Assembly (NCBI RefSeq): GCF_029846175.1
Contig: NZ_JARWAC010000001.1
Coordinates: forward strand, 1-64,000
Origin: Sphaerisporangium sp. TRM90804
GTDB taxonomy: Bacteria > Actinomycetota > Actinomycetes > Streptosporangiales > Streptosporangiaceae
Direction: 5' to 3'
DNA length: 64,000 bases
A program made the position numbers and the translations under genes. Of the stretch, positions 1 through 64,000 are shown piece after piece (the first letter of the stretch is position 1; every line of letters begins with the position of its first letter). The notes under the pieces are model-generated. The model worked only from the letters and a program-made list of their open reading frames with translations, made no database searches and was not told the DNA's origin.

Positions 1-3000
1 GGCCGGGTGGACTCCCAGGTGAAGATCCGCGGGTTCCGGGTCGAACCCGGCGAGGTCGAAGCGGTGCTCGCCGCCCACCCGCAGGTCGAGCACGCCCTGG
101 TCATCGCCCGGGAGGACACCCCCGGCGACAAACGCCTCGTCGCCTACATCGTCCCCGACGACCAGCCCGCCGAAGGCGCCGCCGGCGAGCAGGTCGAGGA
201 GTGGCGCCAGATCTTCGACGCCGAGTACACGACCGCGCCGGCCGCCGAGTTCGGGCAGGACTTCACCGGCTGGAACAGCAGCTACGACGGCGCCCCCATC
301 CCGCTGCCCGAGATGGCGCGCTGGCGCGACGCCGTCGTGGAGCGTGTCGCCGAGCTGCGACCGCGCCGCGTCCTGGAGATCGGCGTCGGCACCGGCCTGC
401 TGCTGTCGCGCCTGGCCCCGGACGCCGAGGAGTACTGGGGAACCGACCTGTCGGAACAGGTCGTGCGAGCCCTGGCCGCCCACGTGGAGGCACGCCCCGC
501 GCTGGCGGGAAAGGTGGTGCTGCGCGCACAGGCCGCCGACGACTTCTCCGGCGTCCCGGAGGGCTACTTCGACGCCGTCGTGCTGAACTCCGTGGTGCAG
601 TACTTCCCCGGCGCCGACTACCTGGTCGGCGTGCTCCAAGGCGCCATGAGGGCGCTCGCGCCCGGCGGCGCGGTGGTGGTCGGCGACGTGCGCGACCGGC
701 GCCTGCTCCGCGCCTTCCGCGCCGCCGTCGAACTGACCGGGGAGGGCGCGGCGCCGGAGGCCGACGGCGCGCGCGTCCGCACGGCCGTCGACCAGGCGGT
801 GGCCCTGGAGAAGGAGCTGGTGGTCGACCCCGCCTTCTTCCCCGCCCTGCGGCAGGCCCTGCCCGACCTCGCCGGGGTGGACGTCCGGCTCAAGCGCGGC
901 GGCTACCACAACGAGCTCACCCGGCACCGCTTCGAGGCCGTGCTGCACAAGACCGGCCGGGCGGTGCTGGACGTCGCGGACGCGCCCCGCCTCGCCTTCG
1001 GCGCGGACCTGGCCGACCTCGACGCCGTGGCCGCCCACCTGCACGACCACGCCCCCGCGACCCTGCGGCTCACCGGCCTGCCCAACGCCCGGGTGGCGCA
1101 CGAGGTCGCCGCGTCCGCCGCCCTGGATCGCGGCTCCCCGCTGCCGGAGGTGCTGCGCGCCCTGCGCGCCCCGCACGGCGTGGATCCGGAGGACTGCCAC
1201 CTGCTGGGCGAGCGGCTGGGATACCGGGTCGCGGTGACCTGGTCGGCCTCGGCGCTCGACCGCTTCGACGCGGTCTTCGCGCGCGTGGACGACCCCCGGG
1301 TGGCCCTGGTGGGCACCGCCTCCGTCGGCGGTCCCGAGCCCGGCGCCCCGCGACGGCACGTCAGCGACCCGCTCGCCTCCCGCGACCGGGGGCTGCTGGC
1401 CCGGCGGGTGCGCGCGCTGGCCGAGTCCCGGCTGCCCGAGTACATGGTGCCGGCGGCGGTGATGGTGCTGGACGCGCTGCCGCTCACCGGCAACGGGAAG
1501 ATCGACCGCGCCGCCCTGCCCGCGCCCCGCTGGGACGGCGGCGCCGGGCGGGGGCCCCGCTCGCCGCGCGAGCAGATGCTGTGCGAGCTGTTCGCCGAGG
1601 TGCTCGGCGTTCAGCGGGTCGGCATCGACGACGACTTCTTCGACCTCGGCGGCCACTCGCTGCTCGCCACCCGTCTGGCCGCCCGGGCCCGGCGCCTGCT
1701 CGGCGTCGAGGTGCCGATCCGGGCGCTGTTCGAGGCGCCCACCGTCGCGGAGCTGGCGCAGCGGCTGGAGGCCTCCGCGCGGCCCCCGCTCCTGCCGCGC
1801 CCCAGGCCGGAGCGGGTGCCGCTGTCGTTCGCGCAGCGACGGCTGTGGTTCCTGCACCGGCTGGAGGGCCCGAGCGCCACGTACAACATGCCATGGGTCA
1901 TCCGCATGCGGGGTGATCTCGACGTCGGCGCGCTGCGGGCGGCGGTGGCGGACCTGGTGGCCCGGCACGAGTCCCTGCGCACGGTGTTCCCCGACGTCGA
2001 CGGCGAGCCGTACCAGCTCGTGCTCGACCCCCGCCGCGCCGTGCCCGAGCTGGAGGTCACCGACCTGCCCGGGGCGGACGGGGAGGAGCTGCGCGCCGCG
2101 CTCGACGCCGCCGCGCGCCACGGCTTCGACCTGCGGCGCGAGATCCCGATCCAGGCTCGCCTGTTCCGGATGGGCGACGGCGAGTACGCGCTGCTGCTGC
2201 TGTTCCACCACATCGCCGGGGACGGCTGGTCGTTCTCGCCGCTGGCTCGCGACCTGATGACCTCCTACGAGGCGCGCCGCCGGGGCGAGGAGGCCGTGCT
2301 GCCCGCCCTGCCGGTGCAGTACGCCGACTACACGCTGTGGCAGCACGAGCTGCTCGGCGACGGGGACGACCCGTCGAGCGTCCTCGGCCGGCAGCTCGAC
2401 TACTGGCGGCGCGAGCTGGCCGACCTGCCGCCGGAGATCCGGCTGCCCGCCGACCGGCCGCGCCCGGCGCGGGTCACCCACGAGGGCGAGGTGCTGGAGT
2501 TCGACGTCGACGCCGGCCTGCACGCCGGACTGGCCAGGCTGGCGACGGAGTCCGGTTCCAGCGTGTTCATGGTGCTGCAGGCGGGCTTGGCGGCGTTGCT
2601 GACCCGGCTCGGCGCCGGCACCGACATCCCCATCGGCAGCGGCATCGCCGGCCGCACCGACCAGGCGCTGGATGACCTGGTGGGGTTCTTCGTCAACACC
2701 CTGGTGCTGCGCACCGACACCTCCGGCAACCCCGCCTTCCGGCGGCTGCTGGAGCGGGTGCGTGAGACCTCGCTGACCGCGTACGCCAACCAGGACATCC
2801 CGTTCGAGCTTCTGGTGGAGGTGCTCAACCCGGCCCGCTCCATGGCCCGCAGCCCGCTGTACCAGGTGTCGCTGGTCCTGCAGAACACCCCGGAGGTGCG
2901 CTTCGGCCTGCCGGGGCTGGAGCTGGAATACGTCCAGGCCGGCATCGGCACCGCCCGCGACGACATCTTCATGAGCCTCAGCGAGCGCCGTGACGACGAC

Positions 3001-6000
3001 GGCGGCCCGGCCGGGTTCTTCGGCTTCGTGGAGTACAACACCGACATCTTCGACCGGGACACCATCCAGGGAGTCGTCGACCGCTACCGGCGCTTCCTCA
3101 CGGCCGTCGTCGCCGACCCCGGCCTGCCGATCGAACAGGTGGACATCCTCGCCCCGGGCGAGCGTCGCGAGCTGGTCTCGCTCGGCGCCGGGCCGCGCTC
3201 GCAGCCCCCGCGGACGACCGTGCACGGGCTGTTCGAAGAGTGGGCCGCCCGGACGCCGGACGCGGCGGCGGTGCGGGACGGCGCCGCCACGCTGTCGTAC
3301 GCGGAGCTGAACGCCCGCGCCAACCGGCTCGCGCGCCACCTGATCGCCAACGGTGTCGGCCCCGAGCGGGCCGTCGCCTTGGCGGTGCCGCGCTCGGCCG
3401 ACTACGTGGTCGCCGCCCTGGCCGTGCTCAAGGCGGGCGGGGTCTGCCTCCCCCTCGACTCCGGCCTGCCGGTGAACCGGGTCGCGGCGATCTTCGCCGA
3501 GGCCGCCCCGGTGTTCGTGCTGCGGCACGTCGAGCTGGGCGCCGAGGTCCCGGCCGCGCCCGCCCTCCCGTCGTTCCTGCTGGACGACCCGTTCGGTCAC
3601 CACACGCTGAGCCGTCACGCGCCGGCCGACCCGGCCGACGCCGACCGCGCGGCGCCGCTGTCTCCCGAGCACCCGGCGTTCGTGATCTACACCTCCGGGT
3701 CCACGGGCCGGCCCAAGGGCGTGGTCCTGTCCCACCGGGCGCTGGTCAACGTCGCGGCCGACCAGGGCGCCCGGTTCGGCGCCGGGCCGGGCGCCCGGGT
3801 GCTGCAGGTGGTGTCCACCTCCTTCGACATGGCGGTGGGCGACCTGCTGCTGAGCCTGCTCAGCGGCGCGACGCTGGTGCTGCCCGAGAGCCGGGGCCAG
3901 GTGCTGGGCGAGGAGCTGGCCGCCGTGATCGACGCCGCCGGGGTCACCCACATGATCGCCCCGCCCGCCGTGCTCGCCACGCTGCCACCCCTGGAGACAT
4001 CCTCGCCGGCCTGCGTCGTGACGGCGGGAGAGGCCTGCTCCCCGGAGCTGGTCGCCCGGCTCGCGCGGGGACGCACGGTGTTCAACGCCTACGGCCCCAC
4101 CGAGACCACGATCGTGGCGACCACCAGCCGCCCGCTCGACGGGTCGGGCGCCACGCCCATCGGCTCGGCCGTCCACAACGTGGACGTGCGGGTGCTGGAC
4201 GGCGGCCTCAACCCGGTGCCGCGCGGCGTCGCCGGGGAGCTGTACGTCGCCGGGCGCGGAGTGGCCCGGGGCTACCTGGGCCAGCCCGCGATGACGGCCG
4301 CGCGCTTCGTCGCCGACCTGGGCGGCCCGCCCGGCTCACGCATGTACCGCACCGGCGACCTGGTCCGGTGGAACGCCGCGGGAGAGCTGGAGTACCTCGG
4401 CCGCGCCGACGACCAGGTCAAGGTCCGCGGCTTCCGCATCGAACCCGGCGAGGTCGAGGCGGTGCTCGTCCGGCACGGCGGGGTGGCGGGCGCGGCGGTC
4501 GTCGTCCGCGAGGACCGGCCGGGCGATCAGCGGCTGGTGGCCTACGTCGTCCCGGCCGACGAGGGCGGCGAGGCGCTGGCGGAGCTGGCCGCCGAGCAGG
4601 TCGGCGAGTGGCGGCAGATCTTCGACGCCGGCTACGAGTCGCAGGGCGGCGCCGGGTTCGGCGAGGACTTCTCCGGCTGGAACAGCAGCTACGACGAGGG
4701 CGTCCCGCTGCCGCCCGGCGAGATGCGCGAGTGGCGCGACGCCGCGGTCGACCGCGTCCGCGAGCTGGCTCCCGCCAGGGTCGCCGAGCTCGGGGTCGGG
4801 TCGGGCCTGCTGCTGTCGCGGCTGGCCCCCGGCTGCCAGGCCTACTGGGGCACCGACTTCTCGGCGGAGGCGATCCACCACCTGGGGCGTGAGGTCGCCG
4901 CCCGGCCCGAGCTCGCCGGCCGGGTCGTGCTGCGCGCCCAGCCCGCCGACGACCTGACCGGGCTGCCCACCGAGTACTTCGACGTCGTGGTGCTGAACTC
5001 CGTCGCCCAGTACTTCCCCAGCGGGCAGTACCTGCTCACCGTCCTGCGCCAGGCGTTCGGCCTGCTCAGGCCCGGCGGCGCGGTGTTCGTGGGCGACGTG
5101 CGCCACCGCCGTTCGCTGCGGGCCCTGCTGTCGGCGGTGCACGCCGGCCGGGTGCGCGGCGAGGGCGACGCCGACCGGGTACGCCGGGCCGTCGAGCAGG
5201 CCGTGGTGCTGGAGAAGGAGCTGCTGGTCGACCCGGAGTTCTTCACGGCGTTGCGCGGCGTCATACCCGGCCTGGCCGCCGTGGACGTGCGCCTCAAGCG
5301 GGGCGCCGGGCAGAACGAGCTGACCCGGCACCGCTACGAGGTGATGCTGCACAAGGGCCCGCGCGAGGTGGTCGACGTGGCCGCGGCGCCGCGGCTGGCG
5401 TACGGGCACGACGTGGCGGGCCTGGACGACCTCGCCGGCGTCCTGGGCGCGCGCCGCGGCGGGCCGCTGCGGGTGACCGGGGTGCCCAACGCGCGGCTGA
5501 CGGCGGAGGCCGCGGCGGCCAGGGCGCTCGACGAGGGCATGCCGTGGCGGGACGTCCGGGCCGAGCTGGACCGGCGCGACGGCGTCGACCCCGAGAAGCT
5601 GCACGCGCTGGGGGAGCGGCTCGGCTACCGCGTCGCGATCTCCTGGAGCCCTGACGCGGTCGACGCCGTCGAGGCGGTGTTCGTCCCCCGCGCCCCCCGG
5701 CCGCAGGACGACCTCCCCGCCACCGGCGACGCCGGCACCGGACGGCCGCTCACCCATGAGCCCGGCGCCGACCGGCCGCTCACCCGGGAGCCCGGCGCCG
5801 GCCGGCCGCGCACCGAAGAGCCGGGCACCGGGCCGCTCACCGGTGACGCCGGCCCCCCGCCGCCGCTCACCGGCGTGTACCGACCGGCGGGGGAACCCGG
5901 CGATCCCCTGCGCCGCACCAACAGCCCCGCCGGCAGCCGCCAGCACAGCGCGCTCCTGGGCCGGCTCCGGTCCTACCTGAAGGAGCACCTGCCCGAATAC

Positions 6001-7176
6001 ATGGTGCCCTCGGCGGTCGTCCCCCTGCAGAGCCTCCCGCTCACCCCCCGGGGCAAGCTCGACCGCCGGGCGCTGCCCGCTCCCGACACCGCCTCGGTGA
6101 CCGGCCGGGGCCCGACGACCCTCAACGAGGAGATCCTGTGCGACCTGTTCGCCGAGGCGCTCGGCCTGGAGCGGGTGGGCGTCGACGACGACTTCTTCGC
6201 CCTGGGCGGGCACTCGCTGCTCGCCGCCCGGCTGGTCAGCCGGATCCGGGCGACGCTCGGCGCCGACGTGGCCATCCGCTCGCTGTTCGAGGCGCCGACG
6301 GTCGCCGGGCTCGCCGCCCGGCTGGGCATGGACGACGACGGATCCTCCCTGGACGTCCTGCTGCCGCTGCGCCCGCACGGCGACCGGCCCCCGCTGTTCT
6401 GCGTGCACGCCGGGTGGGGCATCAGCTGGTCGTACTCCGGCCTCATCCGCCACCTGGGAGCCGACCGGCCGATCTACGCGCTGCAGGCGCGGAGCCTCGC
6501 CCGTCCCGAGCCGCGGCCGGACAGCATCGAGGAGATGGCCGCCGACTACGTCGCCCAGATCCGCTCGGTGCGGCCGGAAGGCCCCTACCACCTGCTCGGC
6601 TGGTCGTCCGGCGGCCCGGTGGCGTTCGAGATGGCCGTCCAGCTTCAGCGGGCGGGCGAGCGGGTGGGCCTGCTGACGATCCTGGACGCCTACCCGCCCA
6701 CGGCGCTGCCCGCCCTGGAGGAGGGCCTGCGCGGCGAGGCCGGCGATCTGCTGCGGCGCGCCTTCAGCAAGGAAGGCATGCTCATGGCGCTCATCGAGGC
6801 GATGGGATTCGGGCAACGGCACCTGATGGACGGCCCGCCCGACTTCGCGCGCGTCGCCGAGCTGTTCCGGTCCGAGGGCAGCGCGCTGGCCGGCCTCACC
6901 GAGGACGACGTGGTCGCCATGGTCGAGGTGTACGCCAACACCAGCGCCATCACCGACAAGTACGTGCCGGGTGTGTTCCACGGCGACCTGCTGTTCTTCA
7001 TGGCGACCAAGGACCGCGTCGAGGGGACCCCGCCGCCCGGCTCGTGGCGTCCCTTCGTCGACGGCGACATCGAGGTGCACGACGTCGAGTGCGCGCACCA
7101 CCGGATGACCTGGCCCCAGCACATCGCCGAGATCGGCCGCGTGGTGAGCGCCCGGCTCGCCGAGCCCGGCACATGA
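1..7176 (+). CDS. Nonribosomal peptide synthetase, C-terminal modules with TE (5' partial)
   Basis: This is the end of a multimodular NRPS. At base 1 the frame is already in the A8 motif of an adenylation domain, so the true start lies outside the window. Domain order: the end of an A domain carrying an inserted N-methyltransferase (about 190-960; SAM motif EIGVGTG, then NELTRHRFE); A10 NGKID (1492); carrier domain (GGHS, Ser codon 1657); condensation domain (1810-3160; HHIAGDG at 2206-2226); a second A domain ([11 protein letters not shown] near 3690) with a second N-MT (4590-5360); a carrier (Ser codon 6214); a thioesterase (GWSSG, Ser codon 6604). The last two residues of the product should therefore be N-methylated and the chain released by the TE. 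Aligned by eye to PheA, the second A pocket reads roughly D-M-G-I-V-A-A-I-V-K, which I cannot assign. Whether the TE hydrolyses, cyclises or dimerises is not readable. Confidence 0.97.
5730..5865 (+). repeat. Degenerate 30-bp in-frame repeats in NRPS linker
   Basis: Between the second N-methyltransferase insert and the A10 motif the NRPS has an extra low-complexity stretch. It is built from about four degenerate 10-residue units of the type RPLTxEPGAx ([30 protein letters not shown], then a shortened PLTGDAG). The equivalent place in the preceding module (about 1300-1370) is short and has no such repeat, so this looks like a local in-frame expansion in a flexible linker. Confidence 0.7.
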
Positions 7177-7254
7177 ACCCATGAGCCCCGTGAGCGCGGG
7201 CCCGCACGACGGCCCACGCGAACCCGACCGCGAGTCCACGAGAGAGGAAGAACG

Positions 7255-7488
7255 ATGACGAACCCGTTCGAAGACCCCGACGGCACCTTCCTGGTCCTGG
7301 TCAACGACGAGGGCCAGCACTCGCTGTGGCCCGCCTTCGCCGACGTCCCGGACGGCTGGCACGCCAAGTTCGGCCCGGGCCCGCGCCAGGAGGCCCTGGA
7401 CTACGTCGAGGCGAACTGGACCGACATGCGGCCCAAGAGCCTGATCACCGCCATGGAGATGGAGATGGAGCCCGAGGGCACGGCCTGA
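7255..7488 (+). CDS. MbtH-like protein
   Basis: A 77-residue protein of the MbtH family, small partners that bind adenylation domains of NRPSs and are often needed for their folding or activity. The family signature is visible: [10 protein letters not shown] near residue 22, then [10 protein letters not shown] and a C-terminal segment around [10 protein letters not shown] ribosome binding site (agaggaag) precedes the ATG. It follows the NRPS by about 80 bases and precedes a P450, so it most likely serves the large NRPS and the A-T didomain of the same cluster. Confidence 0.96.
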
Positions 7489-7551
7489 CGCCCGCGGGCG
7501 GCGCCCGACGGCGGAGCACCGCTCTTCACGTCGCAACACAGGAGGTGTGGC

Positions 7552-8742
7552 ATGACATCGCACGACGAGACGACCGGCGTCACGGCGGACCGCTCGCTGG
7601 TGGACAGCTCCGACCCGGCCCCGTGGTTCGAGCTCATGCGGCGGCGGCACCCGGTCTGGCGCGACGACCAGTTCGGCATGTGGCACGTCTTCCGTCACGC
7701 GGACGTGGAGGCGGCGCTGTCGGACCCGGCGACGTTCTCCTCCGACTCCCGGGCGGAGATGGCGGCGATGCCGGCGTTCCGGCCGTTCACCCGCGGCAAC
7801 TTCATGGTGATGGACCCGCCCGGCCACCGCAGGCTGCGCGGCCTGGTGGCCACGGCCTTCGGCAGGCGGGCCATGGAGCAGCTCGAACCCCTGGTCACGA
7901 CGATCGTGGACGACCTGCTGGACGATGCCAAGGGCGCCGGGGAACTGGAGCTGGTGACGGAGCTTGCGCACCCCATGCCGGTGTTCGTGCTCGCCGACCT
8001 GCTCGGGCTGCCGCGATCGGACCGCCCCCTGCTGTTCACCTGGGCCAAGGTGCTCACCGGCGTCGACGTGAGCGCGGCGGCGGAGCCCGCGGACCCGGCC
8101 TCCTCGCTGGGGGAGATGAACACCTACCTGCTGGACCACATCACCCGGCGCAGGCGGTCGCCCGGGCCCGACCTGGTGAGCCGCCTGGTCCAGGCCGAGG
8201 TGGACGGGGACCGGCTGGCCGACGAGGAGCTCGTCGGCATCGTGAGCCTGCTGCTGATCGCCGGCCACCTCATGGCGACGATGCTCGTGGCCAACTCGGT
8301 GCTGTGCCTGGACGGGCACCCCGAGCAGGCCGCGGCCGTCCGGGCCGACCCCGGCGCGCTGCCCGGGGCGATCGAGGAGGTGCTGCGCTACCGGAACTCG
8401 GCCGACCGGCTGGTGCGCACCACCACCCGGGAGGTCGAGGTCGCCGGGCGGGCGATCCCGGCCGGGGCCAGGGTCCTGCTGTGGACGGGGTCGGCCAACC
8501 GCGACCCGTCGGCCTTCCCCGATCCCGAGCGGTTCGACGTCACGCGCTCGCCCAACCGGCACCTCGGCTTCGGCCACGGCGTCCACTTCTGCCTCGGCGC
8601 GCCGCTCGGCCGGCTGGAGGCCAGGGTGGCGCTCGGCCGGCTGCTGGCGCGGACCGGCTCCGTGCGGGTCCTGCCGGGCGTCGAGTACTTCGGGTCGCAC
8701 TCGTTGATCAGGAAGTTGCCGATCAAGGTGCGGTGGGCGTGA
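7552..8742 (+). CDS. Cytochrome P450 (first of four in the cluster), atypical I-helix
   Basis: A bacterial soluble P450 of 396 residues, expected to oxidise the peptide or a precursor with external ferredoxin and reductase. The heme-binding loop FGHGVHFCLGAP and the ExxR helix (EEVLRYR) are intact. The I-helix is unusual: the segment normally written AGxxTT reads AGHLMATM, so both the usual acidic residue and the threonine of the oxygen-activation pair are replaced. Altered I-helices occur in P450s that couple phenols or act on carrier-bound substrates, so it may not be a simple hydroxylase; this is inference. A good ribosome binding site (aggaggtg) precedes the ATG. Confidence 0.95.
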   Translation: MTSHDETTGVTADRSLVDSSDPAPWFELMRRRHPVWRDDQFGMWHVFRHADVEAALSDPATFSSDSRAEMAAMPAFRPFTRGNFMVMDPPGHRRLRGLVATAFGRRAMEQLEPLVTTIVDDLLDDAKGAGELELVTELAHPMPVFVLADLLGLPRSDRPLLFTWAKVLTGVDVSAAAEPADPASSLGEMNTYLLDHITRRRRSPGPDLVSRLVQAEVDGDRLADEELVGIVSLLLIAGHLMATMLVANSVLCLDGHPEQAAAVRADPGALPGAIEEVLRYRNSADRLVRTTTREVEVAGRAIPAGARVLLWTGSANRDPSAFPDPERFDVTRSPNRHLGFGHGVHFCLGAPLGRLEARVALGRLLARTGSVRVLPGVEYFGSHSLIRKLPIKVRWA

Positions 8743-8797
8743 ACGGCCGGCACGCGTGCCGCGGCGCGCAGGCGTACGGAGGGAAGGGGAGTGCCCG

Positions 8798-9538
8798 GTG
8801 AACAGGTGGATACGGCGCCCGCCCCGCGGGGCGCAGCCCAAGGCCCAGCTGGTGTGCTTCCACTACGCGGGCGGCGGCACCTCGGCCTTCCAGCGGTGGA
8901 CCGGCAAGATCCCCGACTGGGTGGACCTCCGGTTCGTCCAGCTCCCGGGGCGGGAGAACCGCTTCCGCGAGCCGCCCTTCCGCACGATGCCGCCGCTGGT
9001 GCGCGCGCTCGCCGACGAGCTGGCCACCGTGCTGGCCCCGCCCTTCCTGCTGTTCGGCCACAGCATGGGCGCCAGGGTCGCGTTCGCGCTGACCCACGAG
9101 CTGACGGCTCGCGGCCTGCCCCTGCCCGAGCTGCTGGTGGTGTCGGGCACTCCCGCGCCGAGCGTCACCGACTGGAAGCACGCCCACCACCTGCCCGAGA
9201 AGGAGCTGATCCAGCACCTGATCGACCTGGGCGGCGTCCCGCCGGAGGTGCTGGACTCCCCCGAGCTGCTCGAACTGATGCTGCCGGTGATCCGGTGCGA
9301 CCTGGAGCTGTCGGAGACCAGCCGGCTGACCTACCCCAAGCCGCTGCCCGGCGTCCCGGTCCTGGCCATCGCCGGAGAGGAGGACGTGATCGCGCCCCCG
9401 GAGAAGGTGCAGCCCTGGGGCAAGGAGACGAGCGGGCCGTTCGAGTTCGTCGTCCTGCCCGGCAACCACTTCTTCCTGCACAACATGCTCGACGAGACGC
9501 TGGCTCCGATCCTGCGAGGTCTCGGCAGATACCGATGA
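8798..9538 (+). CDS. Type II thioesterase (editing alpha/beta-hydrolase)
   Basis: A discrete thioesterase of 246 residues, of the kind that removes wrong or stalled acyl groups from NRPS/PKS carrier domains. Family features seen: N-terminal CFHYAGGG, the nucleophile elbow GHSMGA, an Asp region at AGEEDVIAPP, and a late His at PGNHFF. I chose the GTG at 8798 because gagggaagggg lies about 7 bases upstream and the mature fold begins soon after; the frame is open further back but without a ribosome site. It lies between a P450 and the A-T didomain and acts in the cytoplasm on the cluster's synthetases. Confidence 0.93.
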   Translation: MNRWIRRPPRGAQPKAQLVCFHYAGGGTSAFQRWTGKIPDWVDLRFVQLPGRENRFREPPFRTMPPLVRALADELATVLAPPFLLFGHSMGARVAFALTHELTARGLPLPELLVVSGTPAPSVTDWKHAHHLPEKELIQHLIDLGGVPPEVLDSPELLELMLPVIRCDLELSETSRLTYPKPLPGVPVLAIAGEEDVIAPPEKVQPWGKETSGPFEFVVLPGNHFFLHNMLDETLAPILRGLGRYR

Positions 9539-9580
9539 GCACCCGGTGACCCCGCCGGACCTAAGTGAGATGGGTGTGGA

Positions 9581-11410
9581 ATGGACGAACGAGGGATGCA
9601 AGTAGCAGAGGGCCCGCGAGTGCACGACCTCGTGCGGCGGCGGGCCCGCTCGATGCCCGGCGCGACGGCGGTCTCCTCGGGCTCGGAAACCCTTACCTAC
9701 GGGGAGCTGGACGAGAGCTCCGAACGGGTCGCGCGGGCGTTGCGCGAGCGCGGCGTGGGCCCCGACGACCGGGTCGGAATCCTCATGTCCCGTTCCCCCC
9801 GGCTGGTCGTCGCGCTGCTCGGGGTGCTCAAGGCCGGCGGAGGATACGTCCCGATCGACGTCTCCTACCCGCCCGAGCGTCGCGACTTCATGCTCCGCGA
9901 CTGCGGGGCGGCCACGGTGCTCACCGAGGAGGCGCTGGCCGGCGAGCCGGTCGCCGGCGCCGCCGCGGTGCTGACGTACGAGGAGGCCGTGCTCGCCGAG
10001 CCCGACCCCGTACCGACCGGCGCCCGGGCCGGGAACCTGGCCTACATCGTGTACACCTCCGGCTCGACCGGCGTGCCCAAGGGGGTGATGGTCGAGCACG
10101 CGGACGTGATCCGGTTGGTGGCCGACTCGCGGCTGGACATCCGGCCCGGTGAGGTGGTGGCGCAGCTCGCGCCGTTCTCCTTCGACGCGTCGGTCTTCGA
10201 GATCTGGTCGCCGCTGTGCCGCGGCGGACGGGTCGCGATGCTGTCCAATCCGCAGATGTCCGCCGCCGGTCTCGGCGAGCAGCTCCGCGAGGTGGAGCCG
10301 GACTGGATCTTCCTCACCTCGGGGCTGTTCCAGGTGCTGGTGGACCAGGACCCGCAGGCGCTGTCCCACGCCGGGACCGTGATCACCGGCGGTGACGTGC
10401 TGTCGCCGCAGGCCGTGCGCGCCTGCGCGGGCGTCACCCGGCGCGCCACCTACGCCGCGTACGGCCCCACCGAGACCACGGTGTTCGCGTCCCTGCACCT
10501 GGTCGATCCCGGCGAGGAGTTCGAGCGCGTGCCGATCGGCGGCCCGCTGGACGGCATGGCCCTGCGGGTGCTGGACGCCGAGCTGCGCCCGGTCCCGCCC
10601 GGGACGGTGGGCGAGCTGTACGTCTCCGGGCACGGCGTCGCCCGCGGCTACCTGGATCGCCCGGCCGTCACGGCCGAGCGTTTCCTGGCCGACCCGTACG
10701 CCGGCGGCGGCGCTCGCATGTACCGCACGGGCGACCTGGCGCGCGAGCTGCCCGGTGGGGAGTTCGACTTCCACGGGCGCGTCGACCGTCAGGTGAAGAT
10801 CCGCGGGTACCGGGTGGAGCTGGGCGAGATCGAGGCGGTGCTCAACTCCCACCCGCTGGTGTCCTCCGGGGCGGCCGAGGTGTTCGACGACGGCCCCGAC
10901 CTCAAACGGCTCGCCGCCTTCGCGGTGCCGGCCGGGGACGCCAAGGTGACCAGCGGCGACCTGAACAGGTTCCTCAACGAGCGCCTGCCCCCGTACATGT
11001 GGCCGCTGGGGCTGGTCATCCTGGACGAGATGCCGCGCGACCCCAACGGCAAGCCGGACCGCCGGGCGCTGCCCTACCCGTGGACGCGCCGGGCCGACCT
11101 CGGGCTGGAGGAGGCGTACGCCGAGCCGCGCACCCCGCTGGAGCAGACGATGGCGACGGTGTGGACCGAGGTCCTCGGGCTGGACGTCGTCGGCGTCAAC
11201 GACAACTTCTTCCAGCTCGGCGGCGACTCCCTGCGCAGCGTCACGCTGCTCAAACGTCTGCAGGACCAGAACATCAAGGTGCTCCCCGACGACCTGTTCG
11301 ACTACCAGTCCATCGCCGAGCTGGCCGGCGCCGTCGAGGCCGCGGGCCGGCCCGAGGCGGCCGGCGCCGCACCGTCGTGGCCCGCCGGGGCGACGGCCGG
11401 CGCCGGGTGA
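9581..11410 (+). CDS. Free-standing NRPS adenylation-carrier (A-T) didomain
   Basis: A 609-residue protein with one complete A domain (YTSGSTGVPKG, YGPTETT, YRTGDLA, GRVDRQVKIRGYR, NGKPDRRALP) followed by one carrier domain (LGGDSLRS near residue 547), with no condensation or thioesterase domain. Such didomains load an amino acid and hold it for tailoring before transfer, as in novobiocin-type beta-hydroxylation with a partner P450. Two P450 genes follow at once, which fits that role. By eye the specificity pocket reads roughly D-A-F-L-I-G-A-V-F-K, resembling pockets for aliphatic residues (Val/Ile/Leu); treat this as a guess. The ribosome site is weak, and an ATG 15 bases downstream (9596) is an alternative start. 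Confidence 0.95.
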   Translation: MDERGMQVAEGPRVHDLVRRRARSMPGATAVSSGSETLTYGELDESSERVARALRERGVGPDDRVGILMSRSPRLVVALLGVLKAGGGYVPIDVSYPPERRDFMLRDCGAATVLTEEALAGEPVAGAAAVLTYEEAVLAEPDPVPTGARAGNLAYIVYTSGSTGVPKGVMVEHADVIRLVADSRLDIRPGEVVAQLAPFSFDASVFEIWSPLCRGGRVAMLSNPQMSAAGLGEQLREVEPDWIFLTSGLFQVLVDQDPQALSHAGTVITGGDVLSPQAVRACAGVTRRATYAAYGPTETTVFASLHLVDPGEEFERVPIGGPLDGMALRVLDAELRPVPPGTVGELYVSGHGVARGYLDRPAVTAERFLADPYAGGGARMYRTGDLARELPGGEFDFHGRVDRQVKIRGYRVELGEIEAVLNSHPLVSSGAAEVFDDGPDLKRLAAFAVPAGDAKVTSGDLNRFLNERLPPYMWPLGLVILDEMPRDPNGKPDRRALPYPWTRRADLGLEEAYAEPRTPLEQTMATVWTEVLGLDVVGVNDNFFQLGGDSLRSVTLLKRLQDQNIKVLPDDLFDYQSIAELAGAVEAAGRPEAAGAAPSWPAGATAGAG

Positions 11411-11432
11411 CCGCGACCACGGCAGGAGGGGC

Positions 11433-12677
11433 ATGATGCGCATCGACTTCGGCGAACCGAAACCGCTCGACTCCCTGGACGGGCTGCGCCTGCACGACCC
11501 CGCCGCGTACGTGGAGCGGTGCCGCCACGACGTGTGGCGGGCGCTGCGCCTGCACCGGCCCGTGGGGCGCGAGGAGATGCCCGACGGCACCCCCTACTGG
11601 TCCTTCGCCTCCTACGCCGACTGCGACAGGATCGTCAAGGACACCGAGACGTTCAGCTCCGAGGACGGCACCATCCTGGCGTCGGTCGGCGTGGGCGACT
11701 CCGCGGGCGGGCAGACCATCACGCTCATGGACCCGCCCGACCACGGGGCGATCCGCCGCCCGCTGATGCGGACGATGCGCCAGTCGGTGGTGCGGCGCCG
11801 TTCGGAGTCCGTGCGCGAGAAGGTGCTGCGGCTGATCGACCCGCTGGTCGGCGGCGGGGTGCACGACGTGGCGCGCCTGATGCGGCTGCTCCCCATGGTC
11901 GCCGTCGGCGAGCTGCTCGGCATCCCCGAACGGCACTGGGAGACGATCGCGTTCAACACCACCGCCAGCATCGCACCGGAGGACCCCGAGTACGCGGTCG
12001 GCCGGGACGTCGGCGACACCCTGCGCCGGGTGCACCACCGGCTGTTCGCCTGCTTCTCCGACTCCATCGAGGCGCGGCGCCGCGACCGCGGGGACGACGT
12101 GGTCTCCGCGCTGCTCGACCTGGAGGTCGCCGGCCGTCCCATCGACGACCGGCGGGTGATGCTGAACTGCTACAGCGTCGCCCTGGGGGCCAACTCCACG
12201 ACGCCGCACGTGGCCTGCCACACGCTGCTGGCCCTGGCGCTGCGGCCTGAGGTCTGGCGCACGGTGGTCGACGACCCCTCGGTCGTGCCGGCCCTGGTGG
12301 AGGAGGGCGCTCGCTGGACCTCGCCCACCCACCACCTGGTCAGGCGGGTGACCGCCGACACCGAGGTCGGCGGGGCCCGGATGGCGAAGGGCGACTGGGT
12401 GTGCGCCTGGGTGGCCTCCGCGAACCGGGACGAGCGGGTGTTCGACGACCCGTACACCTTCGACGTCCGGCGCTCGCCCAACCCGCACCTGAGCTTCGGC
12501 GCCGGAGCCCACTACTGCATCGGCGCCCCGTCCTCGCGGTTCGCCCTGTCGGTCCTCTTCGAGGAGCTGGCGCGGCGCCGTATGAGGTTCGAGGTGGCGG
12601 GGGAGATCCGGCACCTGCACTCCAACTGGATCAACGGGATCACCAGCCTTCCCATGCGCTTCGTCCGCGACGCCTGA
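11433..12677 (+). CDS. Cytochrome P450 (second), probable partner of the A-T didomain
   Basis: A 414-residue P450 with heme loop FGAGAHYCIGAP, ExxR helix EEGARW and I-helix LGANSTTPH, which keeps the paired threonines. It starts 22 bases after the A-T didomain with a strong ribosome site (ggagggg). It is clearly paralogous to the next gene: both share NCYS before the I-helix, the GANxTTP motif, and a C-terminal N-[WF]-I-N-G-[IM]-T-x-L-P segment. The simplest reading is oxidation, for example beta-hydroxylation, of the aminoacyl group held on the didomain; the substrate is not readable from sequence. Confidence 0.95.
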   Translation: MMRIDFGEPKPLDSLDGLRLHDPAAYVERCRHDVWRALRLHRPVGREEMPDGTPYWSFASYADCDRIVKDTETFSSEDGTILASVGVGDSAGGQTITLMDPPDHGAIRRPLMRTMRQSVVRRRSESVREKVLRLIDPLVGGGVHDVARLMRLLPMVAVGELLGIPERHWETIAFNTTASIAPEDPEYAVGRDVGDTLRRVHHRLFACFSDSIEARRRDRGDDVVSALLDLEVAGRPIDDRRVMLNCYSVALGANSTTPHVACHTLLALALRPEVWRTVVDDPSVVPALVEEGARWTSPTHHLVRRVTADTEVGGARMAKGDWVCAWVASANRDERVFDDPYTFDVRRSPNPHLSFGAGAHYCIGAPSSRFALSVLFEELARRRMRFEVAGEIRHLHSNWINGITSLPMRFVRDA

Positions 12678-12714
12678 CGGAGAGGCGCCCGAGCGACCTC
12701 CAGGAGACACGACC

Positions 12715-13983
12715 ATGTACATGAGCGGCCCTGAGCACGGCTCGCGCGTACCCCTCGACAGCATCGACCTGTTCGACCCCCACCGGTACCGCACCTATCC
12801 GCAGCACCACGACTGGCACACCCTGCGCGCCGAGGCCCCGGTCTGGCGCCAGCAGCGCCCCGGCCAGCCGGCGTTCTGGTCGGTAACCAAGTACGACGCG
12901 GTGCGCGCCATGATCAAGGACACCGCGAGCTTCTCGTCCACCCACGGCAACGTGCTGGACGTGGCCGACGGCGGCGACAGCGCGGGCGGGTTCACGATGC
13001 CGCTGATGGACCCCCCGTCCCACGGGTGGCTGCGGGGGCCGTCGATCCGCACCATGTCGACGCTGGTGGTGCGGCGCAGGGAGGAGGAGATCCGGGCGCG
13101 CCTGCGCAGGATGCTGGACCCGCTGTACCAGGGCGAGATCGTGGACGTCGCCGACATCATGCTGCACCTGCCGATGCTGGCCGTCGGCGAGATCCTCGGC
13201 ATCCCGGAGTCGGTGTGGCCGGACATCCCGGCGTGGACCATGTCCGGCGTCGCGCCCGAGGACCCGCTCTACAGCGCCGGCACCAACGAGCGCACCCTGC
13301 GCAAGGCGCACTACCAGTTGTTCGCCATGTTCTCCGAGGTCATCGCCGACCGCCGTCGCAGCCCCAAGGACGACCTGATCAGCGTGCTGGTCGGCCTGGA
13401 CTTCGGCGGGCGCGGGCTGGACGACCACGAGGTGCTGCTCAACTGCTACTCGATGGTGATGGGCGCCAACACCACGACGCCCTACGTGGCCTCCCACCTG
13501 GTGCTGGCCATGTCCGAGCGGCCCGACGCCTGGGCCATGGTGCGCGACGACCCCTCCCTGGCGTCCTCATGCGTGGAGGAGGCGCTGCGCTGGGCCACCC
13601 CCACCAACCACCTGATGCGCAAGGCCACCAAGGACGTGGAGATCGACGGCGTCCACATCGGGGAGGGCGAGATCGTGTGCGCCTGGCTGGCGTCGGCCAA
13701 CCGCGACGAGGAGGTCTTCGAGGCCCCCTACGAGTTCCGGCCGGACCGGCAGCCCAACCCCCACCTGGCCTTCTCCATCGGCCCGCACTACTGCATCGGC
13801 GGCCCCGCCGCCCGCGCCGTGCTGAACGTCATGGTGGAGGAGCTCGCGGCCGACTTCGAGGTCTTCGAGCCGGCCGGCGAGGTGCGGCACCTGGCCTCCA
13901 ACTTCATCAACGGCATGACCCGGCTGCCGATCCTGCCGAGGTTGAGGCGGGACGCCCGGCTGGGGACCGCCGCCCGTACCTGA
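12715..13983 (+). CDS. Cytochrome P450 (third), tandem paralogue of the preceding one
   Basis: A 422-residue P450 with I-helix MGANTTTPY, ExxR helix EEALRW and heme loop FSIGPHYCIGGP; the first glycine of the usual FGxGxHxC loop is a serine here. It shares many segments with the P450 at 11433, so the two arose by tandem duplication and have since diverged. A ribosome site (aggaga) lies before the ATG. The pair may oxidise two positions, or two different carrier-bound residues, of the same precursor; that is inference from context. Confidence 0.95.
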   Translation: MYMSGPEHGSRVPLDSIDLFDPHRYRTYPQHHDWHTLRAEAPVWRQQRPGQPAFWSVTKYDAVRAMIKDTASFSSTHGNVLDVADGGDSAGGFTMPLMDPPSHGWLRGPSIRTMSTLVVRRREEEIRARLRRMLDPLYQGEIVDVADIMLHLPMLAVGEILGIPESVWPDIPAWTMSGVAPEDPLYSAGTNERTLRKAHYQLFAMFSEVIADRRRSPKDDLISVLVGLDFGGRGLDDHEVLLNCYSMVMGANTTTPYVASHLVLAMSERPDAWAMVRDDPSLASSCVEEALRWATPTNHLMRKATKDVEIDGVHIGEGEIVCAWLASANRDEEVFEAPYEFRPDRQPNPHLAFSIGPHYCIGGPAARAVLNVMVEELAADFEVFEPAGEVRHLASNFINGMTRLPILPRLRRDARLGTAART

Positions 13984-14035
13984 CAGCCCCGCCGCGACCC
14001 GAGGGGCCCCGCCGTCCACGATGGGAGCAGACCCG

Positions 14036-15241
14036 ATGCCGTTCCTGACCTTCGACAGCGCAGAGATACCGAGTGCCGAGGACGGTGGCGCCAAGCTGGC
14101 GTCCTGGCTGAAGGGCATGCGCGAGCGCGCCCCCGTCTGGGTCGACGAGCGCACCGGAGCCCACCACGTCTTCGGCTACGCCGAGTCCAAGGCGGTGCTG
14201 TACGACCACGCCCACTTCTCCTCCGACTGGAGCGAGTTCGCACCGCCCCAGGAGGACATGCCGGAGTACGTGAACCTCGGCACCGTGGACCCGCCCGCGC
14301 ACCGGCGGCTGCGCACCCTGGTGAACCAGGCGTTCCCGCAGAAGGAGATCGCCGCCCTGGAGCCCCGTGTACGCCAGATCGCCGAGGGGCTGCTCGACAC
14401 CGTCGCGGACCGGGAGGAGTTCGATCTCGTCGACACCCTGTCCAACCCGCTGCCCGCGCTGGTGGTGGCCGAGTTGCTGGGCGTCCCGTTCGAGGACCAG
14501 CCCATGTTCCGGCGGTGGATGGAGGACGCGTTCAACTCCTTCGACAACCCCATCGGCGACCTGTCGGACGTGCAGGTGGCCGACGTCGTCGTGGACAACC
14601 TGCGCGCCCTTCAGGAGTACATGCTCGACCAGGTGGCGCGCCGCCGCGCCCAGCCGCGCGACGACCTGATCAGCCGCCTGCTCGCGGCAGAGGTCGACGG
14701 GGACCGGCTGAGCGACATGGAGGCCTACGGCATGGCCTCCGCGATCCTCATGGGCGGGCAGATCAGCTCCACCGTGCTGCTCGGCACGGCCCTGTTCACC
14801 TTCGAGGAGGAGCCGGAGGCCGAGGCGGCGCTGCGCGCCGACCGCTCGCTCATCCCCCGCGCGGTGGAGGAGGTGCTGCGCTACCGGCCGCCGGTGATGC
14901 TGGCCCACCGGCTGGTCAAGCCGGGGGCCACCGTGGACGGCGCGCCTATCCCCCCTGGGATCGCGGTGGTGCCGTGGATCATGTCGGCCAACCGCGACCC
15001 CGCCCAGTTCACCTCCCCGGAGTCCTTCGACGTCCGGCGCACGCCCAACCCCCACCTGAGCTGGGGCCACGGCGTGCACTACTGCCTGGGCGCGCTGCTC
15101 GGCCGCATCGAGGCCAAGGTCGCGCTGGACCTGCTGTTCACCCGCTACTCGACGATCAAGTGCCTTGACCCCGTCTTCCACACCACACCAGGCGTGCTCG
15201 GGATCAAGGGAACGTCTCTCTCGGTTCACCACGCCGCCTAA
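14036..15241 (+). CDS. Cytochrome P450 (fourth), atypical I-helix
   Basis: A 401-residue P450 not closely resembling the two before it. The heme loop reads WGHGVHYCLGAL (Trp instead of the usual Phe), the ExxR helix is EEVLRYRPP, and the I-helix segment reads MGGQISSTV, so the standard acid-threonine pair is missing, as in the first P450. I chose the ATG at 14036 because gggagcag lies just upstream; an in-frame ATG at 14021 lacks a ribosome site. It is likely a tailoring oxygenase of the peptide. Confidence 0.94.
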   Translation: MPFLTFDSAEIPSAEDGGAKLASWLKGMRERAPVWVDERTGAHHVFGYAESKAVLYDHAHFSSDWSEFAPPQEDMPEYVNLGTVDPPAHRRLRTLVNQAFPQKEIAALEPRVRQIAEGLLDTVADREEFDLVDTLSNPLPALVVAELLGVPFEDQPMFRRWMEDAFNSFDNPIGDLSDVQVADVVVDNLRALQEYMLDQVARRRAQPRDDLISRLLAAEVDGDRLSDMEAYGMASAILMGGQISSTVLLGTALFTFEEEPEAEAALRADRSLIPRAVEEVLRYRPPVMLAHRLVKPGATVDGAPIPPGIAVVPWIMSANRDPAQFTSPESFDVRRTPNPHLSWGHGVHYCLGALLGRIEAKVALDLLFTRYSTIKCLDPVFHTTPGVLGIKGTSLSVHHAA

Positions 15242-15267
15242 GACGGCACGTGAGGAAGGCAGGAACG

Positions 15268-16656
15268 TTGGCACACACAGACGCGAGCCGGGAGGCCCTC
15301 GATCCGCCGCGCGGCTCTCCCCCCTCCCGGGGGACGGCCGCGCCGGACCGGTGGACCGGCGACGTCCCGGAGATGACAGGGGACTTCCGGCGGGACTGGG
15401 CACGGGCGAGCGCCCACCTGCGCGCGGGCGCCGACCTGCCGGCGGGCCCGGCGGCCGGCCGCGCGGGCAGGCAGGCCGTCCACGAGTCCTGCCGGACGAC
15501 GCGCATGCGCTTCATGGCCGCGCACGCCGAGCGGGTGTACGACGAGCTCACCGACGGCCGGCGCGCCCACCCCCGGCTGGACGCCGTCGCCTACGCCGCC
15601 GCCGAGCTCTTCCCCGGGCTGACGCCCACCCGCGAGCAGATCGCGCGGGACCGGCGGGTGATGCAGGGCGAGAAGGACGGCTGGGAGCTCGACCAGGGCA
15701 TCCTGTTCTGGGGCCTGCTGTCCGCGCCGGACGCCGGGCGGCACCTGATGCGCGCCATGCTCCGCCCGACCCCCCAGGCCACCGGCATGGCGGCCGAGTT
15801 CGCCCGCAGCGGTAAGGCCGAGTTCGGCACGGTCACGCTGGAGCGCCGCGGCGGCGTCGGCCACGTCACCGTGCGCAACGAGCGGTTCCTCAACGCCGAG
15901 GACGACGCCGTGGTCGGCGACCTGGAGGCGGCGGTCGACCTCGCGCTGCTGGACGACGGCGTCGAGGTCGGCGTGCTGCGCGGCGCCACCATGTCCCACC
16001 CCCGCTACGCCGGCCGCAGGGTGTTCAACTCCGGCATCAACCTCACCCACCTCTACCAGGGGCGGATCTCCTTCCTGGACTTCCTGCTGCGCAGGGAGCT
16101 GGGCTACATCAACAAGATCGTCAGAGGGCTCGACCGCCCCGAGGAGCCGCGGGCGCAGTTCCCGCCGCGTCACGAGAAGCCCTGGATCGGCGCCGTCGAC
16201 ACCTTCGCCATCGGCGGGGGAACCCAGATCACCCTGGTGCTCGACTGGGTCGTGGCCACCAAGGACGCCTACTTCAGCCTGCCCGCCATGCGCGAGGGCA
16301 TCGTGCCCGGCGCCGCCGCGTTCCGGCTGCACCGCATGATCGGCAGCAGGCCCGCCCGGCAGGCGATCTTCGGCGACCGCCGGATCGACGCCGACGGCCC
16401 CGAAGGGCAGCTCCTGTGCGACCAGGTCGTCGCCGACTCCGAGATGGACGCGACGGTCGAGGCCGCGGCCGCCCGGCTGCGCGGCCCCGCGGCGGTCGTC
16501 AACCGGCGCATGATGCGGGTCGTCGAGGAGCCCCTCGACCTGTTCCGCGAGTACATGGCCTCATACGCGCTGGAGCAGTCGCGCCTGCTCTACAGCCGCG
16601 AGCTGATCGGCAACCTCGAGCGGATGTGGATCGGCAGGTCACGTAGGTCCGCATGA
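15268..16656 (+). CDS. DpgC-like cofactor-independent dioxygenase (crotonase fold)
   Basis: A 462-residue member of the DpgC group, enoyl-CoA-hydratase-fold enzymes that use O2 without metal or flavin. DpgC converts 3,5-dihydroxyphenylacetyl-CoA to 3,5-dihydroxyphenylglyoxylate in vancomycin-type dihydroxyphenylglycine synthesis. Seen: a helical N-terminal domain (to about residue 190), then GRRVFNSGINLTHLYQG, DTFAIGGGTQ, and LPAMREGIVPGAA with RLHRMIG, all characteristic of DpgC rather than ordinary crotonases. I prefer the TTG at 15268, with aggaagg 8 bases upstream, over the GTG at 15250. No DpgA, DpgB or DpgD homologue is in the window, so the substrate may be another arylacetyl-CoA; the missing genes could also lie upstream. 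Confidence 0.9.
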   Translation: MAHTDASREALDPPRGSPPSRGTAAPDRWTGDVPEMTGDFRRDWARASAHLRAGADLPAGPAAGRAGRQAVHESCRTTRMRFMAAHAERVYDELTDGRRAHPRLDAVAYAAAELFPGLTPTREQIARDRRVMQGEKDGWELDQGILFWGLLSAPDAGRHLMRAMLRPTPQATGMAAEFARSGKAEFGTVTLERRGGVGHVTVRNERFLNAEDDAVVGDLEAAVDLALLDDGVEVGVLRGATMSHPRYAGRRVFNSGINLTHLYQGRISFLDFLLRRELGYINKIVRGLDRPEEPRAQFPPRHEKPWIGAVDTFAIGGGTQITLVLDWVVATKDAYFSLPAMREGIVPGAAAFRLHRMIGSRPARQAIFGDRRIDADGPEGQLLCDQVVADSEMDATVEAAAARLRGPAAVVNRRMMRVVEEPLDLFREYMASYALEQSRLLYSRELIGNLERMWIGRSRRSA

Positions 16657-16703
16657 CATCGGCGCCGATCAAAGCCCACAACGACTCTCGCAGCGAGGTA
16701 GGC

Positions 16704-17876
16704 ATGGACACGCGACTGATAAGCCCGTCTGACGTCGAGCAGGTCGTCCGCGTGATAGGACGCCACGAACTCATGGACCGCGTCATCACCCGGCTGGCCC
16801 AGGGGCTGGCCGAGCTGGGCCGGGAGAAACGGGAGACCTCCCCCACGCGCGGCGGCTTCGACCGCGACTACCCGACGCCGGGGGTCCTCGAATGGATGCC
16901 GCACCACGTGCCGGGTGACAGCATCACCATCAAGACGGTGGCCTACAGCCCGGTGAACCCCCAGCGCTACGGCCTGCCGACCATCTTGAGCAACCTGGCC
17001 CGCTATGACTGCGCCACGGGCCGGCTGGTGGCGATGGCGGACGGGGTGGTCCTCACGGCTGTGCGCACCGGCGCCGCCTCGGCGGTGGCGTCACGGCTGC
17101 TCGCGCCGCCGGACAGCGCCGTGGTCGGAGTGATCGGCGCCGGCGCCCAGGCGGTGACGCAGGTGCACGCCCTGTCACGGGTGTTCCCGGTGGAACGCGT
17201 GCTGGTGTGGGACGTGGACCCGCGGCACGCGGCGAGCATGGCGGGCCGGACGGCCTTCCTCGGCCTGCCGACCGAGGTGGCGCGCCCGGAGGTGATCCTC
17301 GCCCGCGCCGACGTCATCAGCACGGTGACGTCGGTGGCCGTCGGCGGGGCGCCCGTGCTGCCCCACGGGGCCCACCGCCCCCATCTGCACGTCAACGCGG
17401 TCGGCTCCGACCTCGTGGGCAAGACCGAGCTGCCCAGGAGCCTCGTGCTGGAGGCGTTCGTCACCCCCGACCACCCCGAGCAGGCCCACCGCGAGGGGGA
17501 GTGCCAGCAGCTCGCCGGCGACCCCGCCCGGAACCGGGTCATCGGGCCCAGCCTGGGCGAGCTGTGCGCCGAGCCGGAGCTGGCGCTGGCCGTGCGCGAC
17601 CGGCTCACCGTCTTCGACTCCACGGGGTTCGCCCTGGAGGACCACCTCGCCCTGGACGTCCTGCTGGAGGCCGCCGACGAGGTGGGCGTGGGCTCCCGCG
17701 TCCAGGTGGAGTACCACCCCGTCGACACCCTCGACCCCTACTCGGCGCCGGTGCGCGGCCCGGGCCCGGCCGGACGCCCGCGCGTGCCCGCCGCCCGCGG
17801 CGTGCCGGTCGCCCGCGCGGCCGGGCGGCCGTCGCCGTCCGGGCGGGAGACGACGCCGTCCCCCGAGGAGCTGTGA
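16704..17876 (+). CDS. Ornithine cyclodeaminase / mu-crystallin family protein
   Basis: An NAD(P)-dependent enzyme of the ornithine cyclodeaminase family, about 390 residues. The Rossmann motif GVIGAGAQA and the family segment ADGVVLTAVRTGAAS are clear, and SITIKTVAYSP carries the expected active-site lysine region. Members make proline or pipecolate by cyclodeamination, reduce imino acids, or act like SbnB in diaminopropionate synthesis; I cannot choose. The ATG at 16704 has a good ribosome site (gaggtagg) and fits the family N-terminus. An in-frame ATG at 16653 overlaps the previous stop (ATGA). The last 40 or so residues are a Pro/Arg-rich tail not usual for the family. Its stop overlaps the next start (TGATG), suggesting coupled translation. 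Confidence 0.88.
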   Translation: MDTRLISPSDVEQVVRVIGRHELMDRVITRLAQGLAELGREKRETSPTRGGFDRDYPTPGVLEWMPHHVPGDSITIKTVAYSPVNPQRYGLPTILSNLARYDCATGRLVAMADGVVLTAVRTGAASAVASRLLAPPDSAVVGVIGAGAQAVTQVHALSRVFPVERVLVWDVDPRHAASMAGRTAFLGLPTEVARPEVILARADVISTVTSVAVGGAPVLPHGAHRPHLHVNAVGSDLVGKTELPRSLVLEAFVTPDHPEQAHREGECQQLAGDPARNRVIGPSLGELCAEPELALAVRDRLTVFDSTGFALEDHLALDVLLEAADEVGVGSRVQVEYHPVDTLDPYSAPVRGPGPAGRPRVPAARGVPVARAAGRPSPSGRETTPSPEEL

Positions 17877-19012
17877 TGACCGCCGAGGCCACCATCGACG
17901 ACGTCGACCCGGTCGACTACGACGACCCCCGGGTCCACCGGGTGCTCGATCCCGCAGGCGGGCTCGCCCATCCCGGCCAGGCGCCGCCGCCCGCCGAGCG
18001 GTGCCTGGACCTGCACCGCCGCATGGTGCTGGGCCGCCGGTTCGACCGGCAGGCCACCGCCCTGGCCAAGCAGGGCAGGCTCACGGTCTACCCCTCCTCC
18101 TTCGGGCAGGAGGCGTGCCAGGTCGGCGCGGTCGCCGCGCTGCGCCCGTCCGACTGGCTCTTCCCGACCTACCGCGACTGCGTCGCGGTGCTGACCCGGG
18201 GCGTGGACCCGGTGGAGACCCTCACCCTCATGAGGGGCGACTGGCACTGCGGCTACGACCCGCGCGCGCACCGCGTCGCCCCCCAGGCGACCCCGCTGGC
18301 CACCCAGGCGGTGCACGCCGCGGGCCTGGCCCACGCCGCGCGCCTGCGCGGCGACGACACGGTGGCGCTCGCCCTGCTCGGCGACGGCGCCACCAGCGAG
18401 GGCGACTTCCACGAGGCGTGCAACTTCGCGGCGGTCTTCCGCTCGCCCGTGGTCTTCCTCGTCCAGAACAACCAGTACGCCATCAGCGTGCCGCTGTCAC
18501 GGCAGACCGCCGCCAAGAGGATCGCCGACCGGGGCGCCGGCTACGGGATGCCCGCCCGCGTGGTCGACGGCAACGACGTCCTCGCGGTGACCTCCGCGGT
18601 GTCCGACGCCGTCGAGTCGGCGCGGCGGGGGGAGGGGCCGTGGCTGGTCGAGGCCCTCACCTACCGCATGGGACCGCACACCAACACCGACGACCCCGGC
18701 AGGTACCGCGCCCCCGAGGAGGTGGAGCCCTGGCTCGGACGCGACCCGATCGCCCGGCTCCAGGCCCATCTGCGCGGACGCGGGATCCTCGACGACCCCC
18801 TCGCCGCGCGCGTGCGGGAGGAGGCCGAGCGGCTCGCCGCCGGCCTGCGGCGGAGCCTGGCCGAGGAGCCCGGCACCGAGCCGGCCGAGCCGTTCTCCCA
18901 CGTCTTCTCCGCCCCCACGCCCCGGCTGCGCCGCCAGGCCGCGGCGCTGGAGCAGGAGCTGTCCCGAGCCCGCACGCCCGCGCCGAACGGAGAGCCATGC
19001 CGACCGACGTGA
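17876..19012 (+). CDS. 2-oxoacid dehydrogenase E1 alpha subunit
   Basis: Thiamine-diphosphate-dependent E1 alpha subunit (378 residues) of a pyruvate or branched-chain type 2-oxoacid dehydrogenase, which decarboxylates a 2-oxo acid. The ThDP-binding motif is present (GDGATSEGDFHEA near residue 168, continuing to QNNQYAIS). The RMGPHTNTDDPGRYR segment is typical of branched-chain or broad E1 alphas. It overlaps the preceding stop by TGATG and the next gene by 16 bases, so the two dehydrogenase genes are co-translated. In this cluster it probably supplies an acyl-CoA building block. Pristinamycin PglB/PglC, which act in phenylglycine synthesis, are E1-type proteins in a comparable setting. Confidence 0.94.
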   Translation: MTAEATIDDVDPVDYDDPRVHRVLDPAGGLAHPGQAPPPAERCLDLHRRMVLGRRFDRQATALAKQGRLTVYPSSFGQEACQVGAVAALRPSDWLFPTYRDCVAVLTRGVDPVETLTLMRGDWHCGYDPRAHRVAPQATPLATQAVHAAGLAHAARLRGDDTVALALLGDGATSEGDFHEACNFAAVFRSPVVFLVQNNQYAISVPLSRQTAAKRIADRGAGYGMPARVVDGNDVLAVTSAVSDAVESARRGEGPWLVEALTYRMGPHTNTDDPGRYRAPEEVEPWLGRDPIARLQAHLRGRGILDDPLAARVREEAERLAAGLRRSLAEEPGTEPAEPFSHVFSAPTPRLRRQAAALEQELSRARTPAPNGEPCRPT

Positions 19013-21051
19013 CGGTCGCCCGCGCGATCAACGCCGCCCTGCGTGACGCCATGGCCGAGGACGAGCGGGTGGTGGTCTTCGGCGAGGACGTGGGCCCGCT
19101 CGGCGGCGTGTTCCGCGTGACCGACGGCCTGGCCGCGGCGTTCGGCGACGAGCGGTGCTTCGACACCCCGCTGGCGGAGTCGGGCATCGTCGGCACCGCG
19201 ATCGGCATGGCCATGTACGGCTACCGCCCGGTGGTCGAGCTGCAGTTCGACGCGTTCGCCTACCCGGCGTTCGAGCAGATCGTCAGCCATGTCGCCAAGT
19301 GGCGCTCCAGGACCCGCGGCCGGATGGGCCTCCCGCTGGTGATCAGGATCCCGTTCGGCGGCGGCATCGGGGCCGTCGAGCACCACAGCGACTCCTCAGA
19401 GGCCTACTACGCCCACACCCCGGGCCTGCAGATCGCCGTGCCCTCGTGCGCGGCCGACGCGTACTCCCTGCTGCGCGCGGCGATCGCCTCCGAGGACCCC
19501 GTCGTGTTCCTGGAGCACAAGAAGCTGTACTGGTCCGAGCACGGCCAGATCACGCCGCAGCCGTCGCCGTTCGGCCGTGCGGCGGTCCGCCGCCGGGGCA
19601 CCACCGCGACGATCGTCGCCTACGGGGCCGTGGTCGGCACCGCGCTCGCCGCGGCGCGGGAGGCGGCGGCCCGGGGCTGGGACGTCGAGGTGATCGACCT
19701 GCGCACCCTGGTGCCGCTGGACGAGGAGACCGTGGTCGAGAGCGCGCGCCGCACCGGACGCGTGCTCGTCGTCCACGAGGCGCAGGGCTTCTGCGGGGTC
19801 GGCGCCGAACTGGCGGCGCTGGTCGCCGAACGCTGCTTCGGGCGGCTCAAGGCCCCCGTGCGCCGGGTCACCGGGTTCGACGTCCCCTATCCCCCTCCCC
19901 GGCTGGAGCGCTTCCACCTGCCCACGGTCGAGCGCCTCGTCACGGCGCTCGCGGAGCTGCACGGCGAGTGGGACGCCGGCGTCCCCGCCCTCCCGCCGCC
20001 CGGCCCGGCGGAGGCCGCCGGTGAGCCGTTCCTGCTGCCGGACCTGGGCGAGGGCCTGGTGGAGGCCGAGATCGTCCGCTGGCTGGTCAGCGAGGGCCAG
20101 TTCGTGGAGGTGGACGCCCCGCTGGTGGAGGTCGAGACCGCCAAGAGCGTCGTGGAGCTGCCCAGCCCCCACCGGGGCCTGGTGTCCCGCCTCCACGGCG
20201 GGGTCGGGGACTCCGTCGCGGTCGGCGCGCCGCTGGTGACCCTGCTACCCGACGGCACCGCCACCGCCACCCTCCCGTCCGGCGGCACCGCCACCCGGCC
20301 GTCCGGCCCCTCCCTCGTGGCCGTCGAGGCCGCTCCGGCCGTGGCGGCCGCCCCGCCGGCGAGCGGGCGCCGCACGCCCCTGTACGGGCCGCGCGGCGCG
20401 GTGGTCAGGAAGGTCGAGACCAGTCGCCGGGAGATCCCCCACGTGACGGTGTGGGTCGACGCCGACGCCACCGGCCTGCTCGCGGCCCGCCGGCGCGCCG
20501 CCGCCGCCGCGAGGCCCGGGCTCCTCGGCCTGCTCGCCTGGTTCGCGCTGGACGGCCTGCGCCGCTTCCCGGTGCTGAACGGCCGGGTCGACCCCGAGCG
20601 CCAGGAGATCGTCGAGGCGGCGGAGGTGAATCTCGGCCTGGTCGTGCAGGGGGAGCGGGGCCTGGTGATCCCCGTGCTGCCGGCTGCGCAGGCGCTCGGC
20701 CCGGACGCGCTGGTCGCCGGGGTGCGCCGGGTCGTCGAGTCCGCCCGCACCGGGGGCGGCGGCTACCGGGTGAGCGGCGGCACCTTCACCGTCAACAACT
20801 TCGGCGGGTTCGGGGTGGACGGCTCCACCCCGATCATCAACCACCCGGAGGTCGCCATGCTGGGGATGGGACGTCTCACGGACCGTCCCTGGGTTGTCGA
20901 CGGCGGCGTGCGCCCCCGGGCCGTCACCCAGCTCTCCCTCACCTTCGACCACCGGGTGTGCGACGGAGACGTCGCCGGCGGGTTCCTGCGCCACGTCGCC
21001 GACCTCGTGGAGCGCGGCGCGCTGCCGTCGGACGACGCGCCCGGCGCGTGA
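18997..21051 (+). CDS. Fused 2-oxoacid dehydrogenase E1 beta - E2 acyltransferase
   Basis: One uninterrupted 684-residue frame joins two subunits that are normally separate. Residues 1-330 or so are E1 beta (VVFGEDVG, DTPLAESGIVG, RIPFGGGIGAVEHHS, VIDLRTLVPLD). After a short Pro-rich linker comes one lipoyl domain (LPDLGEGLVEAEIVRW from about 343, with lysine in EVETAKS near 382). An Ala/Pro/Thr-rich linker follows, then the E2 catalytic domain ending in TFDHRVCDGD (His near 651). I see no peripheral-subunit-binding domain between lipoyl and catalytic parts, so binding of E3 may differ from standard complexes; covalent fusion would replace E1 binding. ATG 18997 is preceded by ggag. It is the last gene of the cluster before the ribosomal region. 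Confidence 0.93.
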   Translation: MPTDVTVARAINAALRDAMAEDERVVVFGEDVGPLGGVFRVTDGLAAAFGDERCFDTPLAESGIVGTAIGMAMYGYRPVVELQFDAFAYPAFEQIVSHVAKWRSRTRGRMGLPLVIRIPFGGGIGAVEHHSDSSEAYYAHTPGLQIAVPSCAADAYSLLRAAIASEDPVVFLEHKKLYWSEHGQITPQPSPFGRAAVRRRGTTATIVAYGAVVGTALAAAREAAARGWDVEVIDLRTLVPLDEETVVESARRTGRVLVVHEAQGFCGVGAELAALVAERCFGRLKAPVRRVTGFDVPYPPPRLERFHLPTVERLVTALAELHGEWDAGVPALPPPGPAEAAGEPFLLPDLGEGLVEAEIVRWLVSEGQFVEVDAPLVEVETAKSVVELPSPHRGLVSRLHGGVGDSVAVGAPLVTLLPDGTATATLPSGGTATRPSGPSLVAVEAAPAVAAAPPASGRRTPLYGPRGAVVRKVETSRREIPHVTVWVDADATGLLAARRRAAAAARPGLLGLLAWFALDGLRRFPVLNGRVDPERQEIVEAAEVNLGLVVQGERGLVIPVLPAAQALGPDALVAGVRRVVESARTGGGGYRVSGGTFTVNNFGGFGVDGSTPIINHPEVAMLGMGRLTDRPWVVDGGVRPRAVTQLSLTFDHRVCDGDVAGGFLRHVADLVERGALPSDDAPGA

Positions 21052-21147
21052 GCCGCGCCGCCGGACACGGTGGCGACACGACGAGGGAGTCACCGGACGC
21101 GGCGAATCCGTGATATGTTTGGCGATCGCCTGCGGAGACAAGCCGCA

Positions 21148-21169
21148 GCCCGGCCCGATGTGGCCGGGC
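21148..21169 (+). terminator. Possible terminator after the E1 beta-E2 gene
   Basis: An 8-base perfect stem, gcccggcc pairing with ggccgggc around a 6-base loop, 97 bases after the last cluster stop codon. No T-run follows, as is common in high-GC actinomycetes. Confidence 0.45.
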
Positions 21170-21297
21170 GGGGTCGCCAGAGGTTCCACGCGCCGGTCGG
21201 CGCGGGGCCCGCGGCCGGGCCCCGGCGGGCCCGAACGGCCGTCTGATCCCGGCCTCCTATGCTCACCGGCCTCGGAGGGACACGCGGGGTAGTCGTT

Positions 21298-21326
21298 TTG
21301 ACGAGCCGTGGCCTGCTGGGTAACCT
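21298..21326 (+). promoter_or_regulatory. Vegetative promoter for rpsL-rpsG-fusA(-tuf)
   Basis: A -35 box TTGACG (21298-21303) and a -10 box TAACCT (21321-21326) separated by exactly 17 bases match the consensus of the actinobacterial principal sigma factor. Transcription would begin near 21333, giving a leader of about 270 nucleotides. Confidence 0.75.
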
Positions 21327-21604
21327 TGGTCTTCGTGCCCACGGTCTCGTGGGCATTCGCGGGTGTGCCCTCTTTTGAGGGGCGCCCCGCGGGGGTCCCT
21401 CCACAAGCTCGATCTCACCAGGTGCAAAGTGTGATCCGAGCGCGACACGCCCGAACGCGGGGGTCGGAGTGCGAGGTAAACCAGCAGGTCAGACACCGGC
21501 AGAACCTGCGAAATGCACAGCGGGATGGAAAACCCGTGGTCGCTTGCGGCCCGGGGGCCTTCGCCCGACGACGTACCACCGGCCAGAACGCGAACGGAGA
21601 AGTA

Positions 21605-21979
21605 GTGCCCACTATTCAGCAGTTGGTCCGAAAGGGCCGACAGGACAAGGTCACCAAGACCAAGACTCCGGCGCTAAAAGGTAGTCCCCAGCTCCGCGGC
21701 AACTGCGTGCGTGTTTACACCACGACCCCGAAGAAGCCGAACTCGGCGCTGCGCAAGGTGGCCCGTGTCCGGCTGAGCAGCGGCATCGAGGTCACCGCCT
21801 ACATCCCCGGTGTGGGCCACAACCTTCAGGAGCACTCGATCGTGCTCGTTCGCGGCGGTCGTGTTAAGGACCTGCCGGGCGTTCGCTACAAGATCGTGCG
21901 CGGTGCGCTCGACACCCAGGGTGTCCGCAACCGCAAGCAGGCCCGCAGCCGTTACGGCGCGAAGAAGGAGAAGAGCTGA
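21605..21979 (+). CDS. rpsL: 30S ribosomal protein S12
   Basis: S12, a decoding-centre protein of the small subunit, 124 residues ([11 protein letters not shown] at the start, [32 protein letters not shown]). Both lysine regions where streptomycin resistance arises (KKPNS and RVKDLPG) carry the sensitive-type residues. The GTG at 21605, preceded by ggag, gives the family length; the frame is open upstream but not related to S12. It heads the str operon from the promoter at 21298, and rpsG follows after one base. Confidence 0.99.
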
Positions 21980-21980
21980 T

Positions 21981-22451
21981 ATGCCGCGCAAGGGTCCCGC
22001 TGGGCGTCGTCAGCTTATGGCCGACCCGGTGTACAGCTCGCCGCTGGTCACCGCGCTCATCAACAAGGTGCTTCTGAACGGCAAGCGTTCGCTCGCCCAG
22101 ACGATCGTCTACAACGCCCTTGAGGGCTGCAAGGACAAGTCGGGCAACGACCCGGTCGTCACCCTCAAGCGCGCGCTCGACAACGTCAAGCCCACCCTCG
22201 AGGTGCGCAGCCGCCGTGTCGGTGGCGCCACCTACCAGGTGCCGGTGGAGGTGCGCGCGGCGCGCAGCACCACGCTGGCCCTCCGCTGGCTGGTGCAGTA
22301 CTCCCGCGCCCGCCGCGAGAAGACCATGACCGAGCGGCTGATGAACGAGCTGCTCGACGCCAGCAACGGTCTTGGCGCCAGCGTGAAGCGGCGTGAGGAC
22401 ACCCACAAGATGGCCGAGTCCAACAAGGCCTTCGCCCACTACCGCTGGTAA
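21981..22451 (+). CDS. rpsG: 30S ribosomal protein S7
   Basis: S7 (156 residues, the usual actinobacterial length) organises the head of the small subunit. Clear family segments are [10 protein letters not shown] at the start, [15 protein letters not shown], and [14 protein letters not shown]. It begins one base after the rpsL stop with an internal Shine-Dalgarno (aaggagaag) in the end of rpsL, so the two are translated together. fusA follows after 39 bases. Confidence 0.99.
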
Positions 22452-22490
22452 TCCCGGCGGCGACGACGAGACGACGAGGACGCGAGAGAA

Positions 22491-24590
<2,100 letters not shown>

Positions 24591-24642
24591 CCCCGGAGTC
24601 CGATGGCCCGGGGCGGAGATCACCCTCCGCGCCGGGGCCGCA

Positions 24643-24671
24643 GGGGCCCGGTACTCCTTGGTACCGGCCCC
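24643..24671 (+). terminator. Hairpin between fusA and tuf
   Basis: Arms ggggcc-ggtac and gtacc-ggcccc pair over 11 bases with one bulged C and a 6-base loop. It may terminate part of the fusA transcript or attenuate read-through to tuf. The rest of the 179-base gap shows nothing else I can name with confidence. Confidence 0.5.
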
Positions 24672-24769
24672 GTGCCCGTGGGCGGTGGGCGACCGCCGTC
24701 CCGGGTAAACGGGCTCCGAGCCCGAGTCAGACACGCAAGTGAAGTCAGAATCTCTAAGGAGACAGAGCA

Positions 24770-25963
24770 GTGGCCAAGGCCAAGTTCGAGCGGACCAAGC
24801 CGCACGTGAACATCGGCACCATTGGGCACATCGACCACGGCAAGACCACTCTGACCGCGGCGATCACCAAGGTGCTCCACGACCGTTTCCCTCACCTCAA
24901 TGAGGCGACCCCGTTCGACAAGATCGACAAGGCGCCCGAGGAGAAGGCCCGCGGCATCACCATCTCCATCGCCCACGTCGAGTACCAGACCGAGAAGCGC
25001 CACTACGCCCACGTGGACTGCCCCGGTCACGCCGACTACGTGAAGAACATGATCACGGGTGCGGCGCAGATGGACGGCGCGATCCTCGTGGTCGCCGCCA
25101 CCGACGGTCCGATGCCGCAGACCAAGGAGCACGTCCTCCTGGCCCGCCAGGTCGGCGTCCCCTACATCGTCGTCGCCCTGAACAAGGCCGACATGGTGGA
25201 CGACGAGGAGATCCTGGAGCTCGTCGAGCTCGAGGTCCGCGAGCTGCTCTCCGCCCAGGAGTTCCCGGGCGACGACCTGCCGGTCGTGCGCGTCTCGGCG
25301 CTGAAGGCGCTTGAGGGCGACGAGAAGTGGGGCGACTCGATCATCGAGCTCATGAACGCCGTGGACGACAACGTCCCCGAGCCCGTTCGTGACACCGAGA
25401 AGCCGTTCCTGATGCCGATCGAGGACGTCTTCTCGATCACCGGCCGCGGCACCGTCGTGACCGGTCGTATCGAGCGCGGCATCGTCAAGGTCAACGAGAC
25501 CGTCGACATCATCGGCATCAAGGAGAAGAGCACCACGACCACCGTCACCGGTGTCGAGATGTTCCGCAAGCTCCTTGACGAGGGCCGGGCCGGCGACAAC
25601 GTCGGTCTGCTCCTGCGCGGCATCAAGCGTGAGGACGTCGAGCGCGGCCAGTGCATCATCAAGCCGGGCACGACCACCCCGCACACCGAGTTCGAGGCGC
25701 AGGTGTACATCCTGTCGAAGGACGAGGGTGGCCGCCACACGCCGTTCTTCAACAACTACCGCCCGCAGTTCTACTTCCGCACCACGGACGTGACGGGCGT
25801 CGTGACCCTCCCCGAGGGCACCGAGATGGTCATGCCCGGTGACAACACCGAGATGACCGTCCAGCTCATCCAGCCCATCGCGATGGAGGACGGTCTCAAG
25901 TTCGCCATCCGCGAGGGTGGCCGCACCGTCGGTGCGGGCCGGGTCACGAAGATCATCAAGTAG
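24770..25963 (+). CDS. tuf: Elongation factor Tu
   Basis: EF-Tu, 397 residues, delivers aminoacyl-tRNA to the ribosome. GTPase motifs are intact: [35 protein letters not shown] and [10 protein letters not shown]. Domains II and III are complete to the terminal [12 protein letters not shown]. The GTG start has aaggaga 8-9 bases upstream. It closes the str operon and is followed by a strong terminator. Confidence 0.99.
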
Positions 25964-25980
25964 TAGCACGACCGCTGGTC

Positions 25981-26012
25981 GGCGGTCGGGTCCGCGAAAG
26001 GGCCCGACCGCC
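25981..26012 (+). terminator. Terminator after tuf
   Basis: A 10-base perfect stem, ggcggtcggg pairing with cccgaccgcc around a 12-base loop, 15 bases after the tuf stop region. It is the likely end of the str operon transcript. Confidence 0.8.
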
Positions 26013-26070
26013 GCACCACGAGGGGCCTTCGGGCCCCGGAGCCCACAGCGAGCTCCCAGCCCGTTCAGGG

Positions 26071-26126
26071 CCGTGATCTCGCAGCCGTCTCGAGCCGTGG
26101 GGACCGAGACGACTGCAAGATCACGG
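26071..26126 (+). promoter_or_regulatory. Long leader hairpin upstream of rpsJ
   Basis: Two 22-base arms (26071-26092 and 26105-26126) pair over 20 positions with only two single C/A mismatches around a 12-base loop. They lie about 90 bases before rpsJ, in the expected 5' leader of the S10 operon. In other bacteria this operon is controlled through leader RNA (L4 in E. coli). That this hairpin is a regulatory RNA element is inference; an early terminator is the alternative. Confidence 0.65.
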
Positions 26127-26218
26127 AATGCGACGGGCGCTCCGGGTGGGACACACGCCAGGCGGCAGAGACCGCACGAAACTTTTGCAGGACGACAGCG
26201 AAGGACACCGAGGCCATT

Positions 26219-26527
26219 ATGGCGGGACAGAAGATCCGCATCCGGCTTAAGGCCTATGACCACGAGGTCATCGACAGCTCGGCCAAGAAGATCGTCGAGA
26301 CGGTGACGCGGACTGGCGCCAAGGTCGCGGGCCCGGTGCCGTTGCCGACCGAGAAGAACGTGTACTGCGTCATCCGTTCGCCGCACAAGTACAAGGACAG
26401 CCGCGAGCACTTCGAGATGCGCACGCACAAGCGGCTGATTGACATCATCGACCCGACGCCCAAGACCGTCGACTCGCTCATGCGGCTCGACCTTCCGGCG
26501 GGCGTCGACATCTCGATCAAGCTCTGA
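26219..26527 (+). CDS. rpsJ: 30S ribosomal protein S10
   Basis: S10 (102 residues), small-subunit head protein and NusE transcription factor. Visible landmarks are the [15 protein letters not shown] start and the [19 protein letters not shown] loop. It is the first gene of the S10 operon, preceded by a 206-base leader carrying the hairpin at 26071-26126. rplC follows after 14 bases. Confidence 0.99.
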
Positions 26528-26541
26528 GGGAACGCACTGAC

Positions 26542-27195
26542 ATGGCTAAGCAGATCAAGGGCGTCCTGGGCAAGAAGCTCGGCATGACCCAGGTCTTCGA
26601 CGAGGGCAACCGGATGGTTCCGGTGACCGTCGTCGAGGCCGGTCCGTGCGTGGTGACCCGGGTCCGCAGCGAAGAGAAGGACGGCTACTCGGCCGTGCAG
26701 CTCGGCTACGGGCAGGTCGATCCGCGCAAGGTGAAGAAGCCGCTGGGTGACTACCTGCGTAAGCACGACATCACCCCGCGCCGCTACTTCGTCGAGATCA
26801 GGACCACGGACGCCGCCGAGTACACCCTCGGCCAGGAAGTGCTGGCCGACACCTTCGAGGCCGGTCAGTACGTCGACGTGACCGGCAAGAGCAAGGGCAA
26901 GGGCTTCGCGGGTGTCATGAAGCGCCACGGCTTCAAGGGCCTGGGCGCCTCCCACGGCACCCAGCGCAAGCACCGCTCGCCCGGCTCCATCGGCGGCTGC
27001 GCCACGCCGGGCCGCGTCTTCAAGGGCGTTCGCATGGCCGGCCGTATGGGCAACGTCCGCACGACCGTCCAGAGCCTGAAGGTCCACGCCGTGGACGCCG
27101 AGAAGGGGATCATCCTCATCAAGGGTGCCGTCCCCGGCGCCAACGGCAGCCTGGTCCTCGTCCGCACCGCCACCAAGAAGGAGGCTGCCAAGTGA
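26542..27195 (+). CDS. rplC: 50S ribosomal protein L3
   Basis: L3 (217 residues) binds near the peptidyl-transferase centre and helps start large-subunit assembly. [20 protein letters not shown] at the N-terminus and the long extension [15 protein letters not shown] with [15 protein letters not shown] are diagnostic. Its stop overlaps the GTG of rplD (GTGA), indicating coupled translation. Confidence 0.99.
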
Positions 27196-27842
27196 GCACG
27201 ACGATCGACGTCCTCGACGCAGCCGGTGCGAAGACCGGGACCGTCGACCTTCCTGAGACCGTCTTCGGCGCCAAGGTCAACATCCCGCTGATCCACCAGG
27301 TCGTGGTCGCCCAGCTCGCCGCTCGCCGGCAGGGCACGCACGCGACCAAGACCCGCGGTCAGGTCAGCGGCGGCGGCAAGAAGCCGTACCGCCAGAAGGG
27401 CACCGGCCGGGCCCGCCAGGGCTCGACCCGCGCCCCGCAGTTCACCGGCGGCGGCGTCGTCCACGGCCCGCAGCCGCGCGACTACAGCCAGCGGACGCCC
27501 AAGAAGATGAAGGCCGCCGCGCTTCGCGGAGCCCTCAGCGACCGGGCCGGTGGCGGCCGGGTGCACGTGGTGAGCAGCCTGGTCGACGGGGACACCCCGA
27601 AGACCCGTGCGGCCATCCAGGCACTGCGCAACATCACCAAGGCTCGGAGCGTCCTCGTCGTCCTCGACGAGGCCGACGAGATGTCCTGGCTGAGCCTGCG
27701 GAACGCGCCGGAGGTCCACCTCCTGGACGCCGGCCAGCTCAACACCTACGACGTGCTCTGCTACGACGACGTGGTCTTCACCCGCGAGGCGTACGACCAG
27801 GTCGTGGCGCGGCTGGGCGTGAGCGGGAAGGAAGAAGCCTGA
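27192..27842 (+). CDS. rplD: 50S ribosomal protein L4
   Basis: L4 (216 residues) lines the exit tunnel and in enterobacteria represses its own operon by binding the S10 leader. The tunnel loop [20 protein letters not shown] and the ending typical of the family are present. The GTG start overlaps the rplC stop, and its own stop overlaps the ATG of rplW (ATGA). Given the hairpin before rpsJ, it is the first candidate for a leader-binding regulator here. Confidence 0.99.
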
Positions 27843-28144
27843 TGCAGAAGATCGCCGACCCGCGCGACATCATCCTCAAGCCGATCGTCTCCGAGAAGAG
27901 CTACGGCCTGATCGATGAGCACAACAAATACACGTTCTTGGTGAGCAAGACGGCCAACAAGACGCAGGTGAAGATCGCGATCGAGCAGATCTTCGGCGTC
28001 AAGGTGACCAGCGTGAACACGATCAACCGCCACGGCAAGCGCAAGCGCACCCGCTTCGGGTACGGCCAGCGGCCCAGCACCAAGCGGGCCATCGTGAGCC
28101 TGGCGGAGGGCGACCGTATCGACATCTTCGGCCCGGTCGGCTGA
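27842..28144 (+). CDS. rplW: 50S ribosomal protein L23
   Basis: L23 (100 residues) sits at the tunnel exit, where trigger factor and SRP dock. The [17 protein letters not shown] start and the [13 protein letters not shown] basic loop identify it. It overlaps rplD by ATGA and is followed by rplB after 47 bases. Confidence 0.99.
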
Positions 28145-28191
28145 TCACCGCCGCACTGCCAAGCAACACCGACGAAGGATGAACGAAAAAG

Positions 28192-29025
28192 ATGGGCATC
28201 CGTAAATACAAGCCGACGACCCCGGGTCGTCGCGGCGCGAGCGTCTCGGACTTCGCCGAGATCACGCGCAGCACCCCGGAGAAGTCGTTGCTCGCGCCGC
28301 TGCACAGCAAGGGCGGCCGTAACGTCCACGGCAGGGTGACCGCGCGTCACCAGGGCGGTGGCCACAAGCGTGCGTACCGGATCATCGACTTCCGGCGGCA
28401 CGACAAGGACGGCGTGCCGGCGAAGGTCGCGCACATCGAGTACGACCCGAACCGGACGTCGCGCATCGCGCTCCTGCACTACGCGGACGGCGAGAAGCGC
28501 TACATCCTTGCTCCGACCGGCGTCAAGCAGGGCGACCGCATCGAGAACGGCCCCGCGGCCGACATCAAGCCGGGCAACTGTCTGCCGCTGCGCAACATCC
28601 CGACCGGTACCTTCATCCACGCCGTGGAGCTGAAGCCCGGTGGCGGCGCCAAGCTGGGCCGGTCCGCCGGCGTTCAGATCCAGCTTCTGGCGAAGGAAGG
28701 CCAGTACGCCACCCTGCGCATGCCCTCGGGCGAGATGCGCCAGGTGGACGTGCGCTGCCGCGCCTCCGTGGGCCAGGTCGGCAACGCCGAGCAGTCCAAC
28801 ATCAACATCGGTAAGGCCGGCCGTAACCGCTGGAAGGGCAAGCGCCCGACCGTCCGCGGCGTCGCGATGAACCCGGTCGACCACCCGCACGGCGGTGGTG
28901 AGGGCAAGACCTCCGGCGGTCGCCACCCGGTGAACCCCAAGGGCAAGCCGGAGGGTCGCACCCGCCAGCCCAACAAGGCGAGCGACCGACTGATCATCCG
29001 TCGGCGGAGCAAGAAGAAGCGGTAG
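28192..29025 (+). CDS. rplB: 50S ribosomal protein L2
   Basis: L2 (277 residues) is needed for subunit joining and peptidyl transfer. [20 protein letters not shown] at the start and the catalytic-loop segment [18 protein letters not shown], with its conserved His, are clear. The protein ends in a basic RRRSKKKR tail. A good ribosome site (gaaggatg) precedes the ATG. Confidence 0.99.
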
Positions 29026-29036
29026 GAGCAGCCTAA

Positions 29037-29315
29037 ATGCCACGTAGCCTTAAGAAGGGTCCTTTCGTCGACCACCACCTTCAGAAGAAGGTGGACACTC
29101 AGAACGAAAAGGGCACCAAAAACGTCATCAAGACGTGGTCGCGGCGCTCCATGATCGTGCCCGACATGATCGGCCACACGATCGCCGTGCACGACGGACG
29201 CAAGCACGTCCCGGTGTTCGTCACCGACTCGATGATCGGTCACAAGCTCGGCGAGTTCGCTCCTACGCGGACCTTCCGCAGCCACGTCAAGGAAGACCGG
29301 CGTAGCCGGCGGTAA
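29037..29315 (+). CDS. rpsS: 30S ribosomal protein S19
   Basis: S19 (92 residues) lies in the head of the small subunit next to S13. [18 protein letters not shown] at the start and [19 protein letters not shown] in the middle are standard. It follows rplB by 11 bases in the S10 operon. Confidence 0.99.
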
Positions 29316-29342
29316 GCGCCTTTCAGAAACGAGGAGTAAGCG

Positions 29343-29711
29343 ATGGAAGCCAGGGCTCAGGCGCGGTTCGTCCGCGTCACGCCCCAGAAGGCCCGCCGTG
29401 TGGTGGACCTTATTCGCGGGCTGCCCGCTTCGGAGGCGCAGGCCGTGCTGCAGTTCGCTCCCCAGGCAGCGAGCGAGCCGATCTTCAAGGTGCTGACGAG
29501 CGCGATGGCGAACGCCGAGCACAACTTCAAGCTCGAGCGCGAGACGCTGGTCGTCAGCCGGGCGTGGGTCGACGAGGGCCCGACACTCAAGCGGTTCCGC
29601 CCCCGTGCCCAGGGTCGTGCCTACCGCATCAACAAGCGGACGAGTCACATCACCGTGATCGTCGAGTCCCGGCCTGAGGGCCAGGGCAGGCCGAAGGGAA
29701 GGACCCGCTAG
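29343..29711 (+). CDS. rplV: 50S ribosomal protein L22
   Basis: L22 (122 residues) has a hairpin lining the exit tunnel, the macrolide-contact region ([20 protein letters not shown]). The N-terminus reads [19 protein letters not shown]. Its stop TAG overlaps the GTG start of rpsC, so the two are coupled. Confidence 0.99.
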
Positions 29712-30562
29712 TGGGCCAGAAGGTTAACCCGCACGGGTTCCGCCTCGGCATCACAACCGACTTCAAGAGCCGGTGGTACGCCGACAAGCTCTACAAGTCC
29801 TACGTCGCCGAGGACGTGTCGATCCGCCGCATGCTGCAGAAGGGCATGGAGCGGGCCGGCATCTCCAAGGTCGAGATCGAGCGGACCACCGACCGCGTCC
29901 AGGTCGACATCCACACCGCCAGGCCGGGCATCGTCATCGGCCGCCGCGGCGCCGAAGCCGACCGCATCCGGGGCGACCTCGAGAAGCTGACCAAGAAGCA
30001 GGTCCAGCTCAACATCCTCGAGGTCAAGAACCCCGAGATCGACGCCCAGCTCGTCGCCCAGGGCGTGGCCGAGCAGCTCTCCAGCCGGGTCTCCTTCCGG
30101 CGGGCGATGCGCAAGGCCATGCAGTCGGCGATGAAGAGCGGAGCCAAGGGCATCCGTGTCCAGTGCTCCGGTCGCCTCGGCGGCGCCGAGATGTCGCGTT
30201 CGGAGTTCTACCGTGAGGGCCGCGTGCCGCTGCACACCCTCCGGGCGGACATCGACTACGGCTTCTACGAGGCCCGCACCACCTTCGGCCGCATCGGCGT
30301 GAAGGTGTGGATCTACAAGGGTGAGGCCCCGACCAGCCGCGCCGAGCGCGAGGCGGCAGCCGCCGGTGCGCGTGCCGGCCAGCGTCGCGAGCGCACCGAC
30401 CGGCCGCAGCGCGGCCGCGGCGGTCCCGGCGGCGGCGGTGGCGGCGGAGGCCGTGGCGGCGGAGCCCCCCGTGGCGGTCGTGCGCCCAGAACCGAATCCA
30501 CCGCGCCCGCTGGGGCGCCCGAGACCGGCCCGGCGGAGCAGCCGGGTGCTGAAGGGAGCTGA
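29711..30562 (+). CDS. rpsC: 30S ribosomal protein S3 with Gly/Arg-rich tail
   Basis: S3 (283 residues) forms the mRNA entry channel with S4 and S5. The N-terminal and KH domain ([20 protein letters not shown]) and the C-terminal S3 domain up to [10 protein letters not shown] (about residue 205) are complete. The last 70 residues are an extension rich in Gly and Arg with RGRGG and [12 protein letters not shown] segments, then a Pro/Ala/Glu-rich end. Actinobacterial S3 proteins often carry tails, but this one resembles RGG-type RNA-binding sequence. Confidence 0.98.
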
Positions 30563-30564
30563 CC

Positions 30565-30984
30565 ATGCTGATCCCTCGCAGGGTCAAGCACCGTAAGCAG
30601 CACCGGCCCGACCGCAGCGGCGCCGCCAAGGGCGGCACCAGGGTTGTGTTCGGCGAGTACGGCATTCAGGCGCTTGAGCACCACTACGTGACCAACCGTC
30701 AGATCGAAGCCGCGCGTATCGCCATGACCCGGCACATCCGCCGTGGCGGCAAGGTGTGGATCAACATCTACCCCGACCGCCCGCTCACCAAGAAGCCGGC
30801 CGAGACCCGCATGGGTTCCGGTAAGGGTTCCCCCGAGTGGTGGATCGCCAACGTCAAGCCCGGTCGCGTCATGTTCGAGCTGTCAGGTGTGACCGAGCCG
30901 GTGGCCCGTGAGGCCCTCCGGCGCGCGATGCACAAGCTCCCTATGAAGTGCCGGTTCGTCAAGCGTGAAGTGGGTGAGGCGTGA
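30565..30984 (+). CDS. rplP: 50S ribosomal protein L16
   Basis: L16 (139 residues) binds near the A site of the large subunit. [17 protein letters not shown] at the start, [15 protein letters not shown], and the conserved loop [14 protein letters not shown] are all present. Its stop overlaps the start of rpmC. Confidence 0.99.
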
Positions 30985-31220
30985 TGGCTAAGGGCCTGAC
31001 CGCTGGTGAGCTGCGAGTTTCTGACCAGGACGAACTGGTGCAGAAGCTCAAGGAGGCGAAGGAGGAGCTGTTCAACCTTCGCTTCCAGGCGGCGACAGGT
31101 CAGTTGGAGAGCCATGGGCGGCTCCGTGCCGTCCGCCGCGAGATCGCCCGTATCTACACCGTGATGCGTGAGCGCGAGCTCGGAATCATCACGGTCGAGA
31201 AGGAGCCGAGCGATGGCTGA
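30984..31220 (+). CDS. rpmC: 50S ribosomal protein L29
   Basis: L29 (78 residues), a small helical protein beside L23 at the tunnel exit. [15 protein letters not shown] and [14 protein letters not shown] are the family hallmarks. I chose the ATG at 30984; a GTG one codon earlier (30981) is also possible. It overlaps both rplP and rpsQ, so this end of the operon is translated as a coupled set. Confidence 0.97.
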
Positions 31221-31506
31221 GACAACTGAGACCAACCAGACCACCGAGAAGGTGGCGCGGAACTACCGCAAGACCCGTGAGGGTCTCGTCGTCAGCGACA
31301 AGATGGACAAGACCGTCGTCGTCGCCGTCGAGGACCGCGTCAAGCACCCGCTGTACGGCAAGGTGATCCGCCGTACGACCAAGTACAAGGCGCACGACGA
31401 GGCGAACAGCTGCGGCGTCGGCGACCGTGTCCTCCTGATGGAGACCCGGCCGCTGTCGGCCACCAAGCGGTGGCGCGTCGTGGAGATCCTCGAGCGGGCC
31501 AAGTAA
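31213..31506 (+). CDS. rpsQ: 30S ribosomal protein S17
   Basis: S17 (97 residues) binds 16S rRNA early in assembly. [20 protein letters not shown] and the [16 protein letters not shown] segment identify it. There is an actinobacterial N-terminal Thr/Glu-rich extension of about 17 residues. The ATG lies inside the last codons of rpmC. It ends the S10 operon, and a hairpin terminator follows. Confidence 0.98.
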
Positions 31507-31514
31507 GTCGTTCA

Positions 31515-31538
31515 CGGGAGACCCTCCAGGGTCTCCCG
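31515..31538 (+). terminator. Terminator between S10 and spc operons
   Basis: A near-perfect palindrome, gggagaccct pairing with agggtctccc around a 4-base loop, just after the rpsQ stop. It separates the S10 from the spc operon; rplN starts 110 bases on. Confidence 0.8.
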
Positions 31539-31647
31539 TCGGGCGTCCCCCCTCGGTACCGGCCGTCCGGTCGCCGGGGGAGTAAAGACCAAATCTAGTT
31601 CCGCCAGGCTCGATGAACGAGAACCGGCGTGACACACGGGAGTTGAC

Positions 31648-32016
31648 GTGATCCAGCAGGAGTCGCGGCTCAAGGTCGCCGACAACACGGGTGCCAAGGA
31701 GATCTTGTGCATCCGCGTGCTCGGCGGCTCGGGTCGGCGCTACGCGGGTATCGGCGACATCATCGTCGCGACGGTGAAGGACGCCCTTCCCGCCGCGGGT
31801 GTGAAAAAGGGTGATGTGGTCAAGGCTGTCGTGGTGCGCACCTCCAAGGAGCGCCGCCGCCCCGACGGCTCCTACATCCGCTTCGACGAGAACGCCGCCG
31901 TCATCATCAAGGACAGCGGCGACCCTCGTGGCACGCGCATCTTCGGTCCGGTCGGGCGCGAGCTTCGTGAGAAGAAGTTCATGCGCATCATCTCGCTCGC
32001 GCCGGAGGTGTTGTAA
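31648..32016 (+). CDS. rplN: 50S ribosomal protein L14
   Basis: L14 (122 residues), a conserved interface protein forming bridge B8. The N-terminus [19 protein letters not shown] and the ending [10 protein letters not shown] are standard. The start is GTG. It is the first gene of the spc operon and directly abuts rplX. Confidence 0.99.
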
Positions 32017-32328
32017 ATGTCGAAGCTGCATGTGAAGAAGGGTGACCTCGTCCAGGTCATCGCCGGCAAGGACAAGGGTGCCAAGGGCCGGGTGATCCTC
32101 GCCCTGCCGACCGAGGACCGGGTGGTCGTCGAAGGCGTCAACCTGGTCAAGAAGCACTCCAAGGTCACCCACCAGGGCCCGCGTGGCGCCAAGGAAGGCG
32201 GCGTGCGGACCATGGAGGCCCCCATCCATGTGAGCAACGTGAAGAAGCTCAAGGATGAGCCGAAGAAGGACGACGAGAAGCCCGCCAAGAAGGCCAGCAA
32301 GGCCGACGAATCGGGTGAGGACAACTGA
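32017..32328 (+). CDS. rplX: 50S ribosomal protein L24
   Basis: L24 (103 residues), an assembly initiator. The KOW motif is seen in [20 protein letters not shown], followed by [20 protein letters not shown]. The C-terminus is a Lys/Asp/Glu-rich tail. Its stop overlaps the ATG of rplE (ATGA). Confidence 0.99.
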
Positions 32329-32903
32329 TGACCGCCACCACCACTGAGACCGAGCGCATTCAGCCGCGGCTCAAGGAGCGCTACCGCGAGGAGATCGCCG
32401 ACAAGCTGCGCGAGCAGTTCGGCATCGAGAACGCCATGAAGATCCCCAGGCTCACCAAGATCAAGGTGAACATGGGCGTCGGCGAGGCGGCTCGTGACTC
32501 CAAGCTCATCGAGGGCGCGGTGCGCGATCTCACCGCCATCACCGGCCAGAAGCCCGCCGTGGCCCACGCCCGCAAGTCCATCGCGCAGTTCAAGCTGCGC
32601 GAGGGCATGCCGATCGGCGCGCACGTGACGCTCCGCGGCGACCGCATGTGGGAGTTCCTCGACCGGCTGCTGTCCCTGGCGCTTCCGCGTATCAGAGACT
32701 TCCGCGGCCTCTCGCCCAAGCAGTTCGACGGCAACGGGAACTACACCTTCGGCCTCACCGAGCAGGTGATGTTCCACGAGGTCGACCCCGACCGCGTCGA
32801 CCGCCAGCGCGGCATGGACATCACCGTCGTGACCACGGCGACGGACGACGAGCAGGGCCGGGCGCTGCTCAGGCTTCTCGGCTTCCCGTTCAAGGAAGCG
32901 TAG
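32328..32903 (+). CDS. rplE: 50S ribosomal protein L5
   Basis: L5 (191 residues) binds 5S rRNA and contacts P-site t[43 protein letters not shown] and [11 protein letters not shown] are family landmarks. Translation is coupled to rplX. Confidence 0.99.
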
Positions 32904-32941
32904 GAAGTCGAAATGACTGAGTACCGCACTGAGGAGGCCTG

Positions 32942-33127
32942 ATGGCTAAGAAGTCCTTGATCGCCAAGGCAGAGCGCAAGCCGAAGTTCGGCGTCCGGGC
33001 CTACACGCGCTGCACGCGCTGCGGCCGGCCGCGCGCCGTCTACAGGAAGTTCGGCCTGTGCCGTGTCTGCTTCCGCGAGATGGCGCACCGGGGCGAGCTG
33101 CCGGGCATCACCAAGTCGAGCTGGTAG
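32942..33127 (+). CDS. rpsN: 30S ribosomal protein S14, zinc-binding (type Z)
   Basis: The short S14 form (61 residues) with a zinc ribbon: [20 protein letters not shown] supplies four cysteines. Many actinobacteria also keep a longer zinc-free S14 elsewhere, used under zinc shortage; none is in this window. A strong ribosome site (gaggagg) precedes the ATG. A hairpin follows the gene. Confidence 0.99.
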
Positions 33128-33141
33128 TCCGCGTGCGGGAG

Positions 33142-33167
33142 CCCTCCGGAGATCGTTCTCCGGAGGG
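33142..33167 (+). terminator. Hairpin after rpsN
   Basis: An 11-base perfect stem, ccctccggaga pairing with tctccggaggg around a TCGT loop, between rpsN and rpsH. It probably reduces or ends transcription inside the spc operon; rpsH starts 118 bases later. Confidence 0.7.
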
Positions 33168-33285
33168 GCCCGCGCCGCACCGGCCGTATACCGCAAGAAG
33201 TCATATCAACCGGGTGCCGAACCAGGCGCCCACGACCACACCGTAGGTCCCGCAGGGGAAACCGCGGTGAGGAGGGCCACCGGCC

Positions 33286-33684
33286 ATGACGATGACCGAC
33301 CCGATCGCAGACATGTTGACACGTCTGCGAAACGCGAACTCGGCATACCACGACACCGTGGCGATGCCGTACTCGAAGATCAAGGCGCACATCGCCGAGA
33401 TCCTCCAGCAGGAGGGCTACATCCAGTCCTGGGCCGTCGAAGACGCCAAGGTCGGGAAGAACCTCGTGGTGGAGCTCAAGTTCGGGCCTACGCGTGAACG
33501 GTCCATCGCGGGCCTGCGACGGGTGTCCAAGCCCGGTCTGCGGGTCTATGCAAAGAAAGACAATCTGCCCCGGGTGCTGGGTGGCCTGGGCGTCGCGATC
33601 CTCTCGACGTCCGGTGGCCTCATGACCGACAGGCAGGCCGGCAAGCGTGGTGTAGGCGGGGAAGTCCTCGCCTACGTCTGGTAA
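33286..33684 (+). CDS. rpsH: 30S ribosomal protein S8
   Basis: S8 (132 residues) binds the central domain of 16S rRNA and in E. coli represses the spc operon. [20 protein letters not shown] at the start and the ending [15 protein letters not shown] are typical. A second in-frame ATG at 33292 gives the more usual start MTDPIAD. Confidence 0.99.
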
Positions 33685-33703
33685 CGAGGGGAGGAACTAC
33701 AGC

Positions 33704-34246
33704 ATGTCGCGAATTGGACGGCTGCCCATCCCCGTACCGAATGGTGTTGACATCACCATCGAGGGCCGGGATGTCACGGTCAAGGGGCCGAAGGGCACGC
33801 TTTCTCACACCGTCGCGGAGCCGATCGAGGTCGCCCGCGACGACGACGGGACCCTCACGGTCTCGCGTCCGAACGACGAGAACCGCGTCCGTGCCCTGCA
33901 CGGTCTGTCCCGCACGCTGGTCGCCAACATGGTCGACGGCGTGACCAAGGGTTACAGCAAGACGCTGGAGATCGTCGGCGTCGGCTACCGCGTTCAGGCC
34001 AAGGGCCCGACGCAGCTCGAGTTCGCTCTGGGCTTCAGTCACCCCGTGATCGTCGACGCCCCCGAGGGCGTCACGTTCCGAGTGGACCGCCCGACCCTGT
34101 TCCACGTCGACGGGATCGACAAGCAGAAGGTCGGCGAGGTCGCCGCGAACATCCGCAAGCTGCGCAAGCCCGACCCCTACAAGGGCAAGGGCGTGCGGTA
34201 CCAGGGCGAAGTCATCCGCCGCAAGGTCGGAAAGGCTGGTAAGTAG
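33704..34246 (+). CDS. rplF: 50S ribosomal protein L6
   Basis: L6 (180 residues), near the factor-binding site. [19 protein letters not shown] at the start, [20 protein letters not shown], and the C-terminal [16 protein letters not shown] motif are clear. It follows rpsH by 19 bases; rplR follows after 2 bases. Confidence 0.99.
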
Positions 34247-34248
34247 TC

Positions 34249-34629
34249 ATGGCCTTCACCAAGGTTGCCAAGCACACGGCCGCGCGCGCCCTGTCGCGCT
34301 CGCGCCGCCACCGCCGCGTCCGCAAGAAGGTCGTCGGCTCCCAGTCTCGCCCTCGTCTGGTCGTGAACCGCTCCGCGCGTCACCTGTTCGTGCAGATCGT
34401 GGACGACACCGCCGGTCACACGCTGGCGAGCGCGTCCACGCTGGACGCCTCCCTCCGCACGGCCGAGGGCACCAAGACGGAAAAGGCGAAGAAGGTCGGC
34501 GAGCTCCTCGCTCAGCGGGCCAAGGCCGCCGGGATCACCGCCGTGGTGTTCGACCGCGGCGGCAGCCGCTACGCCGGCCGCCTCGCGGCCCTGGCGGACA
34601 GCGCCCGTGAAGGCGGGCTGGAGTTCTGA
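34249..34629 (+). CDS. rplR: 50S ribosomal protein L18
   Basis: L18 (126 residues) binds 5S rRNA with L5 and L25. The basic N-terminus [16 protein letters not shown], the [20 protein letters not shown] segment, and the ending [19 protein letters not shown] identify it. Confidence 0.99.
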
Positions 34630-34678
34630 TGTCTCCAGCCACGATGGCAGTCAAGAGCAACGAGGAGAGGAACCACTG

Positions 34679-35311
34679 ATGGCTGCAGCTCCGCGTCGCG
34701 GTGCCGGCGGCGGTGGTGAGCGGCGTGACCGTCGCGACGATCGCCGCGGTGGTGCCGCAGAGAAGGGCGTCTCGTACATCGAGCGCGTCGTGAAGATCAA
34801 CCGAGTGGCGAAGGTCGTCAAGGGCGGCCGGCGCTTCAGCTTCACCGCCCTGGTCGTCGTCGGCGACGGCAACGGCATGGTCGGCGTCGGGTACGGCAAG
34901 GCCAAGGAGGTGCCCGCGGCGATCGCCAAGGGCGTCGAAGAGGCCAAGAAGCACTTCTTCAAGGTGCCGCGCATCCAGGGCACCATCCCGCACACCTCGC
35001 AGGGCGAGGACGCCGCCGGCGTCGTGCTCCTGCGTCCGGCCTCGGCCGGTACCGGTGTGATCGCGGGTGGCCCGGTGCGCGCCGTCCTGGAGTGCGCCGG
35101 CATCCACGACGTGCTGTCCAAGTCGCTCGGCTCGGACAACCCGATCAACATCGTCCACGCGACCGTGGCGGCTCTGAAGGGCCTCAGCAGGCCCGAGGAG
35201 ATCGCCGCCCGCCGTGGGCTCCCGATCGAGCAGGTCGCCCCCGTACGCATGCTCAAGGCTCGCGCCGAGGGCATCGCCGAGGCCGCCGCCGCGGCGAAGG
35301 CGGTGGGTTAG
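34679..35311 (+). CDS. rpsE: 30S ribosomal protein S5
   Basis: S5 (210 residues) helps control decoding accuracy. [20 protein letters not shown] and [21 protein letters not shown] are diagnostic. The N-terminus is a Gly/Arg/Asp-rich tail of about 35 residues ([19 protein letters not shown]). I chose the ATG at 34679, with cgaggagagg upstream, rather than earlier in-frame codons that overlap rplR. Confidence 0.98.
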
Positions 35312-35314
35312 CCG

Positions 35315-35497
35315 ATGGCGCGCCTGAAGATCACTCAGGTCCGATCGAAGATCGGTGGAAAGCAGAACCAGCGTGACTCGCTGCGCTCGCTGGGCCTGAA
35401 GCGGATCGGCGACGTCGTCGTCAAGGAGGACCGCCCGGAGATCCGGGGCATGGTCGCCGTGGTGACGCATCTCGTCGATGTGGAAGAGGTCGACTAG
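35315..35497 (+). CDS. rpmD: 50S ribosomal protein L30
   Basis: L30 (60 residues), an optional large-subunit protein. The sequence starts [20 protein letters not shown] and contains [16 protein letters not shown]. It sits 3 bases after rpsE and 2 before rplO. Confidence 0.98.
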
Positions 35498-35499
35498 TC

Positions 35500-35973
35500 A
35501 TGGCCAACGCTGACAACCAGGGCGGCCCCCGGCCGCTCGGAATCCACGACCTGCGGCCCGCCCCGGGCGCCAACAAGTCGAAGATCCGCAAGGGTCGCGG
35601 CGAGGCGTCCAAGGGCAAGACCTCCGGTCGTGGCACCAAGGGCACCAAGTCCCGTACGAGCGTCCCCCTCGGCTTCGAGGGTGGTCAGGTTCCGCTCCAG
35701 CGGCGCCTGCCCAAGCTCAAGGGCTTCTCCAACGCCCTTTTCAAGACGACCTACCAGGTCGTCAACCTCACCCGGCTCGGTGAGCTGTTCCCCGACGGCG
35801 GCGACGTCTCGGTGGACAACCTCGTCGAGCGGGGCGCCGTTCGCAAGAACCAGCCGGTGAAGATCCTGGGAACCGGTGACATCTCGGTGGCGTTGAACGT
35901 GCGTGTGCATGCTATCTCCGCCTCCGCCAAGGAGAAGATCACCGCGGCCGGTGGCTCCGTCACCGAGCTGTAG
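35500..35973 (+). CDS. rplO: 50S ribosomal protein L15
   Basis: L15 (157 residues), a late assembly protein with a long basic N-terminal arm. [20 protein letters not shown], then [19 protein letters not shown], are the family signatures. It ends the spc ribosomal block, and a 164-base gap with a hairpin precedes secY. Confidence 0.99.
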
Positions 35974-36037
35974 TGCAGGCAGTGCGAGGCGCGGGGGCTC
36001 ACGGAGAGCCGCCGCGCCCGTAGTGCGTTAGAGTGCG

Positions 36038-36057
36038 CTGGACAGAAGGCTGTCCAG
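36038..36057 (+). terminator. Hairpin upstream of secY
   Basis: An 8-base perfect stem, ctggacag pairing with ctgtccag around an AAGG loop, in the rplO-secY gap. It could be a partial terminator or a leader structure for secY. Upstream, TAGAGT at 36030 is a possible -10 box without a clear -35. Confidence 0.45.
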
Positions 36058-36137
36058 GGCTCGTCCGACAGAGATGTGCCGATGGATTCCCAGACCTTCG
36101 CTGACCGATACCGCCTTTCAGGCGCGCAGGAGGGACC

Positions 36138-37445
36138 GTGCTGACCGCGATTAGCCGGGCGTTCCGTACGCCCGACCTGCGCAACAAGCTACTCTTCACG
36201 CTGGGCATCATCGCCCTGTTCAGGCTGGGTTCGGTGCTACCGACGCCCGGTGTGAACACGGTGAACGTCCAGCAGTGTCTGCGAGAGGCGCAGGCGAGCG
36301 ACGCCGCCAACATCTATGGCATGGTGCAGCTCTTCAGTGGCGGCGCGCTGCTGAAACTTTCCGTGTTCGCGCTCGGCATCATGCCGTACATCACCGCGAG
36401 CATCATCCTCCAGCTCCTCACGGTGGTCATCCCCCGTCTGGAGGCCCTCAAGAAGGAGGGCCAGGCGGGCAACGCGAAGATCACGCAGTACACGCGTTAC
36501 CTGACCATCGGCCTGGCGGTCCTGCAGTCCACCGCCTTCGTGGCGCTGGCGCGCACGGGCCAGCTCTTCCCGAACTGCCGCCAGCAGGTCCTGGTGAACA
36601 ACGACGCCTTCACCATCGTCACCATGGTGATCACCATGACCGCCGGCACCTCGGTGATCATGTGGCTGGGCGAGCTGATCACCGACCGCGGCGTCGGCAA
36701 CGGCATGTCGATCCTCATCTTCACCCAGGTCGTGGCCGTCTTCCCGTCGGAGCTGCTGAACATCTTCCGGCAGAACGCCTTCACGTTCGTCATCGTGATG
36801 GTGGTCGGCGTGTTCATGATCGCGGCGGTCGTCTTCGTCGAACAGGCCCAGCGCCGCATCCCGGTCCAGTACGCGAAGCGCATGGTGGGCCGGCGCATGT
36901 ACGGAGGCACCTCCACCTACATCCCGCTGAAGGTCAACCAGGCGGGCATCATCCCGGTCATCTTCGCCTCCTCGCTGCTCTACCTTCCGCAGCTGGTCGT
37001 CTCGCTCTTCGGCACCAGCGAGAGCCCGGGGGCCGTGGTCCAGTGGCTGGCTCAGAACTTCGTCAGCGGCGACAGCCCGGCCTACATGATCACCTTCTTC
37101 GTGCTGATCATCTTCTTCACCTACTTCTACGTGTCCATCACCTTCAACCCCGTTGAAGTCGCCGACAACATGAAGAAGTACGGTGGATTCATCCCGGGCA
37201 TCCGCCCGGGACGGCCGACCGCCGAGTACCTCTCGTACGTGCTCAACCGGTTGACCGCCCCCGGTTCGCTGTATCTGGGTCTGATCTCCATGGTGCCGAT
37301 CATCGCGCTGGCCGTGGCAGGTGCGAGCCAGAACTTCCCGTTCGGAGGCACGAGCATTCTGATCATGGTTGGTGTTGGGCTGGACACCGTGAAGCAGATC
37401 GAGAGCCAGCTGCAGCAGCGGAACTACGAGGGCTTCCTCAAGTAG
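36138..37445 (+). CDS. secY: Preprotein translocase subunit SecY
   Basis: SecY (435 residues), the channel of the Sec translocase, with about ten transmembrane helices visible as hydrophobic stretches. Family segments include [35 protein letters not shown] near residue 80, and the cytoplasmic loop [19 protein letters not shown]. The GTG start has aggaggg upstream. Its stop overlaps the GTG start of adk by one base. Confidence 0.99.
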
Positions 37446-38098
37446 TGCGCGTCGTCCTGGTCGGGCCCCCCGGAGCGGGCAAGGGGACACAGGCCCAGTT
37501 CATCGCATCGAACCTGTCCATCCCGAAGATCTCGACAGGGGACATCTTCCGTGCCAACGTCTCGGGCGGCACGGAACTCGGCAGGCTTGCCAAGGAGTAC
37601 ATGGACCGCGGCGACCTCGTACCCGACGAGGTGACCATCGCCATGGTCCGCGACCGTCTCAGCGAGCCCGACGCCCAGGAGGGCTTCCTGCTCGACGGGT
37701 TCCCTCGCAACGTGCCCCAGGCACAGATCCTCAACAAGATGCTGGCCGAGTTCGGCACGGCGCTCGACATCGTCCTCGAACTCGTCGTCGACGACGAGGA
37801 GGTCGTGCGCCGGCTGGCGGGCCGTCGCACCTGCCGCTCCTGCGGCAAGGTGTGGCACATCGCGTTCGACCCGCCCACCAAGGAGGGCGTCTGCGACGCC
37901 TGCGGCGGTGAGCTGTTCCAGCGCGACGACGACCGCGAGGAGACGATCCGCCACCGGCTGGAGGTCTACCAGGAGCAGACCGCTCCCCTGATCTCCTTCT
38001 ACGCCGATGAGCACATCCTGCACGGGGTGGACGCCACCGGGCCCGTCGAGGAGATCACCCAGCGGGCGATGCGGGAGCTCAGCCGCTTCGCCGACTGA
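37445..38098 (+). CDS. adk: Adenylate kinase (zinc-type LID)
   Basis: Adenylate kinase (217 residues) interconverts ATP+AMP and 2 ADP. The P-loop [10 protein letters not shown], the AMP-binding STGDIFRA and the DGFPRN motif are present. The LID has two CxxC pairs (CRSC and CDAC), so it should bind structural zinc; long LID forms without cysteines are common in other bacteria. It is coupled to secY. The order secY-adk-map is conserved in actinobacteria. Confidence 0.99.
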
Positions 38099-38130
38099 TG
38101 TTCGCCGCCGGGCCCCGGCCCGGCGGGCGC

Positions 38131-38165
38131 ACGCCACTTCTGGAGTTCGCTTCCAGGGGTGGCGT
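38131..38165 (+). terminator. Hairpin between adk and map
   Basis: An outer stem acgccac/gtggcgt and an inner stem ctgga/tccag, separated by a small internal loop, form a 12-base-pair hairpin in the 142-base gap. It may separate the secY-adk transcript from map. Confidence 0.5.
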
Positions 38166-38240
38166 TCGCCATGTGGGGGGACAATTGGGGGAATTGGGCT
38201 GTCGCCTCGTCCGTTGATTCACCCCAGGGGGTGCCGGTAA

Positions 38241-39083
38241 GTGTTCAAGAAGAACAGACACGGAATTCAGATCAAGACATCCGAGCAGCTCGGCAAGATG
38301 CGGGCCGCCGGCCTCGTCGTCGGCAGGACGCTCGAGATGCTGCGCGACTCGGCCCGGCCGGGCATGACGCCGCTCGACCTCGACGCGCTCGCCGAGAAGG
38401 CCATCCGCGACGAGGGCGCGGTCCCCTCCTTCAAGGGCTACCAGGGGTTCCCCGCGACGATCTGCGCCTCGGTCAACGACGAGGTCGTCCATGGCATCCC
38501 CACCGACCAGCGGCCCCTGCGCGACGGCGACATCATCTCCATCGACTGCGGCGCCATCCTGGACGGCTGGCACGGCGACTCCGCGATCACCATCGCGATC
38601 GGCGAGGCCGACCCGCGGCTCACCGAGCTGATGCGGGTGACCGAGGAGGCCATGTGGCGCGGTATCGCCGCGCTGACCGTAGGTGCGCACCTTTCCGACG
38701 TGGGGGCCGAGGTCGAGCGTTACGTGCGCTCTCAGGGCCGCTACGGCATCCCTCCGGAGTACGGGGGCCACGGCATCGGCACCGAGATGCACATGGACCC
38801 GTGGGTGGCCAACCACGGCAAGCCGGGCAGGGGCCCGCGCCTTGAGGCCGGCATGTGCTTCGCCATCGAGCCGATGGTCAACCTGGGCACCGAACGCACC
38901 CGCGTCCTGGCCGACGACTGGACGGTGGTGACGGTCGACGGGAAGCCCTCGGCGCACTTCGAGCACAGCGTCGCCGTCACCGAGGACGGCCCCTGGGTGC
39001 TCACCGCCCTCGACGGGGGCGAATCCAGGCTTGGCCGGCGTCCCGATGGGCAGATCACATCCGAGGGCACCGCGGGGCATTGA
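38241..39083 (+). CDS. map: Type I methionine aminopeptidase
   Basis: Methionine aminopeptidase (280 residues) removes the initiator Met. The five metal ligands can be traced: Asp in SIDCGAILDG and in WHGDSA, His in GGHGIGTEMH, Glu in FAIEPM, and Glu in SVAVTEDG. The start is GTG with a weak aggggg upstream. The position after adk is conserved, but here two unrelated small genes separate it from infA. Confidence 0.98.
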   Translation: MFKKNRHGIQIKTSEQLGKMRAAGLVVGRTLEMLRDSARPGMTPLDLDALAEKAIRDEGAVPSFKGYQGFPATICASVNDEVVHGIPTDQRPLRDGDIISIDCGAILDGWHGDSAITIAIGEADPRLTELMRVTEEAMWRGIAALTVGAHLSDVGAEVERYVRSQGRYGIPPEYGGHGIGTEMHMDPWVANHGKPGRGPRLEAGMCFAIEPMVNLGTERTRVLADDWTVVTVDGKPSAHFEHSVAVTEDGPWVLTALDGGESRLGRRPDGQITSEGTAGH

Positions 39084-39144
39084 CGTTCGTTGACCCATCC
39101 ATGAAGGGCGTCCAGGGTGGACGCCGACGCGGGAGTTGATGGTG

Positions 39145-39573
39145 ATGGCGGCGACACCGGAGATGAGGGCGTCAGACGGCGACCGCGACAAGGTCGCGGC
39201 CGCGCTGCGCGAGCACTGCGCCGAGGGCAGGCTCACCATCGAGGAGTTCAACGAGCGCCTGGAGCTGGTCTACCAGGGGCGCACCTACGGTGACCTGCAG
39301 AAGCTGACGGCCGACCTGCCCGAAATCGACCTGCGCGCCCGCAGGCAGGAGGTCGCCAAGCCGACGGCCAAGCCCAAGAAGTCGGCGGAGGCCGAGCTCA
39401 AGGCGGCGTGGGGCGTGTGGCTGATGGTCGTCGCCGTCTGCTCGGTCATCTGGGCGCTGACCGACTTCGGCGGATATTTCTGGCCGATGTGGGTGGGCGG
39501 TCCCTGGGGCGCCATCCTGCTGGTCAGCACGTTCGTCACCGCCGCGGGCGGCGGCGGGCAGTCGAAGAAGTAG
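39145..39573 (+). CDS. DUF1707 membrane protein
   Basis: A 142-residue protein with an N-terminal DUF1707 domain: MRASDGDRDKVAAALREHC, then GRLTIEEFNERLELVYQGRT and LTADLPEIDL. A basic linker and two hydrophobic helices follow (about residues 92-135). DUF1707 proteins are common in actinobacteria, often fused to membrane or other domains; their job is unknown. I chose the ATG at 39145 because gggag lies 9 bases upstream; 39139 is an alternative. Confidence 0.88.
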   Translation: MAATPEMRASDGDRDKVAAALREHCAEGRLTIEEFNERLELVYQGRTYGDLQKLTADLPEIDLRARRQEVAKPTAKPKKSAEAELKAAWGVWLMVVAVCSVIWALTDFGGYFWPMWVGGPWGAILLVSTFVTAAGGGGQSKK

Positions 39574-39756
39574 GCGTTGTGGGCTGTCCCGAGTGTGCCG
39601 TTATGCACGCTCGGCTCTGAGTGTGGATTCCTACGCAGATCGATCGCTCCGGTCTTCCTAACGTGTGCGGTGTCCGGAAAGAGCAGCACCAGAAAGCTCG
39701 CCCGGCACGGGGAACCGTCCTCGACTCACGAGGACGCTCGCAACAGGAGGAACACC

Positions 39757-40233
39757 GTGCGAAAGATTCGCAACCTGCTCGTCAGCACCGCCCTCGCCGG
39801 TTCGCTGGCCGCGGGCATCGCCGCCACCGCCCCCGCCGCCCAGGCGGAGACCAGCGCCGCCGCCGGCACCGCGGTGACCGCCGAGGCACAGGCGGCACGC
39901 CACTTCTTCGGCCCGATCTACTCCACGTTCGGCCGGGGCGAGGACCGCGGGCACCGGTCCTACTTCAAGGGCCACTGGAAGAAGTCGAACGGCCGCTACT
40001 GGTTCTACGGCAGCCTGTTCGACCGCGACCGTGACCGCGACTACAGCTACGTGTGGTTCCGGTGGCACGACGACCGCGGCTTCCACGCGAAGTACTACAA
40101 GACCTTCGGCAAGAAGGACTTCTCGAAGTTCGGCGGCTTCCGCAAGAGCTCGGGCTTCGACGACTTCGACATCCGCGTGTGCGAGGGCGACAACCGCTTC
40201 GACGACTGCGGCCGCTGGTCCGACGTCTTCTAG
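39757..40233 (+). CDS. Small secreted protein of unknown function
   Basis: A 158-residue precursor with a Sec signal peptide (VRKIRNLLVSTALAGSLAAG, cleavage likely after AAQA near residue 31). The mature part is rich in aromatic and charged residues (repeated FGR, YFKGHWKK, DRDRDRDYSYVWFRWHDDRG) and has two cysteines near the end (VCEGDNRFDDCGRW) that could form a disulfide, a pattern seen in many small actinomycete secreted proteins. I do not recognise a named family. The GTG start has a strong ribosome site (caggagg). A terminator follows at 40290. Confidence 0.85.
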   Translation: MRKIRNLLVSTALAGSLAAGIAATAPAAQAETSAAAGTAVTAEAQAARHFFGPIYSTFGRGEDRGHRSYFKGHWKKSNGRYWFYGSLFDRDRDRDYSYVWFRWHDDRGFHAKYYKTFGKKDFSKFGGFRKSSGFDDFDIRVCEGDNRFDDCGRWSDVF

Positions 40234-40289
40234 GAGACGAGCTTGACCGTCCGGTCGCCGCGAGGGGGGCCGGATGCGGGGGAACACGG

Positions 40290-40312
40290 GCGGGCGCTCC
40301 CAGGGCGCCCGC
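40290..40312 (+). terminator. Terminator after the secreted protein gene
   Basis: An 8-base perfect stem, gcgggcgc pairing with gcgcccgc around a 7-base loop, followed by the pyrimidine-rich tcttctcg. Confidence 0.65.
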
Positions 40313-40560
40313 TCTTCTCGCGTTCACGGGCATTGGACGCAGCCTTTACCACTCATGGCAGTTTCCCGGCTTATTGTCAGGTAGATGATCTTTCTCGGCG
40401 GGGGAGTACTTAGGCACACGCCCATCCCGGCCCGGTGTCGGCGGTGCCGGGCGCGGGGTGGGCGTGTTCCCTTTCCGCTGGGCGGCCTCGCTGGGGTACG
40501 CTGGTGGTCGGTTGTGTCCGGACAAGTGCCAGGCGTTTCGCATTTCCGCGCCGGTTGTCG

Positions 40561-40566
40561 TACACT
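40561..40566 (+). promoter_or_regulatory. Possible -10 box of the infA promoter
   Basis: TACACT fits the TAnnnT -10 consensus 125 bases before infA. The -35 region is weak (TTTCGC at 40536, spacing 19), so this call is tentative. Confidence 0.35.
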
Positions 40567-40690
40567 CCTTTGTCGGTCCACTATGACCATCGCGCGTCGG
40601 CGGTCCATGCATCGCCGCATCTATACGCGTGGGTCGCGGCTGCGTAGTGTGCCGACACCTCAGACGACCGATCAGTGAAACGCGAGGGAC

Positions 40691-40912
40691 ATGGCCAAGA
40701 AGGACGGCGCCATCGAGATCGAGGGCACTGTGGTTGAGTCGCTCCCGAACGCGATGTTCCGGGTGCAGCTCGACAACGGCCATAAGGTCCTGGCCCACAT
40801 CAGCGGGAGGATGCGGATGCACTACATCCGGATCCTGCCCGACGACAGGGTTGTCGTCGAACTGAGCCCTTACGACCTCAGTCGTGGGCGGATCGTCTAC
40901 CGATACAAGTAA
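40691..40912 (+). CDS. infA: Translation initiation factor IF-1
   Basis: IF-1 (73 residues) is an S1/OB-fold protein that occupies the A site during initiation. The whole sequence matches the family, from [20 protein letters not shown] to [20 protein letters not shown]. It is the first gene of the alpha-type operon; rpmJ follows. Confidence 0.99.
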
Positions 40913-41021
40913 CTGCCCTCCCCGGTGGGAAGGCCGAGCCGGCCGGGCGCGCTGACGCGCGCCGAGGCGGGCGCGGCCGGGTGACCGGCGGGCGGGCCGT
41001 CTGAGGAAACGACGAAGGACT

Positions 41022-41135
41022 ATGAAGGTCAAGCCGAGCGTCAAGAAGATCTGCGACAAGTGCAAGGTGATCCGCCGGCACGGTCGCGTCATGGTGATCT
41101 GCGACAACCTGCGCCACAAGCAGCGCCAGGGCTGA
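41022..41135 (+). CDS. rpmJ: 50S ribosomal protein L36 (zinc form)
   Basis: A short gene of 37 codons: [20 protein letters not shown], then [17 protein letters not shown]. It has the CxxC...C....H zinc-binding set of the C+ type of L36. It lies between infA and rpsM, its conserved place, with gacgaagga before the ATG. Confidence 0.97.
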
Positions 41136-41334
41136 TCGCGGCCCCGGAGGGACTGTCCGCGCCAGCGCGGCGCCGGCCCCCGGGGACGACAAGTAAACGC
41201 GCATCACACCCGCACAGGCGGCCACGCCGAACCGTGCGGGCGACCCCCGGTCGGAGGCCGGGGCCCTCACCCCGGGCATGGGGAGGGGTAGTGACGCGCA
41301 GGACCTCCGCCACACCGAAGGAGAATGCCCGACC

Positions 41335-41715
41335 ATGGCTCGCCTGGTTGGCGTCGACCTCCCCCGCGACAAGCGGCTGGAGATCGCTCTCACCTACATC
41401 TACGGAATCGGCCGCAGCCGCGCTCTGGAAATCCTGAGCGCGACGGGGATCAGCGGGGACCTCCGGGTCCACCAGCTCTCCGACACCGAGCTGGTGCCGC
41501 TGCGCGACTACATCGAGGGAACCTTCAAGATCGAAGGTGACCTCCGCCGCGAAGTGCAGGCCGACATCCGCCGCAAGATTGAAATCGGCTGCTACCAGGG
41601 CATCCGACACCGCCGCGGCCTTCCCGTGCACGGTCAGCGTACGCAGACCAACGCGCGCACCCGTAAGGGCAAGAAGAAGACCGTGGCCGGCAAGAAGAAG
41701 CCCGGCAAGAAGTAG
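41335..41715 (+). CDS. rpsM: 30S ribosomal protein S13
   Basis: S13 (126 residues) contacts tRNAs and the large subunit. [32 protein letters not shown] and the C-terminal [19 protein letters not shown] are diagnostic. The ATG at 41335, with gaaggag upstream, gives the family length; the frame is open 57 bases earlier without support. Confidence 0.99.
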
Positions 41716-41794
41716 TCCGCGACGGGGCGCCGAGGCCGCGAGGCCGCGCCTCAGTCCACGCAGCAGGACCGATCACCTCAGGAGATAGCGCTAC

Positions 41795-42199
41795 ATGCCT
41801 CCGAAGAGCCGCCAGGCCGCACAGAAGAAGGTGCGCCGCAAGGAGAAGAAGAACGTCGCTCACGGGCACGCCCACATCAAGAGCACGTTCAACAACACGA
41901 TCGTCTCGATCACCGACCCCACCGGGAACGTGATCTCCTGGGCGAGCGCGGGCCACGTCGGTTTCAAGGGCTCCCGCAAGTCCACTCCGTTCGCCGCGCA
42001 GATGGCCGCCGAGAACGCCGCGCGCCGCGCCATGGAGCACGGCATGCGCAAGGTCGACGTCTTCGTCAAGGGCCCGGGGTCCGGTCGCGAGACCGCCATC
42101 CGGTCTCTGCAGGCCACCGGCCTGGAGGTGGGGTCCATTCAGGACGTCACCCCCGTTCCCCACAATGGTTGCCGTCCGCCCAAGCGCCGCCGCGTCTGA
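41795..42199 (+). CDS. rpsK: 30S ribosomal protein S11
   Basis: S11 (134 residues), a platform protein near the Shine-Dalgarno helix. [20 protein letters not shown] and the ending [17 protein letters not shown] are standard. Strong ribosome site (caggaga). Confidence 0.99.
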
Positions 42200-42219
42200 G
42201 GCCCAGGAGATACTGAGAA

Positions 42220-42846
42220 ATGGCTCGTTACACCGGAGCGGACTGCAAGCTGTGCCGTAGGGAGAAGACCAAGCTCTTCCTCAAGGGCACCAAGTGCGAG
42301 TCCCCCAAGTGCCCGATCGAGATCCGTCCCTACCCGCCGGGTGAGCACGGACGCGGTCGTCCCAAGGAGTCGGAGTACCAGCTCCAGCTCCGTGAGAAGC
42401 AGAAGACCCGCCGCATCTACGGCATCCTCGAGAAGCAGTTCCGCAACTACTACGAGGAAGCCAACCGCAAGGGCGGCAAGACCGGCGAGAACCTCCTCCA
42501 GATCCTGGAGAGCCGGCTCGACAACGTGATCTTCCGGGCCGGCCTCGCCGTCTCGCGCGACGCGGCCCGCCAGCAGGTTCGCCACGGCCACATCGTGGTT
42601 AACGGCCGGAAGGTCGACATCCCGTCGTACCGCGTCCGCGAGCACGACATCATCGAGGTTCGCGAGAAGTCGCGTAACCTGATGCCGTACGAGGTGGCTC
42701 GCGCCACCGTCGGCGACAGGACCGTCCCGGCCTGGCTGGGCGTCGTTCCCGACAGGCTCCGGGTGCTGGTCCACCAGCTCCCGGTCCGTCAGCAGATCGA
42801 CACCCAGGTCCAGGAGCAGCTGATCGTCGAGCTCTACTCCAAGTAA
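42220..42846 (+). CDS. rpsD: 30S ribosomal protein S4 (zinc form)
   Basis: S4 (208 residues), a primary 16S-binding protein. The N-terminus has the cysteine set [12 protein letters not shown]...CESPKC of zinc-binding S4. The S4 RNA-binding domain is seen in [20 protein letters not shown] and [18 protein letters not shown]. rpsD lies in the alpha operon here, as in mycobacteria; in Streptomyces it is elsewhere. A UUCG-capped hairpin follows. Confidence 0.99.
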
Positions 42847-42870
42847 GAGCTCGCACAAAGCCTGGCGGCC

Positions 42871-42900
42871 GCCGCACGGCCTCTTCGGAGGCCGTGCGGC
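42871..42900 (+). terminator. Strong UUCG hairpin between rpsD and rpoA
   Basis: A 13-base perfect stem, gccgcacggcctc pairing with gaggccgtgcggc, closed by a C(TTCG)G tetraloop, which is unusually stable in RNA. No T-run follows. It could lower rpoA transcription relative to the ribosomal genes or serve as an mRNA processing barrier. Confidence 0.75.
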
Positions 42901-42966
42901 GTCGGCAGTGAACAACCGTCGCGGTGGTCAAATAGCGGGCCCCGCGGAACCCAGGGGAGAACCCAC

Positions 42967-43983
42967 ATGCTGATCGCACAGCGCCCGTCCCTTCTCGAGG
43001 AGTCGCTCGAGGAGACCAGGTCCCGGTTCGTCATCGAGCCGCTGGAGCCCGGTTTCGGTTACACCATCGGCAACTCTCTGCGGCGCACGCTGCTGTCCTC
43101 CATTCCGGGGGCGGCGGTCACGAGCATCCGCATCGAGGGCGTCCTGCACGAGTTCTCGACCGTTCCCGGGGTCAAGGAAGACGTCACCGACATCATCCTC
43201 AACCTCAAGGGCCTGGTCGTCTCCTCCGAGCACGACGAGCCGGTCGTGATGTACCTGCGTAAGCAGGGCCCGGGCGAGGTCACCGCCGCCGACATCGCGC
43301 CGCCGGCCGGTGTCGAGGTGCACAACCCCGAGCTGCACATCGCCACGCTGAACGGCAAGGCGAAGCTCGAGATGGAGCTGACGGTCGAGCGCGGCCGCGG
43401 TTACGTCTCCGCCGCCCAGAACAAGCAGCAGGGCCAGGAGATCGGCCGCATCCCGGTCGACTCGATCTACTCGCCGGTGCTGAAGGTGACCTACAAGGTC
43501 GAGGCCACCCGAGTCGAGCAGCGCACCGACTTCGACCGTCTGATCCTGGACGTCGAGACCAAGCCGTCGATGAAGCCCCGCGACGCGGTGGCCTCCGCCG
43601 GCAAGACCCTGGTCGAACTGTTCGGCCTGGCCCGCGAGCTCAACGTCGAGGCCGAGGGCATCGACATCGGCCCGTCGCCGACGGACGCGGCGCTCGCCGC
43701 CGACCTGGCGCTGCCGATCGAGGAGCTGAACCTCACCGTCCGCTCCTACAACTGCCTCAAGCGCGAGGGCATCCACACCGTGGGTGAGCTCGTGGCCCGC
43801 AGCGAGCAGGACCTCCTCGACATAAGGAACTTCGGCGCGAAGTCCATCGAAGAGGTCAAGCAGAAGCTGCACGAGATGTCGCTGGCGCTCAAGGACTCCC
43901 CGCCCGGGTTCGACCCGACCGCGGTGGCCGGCGGCGACTACGACGACGACGACGCGCGGTACGTCGAGACCGAGCAGTACTGA
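42967..43983 (+). CDS. rpoA: RNA polymerase alpha subunit
   Basis: RNA polymerase alpha (338 residues). The N-terminal assembly domain contains [20 protein letters not shown]. The C-terminal domain that binds UP elements and activators is seen in [20 protein letters not shown] and [13 protein letters not shown]. An acidic tail (DYDDDD) ends the protein. rplQ follows after 133 bases. Confidence 0.99.
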
Positions 43984-44116
43984 CGTTCCGACCGGCTCCG
44001 GCCGGCGGCACGGATTTTCTGTCAACGGACGCCTGGCGGGCTTCGCTCGCCGGGTCGTCCGGCCCGACTCCGGTACCTGGTACGGCCGTTGCGGGTTATC
44101 TCAAAGGAGAGCGAAC

Positions 44117-44683
44117 ATGCCCAAGCCTGCCAAGGGCGCACGTCTCGGCGGCAGCCCGGCACACGAGCGGCTGATCCTGGCGAACCTCGCCACGGCGCTG
44201 TTCCAGCACGGCCGCATCAAGACCACCGAGACCAAGGCCAAGCGCCTCCGGCCGGTGGCCGAGCGCCTGATCACCAAGGCCAAGAAGGGCGACATCCACA
44301 ACCGTCGCCAGGTGCTCACCGTGGTCAAGGACAAGGGCGTCGTCCACCACCTGTTCACCGAGATCGCTCCCACCTTCGCCGAGCGTCCCGGCGGCTACAC
44401 CCGCATCACCAAGCTCGGCCCGCGCCGGGGCGACAACGCCCCCATGGCGCTGATCGAGCTGGTGACGGAGCCGCTGAACGCCGTCACCCGCACCGTCTCC
44501 ACCCCCGCCGCCGCGCCCGCCGAGGAAGTCGTCGAGCTTCCCGAGGGCGACGTCAAGGGCACCGAGACCGCTTCGGACGAGCCCGCGGACGCCACCACGG
44601 CCGACGAGAAGCCCGCCGACGAGACGGCGACCGCCGACGACGCTGACGAGAAGAAGGCCGACTCCAAGAAGGACGAGGCCTGA
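44117..44683 (+). CDS. rplQ: 50S ribosomal protein L17 with acidic tail
   Basis: L17 (188 residues). The conserved domain ends near residue 120 ([40 protein letters not shown]). The remaining 65 or so residues are an Ala/Asp/Glu/Lys-rich disordered tail, common in actinobacterial L17 but long. A ribosome site (aaaggaga) precedes the ATG. Confidence 0.98.
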
Positions 44684-45259
44684 TCCTCACACCCGTCGCG
44701 CCGGGGCCACCGCTCCCGGCCGCGTGAGATCGTGACCGGCCCAGCGCACTGCTCCAGTGTGCTGGGCCTTCGCGTTGAAGGCGACGGCCCTGACCGTCCG
44801 CCGCCCCACCCTCCGGCGCCAACGCGCCGAACGACCGCCCGAAAGGGGGCGCCCGCCGTGAGCGACCCCACGCACGCCCCGCCCCCCACCGAGAACGACC
44901 GGGGGTTGCCCGCCGTGAGCGATCCCGGTCAGGCCCCGTCCGCCACCGAGATCGGCCTGAGGGTGTCCGTCGTGGGCGATCCCGGTCACGCCCTGCCCGG
45001 TACCGGGAGCGGCCTGAGGGTGCCCATCGTGGGCGATCCCGGTCACGCCCTGCCCGGTAGCGGGAGCGGCCTGAGGGTGCCCGTCGTGGGCGATCCCGGT
45101 CACGCCCTGCCCGGCACCGGTTACGGGCGTGAGCACTCCGAGAGCTCTCCGGCGCACGGCGCCGGTGAAGCCGACCCGGCCGGCCTCGACCCGCGCCCGG
45201 AGGCGGCGCGGGCGTCCGTCGCTGAGCGAGGCGAGGAAACCGGTGGCGAGGCGGCGGCC
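44684..45259. other. Gap or N-terminal extension before the TruA core
   Basis: 576 bases between rplQ and the conserved TruA start. The truA frame is open throughout, but so is the opposite strand, so openness is not proof of coding. The region holds the 57-bp repeat array (44858-45127). A GTG at 44858 with aaaggggg 8 bases upstream would add 134 residues to TruA. Confidence 0.55.
44858..45127 (+). repeat. 57-bp tandem repeat array, in frame with truA
   Basis: About 4.7 copies of a 57-base unit starting at 44858, 44915, 44972, 45029 and 45086. Read in the truA frame, the unit is 19 residues of the type [19 protein letters not shown]. Copies 3-5 are nearly identical; copies 1-2 are diverged. 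Each unit starts with a GTG. Confidence 0.9.
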
Positions 45260-46123
45260 GTGCGTCTCCGGCTGGATCTGGCCTATGACGGCACGGACTT
45301 CTCCGGGTGGGCCCGCCAGCCGGGGCGGCGGACCGTTCAAGGTGAGCTGGAGGCGGCGCTCGGCCGCGTTCTGCGTCTCGACCCGGCTCCGTCCCTGACG
45401 GTCGCCGGCCGCACCGACGCGGGGGTGCACGCGCGCGGGCAGGTCGCCCACGTCGACCTCCCCCCGGAGACGCTGGCGGCGGTCGACGGCCGCCGGAGCG
45501 GCGCGGTGGAAGAACCCCCCGGCACGGCTGAGCGCCTCACCAGACTGATACGACGTCTCGCGGGCGTCCTACCCCCGGATGTGCGGGTGTGGACCGTCAC
45601 AGAGGCCCCTGAGGGCTTCGACGCGCGCTTCTCGGCGATGTTCCGTCGCTACGTCTACCGGGTCACCGACGCCCCGGGCGGCGTCGACCCGCTGCGCAGG
45701 CGGGAGATCCTCTGGCACGCGCGCCCTCTGGACATGGAGCGGATGAACGCCGCCGCGGCCCGCCTGCTCGGCGAGCACGACTTCGCCGCGTTCTGCAAGC
45801 GCCGCGACGGCGCCACGACGATCCGCGAGCTGCAACGCCTGGAATGGGCCCGCGACCCCGACGGCCTGCTCGTGGCCACGGTCGTCGCCGACGCGTTCTG
45901 CCACTCCATGGTGCGCGCCCTGGTCGGCTCCCTGCTCGCCGTCGGCGAGGGCCTGCGTCCCGTGGAATGGCCGGGAACCGTCCTGGCGAACGCCGTACGC
46001 GACTCCGGCGTCAACGTGGCCCCCGCCCACGGCCTCTGCCTGGAAGAGGTCGGCTACCCCACCCCCGACGCCCTCCTCGACCGCGCCCGCCAGACCCGCC
46101 GCCTGAGAACCCTCACCCGCTGA
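45260..46123 (+). CDS. truA: tRNA pseudouridine synthase A
   Basis: TruA makes pseudouridine at positions 38-40 of the tRNA anticodon arm. From the GTG at 45260 the product is 287 residues, the family length, beginning [20 protein letters not shown]. The catalytic Asp lies in [19 protein letters not shown], and [11 protein letters not shown] and [13 protein letters not shown] are typical. GAGG lies 8 bases upstream. The same frame is open to GTG 44858, which has a better ribosome site and would add a repetitive N-terminus. The place after rplQ is conserved in actinobacteria. Confidence 0.95.
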
Positions 46124-46251
46124 CGCGACCCGACACCCCGCCCCACCCGTGACCAGGCCACCTGACGGCCGGACTCCGACATCCGGGTGCGCCCCCGATT
46201 CACCTTCGCGCCGGACGCGAAGCCTCGACCGCCACCCCACGCCGCGCCGCA

Positions 46252-46310
46252 ACGGCCGGCCCGCCAGGCGCGCCGATCGTAGGGCCGCCTCCCCCTCGCG
46301 GGCCGGCCGT
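46252..46310. terminator. Long-armed inverted repeat between convergent genes
   Basis: A 13-base perfect inverted repeat, acggccggcccgc and gcgggccggccgt, spaced by 33 bases, lies between truA (+) and the proline-rich gene (-). It may act as a bidirectional terminator; the long loop makes this uncertain. The rest of the 272-base gap shows nothing notable. Confidence 0.45.
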
Positions 46311-46395
46311 CGTTGACGGCGCCGGACTGCCTGTGCGACATGCCGTCGCGGCGGCGCCGGGTGGAAGGGGCAGGGGCCGGGAGGTTGCCGGGGCG

Positions 46396-49300
46396 TCAGC
46401 CGGTGACGCGTTTCTCGATCACCTGGGCCGTGTGGTCGCGGAAGGCGCCGCTGACCGGGCCCAGGTCCTTCTCCTTGGTCGTCGGGGTGTGGCCGTCGCT
46501 GTAGGTGGCGAAGCTGAAGACGATGTAACGGCCCCAGACCAGGCCGGCGGCGTATCCGCCGGAGATGTCGGCCTTCTCGGCGCCGGTTCCCGCGTTGCCC
46601 GCCAGGCCGCGGAACCACTGCGTCTTGGCGAGGTTCTTCTTGCGGTCCGCCGCGACGGCGTCCTCCTTGGTGGGGAACACGGCGATGCCGGTGGTGATGG
46701 CGTACTTGCGCCGGACGTCGACGTACGTGGCCCGCAGGACGCGGCCGCACTTCGCCTTCTTGAGCGCCGTGGCGAACGTCCCGACGGCGACCTTGGCGCA
46801 CTGGGCCGTGATGTCGACCTTCGCGCGGGTGTAGGTGCGTCCGTCGAGCTTCACCCGCCGCGCCGCGAACGCCTCCTTGAGGGTGAGCTTCTTCGGGTCG
46901 GTCGCCTCGGAGTTGAGCACGTTCGTCACGACCGGGCTCGGCTTGGGAAGCGGGTCTTCGGTCTCCGGCACGTGCGGGTCGACGGAGGGGATCGGGCTGG
47001 GCAGGCTCAGCGGCTCGTTGTCGCCGCTGTAGACGTTGTAACCGAACACGGCGGCCGTCCCCACCGCGGCGAGGGCCACGGCGACACCGGCGGCCAGGGC
47101 CACCTTCTTGCCCGAGCTCGGCCCGGTGTCCGCGCCTGCGGGCGTCGGCGGCGCGGGGGGAGCGGCTCCCGGGGGCACGAACGGCGGCCTCTCGACGACC
47201 GCTTCACCCCCGGCACGCCCGGGGTCGGCCCCCGGACGGCCGGTCGCCGATCCCGGCCGACCGGCCTCGGCACCAGGCCGGGCCACCTCGGATCCGGCAC
47301 GTCCGGCCCCGCCGGGCGTCCCCGTCCCGGCCGAGGCGCCTGACCCGGCCTTTCCCGTCTCCGCCGGGTCACCGGCCGTTCCTACGGGGGCGGACGGCCC
47401 CCAGGCAGCCGAGGCCGGCGAGCCGGTCGACGGCTTGGATTCCACACCGGACGGCGACGAGGTGGCCACCGGGCTGGCCAGCGGCGCATGAGGCATTCGG
47501 CCGGCCAGTGGTGAAGCGGACGCCTGACCGGACGGCGGTGACTGCCCCTGGCCGGGAGGCAACGATCGCGGCTGACCGGACGGCGGTGAATGAGGTGACT
47601 GCCCTGGCGGCGGTGTCCGCGGCTGCCCGGAGGGCGGTGAATACTGCGGCGAGCCGGACGCAGTCGCGTACGGCTGGCCGGACGGTGCAGGAGACGGCGG
47701 CGAGCCGGACGGCGCAGCGGTGCCGGGAGGCGGCGAGGTCGTCAGCGGCCCCAGGCTCCGAGGCGCGGGCGGAAGAGGCGTCCCCGGAGCGGGTGCGCCC
47801 GGCAAACCGCCTCCCGAACTCGCCAGGGGCGGCAACGCGGCCCCTGTGGGCAGCAACGGCACTCTCGAAGCCCGGCCGGACACCGAAGGCGTTCCCGGAG
47901 CCGAGTAAGGCCCCCCAGGCCCGCCCGCTGCCGGCCCACCCGTAGACGGCCCCGCGGGCGGCCCTCCCGGGTGCGGCCCTCCCGAATGCGGGGCCCCTGT
48001 CTGCGGCCCTCCTGTCTGCGGCCCTCCTGTCTGCGGGCCGCCCGAGGCGGCCCCGGTCGCTTGGGAGACCGGCGGCACGGCCCCGTCTCCGCGCGTTCCC
48101 GGCGCACCCCCCAACCCCTGTGACGCTCCTTGCCCGGCACTGCCCTCCGGTGCCGCGACAGGCCCGCCCCCATGGGCTCCAGGAGCGGCCCCAACCCCGA
48201 AGGACGCTGCCGGGCCGGACCCCCCTTCCCGCGCGCCGGGGGTAAGCCCGGTGCTCTGCGGCGCCGCCAGGGTGGGGCCATCTCCGTGTGTTCCGGGGGT
48301 GGTGCCGATTCCGTGGGGCGTTGCGGGGCCGGGTCCGTTGCCCTGCGTGCCGGGGGTGGGTCCGGTGCTTTGTGGTGTCGCGGGGGTGGGGCCGCCTCCG
48401 TGTGTTCCGGGGGTGGTGCCGATTCCGTAGGGCGTTGCGGGGCCGGGTCCGTTGCCCTGCGTGCCGGGGATGGGTCCGGTGCTTCGCGGCGGCGCTGTGG
48501 TGGGGCCGCCTTCATGGGGTCCTGGTGCGGCTCCGTAGGGCGTTGCCGGAGCGGGGCCGGTTCCGTGCTGGCCCGCTGGCGCGGGTCCGGCTGGGCGGCC
48601 TCCCGGATGGGATCGGGCCGAATGTGATGTTCCCGAGGCGGGCCCGGTGGCGTGGGGGGCTCCCGTAGTGAGACCAGCTCCGGCTCCGGGGGTTTCGGAC
48701 CGGACCGAGGATCCCTGGAGGGCTCCGGGGTCGGGCCATGCTGCTCGCTGGGAGCCTGCGGCACTGCCGGTCGGCTGCGGCGTACCGGCGTGTGTGGCCG
48801 GTTGGGAGGGGCCCGGGCTCGGGTGAGGCGCCGGGGAGAGCCCTCTGGCTCCGGTCGACTCGGCTGATACCGGCCACACGGGCGACCCGGGCCATTCGAC
48901 GGAGCCCAGGGCGCCGTAGCTGGTCGACGGGCTCGCGGCAGGGCCGGCTGATCCCGATCCGCCGGGTCCGCCGGACGTGCGTGGTTCGGTGGGGCGGGGC
49001 GGTCCCATCGGGCTCTCGGACAGCCGGGCCGATCCGGCGGAGGGGCGGCCGGGCGGGGTGGGCGTGGAGGGGCCGTTCGGTCGATCCGAGGCCGATGGGG
49101 ACATGCTCAAGCCTCGTCGGCGGTCGGACGGCAACCCGAGGTCGGGGAGCGTCACTGGGGCGGGCGGCAGCGGCGTGCCGGGAGCCGGTGCCGGCGGCAG
49201 GCCGGAGGACGGCGTGAACCGAGGACCGGCCTGCGGACGCGGTTCGCCAGGCGCCACGTTCCGCGCTGAGGAAGGGCCCGAGGTAGGCGCGTCCAGCGCG

Positions 49301-52254
49301 GACACCTCCCACCCGGGTGCCCCCGGCGAGGGACTCGTCGCCGGCGCTTGGGGGGCGAGCCCCGGAGCCGAAGGCATGGGTACAGGGCCGCCAGGAGCTG
49401 TTCCAGGGCCGGACGATTCGAAAGCTCCGGGGGGTGTTCCGGGGGCGGACGGCTGGAAAGTTCCGGTGGTTGCTTCGAGACCTGACGGTTCGAAAGTTCC
49501 GGGGGTTGTTCCCGGGCTGGACGGCTGGAAAGTACCGGGGGTTGCTTCGAGACCTGACGGTTCGAAAGCTTCCGGGAGTGTTCCAGGGCCGGACGGTTCG
49601 AGAGCTCGCGGGGTTGTTCCCGGGCCGGATGGCTGGAAAGTTCCGGGGGATGTTCCGAGGCCGGACGGTTCGAAAGCTTCCGGGCGTGTTCCTGGGGCGG
49701 ACGGCTCGAAAGCTCGCGGGGCCGGTCCCGGGGCCGACGGTTCGCGGACCCCTGGGGCTGTTCCCGGAGTGGAGGGTTCCGGGGCTTCCTGGGCTGACGA
49801 CCCTGGGGCCGGAGGCTTGGAATTCTCCGGCGCGTGAGGGGTGTCGGGCGCGGGGGGACGCGGCGCCGGTATTGAAGGCGTGGGCACCGGGGGCGGGGAC
49901 GGCGCGGGAATCGAGGGCGACGGCATCGGCGACGGCACCGGCGAATGAGGCGGCCCGGGGGCTGGAGGGGTCGGCCCGGGAGCCGATGGGGGGGACGCGG
50001 GCGCTGGGGGGCGCGGCGACTCGTGACCTGGTGCGGGGGATGGGGTGGCGGGCCGCTCGGCTTCTCCGGTGTCACCGGCGACCGGCGGCACGCCCGCCAG
50101 AGACCCCCAAGCCCTGCCGGGTGAGGCGCCGGCCACGTCGACCGGCCCGTCCACCGTCCCGAACGGTGCGTCAGAGCCGGTCGCGCCATGTGCCGAGCCG
50201 AGGGGGGTGTCCGGCCCGTTGGGCAGGCGTCCGGCCATGCCGGCGCCCGCGCCGGCTTCGCCCGAAGGCGTCTTCGCTGCGTCGGAGGGTGCTGCGTTGG
50301 CGTCCAGGTCGGTGTGCGCCGCGCTGAAGGGCGCGTGGGGTGTGCTGGACGGTGGTTCGGCGCCGCCGGGGCGCGCGGATGGCGCGCTGAGGGGGAGGGC
50401 CGGCCCGTCTGGCGCGCCGGTTTCACCGAGGCCCGCGTCGGCCACGCCGAATGGGGCCTCGGCCCCGCTGGGTGCGGCGGGCTTGGCCGGTGGTGCGATG
50501 GCCGGTCGGGGCGGCCAGACGGGGATGTCGACGTAGGGGGGCTGGTCGGCCGGGCCTACGCCGTTGGCGGGCTGCGCGAACAAGACGGGGTCGGCGTGCG
50601 CGCCCGCCCGCTCACCCGTCTCGGAGGGCCGGTGGGCGCTCGCGGTCGCCGGTTCGGGGGACGGGGTCCGGTGCGGCGCCGGTGACGTGGACGGCGCCTC
50701 CGGCAGCGCAGGTGACCTGGGGGACGTCTCCGGCGGCGCCGGTGACTTGGAGGACGCCTCCAGCGGTGCCGGTGAGGTGGGGGGCGTCTCCGGCGGCGAC
50801 GTTACCGGCGCGGGCCAGACGAGCATTTCGTGAACGGGCCCCCGCGCGGGCGTCGTGGCGTCCCGCCGGGGTGACGGCGGCTGGACATCCCGGCCGGCGG
50901 CATCCGGCCGCAGGGTCGGCGGCTGGACCTGGCCGGCGGCGCTGCCCGGTTCCGACGACCCCCCCTGGGCGTCCCAGGCGGCGACGTGCGGCCGCGGAGC
51001 TTGGCTGGGGGCGCCGTCCGGTTCTGATGAGATCGGTTGGGCGTGCCTGGCGCCGGCGTTGGGCTCGGCGAGCGGCTGGGGGTGGCCGGTGGTGATGGGC
51101 TGTGGGGTCGGCGGCCGCGGGGCTTGGCTGGGGGCGCCGTCCGGTTCCGATGAGATCGGTTGGGCGTGCCTGGCGCCGGCGTTCGGCTCCGCGAGCGGCG
51201 GATGGCCGTGCGAAGCATGGGGCTCGGGGGACGGCGGCTGGGGGTGGCCGGTGGCGGTGTCCGGCGACGGGGACGGCGGGTGGGCGTGCCGCCCGGGGCG
51301 GTGGAGACCGCCTGCGGCGTCGGAGTACGGCTCGGGCGCGGGTGCGGCGGGCGCCGTCGGCGGGAGGTGCCCGGACGGGGGCGGTGTCTCTCGGAAGGCG
51401 CGAGGGGGTTCGAGGTGCCCGGATGGGGGCGGTGTGTCACGGAAGGCGCGAGGGGGTTCCTGGAAGGCCGGAGGCGTCTCGAATGCGGGACTCGGGGGCC
51501 GCTCGGCGTTCCTGTCACGGTCGGCGGTGAACCACTCGTTCTCCGTCGGGAAACGCTCGTCCGGAGCCCATGGCTGCGCGTTGGACGCGAGGCGCCAGTC
51601 GTCGGACGAGGTGCCGGTCTCCCGCGTGGAACCGGCCTGCGCGCCGGTCGCCTCTGAACGCTTCGGCGGGGCCGCCCCTGCGGACTCCCAGGGCTCGGCG
51701 GTGGCGCCGGTCGGCCAGGTGCTGGTGAACGACGTGTGCGGCGTCTGCGGGGGACCGGGCGGTGTGCTCGCCGTCGGATGGACGGGGACGCCGCTCTCCC
51801 CCGGGAGTGGCGGTGTGATGGGCGCCCACGAATGGGAGGCGGTCCCGTCCGGCGGCGGTGTTCCGGGCGTCCAGGGGCCGGGGGCCGGTGCGGTGGACCC
51901 CGAGGTGAACGAGGCCGGGCCCTGGGGGGATGGGCCGGTGCCCGGGGTGGTGGAACCCGGGGTGAACGCAGTGGGGCCCTGGGGGGATGGGGCGGTGCTT
52001 GGGGTGGCGGGGTTCGGGGTGGGGGCGGTGGGTGGGTCGAGCCAGGGGTCGGGGTCGCGTCGAGGGGGCGCCGAGGTGTCTTGGAACCACGTCGACGTCG
52101 CGCCGGGGACGGCGTCCGTTCCGCTCTGCTCGGGGCGCGGCACGTCGGCCTGACCGAAGCTGGGAGGAGGCATCGCCGGAGCCCCCGAGCCCTCGGTCTC
52201 ACGTTCGCGCTCTGACCCGGAATCCTGGCCACGCATACGCGGAAGCGTATCCAC
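46396..52254 (-). CDS. Giant proline-rich single-pass membrane protein
   Basis: A predicted 1952-residue protein. Residues 1-1690 or so are low-complexity, rich in Pro, Gly, Ser, Thr and Ala, with in-frame repeat arrays and no recognisable domain. Near residue 1715 one hydrophobic helix occurs (KKVALAAGVAVALAAVGTAA), then a Pro-rich spacer and a C-terminal globular part of about 200 residues with two cysteines (AQC and KAKC). The basic residues before the helix suggest the long tail is cytoplasmic and the C-terminal part outside. That part resembles the end of the protein encoded at 52344-54368. Start: GTG 52254, or ATG 52236; neither has a strong ribosome site. Function unknown. The minus strand is preferred because the C-terminal domain is shared with its neighbour. 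Confidence 0.8.
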   Translation of the reverse strand: MDTLPRMRGQDSGSERERETEGSGAPAMPPPSFGQADVPRPEQSGTDAVPGATSTWFQDTSAPPRRDPDPWLDPPTAPTPNPATPSTAPSPQGPTAFTPGSTTPGTGPSPQGPASFTSGSTAPAPGPWTPGTPPPDGTASHSWAPITPPLPGESGVPVHPTASTPPGPPQTPHTSFTSTWPTGATAEPWESAGAAPPKRSEATGAQAGSTRETGTSSDDWRLASNAQPWAPDERFPTENEWFTADRDRNAERPPSPAFETPPAFQEPPRAFRDTPPPSGHLEPPRAFRETPPPSGHLPPTAPAAPAPEPYSDAAGGLHRPGRHAHPPSPSPDTATGHPQPPSPEPHASHGHPPLAEPNAGARHAQPISSEPDGAPSQAPRPPTPQPITTGHPQPLAEPNAGARHAQPISSEPDGAPSQAPRPHVAAWDAQGGSSEPGSAAGQVQPPTLRPDAAGRDVQPPSPRRDATTPARGPVHEMLVWPAPVTSPPETPPTSPAPLEASSKSPAPPETSPRSPALPEAPSTSPAPHRTPSPEPATASAHRPSETGERAGAHADPVLFAQPANGVGPADQPPYVDIPVWPPRPAIAPPAKPAAPSGAEAPFGVADAGLGETGAPDGPALPLSAPSARPGGAEPPSSTPHAPFSAAHTDLDANAAPSDAAKTPSGEAGAGAGMAGRLPNGPDTPLGSAHGATGSDAPFGTVDGPVDVAGASPGRAWGSLAGVPPVAGDTGEAERPATPSPAPGHESPRPPAPASPPSAPGPTPPAPGPPHSPVPSPMPSPSIPAPSPPPVPTPSIPAPRPPAPDTPHAPENSKPPAPGSSAQEAPEPSTPGTAPGVREPSAPGPAPRAFEPSAPGTRPEAFEPSGLGTSPGTFQPSGPGTTPRALEPSGPGTLPEAFEPSGLEATPGTFQPSSPGTTPGTFEPSGLEATTGTFQPSAPGTPPGAFESSGPGTAPGGPVPMPSAPGLAPQAPATSPSPGAPGWEVSALDAPTSGPSSARNVAPGEPRPQAGPRFTPSSGLPPAPAPGTPLPPAPVTLPDLGLPSDRRRGLSMSPSASDRPNGPSTPTPPGRPSAGSARLSESPMGPPRPTEPRTSGGPGGSGSAGPAASPSTSYGALGSVEWPGSPVWPVSAESTGARGLSPAPHPSPGPSQPATHAGTPQPTGSAAGSQRAAWPDPGALQGSSVRSETPGAGAGLTTGAPHATGPASGTSHSARSHPGGRPAGPAPAGQHGTGPAPATPYGAAPGPHEGGPTTAPPRSTGPIPGTQGNGPGPATPYGIGTTPGTHGGGPTPATPQSTGPTPGTQGNGPGPATPHGIGTTPGTHGDGPTLAAPQSTGLTPGAREGGSGPAASFGVGAAPGAHGGGPVAAPEGSAGQGASQGLGGAPGTRGDGAVPPVSQATGAASGGPQTGGPQTGGPQTGAPHSGGPHPGGPPAGPSTGGPAAGGPGGPYSAPGTPSVSGRASRVPLLPTGAALPPLASSGGGLPGAPAPGTPLPPAPRSLGPLTTSPPPGTAAPSGSPPSPAPSGQPYATASGSPQYSPPSGQPRTPPPGQSPHSPPSGQPRSLPPGQGQSPPSGQASASPLAGRMPHAPLASPVATSSPSGVESKPSTGSPASAAWGPSAPVGTAGDPAETGKAGSGASAGTGTPGGAGRAGSEVARPGAEAGRPGSATGRPGADPGRAGGEAVVERPPFVPPGAAPPAPPTPAGADTGPSSGKKVALAAGVAVALAAVGTAAVFGYNVYSGDNEPLSLPSPIPSVDPHVPETEDPLPKPSPVVTNVLNSEATDPKKLTLKEAFAARRVKLDGRTYTRAKVDITAQCAKVAVGTFATALKKAKCGRVLRATYVDVRRKYAITTGIAVFPTKEDAVAADRKKNLAKTQWFRGLAGNAGTGAEKADISGGYAAGLVWGRYIVFSFATYSDGHTPTTKEKDLGPVSGAFRDHTAQVIEKRVTG
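48282..48495 (-). repeat. 57/114-bp in-frame repeats in the proline-rich gene
   Basis: Two nearly identical 114-base copies (offset 114 from 48282 to 48396) encode 38 residues that split into two related 19-residue halves, TGPTPGTQGNGPGPATPYG and IGTTPGTHGGGPTPATPQS. Further diverged copies flank them. Confidence 0.75.
49415..49760 (-). repeat. 36-bp in-frame repeats in the proline-rich gene
   Basis: About nine or more degenerate copies of a 36-base unit encoding 12 residues of the type FEPSGLEATPGT or FQPSGPGTTPGA. Each unit carries one aromatic residue in an otherwise Pro/Gly/Ser/Thr background. Confidence 0.75.
51001..51196 (-). repeat. 123-bp direct duplication in the proline-rich gene
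   Basis: Two copies of a segment of at least 70 bases, offset by 123 (41 codons), encode AEPNAGARHAQPISSEPDGA and the following SQAPRP with few differences. This indicates recent in-frame duplication. Confidence 0.75.
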
Positions 52255-52343
52255 AGTCGGAGTTCCGCATACCGCTATGGGCGTTTCCCGGTCTAGCTCA
52301 CCCGTCGATTTGCCGCGTTCATGTGCTTATAGACCATTTAGGA

Positions 52344-54368
52344 CTAGTTGCCACGGGCCCCGGTGAGCGCCCGAGTGTCCAGGGCGGAGAAGACGCTCAC
52401 CTCGGTGATGTCGACCGCCGCACGGTTCAGCCGCTTCAGCTCGGCCTTGTTCGGCTTGTGGCCGTCCTTGTACTGGAACCACAGCAGGACCAGGTAGTGC
52501 CCCTGCGACCAGGCGATCGCGTAGGAGTCGTCGCCGCTGCCGAGGAACTTGGTGACGGCGTCCTTCCCCTGGAGCGGCTTCACGTAGTCCTCCAGCTCGC
52601 CCCCGTTGCCGACCTTGGCCGCCTTCGCGGCCGCGGCCGAGGTCTTCAGGTTGGCCACGCCGACGGTGCCGATGAGGTTGCCCGGCACGTCCCGGAAGCT
52701 GGCGCGCAGCAACTGCGTGCAGGCGCCGGACTCCAGGGCCTTCTGAATGGCCGCGCCCTGGACGGCGTCCTTGCACTTCTTGTCTGCGCGCCGCACCGTC
52801 ATCGTGTACGAGCGGCCGTTCGCGCTGAGCTTCTTGCGGCCGAACACCTCGTCGAGCGTGAGCGGCTGCGGGTCGGTCTTGCGGGAGGCGGCGAAGCCGT
52901 GCTTCCCCTCGGGCGCGCCGACCATCGGCACCGGCCCCGTCGGCCGGGTGGTGGACGGGGTGGCGGTGCTCACCGGTTCGTCCGCGTTGCTCATCCAGAC
53001 GATGCCCGCGCCCACCGCGACCAGCAGCGCGGCGACACCGCCGGCGAGGATGACGGGGCCGCGCGAACGCCTCCCGGGATCCTCCGGCTCCCTCCTGCGC
53101 TTCTCCTTCGGCGGCGGAGGCGGGGTCTTGCCCCCTCGCGGCTCCGGAGCGCCCTCGCGCGGGGCGAAGGCGCTCGCCTGCGCCCGTCGCGGCTCGAAGG
53201 CGCCGGTCTCGGGAGCGCCCGCCTGCGGGCGCCCGCTCCTGGAACGACGGCCACCCGGGCCCGTCCGCTCCGGACGGCCCTCTTCGGGCCCGACGGCGCC
53301 GAACGAGCCGGTTCCAGGCCCGACGGCGCCGAACGAGCCGGTGCCGGGCCCGGGGACGCCGAACGAGCCGGTGCTGGGGCCGGGGGTGCCGAACGAACCG
53401 GTGTCGGATCGCGAGGTGCCGAATGGGCCGGTGCCGGTGCGGGGGGACGCGAGCGAGCCGGTGTCCGCGCTTGAGGTTCCGAACGGGCCGGTGCCGGCGG
53501 CGGCGCCGAACGAACCGGTGTCGGAGCGTGGGGTGCTGAACGGGCCGGTGCCGGAGCTTGGGGTGCCGGACGGCTCGGGGCCCGTTCCGGGCGCCGCGCC
53601 GAACGATCCGGTGTCCGTGCGGGGGGAGGTGAACGGGTCGGCGCCGGTGCCGGGACGCGCGAACGAGCCGGTCGGGGGCGGCCCCGCCGCGGGGGAGCCG
53701 GGGCGGCGGGCCTCGAAGGGGCCGCGGGCGACGTCCTCGAAGGGGCGGCCCTGGGCGGGACGCGTCTCGAACGACGGCCCGCTCTCCTGGAAGGGGCGCC
53801 GGGGGGTCTGGCCGGTCTCGAACGAACCGCCCTGCCCGGGCGCTTCGAAACCGCCCCCAGCGGCCTCGGAGGCGCCGCCGCGTGACGTCGAGAAGGGGTC
53901 GGTCTGGGCCCGCTCGAAGGGGCGGTCGCTCCCGAGCCGCTCGAACGGATGGTTCTGCGCCGGCGAGGTGGCGAAGGGGCGGTCGGCGCCGCCGCCGAAG
54001 GTGCGTCCCACCCCGAAGGCGGTGTCGCCCCCGGCGGGACCGGCCTGGCTCTCGCCGGGCGTCTGGGCCTCGGCCCGCCTGCGCCGCTCCTCCATGCGCG
54101 ACCACGGCCGCGGGGCCGGGTCGTGCCCCTCCACGGACGGCCACGACGCGGCTCCGGGCGCCTGCCGCCGCGTCTCGGCCTCGCCGGGAGCCTGTGTCTC
54201 GCCGGACGCCCATGACGCGCCCGGGTCGGACGCCTGCTCCTGCTGCTCGCCTTCGCGCCGGGGGTCACCGGCGCCCTGAGGCGGCTCGTACGGGCGGTAC
54301 GGCTGGCGGCGTGGCTGTCGATCCCCGGGGTAACCCATGCGCCCGAGACTAACTCGGCGCCGTGACAT
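52344..54368 (-). CDS. Single-pass membrane protein with FG-type repeats
   Basis: A 674-residue protein. The N-terminal 450 or so residues are predicted disordered: an Arg/Gln/Glu-rich start, a Phe-rich part with RPFE/GPFE motifs, and about 11 repeats of the type TGSFG or TGPFG spaced every 10-20 residues. One transmembrane helix follows (VILAGGVAALLVAVGAGIVW), then an outer domain of about 210 residues with cysteines at KKCKDAV and SGACTQLLRAS. The same domain pattern ends the giant protein downstream. Start ATG 54368 lies 6 bases after the stop of the CAP gene; ATG 54338 (MGYPGDRQPRR) is an alternative. Function unknown. Confidence 0.85.
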   Translation of the reverse strand: MSRRRVSLGRMGYPGDRQPRRQPYRPYEPPQGAGDPRREGEQQEQASDPGASWASGETQAPGEAETRRQAPGAASWPSVEGHDPAPRPWSRMEERRRRAEAQTPGESQAGPAGGDTAFGVGRTFGGGADRPFATSPAQNHPFERLGSDRPFERAQTDPFSTSRGGASEAAGGGFEAPGQGGSFETGQTPRRPFQESGPSFETRPAQGRPFEDVARGPFEARRPGSPAAGPPPTGSFARPGTGADPFTSPRTDTGSFGAAPGTGPEPSGTPSSGTGPFSTPRSDTGSFGAAAGTGPFGTSSADTGSLASPRTGTGPFGTSRSDTGSFGTPGPSTGSFGVPGPGTGSFGAVGPGTGSFGAVGPEEGRPERTGPGGRRSRSGRPQAGAPETGAFEPRRAQASAFAPREGAPEPRGGKTPPPPPKEKRRREPEDPGRRSRGPVILAGGVAALLVAVGAGIVWMSNADEPVSTATPSTTRPTGPVPMVGAPEGKHGFAASRKTDPQPLTLDEVFGRKKLSANGRSYTMTVRRADKKCKDAVQGAAIQKALESGACTQLLRASFRDVPGNLIGTVGVANLKTSAAAAKAAKVGNGGELEDYVKPLQGKDAVTKFLGSGDDSYAIAWSQGHYLVLLWFQYKDGHKPNKAELKRLNRAAVDITEVSVFSALDTRALTGARGN
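53270..53660 (-). repeat. FG-type repeat region
   Basis: About eleven units of TG[SP]F[GAS] with short Pro/Thr/Arg spacers, for example TGSFGVPGPG, TGSFGAVGPG and TGPFGTSRSD. At DNA level the units are degenerate; two adjacent copies (near 53300-53345) are almost identical. Confidence 0.8.
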
Positions 54369-54374
54369 AACAGG

Positions 54375-55196
54375 TCAGGAATAGCCGAAGTCCTGCGTCC
54401 ACCAGATGTCGCCCGAACCATGGGCGACCCCTACCCCAACGGTCGTGATCTGGCAGTTCAGGATGTTGCGCCGATGTCCGGGACTGGCCATCCAGCCGCG
54501 CAGGGTCTCCTCGGCCGACTGGTAGCCGCGGGCGATGTTCTCGGCGGCGCTGTTGGAGTACCCGGCCCGGCTCATGCGCTGCCACGGGGTGGTGCCCTGG
54601 GGGGAGGTGTGGCCGAAGTAGTTCTTGGCGGCCATGTCGCGGCTGTGGGCGCGCGCGGACCTGGTGAGGCGGGAGTCGACGCGCAGCGCGGGGCAGCCCC
54701 GGCGCGTGCGCTCCTTGTTGGTGAGGCGGATCGCCGCCGTCTCCAGCCCGCGCACCGGCGGGCCGTCCTGGGCGGCCTGGTGCTCGCGGCCGGCGCCGGC
54801 GGCGGTGTCGACGCTCGTGCCCGCCGCCAGCTCCGAGCCGCCGCCGTCGATGGAAGGCGGCGGTTGCGACCTCCGGGCGGCGGTGGCGGTGGGACGCGGC
54901 GGGGCCTCGCCGACGACCTTGGTGCTCGGCCGCGCCACGGGCGCGAGCGGCGAGCGGCCGGAGTCCTTCTCGACGGCGGTCTCGGCGACGGCCTCGGGGG
55001 CGGCGAACACCTGGTCGGCCGAGGGGGTGGGCTTGCCGGTGTACAGGTAGACGTCGGTCGAGGGGGCGCGCTGCGTGTTGAGCACCACGACGGCGACGCC
55101 GGCGAGCAGGATCGCCGTCAGGCACGCCAGTGGCCCCAGGCGGCTCCGGCGTTGGGATGACCGCTGGGTCTGCCGGGGGTGAGGCGACTGACTCAT
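54375..55196 (-). CDS. CAP-domain (SCP/PR-1, YkwD-like) envelope protein
   Basis: A 273-residue protein with a short cytoplasmic basic N-terminus, one hydrophobic helix (GPLACLTAILLAGVAVVVL) that anchors or exports it, a Pro/Ala/Thr-rich spacer, and a C-terminal CAP domain (about residues 150-273). CAP landmarks: LTNKERTRRGCPALRVD, AHSRDMAAKNYFGHTSPQG, SAAENIARGY and WMASPGHRRNILN, with the conserved His and Glu residues. Roles of bacterial CAP proteins are mostly unknown. It is the first gene of a minus-strand set with the two repeat-rich membrane proteins. Confidence 0.92.
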   Translation of the reverse strand: MSQSPHPRQTQRSSQRRSRLGPLACLTAILLAGVAVVVLNTQRAPSTDVYLYTGKPTPSADQVFAAPEAVAETAVEKDSGRSPLAPVARPSTKVVGEAPPRPTATAARRSQPPPSIDGGGSELAAGTSVDTAAGAGREHQAAQDGPPVRGLETAAIRLTNKERTRRGCPALRVDSRLTRSARAHSRDMAAKNYFGHTSPQGTTPWQRMSRAGYSNSAAENIARGYQSAEETLRGWMASPGHRRNILNCQITTVGVGVAHGSGDIWWTQDFGYS

Positions 55197-55661
55197 GCCG
55201 CTGTCAAATATAGAGAGATCGGCTCATGTTAAAGAAGAGACGCGGGAGACTGGTTTTGGTGGCGGCCGGGTTCGGCCGGCACCCGAACCGGCGGCGGGTC
55301 TGGAGCTCCAAGAGGTCCGGCGGAGAGAGCGCGGGTCCCCGGACGGCTCGGCGAGGGCGCGCCGCGCCGCCGTCCGCCCTGGATGAGCCGCCGTCAGCCC
55401 TCGATGATCCGTGCCGTGTGAAGGCCGGGATACACTGGGCGTGGACCCGGTGTGATGCCCGCGCTGGCGGCGGTTCGTTTTGACCCGTGACCGTCACGAC
55501 CGGTAGTCTGCTGATTCGTTGTGTGTGGATCGGTCTGTTCAATCGACCGATACGCGGCGCGTCCGGCGTCATCTCCCTGTTCGCGGAGACGGATCGGTCT
55601 GTGCTGTCGTGCGCCACCCACGACCCACCGAGAGATGCCGATCCCACAGAAGGCTCACACC
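55197..55661. other. Divergent intergenic region between the CAP gene and rplM
   Basis: About 465 bases. The left end (55197-55260) is AT-rich and should hold the promoter of the CAP gene, though no clear -35/-10 pair is seen. The right half holds the rplM promoter (55480-55509) and a 12-base direct repeat, ggatcggtctgt, at 55527 and 55591. A small + frame at 55226-55483 shows no ribosome site or family likeness. Confidence 0.6.
55480..55509 (+). promoter_or_regulatory. Promoter of rplM-rpsI-glmM
   Basis: TTGACC (55480-55485) and TAGTCT (55504-55509), spaced by 18 bases, match the vegetative promoter consensus. This leaves a leader of about 145 nucleotides before rplM. Confidence 0.65.
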
Positions 55662-56105
55662 GTGCGCACGTTCACCCCTAAGGCCACCGACGTCGAGCGT
55701 CAGTGGTACGTCATCGACGCCACCGACGTCGTGCTGGGTCGGCTGGCCACCCAGGTCGCGACGCTGCTCCGCGGTAAGCACAAGCCGATCTTCGCGCCGC
55801 ACGTCGACACCGGTGACTTCGTCATCGTGATCAACGCCGACAAGGTGGCCCTCACCGGCAACAAGCTGGAGAAGAAGAAGGCGTACCGCCACTCCGGCTA
55901 CCCCGGCGGTCTGCGTGCCGTCCCCTACAGCGAGCTGATGGAGAAGCGGCCCGACCGGGCCGTGGAGAAGGCCGTGAAGGGCATGCTCCCCAAGAACTCC
56001 CTCGGCCGCAAGATGGCCAAGAAGCTCAAGGTGTACTCCGGCGGCGAGCACCCGCACAAGGCGCAGCAGCCGGTCGCCTTCGAGATCACCCAGATCGCCC
56101 AGTAG
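55662..56105 (+). CDS. rplM: 50S ribosomal protein L13
   Basis: L13 (147 residues from GTG 55662, the usual actinobacterial length), an early assembly protein. [39 protein letters not shown] and [12 protein letters not shown] are standard. agaagg lies about 9 bases upstream; the frame is open to 55521 without support. It forms the conserved pair with rpsI. Confidence 0.99.
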
Positions 56106-56159
56106 TCGCACACCGTTGGCCGCCGGCTGACGCCGAGATCGAAAAGTAAGAGGAGAACC

Positions 56160-56680
<521 letters not shown>

Positions 56681-56684
<4 letters not shown>

Positions 56685-58042
56685 CGGGCCGGCTCTTCGG
56701 CACCGACGGGGTTCGTGGGGTCGCGGGTCGCGACCTCACGGCCGAGCTCGCCATGGACCTCTCGGTCTCGGCGGCTCACGTCCTCGGCGATGCCGGCGCG
56801 TTCGAGCCGAACGTCGGGCGGCGCGGCCGCCCGGTCGCCGTGGTGGGCCGCGACCCGCGTGCCTCCGGAGAGTTCCTGGAGGCCGCGGTGGTCGCGGGGC
56901 TCGCGTCGTCCGGTGTCGACGTGCTGCGCCTCGGCGTGCTCCCGACCCCGGCCGTCGCCTTCCTCACCTCGGCACTCGGGGCCGACCTCGGGGTCATGCT
57001 GTCGGCGTCCCACAACCCCGCCCCCGACAACGGGGTCAAGTTCTTCGCCCGGGGCGGCTTCAAACTGCCCGACTCGGTCGAGGACGACATCGAGCGACGG
57101 CTCGGCGAGAAGTGGAACCGTCCGGTCGGCGACGCCGTGGGCCGGGTTCGCGAGGCGTACGGCGAGGCCGACCGCTACGTGTCCCACCTGCTGTCGTCCC
57201 TGCCGGGGCGCCTTGACGGCCTGCGGGTCGTGCTCGACTGCGCCAACGGCGCCGCCCACGTGGTCGCGCCCGAGGCGCTGCTGCGGGCCGGGGCCGTCGT
57301 CGAGACGATCGGCGCCTCGCCCGACGGCCTCAACATCAACGAGGGCGTCGGCTCCACCCACCTCGACGCGCTTCGCGAGGCGGTCGTGGAGCGCGGGGCG
57401 CACGCCGGCATCGCCTTCGACGGCGACGCCGACCGCTGCCTGGCCGTGACCCCCTCGGGAGAGGTGATCGACGGCGACCAGATCATGCTCATGCTGGCCC
57501 TGGCCATGCACGAGTCGGGCAGGCTGGCCAAGGACACCGTCGTCGCCACCGTGATGTCCAACCTCGGCTTCAAGATCGCGCTGAGGAAGGCCGGGCTGAC
57601 CATGGTGGAGACGGCCGTCGGCGACCGCTACGTCCTGGAGGCCATGCGGCAGGGCGGCTTCAACCTCGGCGGCGAGCAGTCCGGGCACGTGGTGATGCTC
57701 GACCACGCCACCACCGGGGACGGCGTGCTCACCTCGCTGCATCTGCTCGCGCAGATCGCGCGCTCGGGGCACTCGCTGGAGGAGCTGGCGTCGGCCATGA
57801 CCCGGCTGCCCCAGGTGCTGGTCAACGTCCGCGACGTGTCCAAGGCGAAGGCGGCCGCGTCCGAGGAGCTGGCGTCGGCCGTGGCCGAGGCCGAGAAGTC
57901 GCTCGGCGACACCGGCCGGGTGCTCATCCGGCCGAGCGGCACCGAGCCGATGATCCGGGTGATGGTGGAGGCCGAGTCGCAGGCCGAGGCCGAGCAGCTC
58001 GCCGGCAGGCTGGCCGAGGTCGTCCGCACCGCCTGCGCCTGA
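56681..58042 (+). CDS. glmM: Phosphoglucosamine mutase
   Basis: GlmM (453 residues) converts glucosamine-6-phosphate to glucosamine-1-phosphate for peptidoglycan synthesis. [17 protein letters not shown] at the start, the phosphoserine loop [17 protein letters not shown] (near residue 104), the metal loop FDGDADRC, the sugar-binding GEQSG, and the phosphate-binding [12 protein letters not shown] are all intact. The start is a TTG overlapping the rpsI stop, so it is coupled to rpsI. The order rplM-rpsI-glmM is conserved in actinobacteria. Confidence 0.98.
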
Positions 58043-58080
58043 GCGCCGGCGGGGCCGGGCCCGTCACACGTGCACCGCGG

Positions 58081-58108
58081 AGGCGGGGCCCCGTTCGGGG
58101 CCCCGCCT
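58081..58108 (+). terminator. Terminator after glmM
   Basis: A 12-base perfect stem, aggcggggcccc pairing with ggggccccgcct around a GTTC loop, followed by ctcgcctt. It ends the rplM-rpsI-glmM transcript. Confidence 0.85.
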
Positions 58109-58269
58109 CTCGCCTTGCCACGGGACTTCGCGCCGGATTCATCCGTTAAACAGGTCGTTACTGGCTGTACATAGCCTTGTTTCCGCAATCGGTAGGATCG
58201 TCCGGGTCGCCGCCTCCGCGGCGGGCCCGGCGGTCTCGCGTCGCCGGGGAACCGAGGTGAGGAGACGTG

Positions 58270-59622
58270 ATGACCACCACGCGGGTGCCGGGGCCGGCCG
58301 GATCGCCGCTTCTGGGGTCGTTGCTCGACCTCAAGCGCGACAACCTGAACACCTACCTGCGGGCTCAGCGCGAGTACGGCGACGTGGTGCGCCTCACCGC
58401 GGGCCCTCCGGGCATGCGGGCGGAGTACTACGCCGTGTTCTCGGCCGAGGGCGTGCAGCGTGTCCTCGCCACCGACGCCGCGGTCTTCCGCAAGGACACC
58501 CCGTTCTACCAGGAGGTCCGCGAGGGGTTCGGTGACGGTCTGCTGACCAGCCAGGACGACGTCTACCTGCGCCAGCGCCGGCTGCTGCAGCCGCTGTTCA
58601 CGCGGCGCCGGGTGAACACCTACGCCGCGACGATCACCGAGGAGGCCGCGACCGCCGCCGCGCGCTGGCGGGACGCGCCGGGCGGGGTGGTCGACGTCGT
58701 CGAGGAGAGCACCCGGTTCACGCTGCGGACGGTGGCGCGCATCCTGTTCGGCTCCGACGTCGACGAGGCGATCGAGGTCGTGCGCCGGGCCTTCCCCGTG
58801 CTCGCCGGCCACGTCCTCGGCCGGAGCTTCTCGCCGGTCAAGACGCCCCGCGGCTGGCCCACCCCGGCCAACCGCCGCGCCGAGGAGGCGAGGCGGGCGC
58901 TGTACGAGGTGTGCGACAGGATCATCGCCGAGCGGGACGCGCGGGGCGCCGCCGGGGAGCGGGACGACCTGCTCGGCCTGCTCAGGGCCGCCGGCGAGGA
59001 CGGCGACCATCTTGACGCCGCCGAGGTCCGCGACCAGGTGTTGATCTTCCTGCTGGCCGGTCACGAGACCACGGCGACCTCCGTCGGCTTCGCCCTGCAC
59101 CTGCTGGCGCGCCACCCTGAGGTGCAGGAACGCGCGTTCGCCGAGGTCGATACGGTGCTGGGCGGCCGTCCGCCCGGGGCGGACGACCTGGACGCGCTGC
59201 CCTACCTGACCCGCGTGCTGAAGGAGGCGATGCGCCTGTACCCGGCCGCGCCCAGCGTCGGCCGCAGGTCCACGGCCGAGGTGTTGATCGACGGGCACCG
59301 TGTGCCCGCCGGGTCCAACGTGCTGGTGAGCGCCTGGGTGACGCACCGCCACCCCTCGTACTGGAAGGACCCCGAGGTCTTCGACCCCGACCGGTTCACC
59401 CCCGAGGCGGAGGCCGGCCGGCCGAGGTACGCGTACTTCCCGTTCGGCGGCGGGCCGCGCGCCTGTGTCGGGCAGCAGTTCTCCATGCTGGAGTCGGTGC
59501 TGGGCCTCGCCGTCGTCCTTCAGGCGTACCGGCTGGAGGCCGTGGACACCGAGGTGCCGGTGTCCAGGGGCATCACCCTGCTGGCCAAGGGGCCCGTCCG
59601 CTGCCGCCTCACGGCCCGCTGA
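58270..59622 (+). CDS. Cytochrome P450, long (class-E-like) type
   Basis: A 450-residue P450 unlike the four in the peptide cluster. It has a Pro-rich N-terminus (VPGPAGSPLLGSLLDL), the canonical I-helix AGHETTATS, the ExxR helix KEAMRLYP and heme loop FGGGPRACVGQQF, resembling the eukaryote-like bacterial P450s that oxidise fatty acids or terpenes. Start ATG 58270, with gaggtgagga upstream. It stands alone after the glmM terminator, and no redox partner or terpene cyclase is in view. Confidence 0.95.
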   Translation: MTTTRVPGPAGSPLLGSLLDLKRDNLNTYLRAQREYGDVVRLTAGPPGMRAEYYAVFSAEGVQRVLATDAAVFRKDTPFYQEVREGFGDGLLTSQDDVYLRQRRLLQPLFTRRRVNTYAATITEEAATAAARWRDAPGGVVDVVEESTRFTLRTVARILFGSDVDEAIEVVRRAFPVLAGHVLGRSFSPVKTPRGWPTPANRRAEEARRALYEVCDRIIAERDARGAAGERDDLLGLLRAAGEDGDHLDAAEVRDQVLIFLLAGHETTATSVGFALHLLARHPEVQERAFAEVDTVLGGRPPGADDLDALPYLTRVLKEAMRLYPAAPSVGRRSTAEVLIDGHRVPAGSNVLVSAWVTHRHPSYWKDPEVFDPDRFTPEAEAGRPRYAYFPFGGGPRACVGQQFSMLESVLGLAVVLQAYRLEAVDTEVPVSRGITLLAKGPVRCRLTAR

Positions 59623-59692
59623 GGCCGCCTCCGGGGCCCCGGCCGCCCCGCGGACGGTGCTCCCACGTGCCCGTCCGCGGTGCGTGGCCGGC

Positions 59693-60244
59693 TCAGGCGC
59701 GCAGCGCCGCGGCGAACCACTCGTACGCCGGGGCGCTCTCGGGGAACGGCGGGCGGTCGTTGAGCACGCCCATGAGCAGCCAGTAGCGCTCCACCCGCCG
59801 GTCGGTGAAGGTCGCGACCCGCTCGGCAAGCCGGGCCCGCCGTTCGGCGGTGGTGCCGGGCGCCAGGATGCGACCCAGGATCTCCTGGCCCCGCGCCGAG
59901 TCCGGCGCCACCCCGGCGGCCACGGCCGCGCCGGCGTGCTCGCCGACCCGCTCCGCGTCGAACTCCGCCGGCGGCTCGCCGCCCCGGGCGCCGGTCACGG
60001 CCATCTGGCGCACGCCGCGCTGGAAGGACTCGTCGCCCATGAGCGCGGCCAGCTCCTCCCACGCCGCCTGTCGCTCGGGTCCGAGCACGTCGGGGGCGTC
60101 CGGCGGCAACTGACGCATCCCGTTCGCGATGTGCGCGCCGGGCGCGTCCGGGTCGATGCCGGCGAACGCCCGGTCGACGAACTCGTCGACGATCCGCTGC
60201 CGTTCGCGCGCGGACGATCCGTTCGTCTCCCGCATGATTCCCAT
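59693..60244 (-). CDS. MerR-type effector-domain protein lacking the HTH
   Basis: A 183-residue protein whose C-terminal half, ending RYWLLMGVLNDRPPFPESAP and AYEWFAAALRA, matches the ligand-sensing end of many actinobacterial MerR-family regulators. No winged-helix DNA-binding domain precedes it: only about 80 residues lie before the recognisable part and they carry no MerR signature. Start ATG 60244, or 60235, with acggaggag upstream. A MerR-type operator lies 96 bases upstream, leaving no room for a missing HTH. It may be a deletion derivative or a stand-alone ligand-binding protein. Confidence 0.75.
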   Translation of the reverse strand: MGIMRETNGSSARERQRIVDEFVDRAFAGIDPDAPGAHIANGMRQLPPDAPDVLGPERQAAWEELAALMGDESFQRGVRQMAVTGARGGEPPAEFDAERVGEHAGAAVAAGVAPDSARGQEILGRILAPGTTAERRARLAERVATFTDRRVERYWLLMGVLNDRPPFPESAPAYEWFAAALRA

Positions 60245-60339
60245 CTCCTCCGTAAGGCCGGGCGCCGTGGGCGACCCGGAGTCCTCGGCGACCGTCCGCG
60301 GGTGCGGGCCGGTTCGCCTTACGGGTATGAGCCTCCACC

Positions 60340-60360
60340 CTCCAGTAGATGGAGACTCAA
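60340..60360 (-). promoter_or_regulatory. MerR-type operator/promoter
   Basis: Read on the minus strand: -35-like TTGAGT (60360-60355), then the dyad CTCCA-N5-TGGAG (60354-60340), placed inside a long spacer as in MerR-regulated promoters, where a 19-base spacing is typical. It points toward the effector-domain gene. Confidence 0.6.
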
Positions 60361-60411
60361 GCGCATTACGGAGATCCGTCGCATCCGGGCCGCCGGGGGA
60401 CGTAGCAGGAG

Positions 60412-60834
60412 ATGCGCCGAGGTGTTCTAGGGTTGCTGGTCGTGGTCCACAGGCACCGGCACCATCTGCTCGCCCTCGCCTCGTTCGCGGTCGGAGCGGT
60501 CTTCACCTGGATGCTCTCCGCCACCGGCACCGACGGCCTGTACTTCCGTTCCGGGCTCTACCCCTGGTCGTGCGCCGCCCTGCTGATCGGCGGCCTGGTG
60601 CTCGGGGTGACGGTCTCGGTCAAGAGCGCCGTGGCCGCCCTGGTGCCGTTCGCCGTGCCGCAGCCCCTGCTGGCGATGTGGCGGGGGTGGCACAGTCCCG
60701 TGACCCCGCCCGAGCCTGGACGCACGATCGGCGAGCTGTGGGGGGTGGCGTTCGCCGTCTCCACCGTGCTGCTGGTCTTCGCGGTCGGCTGCGTCGCCAT
60801 CGGCATCTGCGTCCGCCTGATGTTCCGCCGCTGA
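60412..60834 (+). CDS. Small membrane protein of unknown function
   Basis: A 140-residue protein with three hydrophobic helices, HLLALASFAVGAVFTWML, CAALLIGGLVLGVTVSV and VAFAVSTVLLVFAVGCVAIG, and a short basic end (RLMFRR). I recognise no family. aggag directly precedes the ATG; a GTG at 60442 is an alternative start. It is divergent from the MerR-effector gene and convergent with the next gene. Confidence 0.75.
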   Translation: MRRGVLGLLVVVHRHRHHLLALASFAVGAVFTWMLSATGTDGLYFRSGLYPWSCAALLIGGLVLGVTVSVKSAVAALVPFAVPQPLLAMWRGWHSPVTPPEPGRTIGELWGVAFAVSTVLLVFAVGCVAIGICVRLMFRR

Positions 60835-60861
60835 CGACGGACGGCTGACGGCCCCGGCGGG

Positions 60862-61554
60862 CTAGAGGGCTGGAGGGTCGCCGGCGCGCCCGCGCCGGGA
60901 ACCGGCGTAGGCGACGAGGCGGGCACGCTGGACGAGGCCCGCGGGCCACAGGCCCGGATGGCTGTTGACCACCGGGTCGAAGCCCCTGCTCTCGCCCTGG
61001 GCGTGCGGGACGGGCGTGTGGACGAGCAGCGAGGCGAACGGCGCGCGGCGGGCGCCGTCGACGCCGAGGACGAACTCCAGGGGCGCCTTGCGGACCTCCG
61101 CGGCCAGCTCGGCCGGGTCGGGTGACAGCCGCCGCCTCCGGTCGGCCACCGCCAGCAGCCGCACGGGGCCCAGCCGGCTCTCGTAGGCGAGCAGCGTGGA
61201 GTACACGCCCGAGGTGAACCCGGTGCTCGGCCACGGGTACACCCGCGGCCAGCCGGCCGTGGACAGCAGCAGGTCGAGGTCGCCTCCCCCCGGGGTGCCG
61301 CCGGGCACGCGGACGGCGAGGCCGAGCACGTCGGGCAGGGACCTGGACAGCGAGAGCGACTTGGACATGCGCACCAGCACGTCCCGCTCGCCGGGCTCGT
61401 CGAGCACGGGCACCCCGAGACGCAGGCCCGGGCGCTCGGGCACCCGCAGGGTCGCGTGGAAGGTCTCCCCGTCGCGGTGCAGGGCGCGCCCGCCGCGGGC
61501 GCCGGCCGCGAGGCGGGCGAGCGGTTCCACGACGCTGGTGAGGAAGGACGTCAT
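60862..61554 (-). CDS. Uncharacterised protein, weakly catalase-like
   Basis: A 230-residue protein with a ribosome site (gggggtagg) before the ATG. The first 120 residues have a pattern reminiscent of catalase-fold proteins: GGRALHRDGETFHATLRV, VRMSKSLSLSRSLPDVLGLA, then a DLLLSTAGWPR segment. The catalytic His/Asn and heme Tyr of true catalases are not evident. Related actinomycete proteins exist as far as I recall, but none I can name with a proven function. No signal peptide or membrane segment. Confidence 0.7.
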   Translation of the reverse strand: MTSFLTSVVEPLARLAAGARGGRALHRDGETFHATLRVPERPGLRLGVPVLDEPGERDVLVRMSKSLSLSRSLPDVLGLAVRVPGGTPGGGDLDLLLSTAGWPRVYPWPSTGFTSGVYSTLLAYESRLGPVRLLAVADRRRRLSPDPAELAAEVRKAPLEFVLGVDGARRAPFASLLVHTPVPHAQGESRGFDPVVNSHPGLWPAGLVQRARLVAYAGSRRGRAGDPPAL

Positions 61555-61809
61555 GACCGCGGACCTACCCCCGATCGGGTGTTTCTCGCGTGATCCGCCC
61601 CATTACGGCCGGGACGACGGCGCGGCGCCGCCATTCCGTCAACCATGATCACCGAGCGTCCGCGGCCGGCGTCGCGGCCCTGGAGGGGCGTGCGGACGCG
61701 GGTCCCGTGACCTGCGCGCGCCCGTCGCGGCGGTTCGTGGTCGCGGTCTGGCCCGACGGTCACGCTGTGATCGCGGCCGTGCGCGCAGCCGGTCCGCCTC
61801 TTGTGTTTC

Positions 61810-61825
61810 GGCGAGATTTCTCGCC
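61810..61825. promoter_or_regulatory. Candidate operator palindrome upstream of the subtilase
   Basis: ggcgaga-tt-tctcgcc, a perfect 16-base palindrome, ending 7 bases before the proposed -35 box. Its placement suits a regulator-binding site. Confidence 0.5.
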
Positions 61826-61832
61826 TGACATA

Positions 61833-61862
61833 TTGCGGCATAGATCGCTCAAATCGCATATT
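61833..61862 (+). promoter_or_regulatory. Probable promoter of the subtilase gene
   Basis: TTGCGG (61833-61838) and CATATT (61857-61862), spaced by 18 bases, in locally AT-rich DNA about 80 bases before the start codon. Confidence 0.5.
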
Positions 61863-61940
61863 TCTCTCAGCCCCGTCGCGTGCGATGGTCCGCTCAGCAT
61901 GAGGTCGGCTCATGTGGACCGGAGAAAGGGCACCCCCTCC

Positions 61941-63806
<1,866 letters not shown>

Positions 63807-63828
63807 CCAAGCCCGGGCACAAGCGAGA

Positions 63829-63864
63829 TGCCCGGCCGCGCCCCTCGCGGGGTGCGGCCGGGCA
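63829..63864. terminator. Bidirectional terminator between convergent genes
   Basis: An 11-base perfect stem, tgcccggccgc pairing with gcggccgggca, with an inner cccc/gggg pairing in the loop. It lies between the subtilase stop and the stop of the minus-strand gene. Confidence 0.8.
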
Positions 63865-63872
63865 CCCCGGTG

Positions 63873-64000
63873 TCACTCGTCGCCGGTCAGGGACAGCGAG
63901 CGCAGGCGCTGCCCGGCCCACACGACCGCGCCGACGGTCACGATCACCACGGCGGGCACGGCGAAGCCCATGCTCACGGTGGCCTTGAAGAAGTCGGAGG
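63873..64000 (-). CDS. C-terminal end of a membrane protein (5' part outside the window)
   Basis: Read on the minus strand, the last 42 codons encode a hydrophobic helix (MGFAVPAVVIVTVGAVVWAG), then QRLRSLSLTGDE and a TGA stop at 63875-63873. Codon third positions are G/C-rich, as in real genes here. It is too short to assign; it looks like the last helix and cytoplasmic tail of a transporter or other integral membrane protein. Confidence 0.65.
   Translation of the reverse strand, partial: SDFFKATVSMGFAVPAVVIVTVGAVVWAGQRLRSLSLTGDE

What the first reader, a model, noticed from the sequence alone, without database searches (positions are those of the whole stretch)
15268..21051. Possible new arylglycine route: 2-oxoacid dehydrogenase feeding a DpgC-like dioxygenase
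Seen: a DpgC-type cofactor-free dioxygenase, a cyclodeaminase-family gene, E1 alpha, and E1 beta-E2 follow one another with overlapping or near-overlapping ends, so they form one expression unit in the NRPS cluster. Known: DpgC turns an arylacetyl-CoA into an arylglyoxylate, normally after the type III PKS DpgA with DpgB/DpgD; in pristinamycin the E1-like PglB/PglC are proposed to make phenylacetyl-CoA for phenylglycine. Inference: here the two pathways may be joined, with the dehydrogenase turning an arylpyruvate into arylacetyl-CoA, the DpgC-like enzyme oxidising it, and a transaminase elsewhere giving the arylglycine. No dpgA, dpgB or dpgD is in the window. The alternative is that the dehydrogenase supplies a branched acyl-CoA and the dioxygenase acts in an ordinary Dpg pathway encoded upstream.
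Basis: partly seen in the sequence, partly recalled or inferred. Interest (0 to 1): 0.8.

Follow-up and report, generated by a model that had tools for sequence, protein, structure and literature searches.

The report
Phenylglycine genes beside an antibiotic's target
These genes most likely make the rare amino acid phenylglycine for a dityromycin-like antibiotic, by a route already known from another antibiotic, and the antibiotic gene cluster sits just in front of the gene for the ribosomal protein that such antibiotics bind.

Summary
Observation confirmed: one + strand operon holds a DpgC-like dioxygenase, a cyclodeaminase, E1 alpha and a fused E1 beta-lipoyl-E2 at the end of an NRPS cluster.

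The core inference (dehydrogenase makes arylacetyl-CoA, DpgC-like enzyme makes arylglyoxylate, giving an arylglycine) is well supported; the arylglycine is most likely L-phenylglycine (Phg). The route is not new: streptogramin B loci found here carry Phg-NRPS, DpgC-like, E1a, E1b, TE, aminotransferase, the published pglA-E order, so PglA appears to be DpgC-like itself.

The Dpg alternative fails: type III PKS-linked DpgCs form a separate supported clade, and no type III PKS was found in the sequenced cluster pieces. The own genome has a Phg-type NRPS module. The cyclodeaminase resembles those of streptogramin genomes (PipA-like). No PglE-like aminotransferase was found; the last step is open.

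New: the product is probably of the dityromycin/GE82832 class and the cluster lies between rpoC and rpsL. rpsL encodes S12, that class's target, here with Asn at the drug-contacting Val32 position. The cluster splits rpoC-rpsL in 2 of 11 genus genomes; both have N32, but so do 3 without the cluster. Function and product are inferred from sequence.

The parts
7..7176 (+). NRPS, cut by the contig start: end of an N-methylating module, C-A-MT-T, terminal TE
   Evidence: Pfam domains; codes; orthologue in S. melleum 77%
7552..8742 (+). cytochrome P450 (a)
   Evidence: PF00067
8795..9538 (+). type II thioesterase
   Evidence: PF00975 148 bits
9581..11410 (+). stand-alone A-T didomain, code DAFFIGAVFK (Ile-like by recalled codes)
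   Evidence: PF00501, PF00550; code
11433..12677 (+). cytochrome P450 (b)
   Evidence: PF00067
12715..13983 (+). cytochrome P450 (c)
   Evidence: PF00067
14021..15241 (+). cytochrome P450 (d)
   Evidence: PF00067
15250..16656 (+). PglA/DpgC-like cofactor-free dioxygenase, proposed phenylacetyl-CoA dioxygenase
   Evidence: NF042432 509.5 bits; outside the type III PKS-linked clade; residues
16653..17876 (+). OCD-family cyclodeaminase, PipA-like
   Evidence: PF02423; 59-61% to OCDs of 5 streptogramin-type genomes
17876..19012 (+). 2-oxoacid dehydrogenase E1 alpha
   Evidence: PF00676 262 bits
18997..21051 (+). fused E1 beta-lipoyl-E2 catalytic domain, no E3-binding domain detected
   Evidence: Pfam; same fusion in S. 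melleum
21605..21979 (+). rpsL, ribosomal protein S12 with L29/N32/V34; probable antibiotic target and self-resistance allele

Best explanation
The operon supplies L-phenylglycine to an NRPS making a bicyclic depsipeptide of the dityromycin/GE82832 class. E1 alpha and E1 beta-E2, with an E3 from elsewhere, turn phenylpyruvate into phenylacetyl-CoA; the PglA-type DpgC-like dioxygenase turns that into phenylglyoxylate; an aminotransferase encoded elsewhere makes Phg, which NRPS module 3 loads. The cyclodeaminase is PipA-like and supplies pipecolate or proline for another module. The cluster lies between rpoC and rpsL, and the neighbouring S12 carries a substitution at a dityromycin-contacting residue that would protect the producer. 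Shown by sequence: genes, order, synteny, clade, A-domain codes, position, S12 residue. Inferred: substrates, product, protection.
For: Type III PKS-linked DpgCs form one clade (28 of 28 such rows, 99/95); window and S. melleum lie outside it. In G336 the DpgC copy nearer the type III PKS falls inside that clade, the copy beside E1a-E1b-E2 with the streptogramin copies. Streptogramin B loci have Phg-NRPS-TE, DpgC-like, E1a, E1b, TE, aminotransferase, the published pgl order (passages). Own contig C49 has module code DIYLLGLLTK against DIFLWGLLGK/DIYLWGLLGK of streptogramin Phg modules; its best hits after its orthologue are Phg domains. The NRPS starts A-MT-T with the Thr code and no C domain and ends C-A-MT-T-TE, fitting N,N-dimethyl-Thr and the N-methyl-dehydro-Tyr ester of dityromycin (passages). 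The cluster lies between rpoC and rpsL; S12 has N32 where V32T gives dityromycin resistance.
Against: No enzyme was assayed. No PglE-like aminotransferase in the cluster pieces and only 34-35% homologues in G000 and G081. The E1 alpha tree does not place the window with the streptogramin E1s, and E1 alpha is about as close to E1s of branched-chain class in genomes generally (58-66%). The DpgC tree does not join the window to the streptogramin copies (open fork 89/58). 3 of 5 N32 genomes lack the cluster. The own cluster is in four contigs with gaps. PMC11761653 assigns the same enzyme types in a proposed dityromycin cluster to isoleucine modification.
Confidence: 0.75

Rival explanations
1. 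Ordinary Dpg pathway: the dioxygenase acts on 3,5-dihydroxyphenylacetyl-CoA made by a DpgA/B/D set elsewhere.
For: DpgC family score is high; one type III PKS exists in the genome, on contig C25.
Against: No type III PKS in the cluster pieces; the C25 gene has no DpgC in the 20 kb examined around it; the window DpgC lies outside the type III PKS-linked clade and lacks its residues at 347, 438, 439. DpgB and DpgD were not searched for separately.
Confidence: 0.03
2. The dehydrogenase supplies a branched acyl-CoA, and the dioxygenase gets its arylacetyl-CoA elsewhere.
For: E1 alpha is of the branched-chain class, 58-66% to copies in other actinobacteria.
Against: The first module has no C domain to take an acyl starter; the E1s of the streptogramin pgl-type loci are of the same class; in 12 of 80 genome handles searched (79 genomes, one entered twice) E1 alpha lies within 10 kb of DpgC.
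Confidence: 0.07
3. The OCD-family enzyme is not a cyclodeaminase here but aminates phenylglyoxylate reductively, replacing PglE.
For: It lies between DpgC and E1; no PglE-like enzyme in the cluster pieces; the family includes amino acid dehydrogenases such as TIGR02371 and BhcD.
Against: Its close relatives (59-61%) are in 5 streptogramin-type genomes, where Phg and pipecolate modules occur together, and the pgl-type loci there that were annotated have an aminotransferase; 6 of 6 other DpgC-E1 genomes have no such OCD at 1e-20.
Confidence: 0.12
4. The arylglycine is not Phg but a ring-hydroxylated one made from 4-hydroxyphenylpyruvate.
For: The module 3 code DIYLLGLLTK also resembles the recalled Hpg code DIFHLGLLCK.
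Against: Leu, not His, at code position 278, as in the streptogramin Phg modules; nearest A domains after the orthologue are Phg domains; dityromycin is reported to contain Phg.
Confidence: 0.08
5. The place in front of rpsL and the S12 substitution are coincidence.
For: 3 of 5 N32 genomes lack the cluster; the flank tree does not resolve one N32 clade; T32 occurs in 7 of 72 Streptomyces.
Against: N32 is the very position of the producer's V32T change; PMC6763770 reports Val32 in all 30 diverse bacteria compared. Both cluster carriers have N32, and the NRPS modules fit an S12-binding class.
Confidence: 0.15

Closest known systems
pglA-E (lpg) phenylglycine operon of Streptomyces pristinaespiralis (pristinamycin I)
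   Same: DpgC-like (by synteny here), E1 alpha, E1 beta, downstream of an NRPS with a Phg module; proposed phenylpyruvate, phenylacetyl-CoA, phenylglyoxylate, Phg route
   Different: Window has an E2 fused to E1 beta and an OCD gene between DpgC and E1, no adjacent TE and no PglE-like aminotransferase
DpgA-B-C-D pathway (3,5-dihydroxyphenylglycine)
   Same: Homologous DpgC; recalled active-site residues kept
   Different: No type III PKS in the cluster pieces; different DpgC clade and residues 347, 438, 439
dityromycin/GE82832 and the cluster proposed for S. kasugaensis (PMC11761653, figure legend)
   Same: P450s, 2-oxoacid dehydrogenase and enoyl-CoA hydratase-type gene, methyltransferase; residues match the modules read here
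   Different: There the dehydrogenase and hydratase are assigned to isoleucine modification; I did not see that sequence
S12 self-resistance of Streptomyces AM-2504
   Same: Substitution at S12 position 32
   Different: V32N instead of V32T; R55 kept; cluster beside rpsL
berninamycin cluster
   Same: Antibiotic cluster adjoining rpsL-rpsG-fusA-tuf (PMC9290621, passages)
   Different: A thiopeptide said to target the 50S subunit, not S12

Membership tests
pgl phenylglycine pathway | PglA/DpgC-like dioxygenase | tested here: met
   NF042432 509.5 bits; streptogramin copy 498.4, S. melleum 517.1
pgl phenylglycine pathway | E1 alpha and E1 beta next to it | tested here: met
pgl phenylglycine pathway | Phg-specific A domain in the NRPS | tested here: met
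   code and nearest domains in the own contig C49; activity not tested
pgl phenylglycine pathway | PglE-type aminotransferase | tested here: not met
   none in the cluster pieces; only 34-35% homologues in G000 and G081; gaps remain
pgl phenylglycine pathway | PglD-type thioesterase | tested here: inconclusive
   two PF00975 proteins in the cluster, neither adjacent
pgl phenylglycine pathway | phenylpyruvate and phenylacetyl-CoA as substrates | not testable with these tools
   needs enzyme assays
DpgA-B-C-D pathway | type III PKS DpgA in the cluster | tested here: not met
DpgA-B-C-D pathway | DpgC in the type III PKS-linked clade | tested here: not met
DpgC equivalog NF042432 | score above the curated 530 bits | tested here: not met
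   509.5 bits
dityromycin/GE82832 class | N-methylating Thr starter module, N-methyl-Val-like, Phg, terminal N-methyl-Tyr-like with TE | tested here: met
   Phg and part of the order read in S. melleum and short own contigs
dityromycin/GE82832 class | full ten-residue assembly line | tested here: inconclusive
   seven modules and one stand-alone A-T seen in S. melleum; gap between contigs
dityromycin/GE82832 class | product binds S12 | not testable with these tools
   only the S12 residue was read
lysine cyclodeaminase (PipA-like) | close kinship to OCDs of streptogramin genomes | tested here: met
   59-61% in 5 genomes; activity not tested

The most novel reading that the evidence does not exclude
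An S12-binding Phg peptide cluster has settled between rpoC and rpsL so that biosynthesis and the altered target are inherited together. It uses a streamlined Pgl pathway in which a two-gene 2-oxoacid dehydrogenase with fused E1 beta-E2 passes phenylacetyl-CoA to a PglA-type dioxygenase, and the OCD-family enzyme or an unrelated aminotransferase finishes phenylglycine without PglE.
Probability: 0.3. Interest if true: 0.75.

Novelty: new variant of a known kind. Interest (0 to 1): 0.58.

Why it matters
In the papers I could search, the one proposed dityromycin cluster attributes these two enzyme types to isoleucine modification; this locus suggests a testable reassignment to phenylglycine. It indicates that PglA-type dioxygenases stand apart from type III PKS-linked DpgC, with residues that may help tell Phg from Dpg clusters. 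And it puts an antibiotic cluster directly in front of the gene of its probable target, with a substitution at a drug-contacting residue, so that one can ask how clusters and resistant targets come to travel together.

Tried and rejected
Ordinary Dpg pathway: rejected. Branched acyl-CoA starter: weakened, not excluded. OCD as Phg dehydrogenase: kept as a rival only, because its close kin are in streptogramin-type genomes. E1 alpha phylogeny as a test of Pgl membership: unresolved. Flank tree to see whether N32 is one clade: weak support at the key forks (36-77), no conclusion. Identity with the published S. cinnabarinum ATCC 31213 genome: rejected, that one is 4.39 Mb at 74.7% G+C against 8.3 Mb here. 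My first A-domain reader misplaced positions 299 and 301; corrected codes are. My first type III PKS query was a wrong-frame ORF; redone. A TEII-AT-P450-P450 cassette in G570 was followed as a possible dityromycin cluster, but it ends at a contig edge and that genome has no DpgC-like hit at 1e-60.
Full report
What is there. The window is the first 64 kb of contig C2 of an 8.3 Mb genome in 86 contigs. The genus is Sphaerisporangium by inference: the same-genus genome G081 has the DpgC locus on a 210,521-base contig at the same place as S. melleum JCM 13064. From 7 to 21051 on the + strand lie NRPS, P450, type II TE, stand-alone A-T, three P450s, DpgC-like, cyclodeaminase (OCD), E1 alpha and a fused E1 beta-lipoyl-E2. 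Directly downstream come rpsL at 21605, fusA and tuf. The four genes of the finding overlap by 1 to 16 bases (and the ORF ends).

The missing upstream part. rpoC lies on contig C4 and is followed there by a SIS-domain protein, an SDR, a TE, a PhyH-type dioxygenase and an O-methyltransferase on the - strand, then by the start of an NRPS on the + strand that runs off the contig. S. melleum shows the same order. Two short own contigs, C49 and C50, carry NRPS modules matching S. melleum ones at 77% and 75-80%. So the cluster lies between rpoC and rpsL. In the genus, 9 of 11 genomes have the end of rpoC just upstream of rpsL; in the other two, G000 and G081, E1b-E2 is there instead. DpgC-like hits at E <= 1e-60 occur in those same 2 of 11, and in 41 of 297 genomes of the family sample.

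The known route. Of 392 Streptomyces genomes, 65 have a DpgC-like hit at 1e-60. I searched E1 alpha in 80 of the 111 genome handles I had listed; one genome is in the 80 twice (G235 and G307). 79 of 80 have some E1 alpha at 1e-60, so only its place is informative. In at least 12 of the 80 it lies within 10 kb of DpgC: G000, G081, G304, G305, G336, G375, G415, G440, G471, G484, G642, and G301 at 8.5 kb centre to centre; the match list was cut. In G440 the NRPS codes read in order DFWNVGMVHK, DTYWWGGTFK, DVQLAAHVMK, DAWAIAAVCK with MT, DFQLLGVAVK, DIFLWGLLGK, then TE. From recalled codes and structure this is the order of a streptogramin B (Thr, aminobutyrate, Pro, N-methylated Phe type, pipecolate, Phg). 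After it come a DpgC-like gene (NF042432 498 bits, also under the 530 cut-off), E1a, E1b, a thioesterase and a class I aminotransferase. That is the published order snbDE-pglA-B-C-D-E, where PglB/C is suggested to convert phenylpyruvate to phenylacetyl-CoA and PglA, called a Phg dioxygenase in the text and a dehydrogenase in a table, oxidises it (PMC7089894, passages; PMC10685826, passages). That PglA is DpgC-like is my inference from synteny; G440 is unnamed and I saw no published PglA sequence. Library searches linking DpgC with PglA or pyruvate dehydrogenase gave nothing; L-phenylglycine with DpgC listed one paper, on glycopeptides, which I did not open.

Which kind of DpgC. DpgC copies were labelled by what lies within 9 kb. 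Of the 66 loci, three (L121, L123, L125) gave no row at my score cut; of 82 rows three repeats were dropped, leaving 79. All 28 rows with a type III PKS and no E1 fall into one clade (99/95), with one of the two G336 copies and one unlabelled row, L117, at a contig start. Window and S. melleum form a pair (100/99) outside it. The 11 E1-linked rows fall in three places and are not one clade, and the fork that would order the window among them is open, so its class is defined by exclusion. In G336, with two tandem copies, the copy nearer the type III PKS falls in the type III PKS clade and the copy beside E1a-E1b-E2 with the streptogramin ones. At window position 439 type III PKS-linked rows have F in 28 of 28, E1-linked Y in 11 of 11; at 347 A or V in 28 of 28 against M or L in 11 of 11; at 438 E in 27 of 28 against 0 of 11. 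Y439 is also in 32 of 32 distant rows with neither neighbour, so Y is probably ancestral; some unlabelled actinobacterial rows have D or E at 438. E217, G323 and Q326 are kept in all 79 rows and R282 in 77, positions that I recall as active-site residues of the solved enzyme. Whether 347, 438 or 439 touch the substrate was not tested. By plain identity the window is not clearly closer to E1-linked copies other than S. melleum (50-60%) than to type III PKS-linked ones (46-57%).

Phenylglycine as residue. Own contig C49 and S. melleum carry a module with code DIYLLGLLTK; streptogramin-type loci have DIFLWGLLGK or DIYLWGLLGK at the terminal module. Among the 13 A domains compared, the best hits besides the orthologue (78%) are Phg domains at 59-61%, then the aminobutyrate-type one at 54-55%. 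In S. melleum it is module 3.

Cyclodeaminase and last step. In 30 genomes searched, OCDs of 59-61% occur in 5 streptogramin-type genomes (G235, G415, G440, G471, G484), 12 kb to 174 kb from DpgC or on another contig; S. melleum has 76%; 6 of 6 other DpgC-E1 genomes (G301, G304, G305, G336, G375, G642) have no hit at 1e-20. It is best read as PipA-like. The S. melleum module 4 A domain is slightly closer to the Pip than to the Pro domain (51% against 48%), with the unclear code DVQVFAQLVK. A PglE query over 20 genomes found 55-58% homologues in G031, G304, G336 and G375, but only 34-35% in G000 and G081, and nothing in the cluster pieces. The amination step is unassigned.

The dehydrogenase. 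E1 beta and E2 are one ORF in the window and S. melleum and separate in the 8 other loci with E2 that I examined. No E3-binding domain is detected in either fusion; the one separate E2 scanned (L194) has one. G000 and G081 show no other E1 alpha above 42% identity at 1e-60. The E1 alpha tree is unresolved.

Product and target. N,N-dimethyl-Thr, N-methyl-Val, an O-aryl-N-methyl-dehydro-Tyr with C-terminal ester, an oxidised residue and Phg are reported for dityromycin/GE82832 (passages; PMC6763770 instead speaks of an N,N-dimethyl valine). GE82832 and MBJ-0086/0087 come from this genus (passages). The assembly line starts A-MT-T with the Thr code and no C domain and ends C-A-MT-T-TE. Seven modules and the stand-alone A-T are seen in S. 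melleum; dityromycin is a decadepsipeptide, so two may lie in the gap. Dityromycin contacts S12 residues 30, 32, 55, 76 and 78, and V32T or R55K gave resistance in that study (PMC6763770, results and discussion). The window S12 has N32, with L29 and V34; R30, R55 and H76 are kept; 78 is Ile as in the other genus members. 5 of 11 genus genomes have N32, 6 of 11 V32. Three N32 genomes lack the cluster, so N32 can precede or outlive it. PMC11761653 (passages) proposes a dityromycin cluster in S. kasugaensis and assigns its 2-oxoacid dehydrogenase and enoyl-CoA hydratase to isoleucine modification; my reading would make these Phg genes. A cluster beside rpsL-rpsG-fusA-tuf has a precedent in berninamycin (PMC9290621, passages). 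The papers that searches listed did not, in what I saw of them, report this cluster; most were seen as listing only.

Limits. All functional statements are inferred from sequence; the own cluster is in four contigs.

Noticed in passing
window 21605-21979: S12 with L29/N32/V34; three genus genomes (G129, G172, G191) share it without the DpgC cluster and with rpoC just upstream.
   Followed up: partly
window 18997-21051: E1 beta-lipoyl-E2 fusion without a detected E3-binding domain, seen in both Sphaerisporangium loci and not in 8 other loci.
   Followed up: partly
L193 (G336), about 9117-15000: Tandem DpgC paralogues, one of the type III PKS-linked clade and one beside E1a-E1b-E2: a cluster that may make both Dpg and Phg.
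   Followed up: partly
L070, L077, L079, L082-L084 and others, 32 tree rows: A DpgC-like clade, largely from soil and water metagenome bins, without type III PKS or close E1 near it and with R or K (31 of 32) at window position 347; function unknown.
   Followed up: no
L215 (G570), 1535-6725: TEII-AT-P450-P450 cassette, 57/57/64/73% to the window, at a contig end in a Streptomyces without a DpgC-like hit at 1e-60: perhaps a separate module for an oxidised residue.
   Followed up: partly
G031:C1:6130364-6131683: A PglE-like aminotransferase (57%) in a genus member without the cluster.
   Followed up: no
L188, 8877-9980: A SIS-domain protein (PF10432) next to rpoC at the cluster's outer edge, also in S. 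melleum; role unclear.
   Followed up: no
L146 (G311, S. griseoviridis), 8720-11073: E1a-E1b pair beside an NRPS and a P450 with no DpgC found near it.
   Followed up: no
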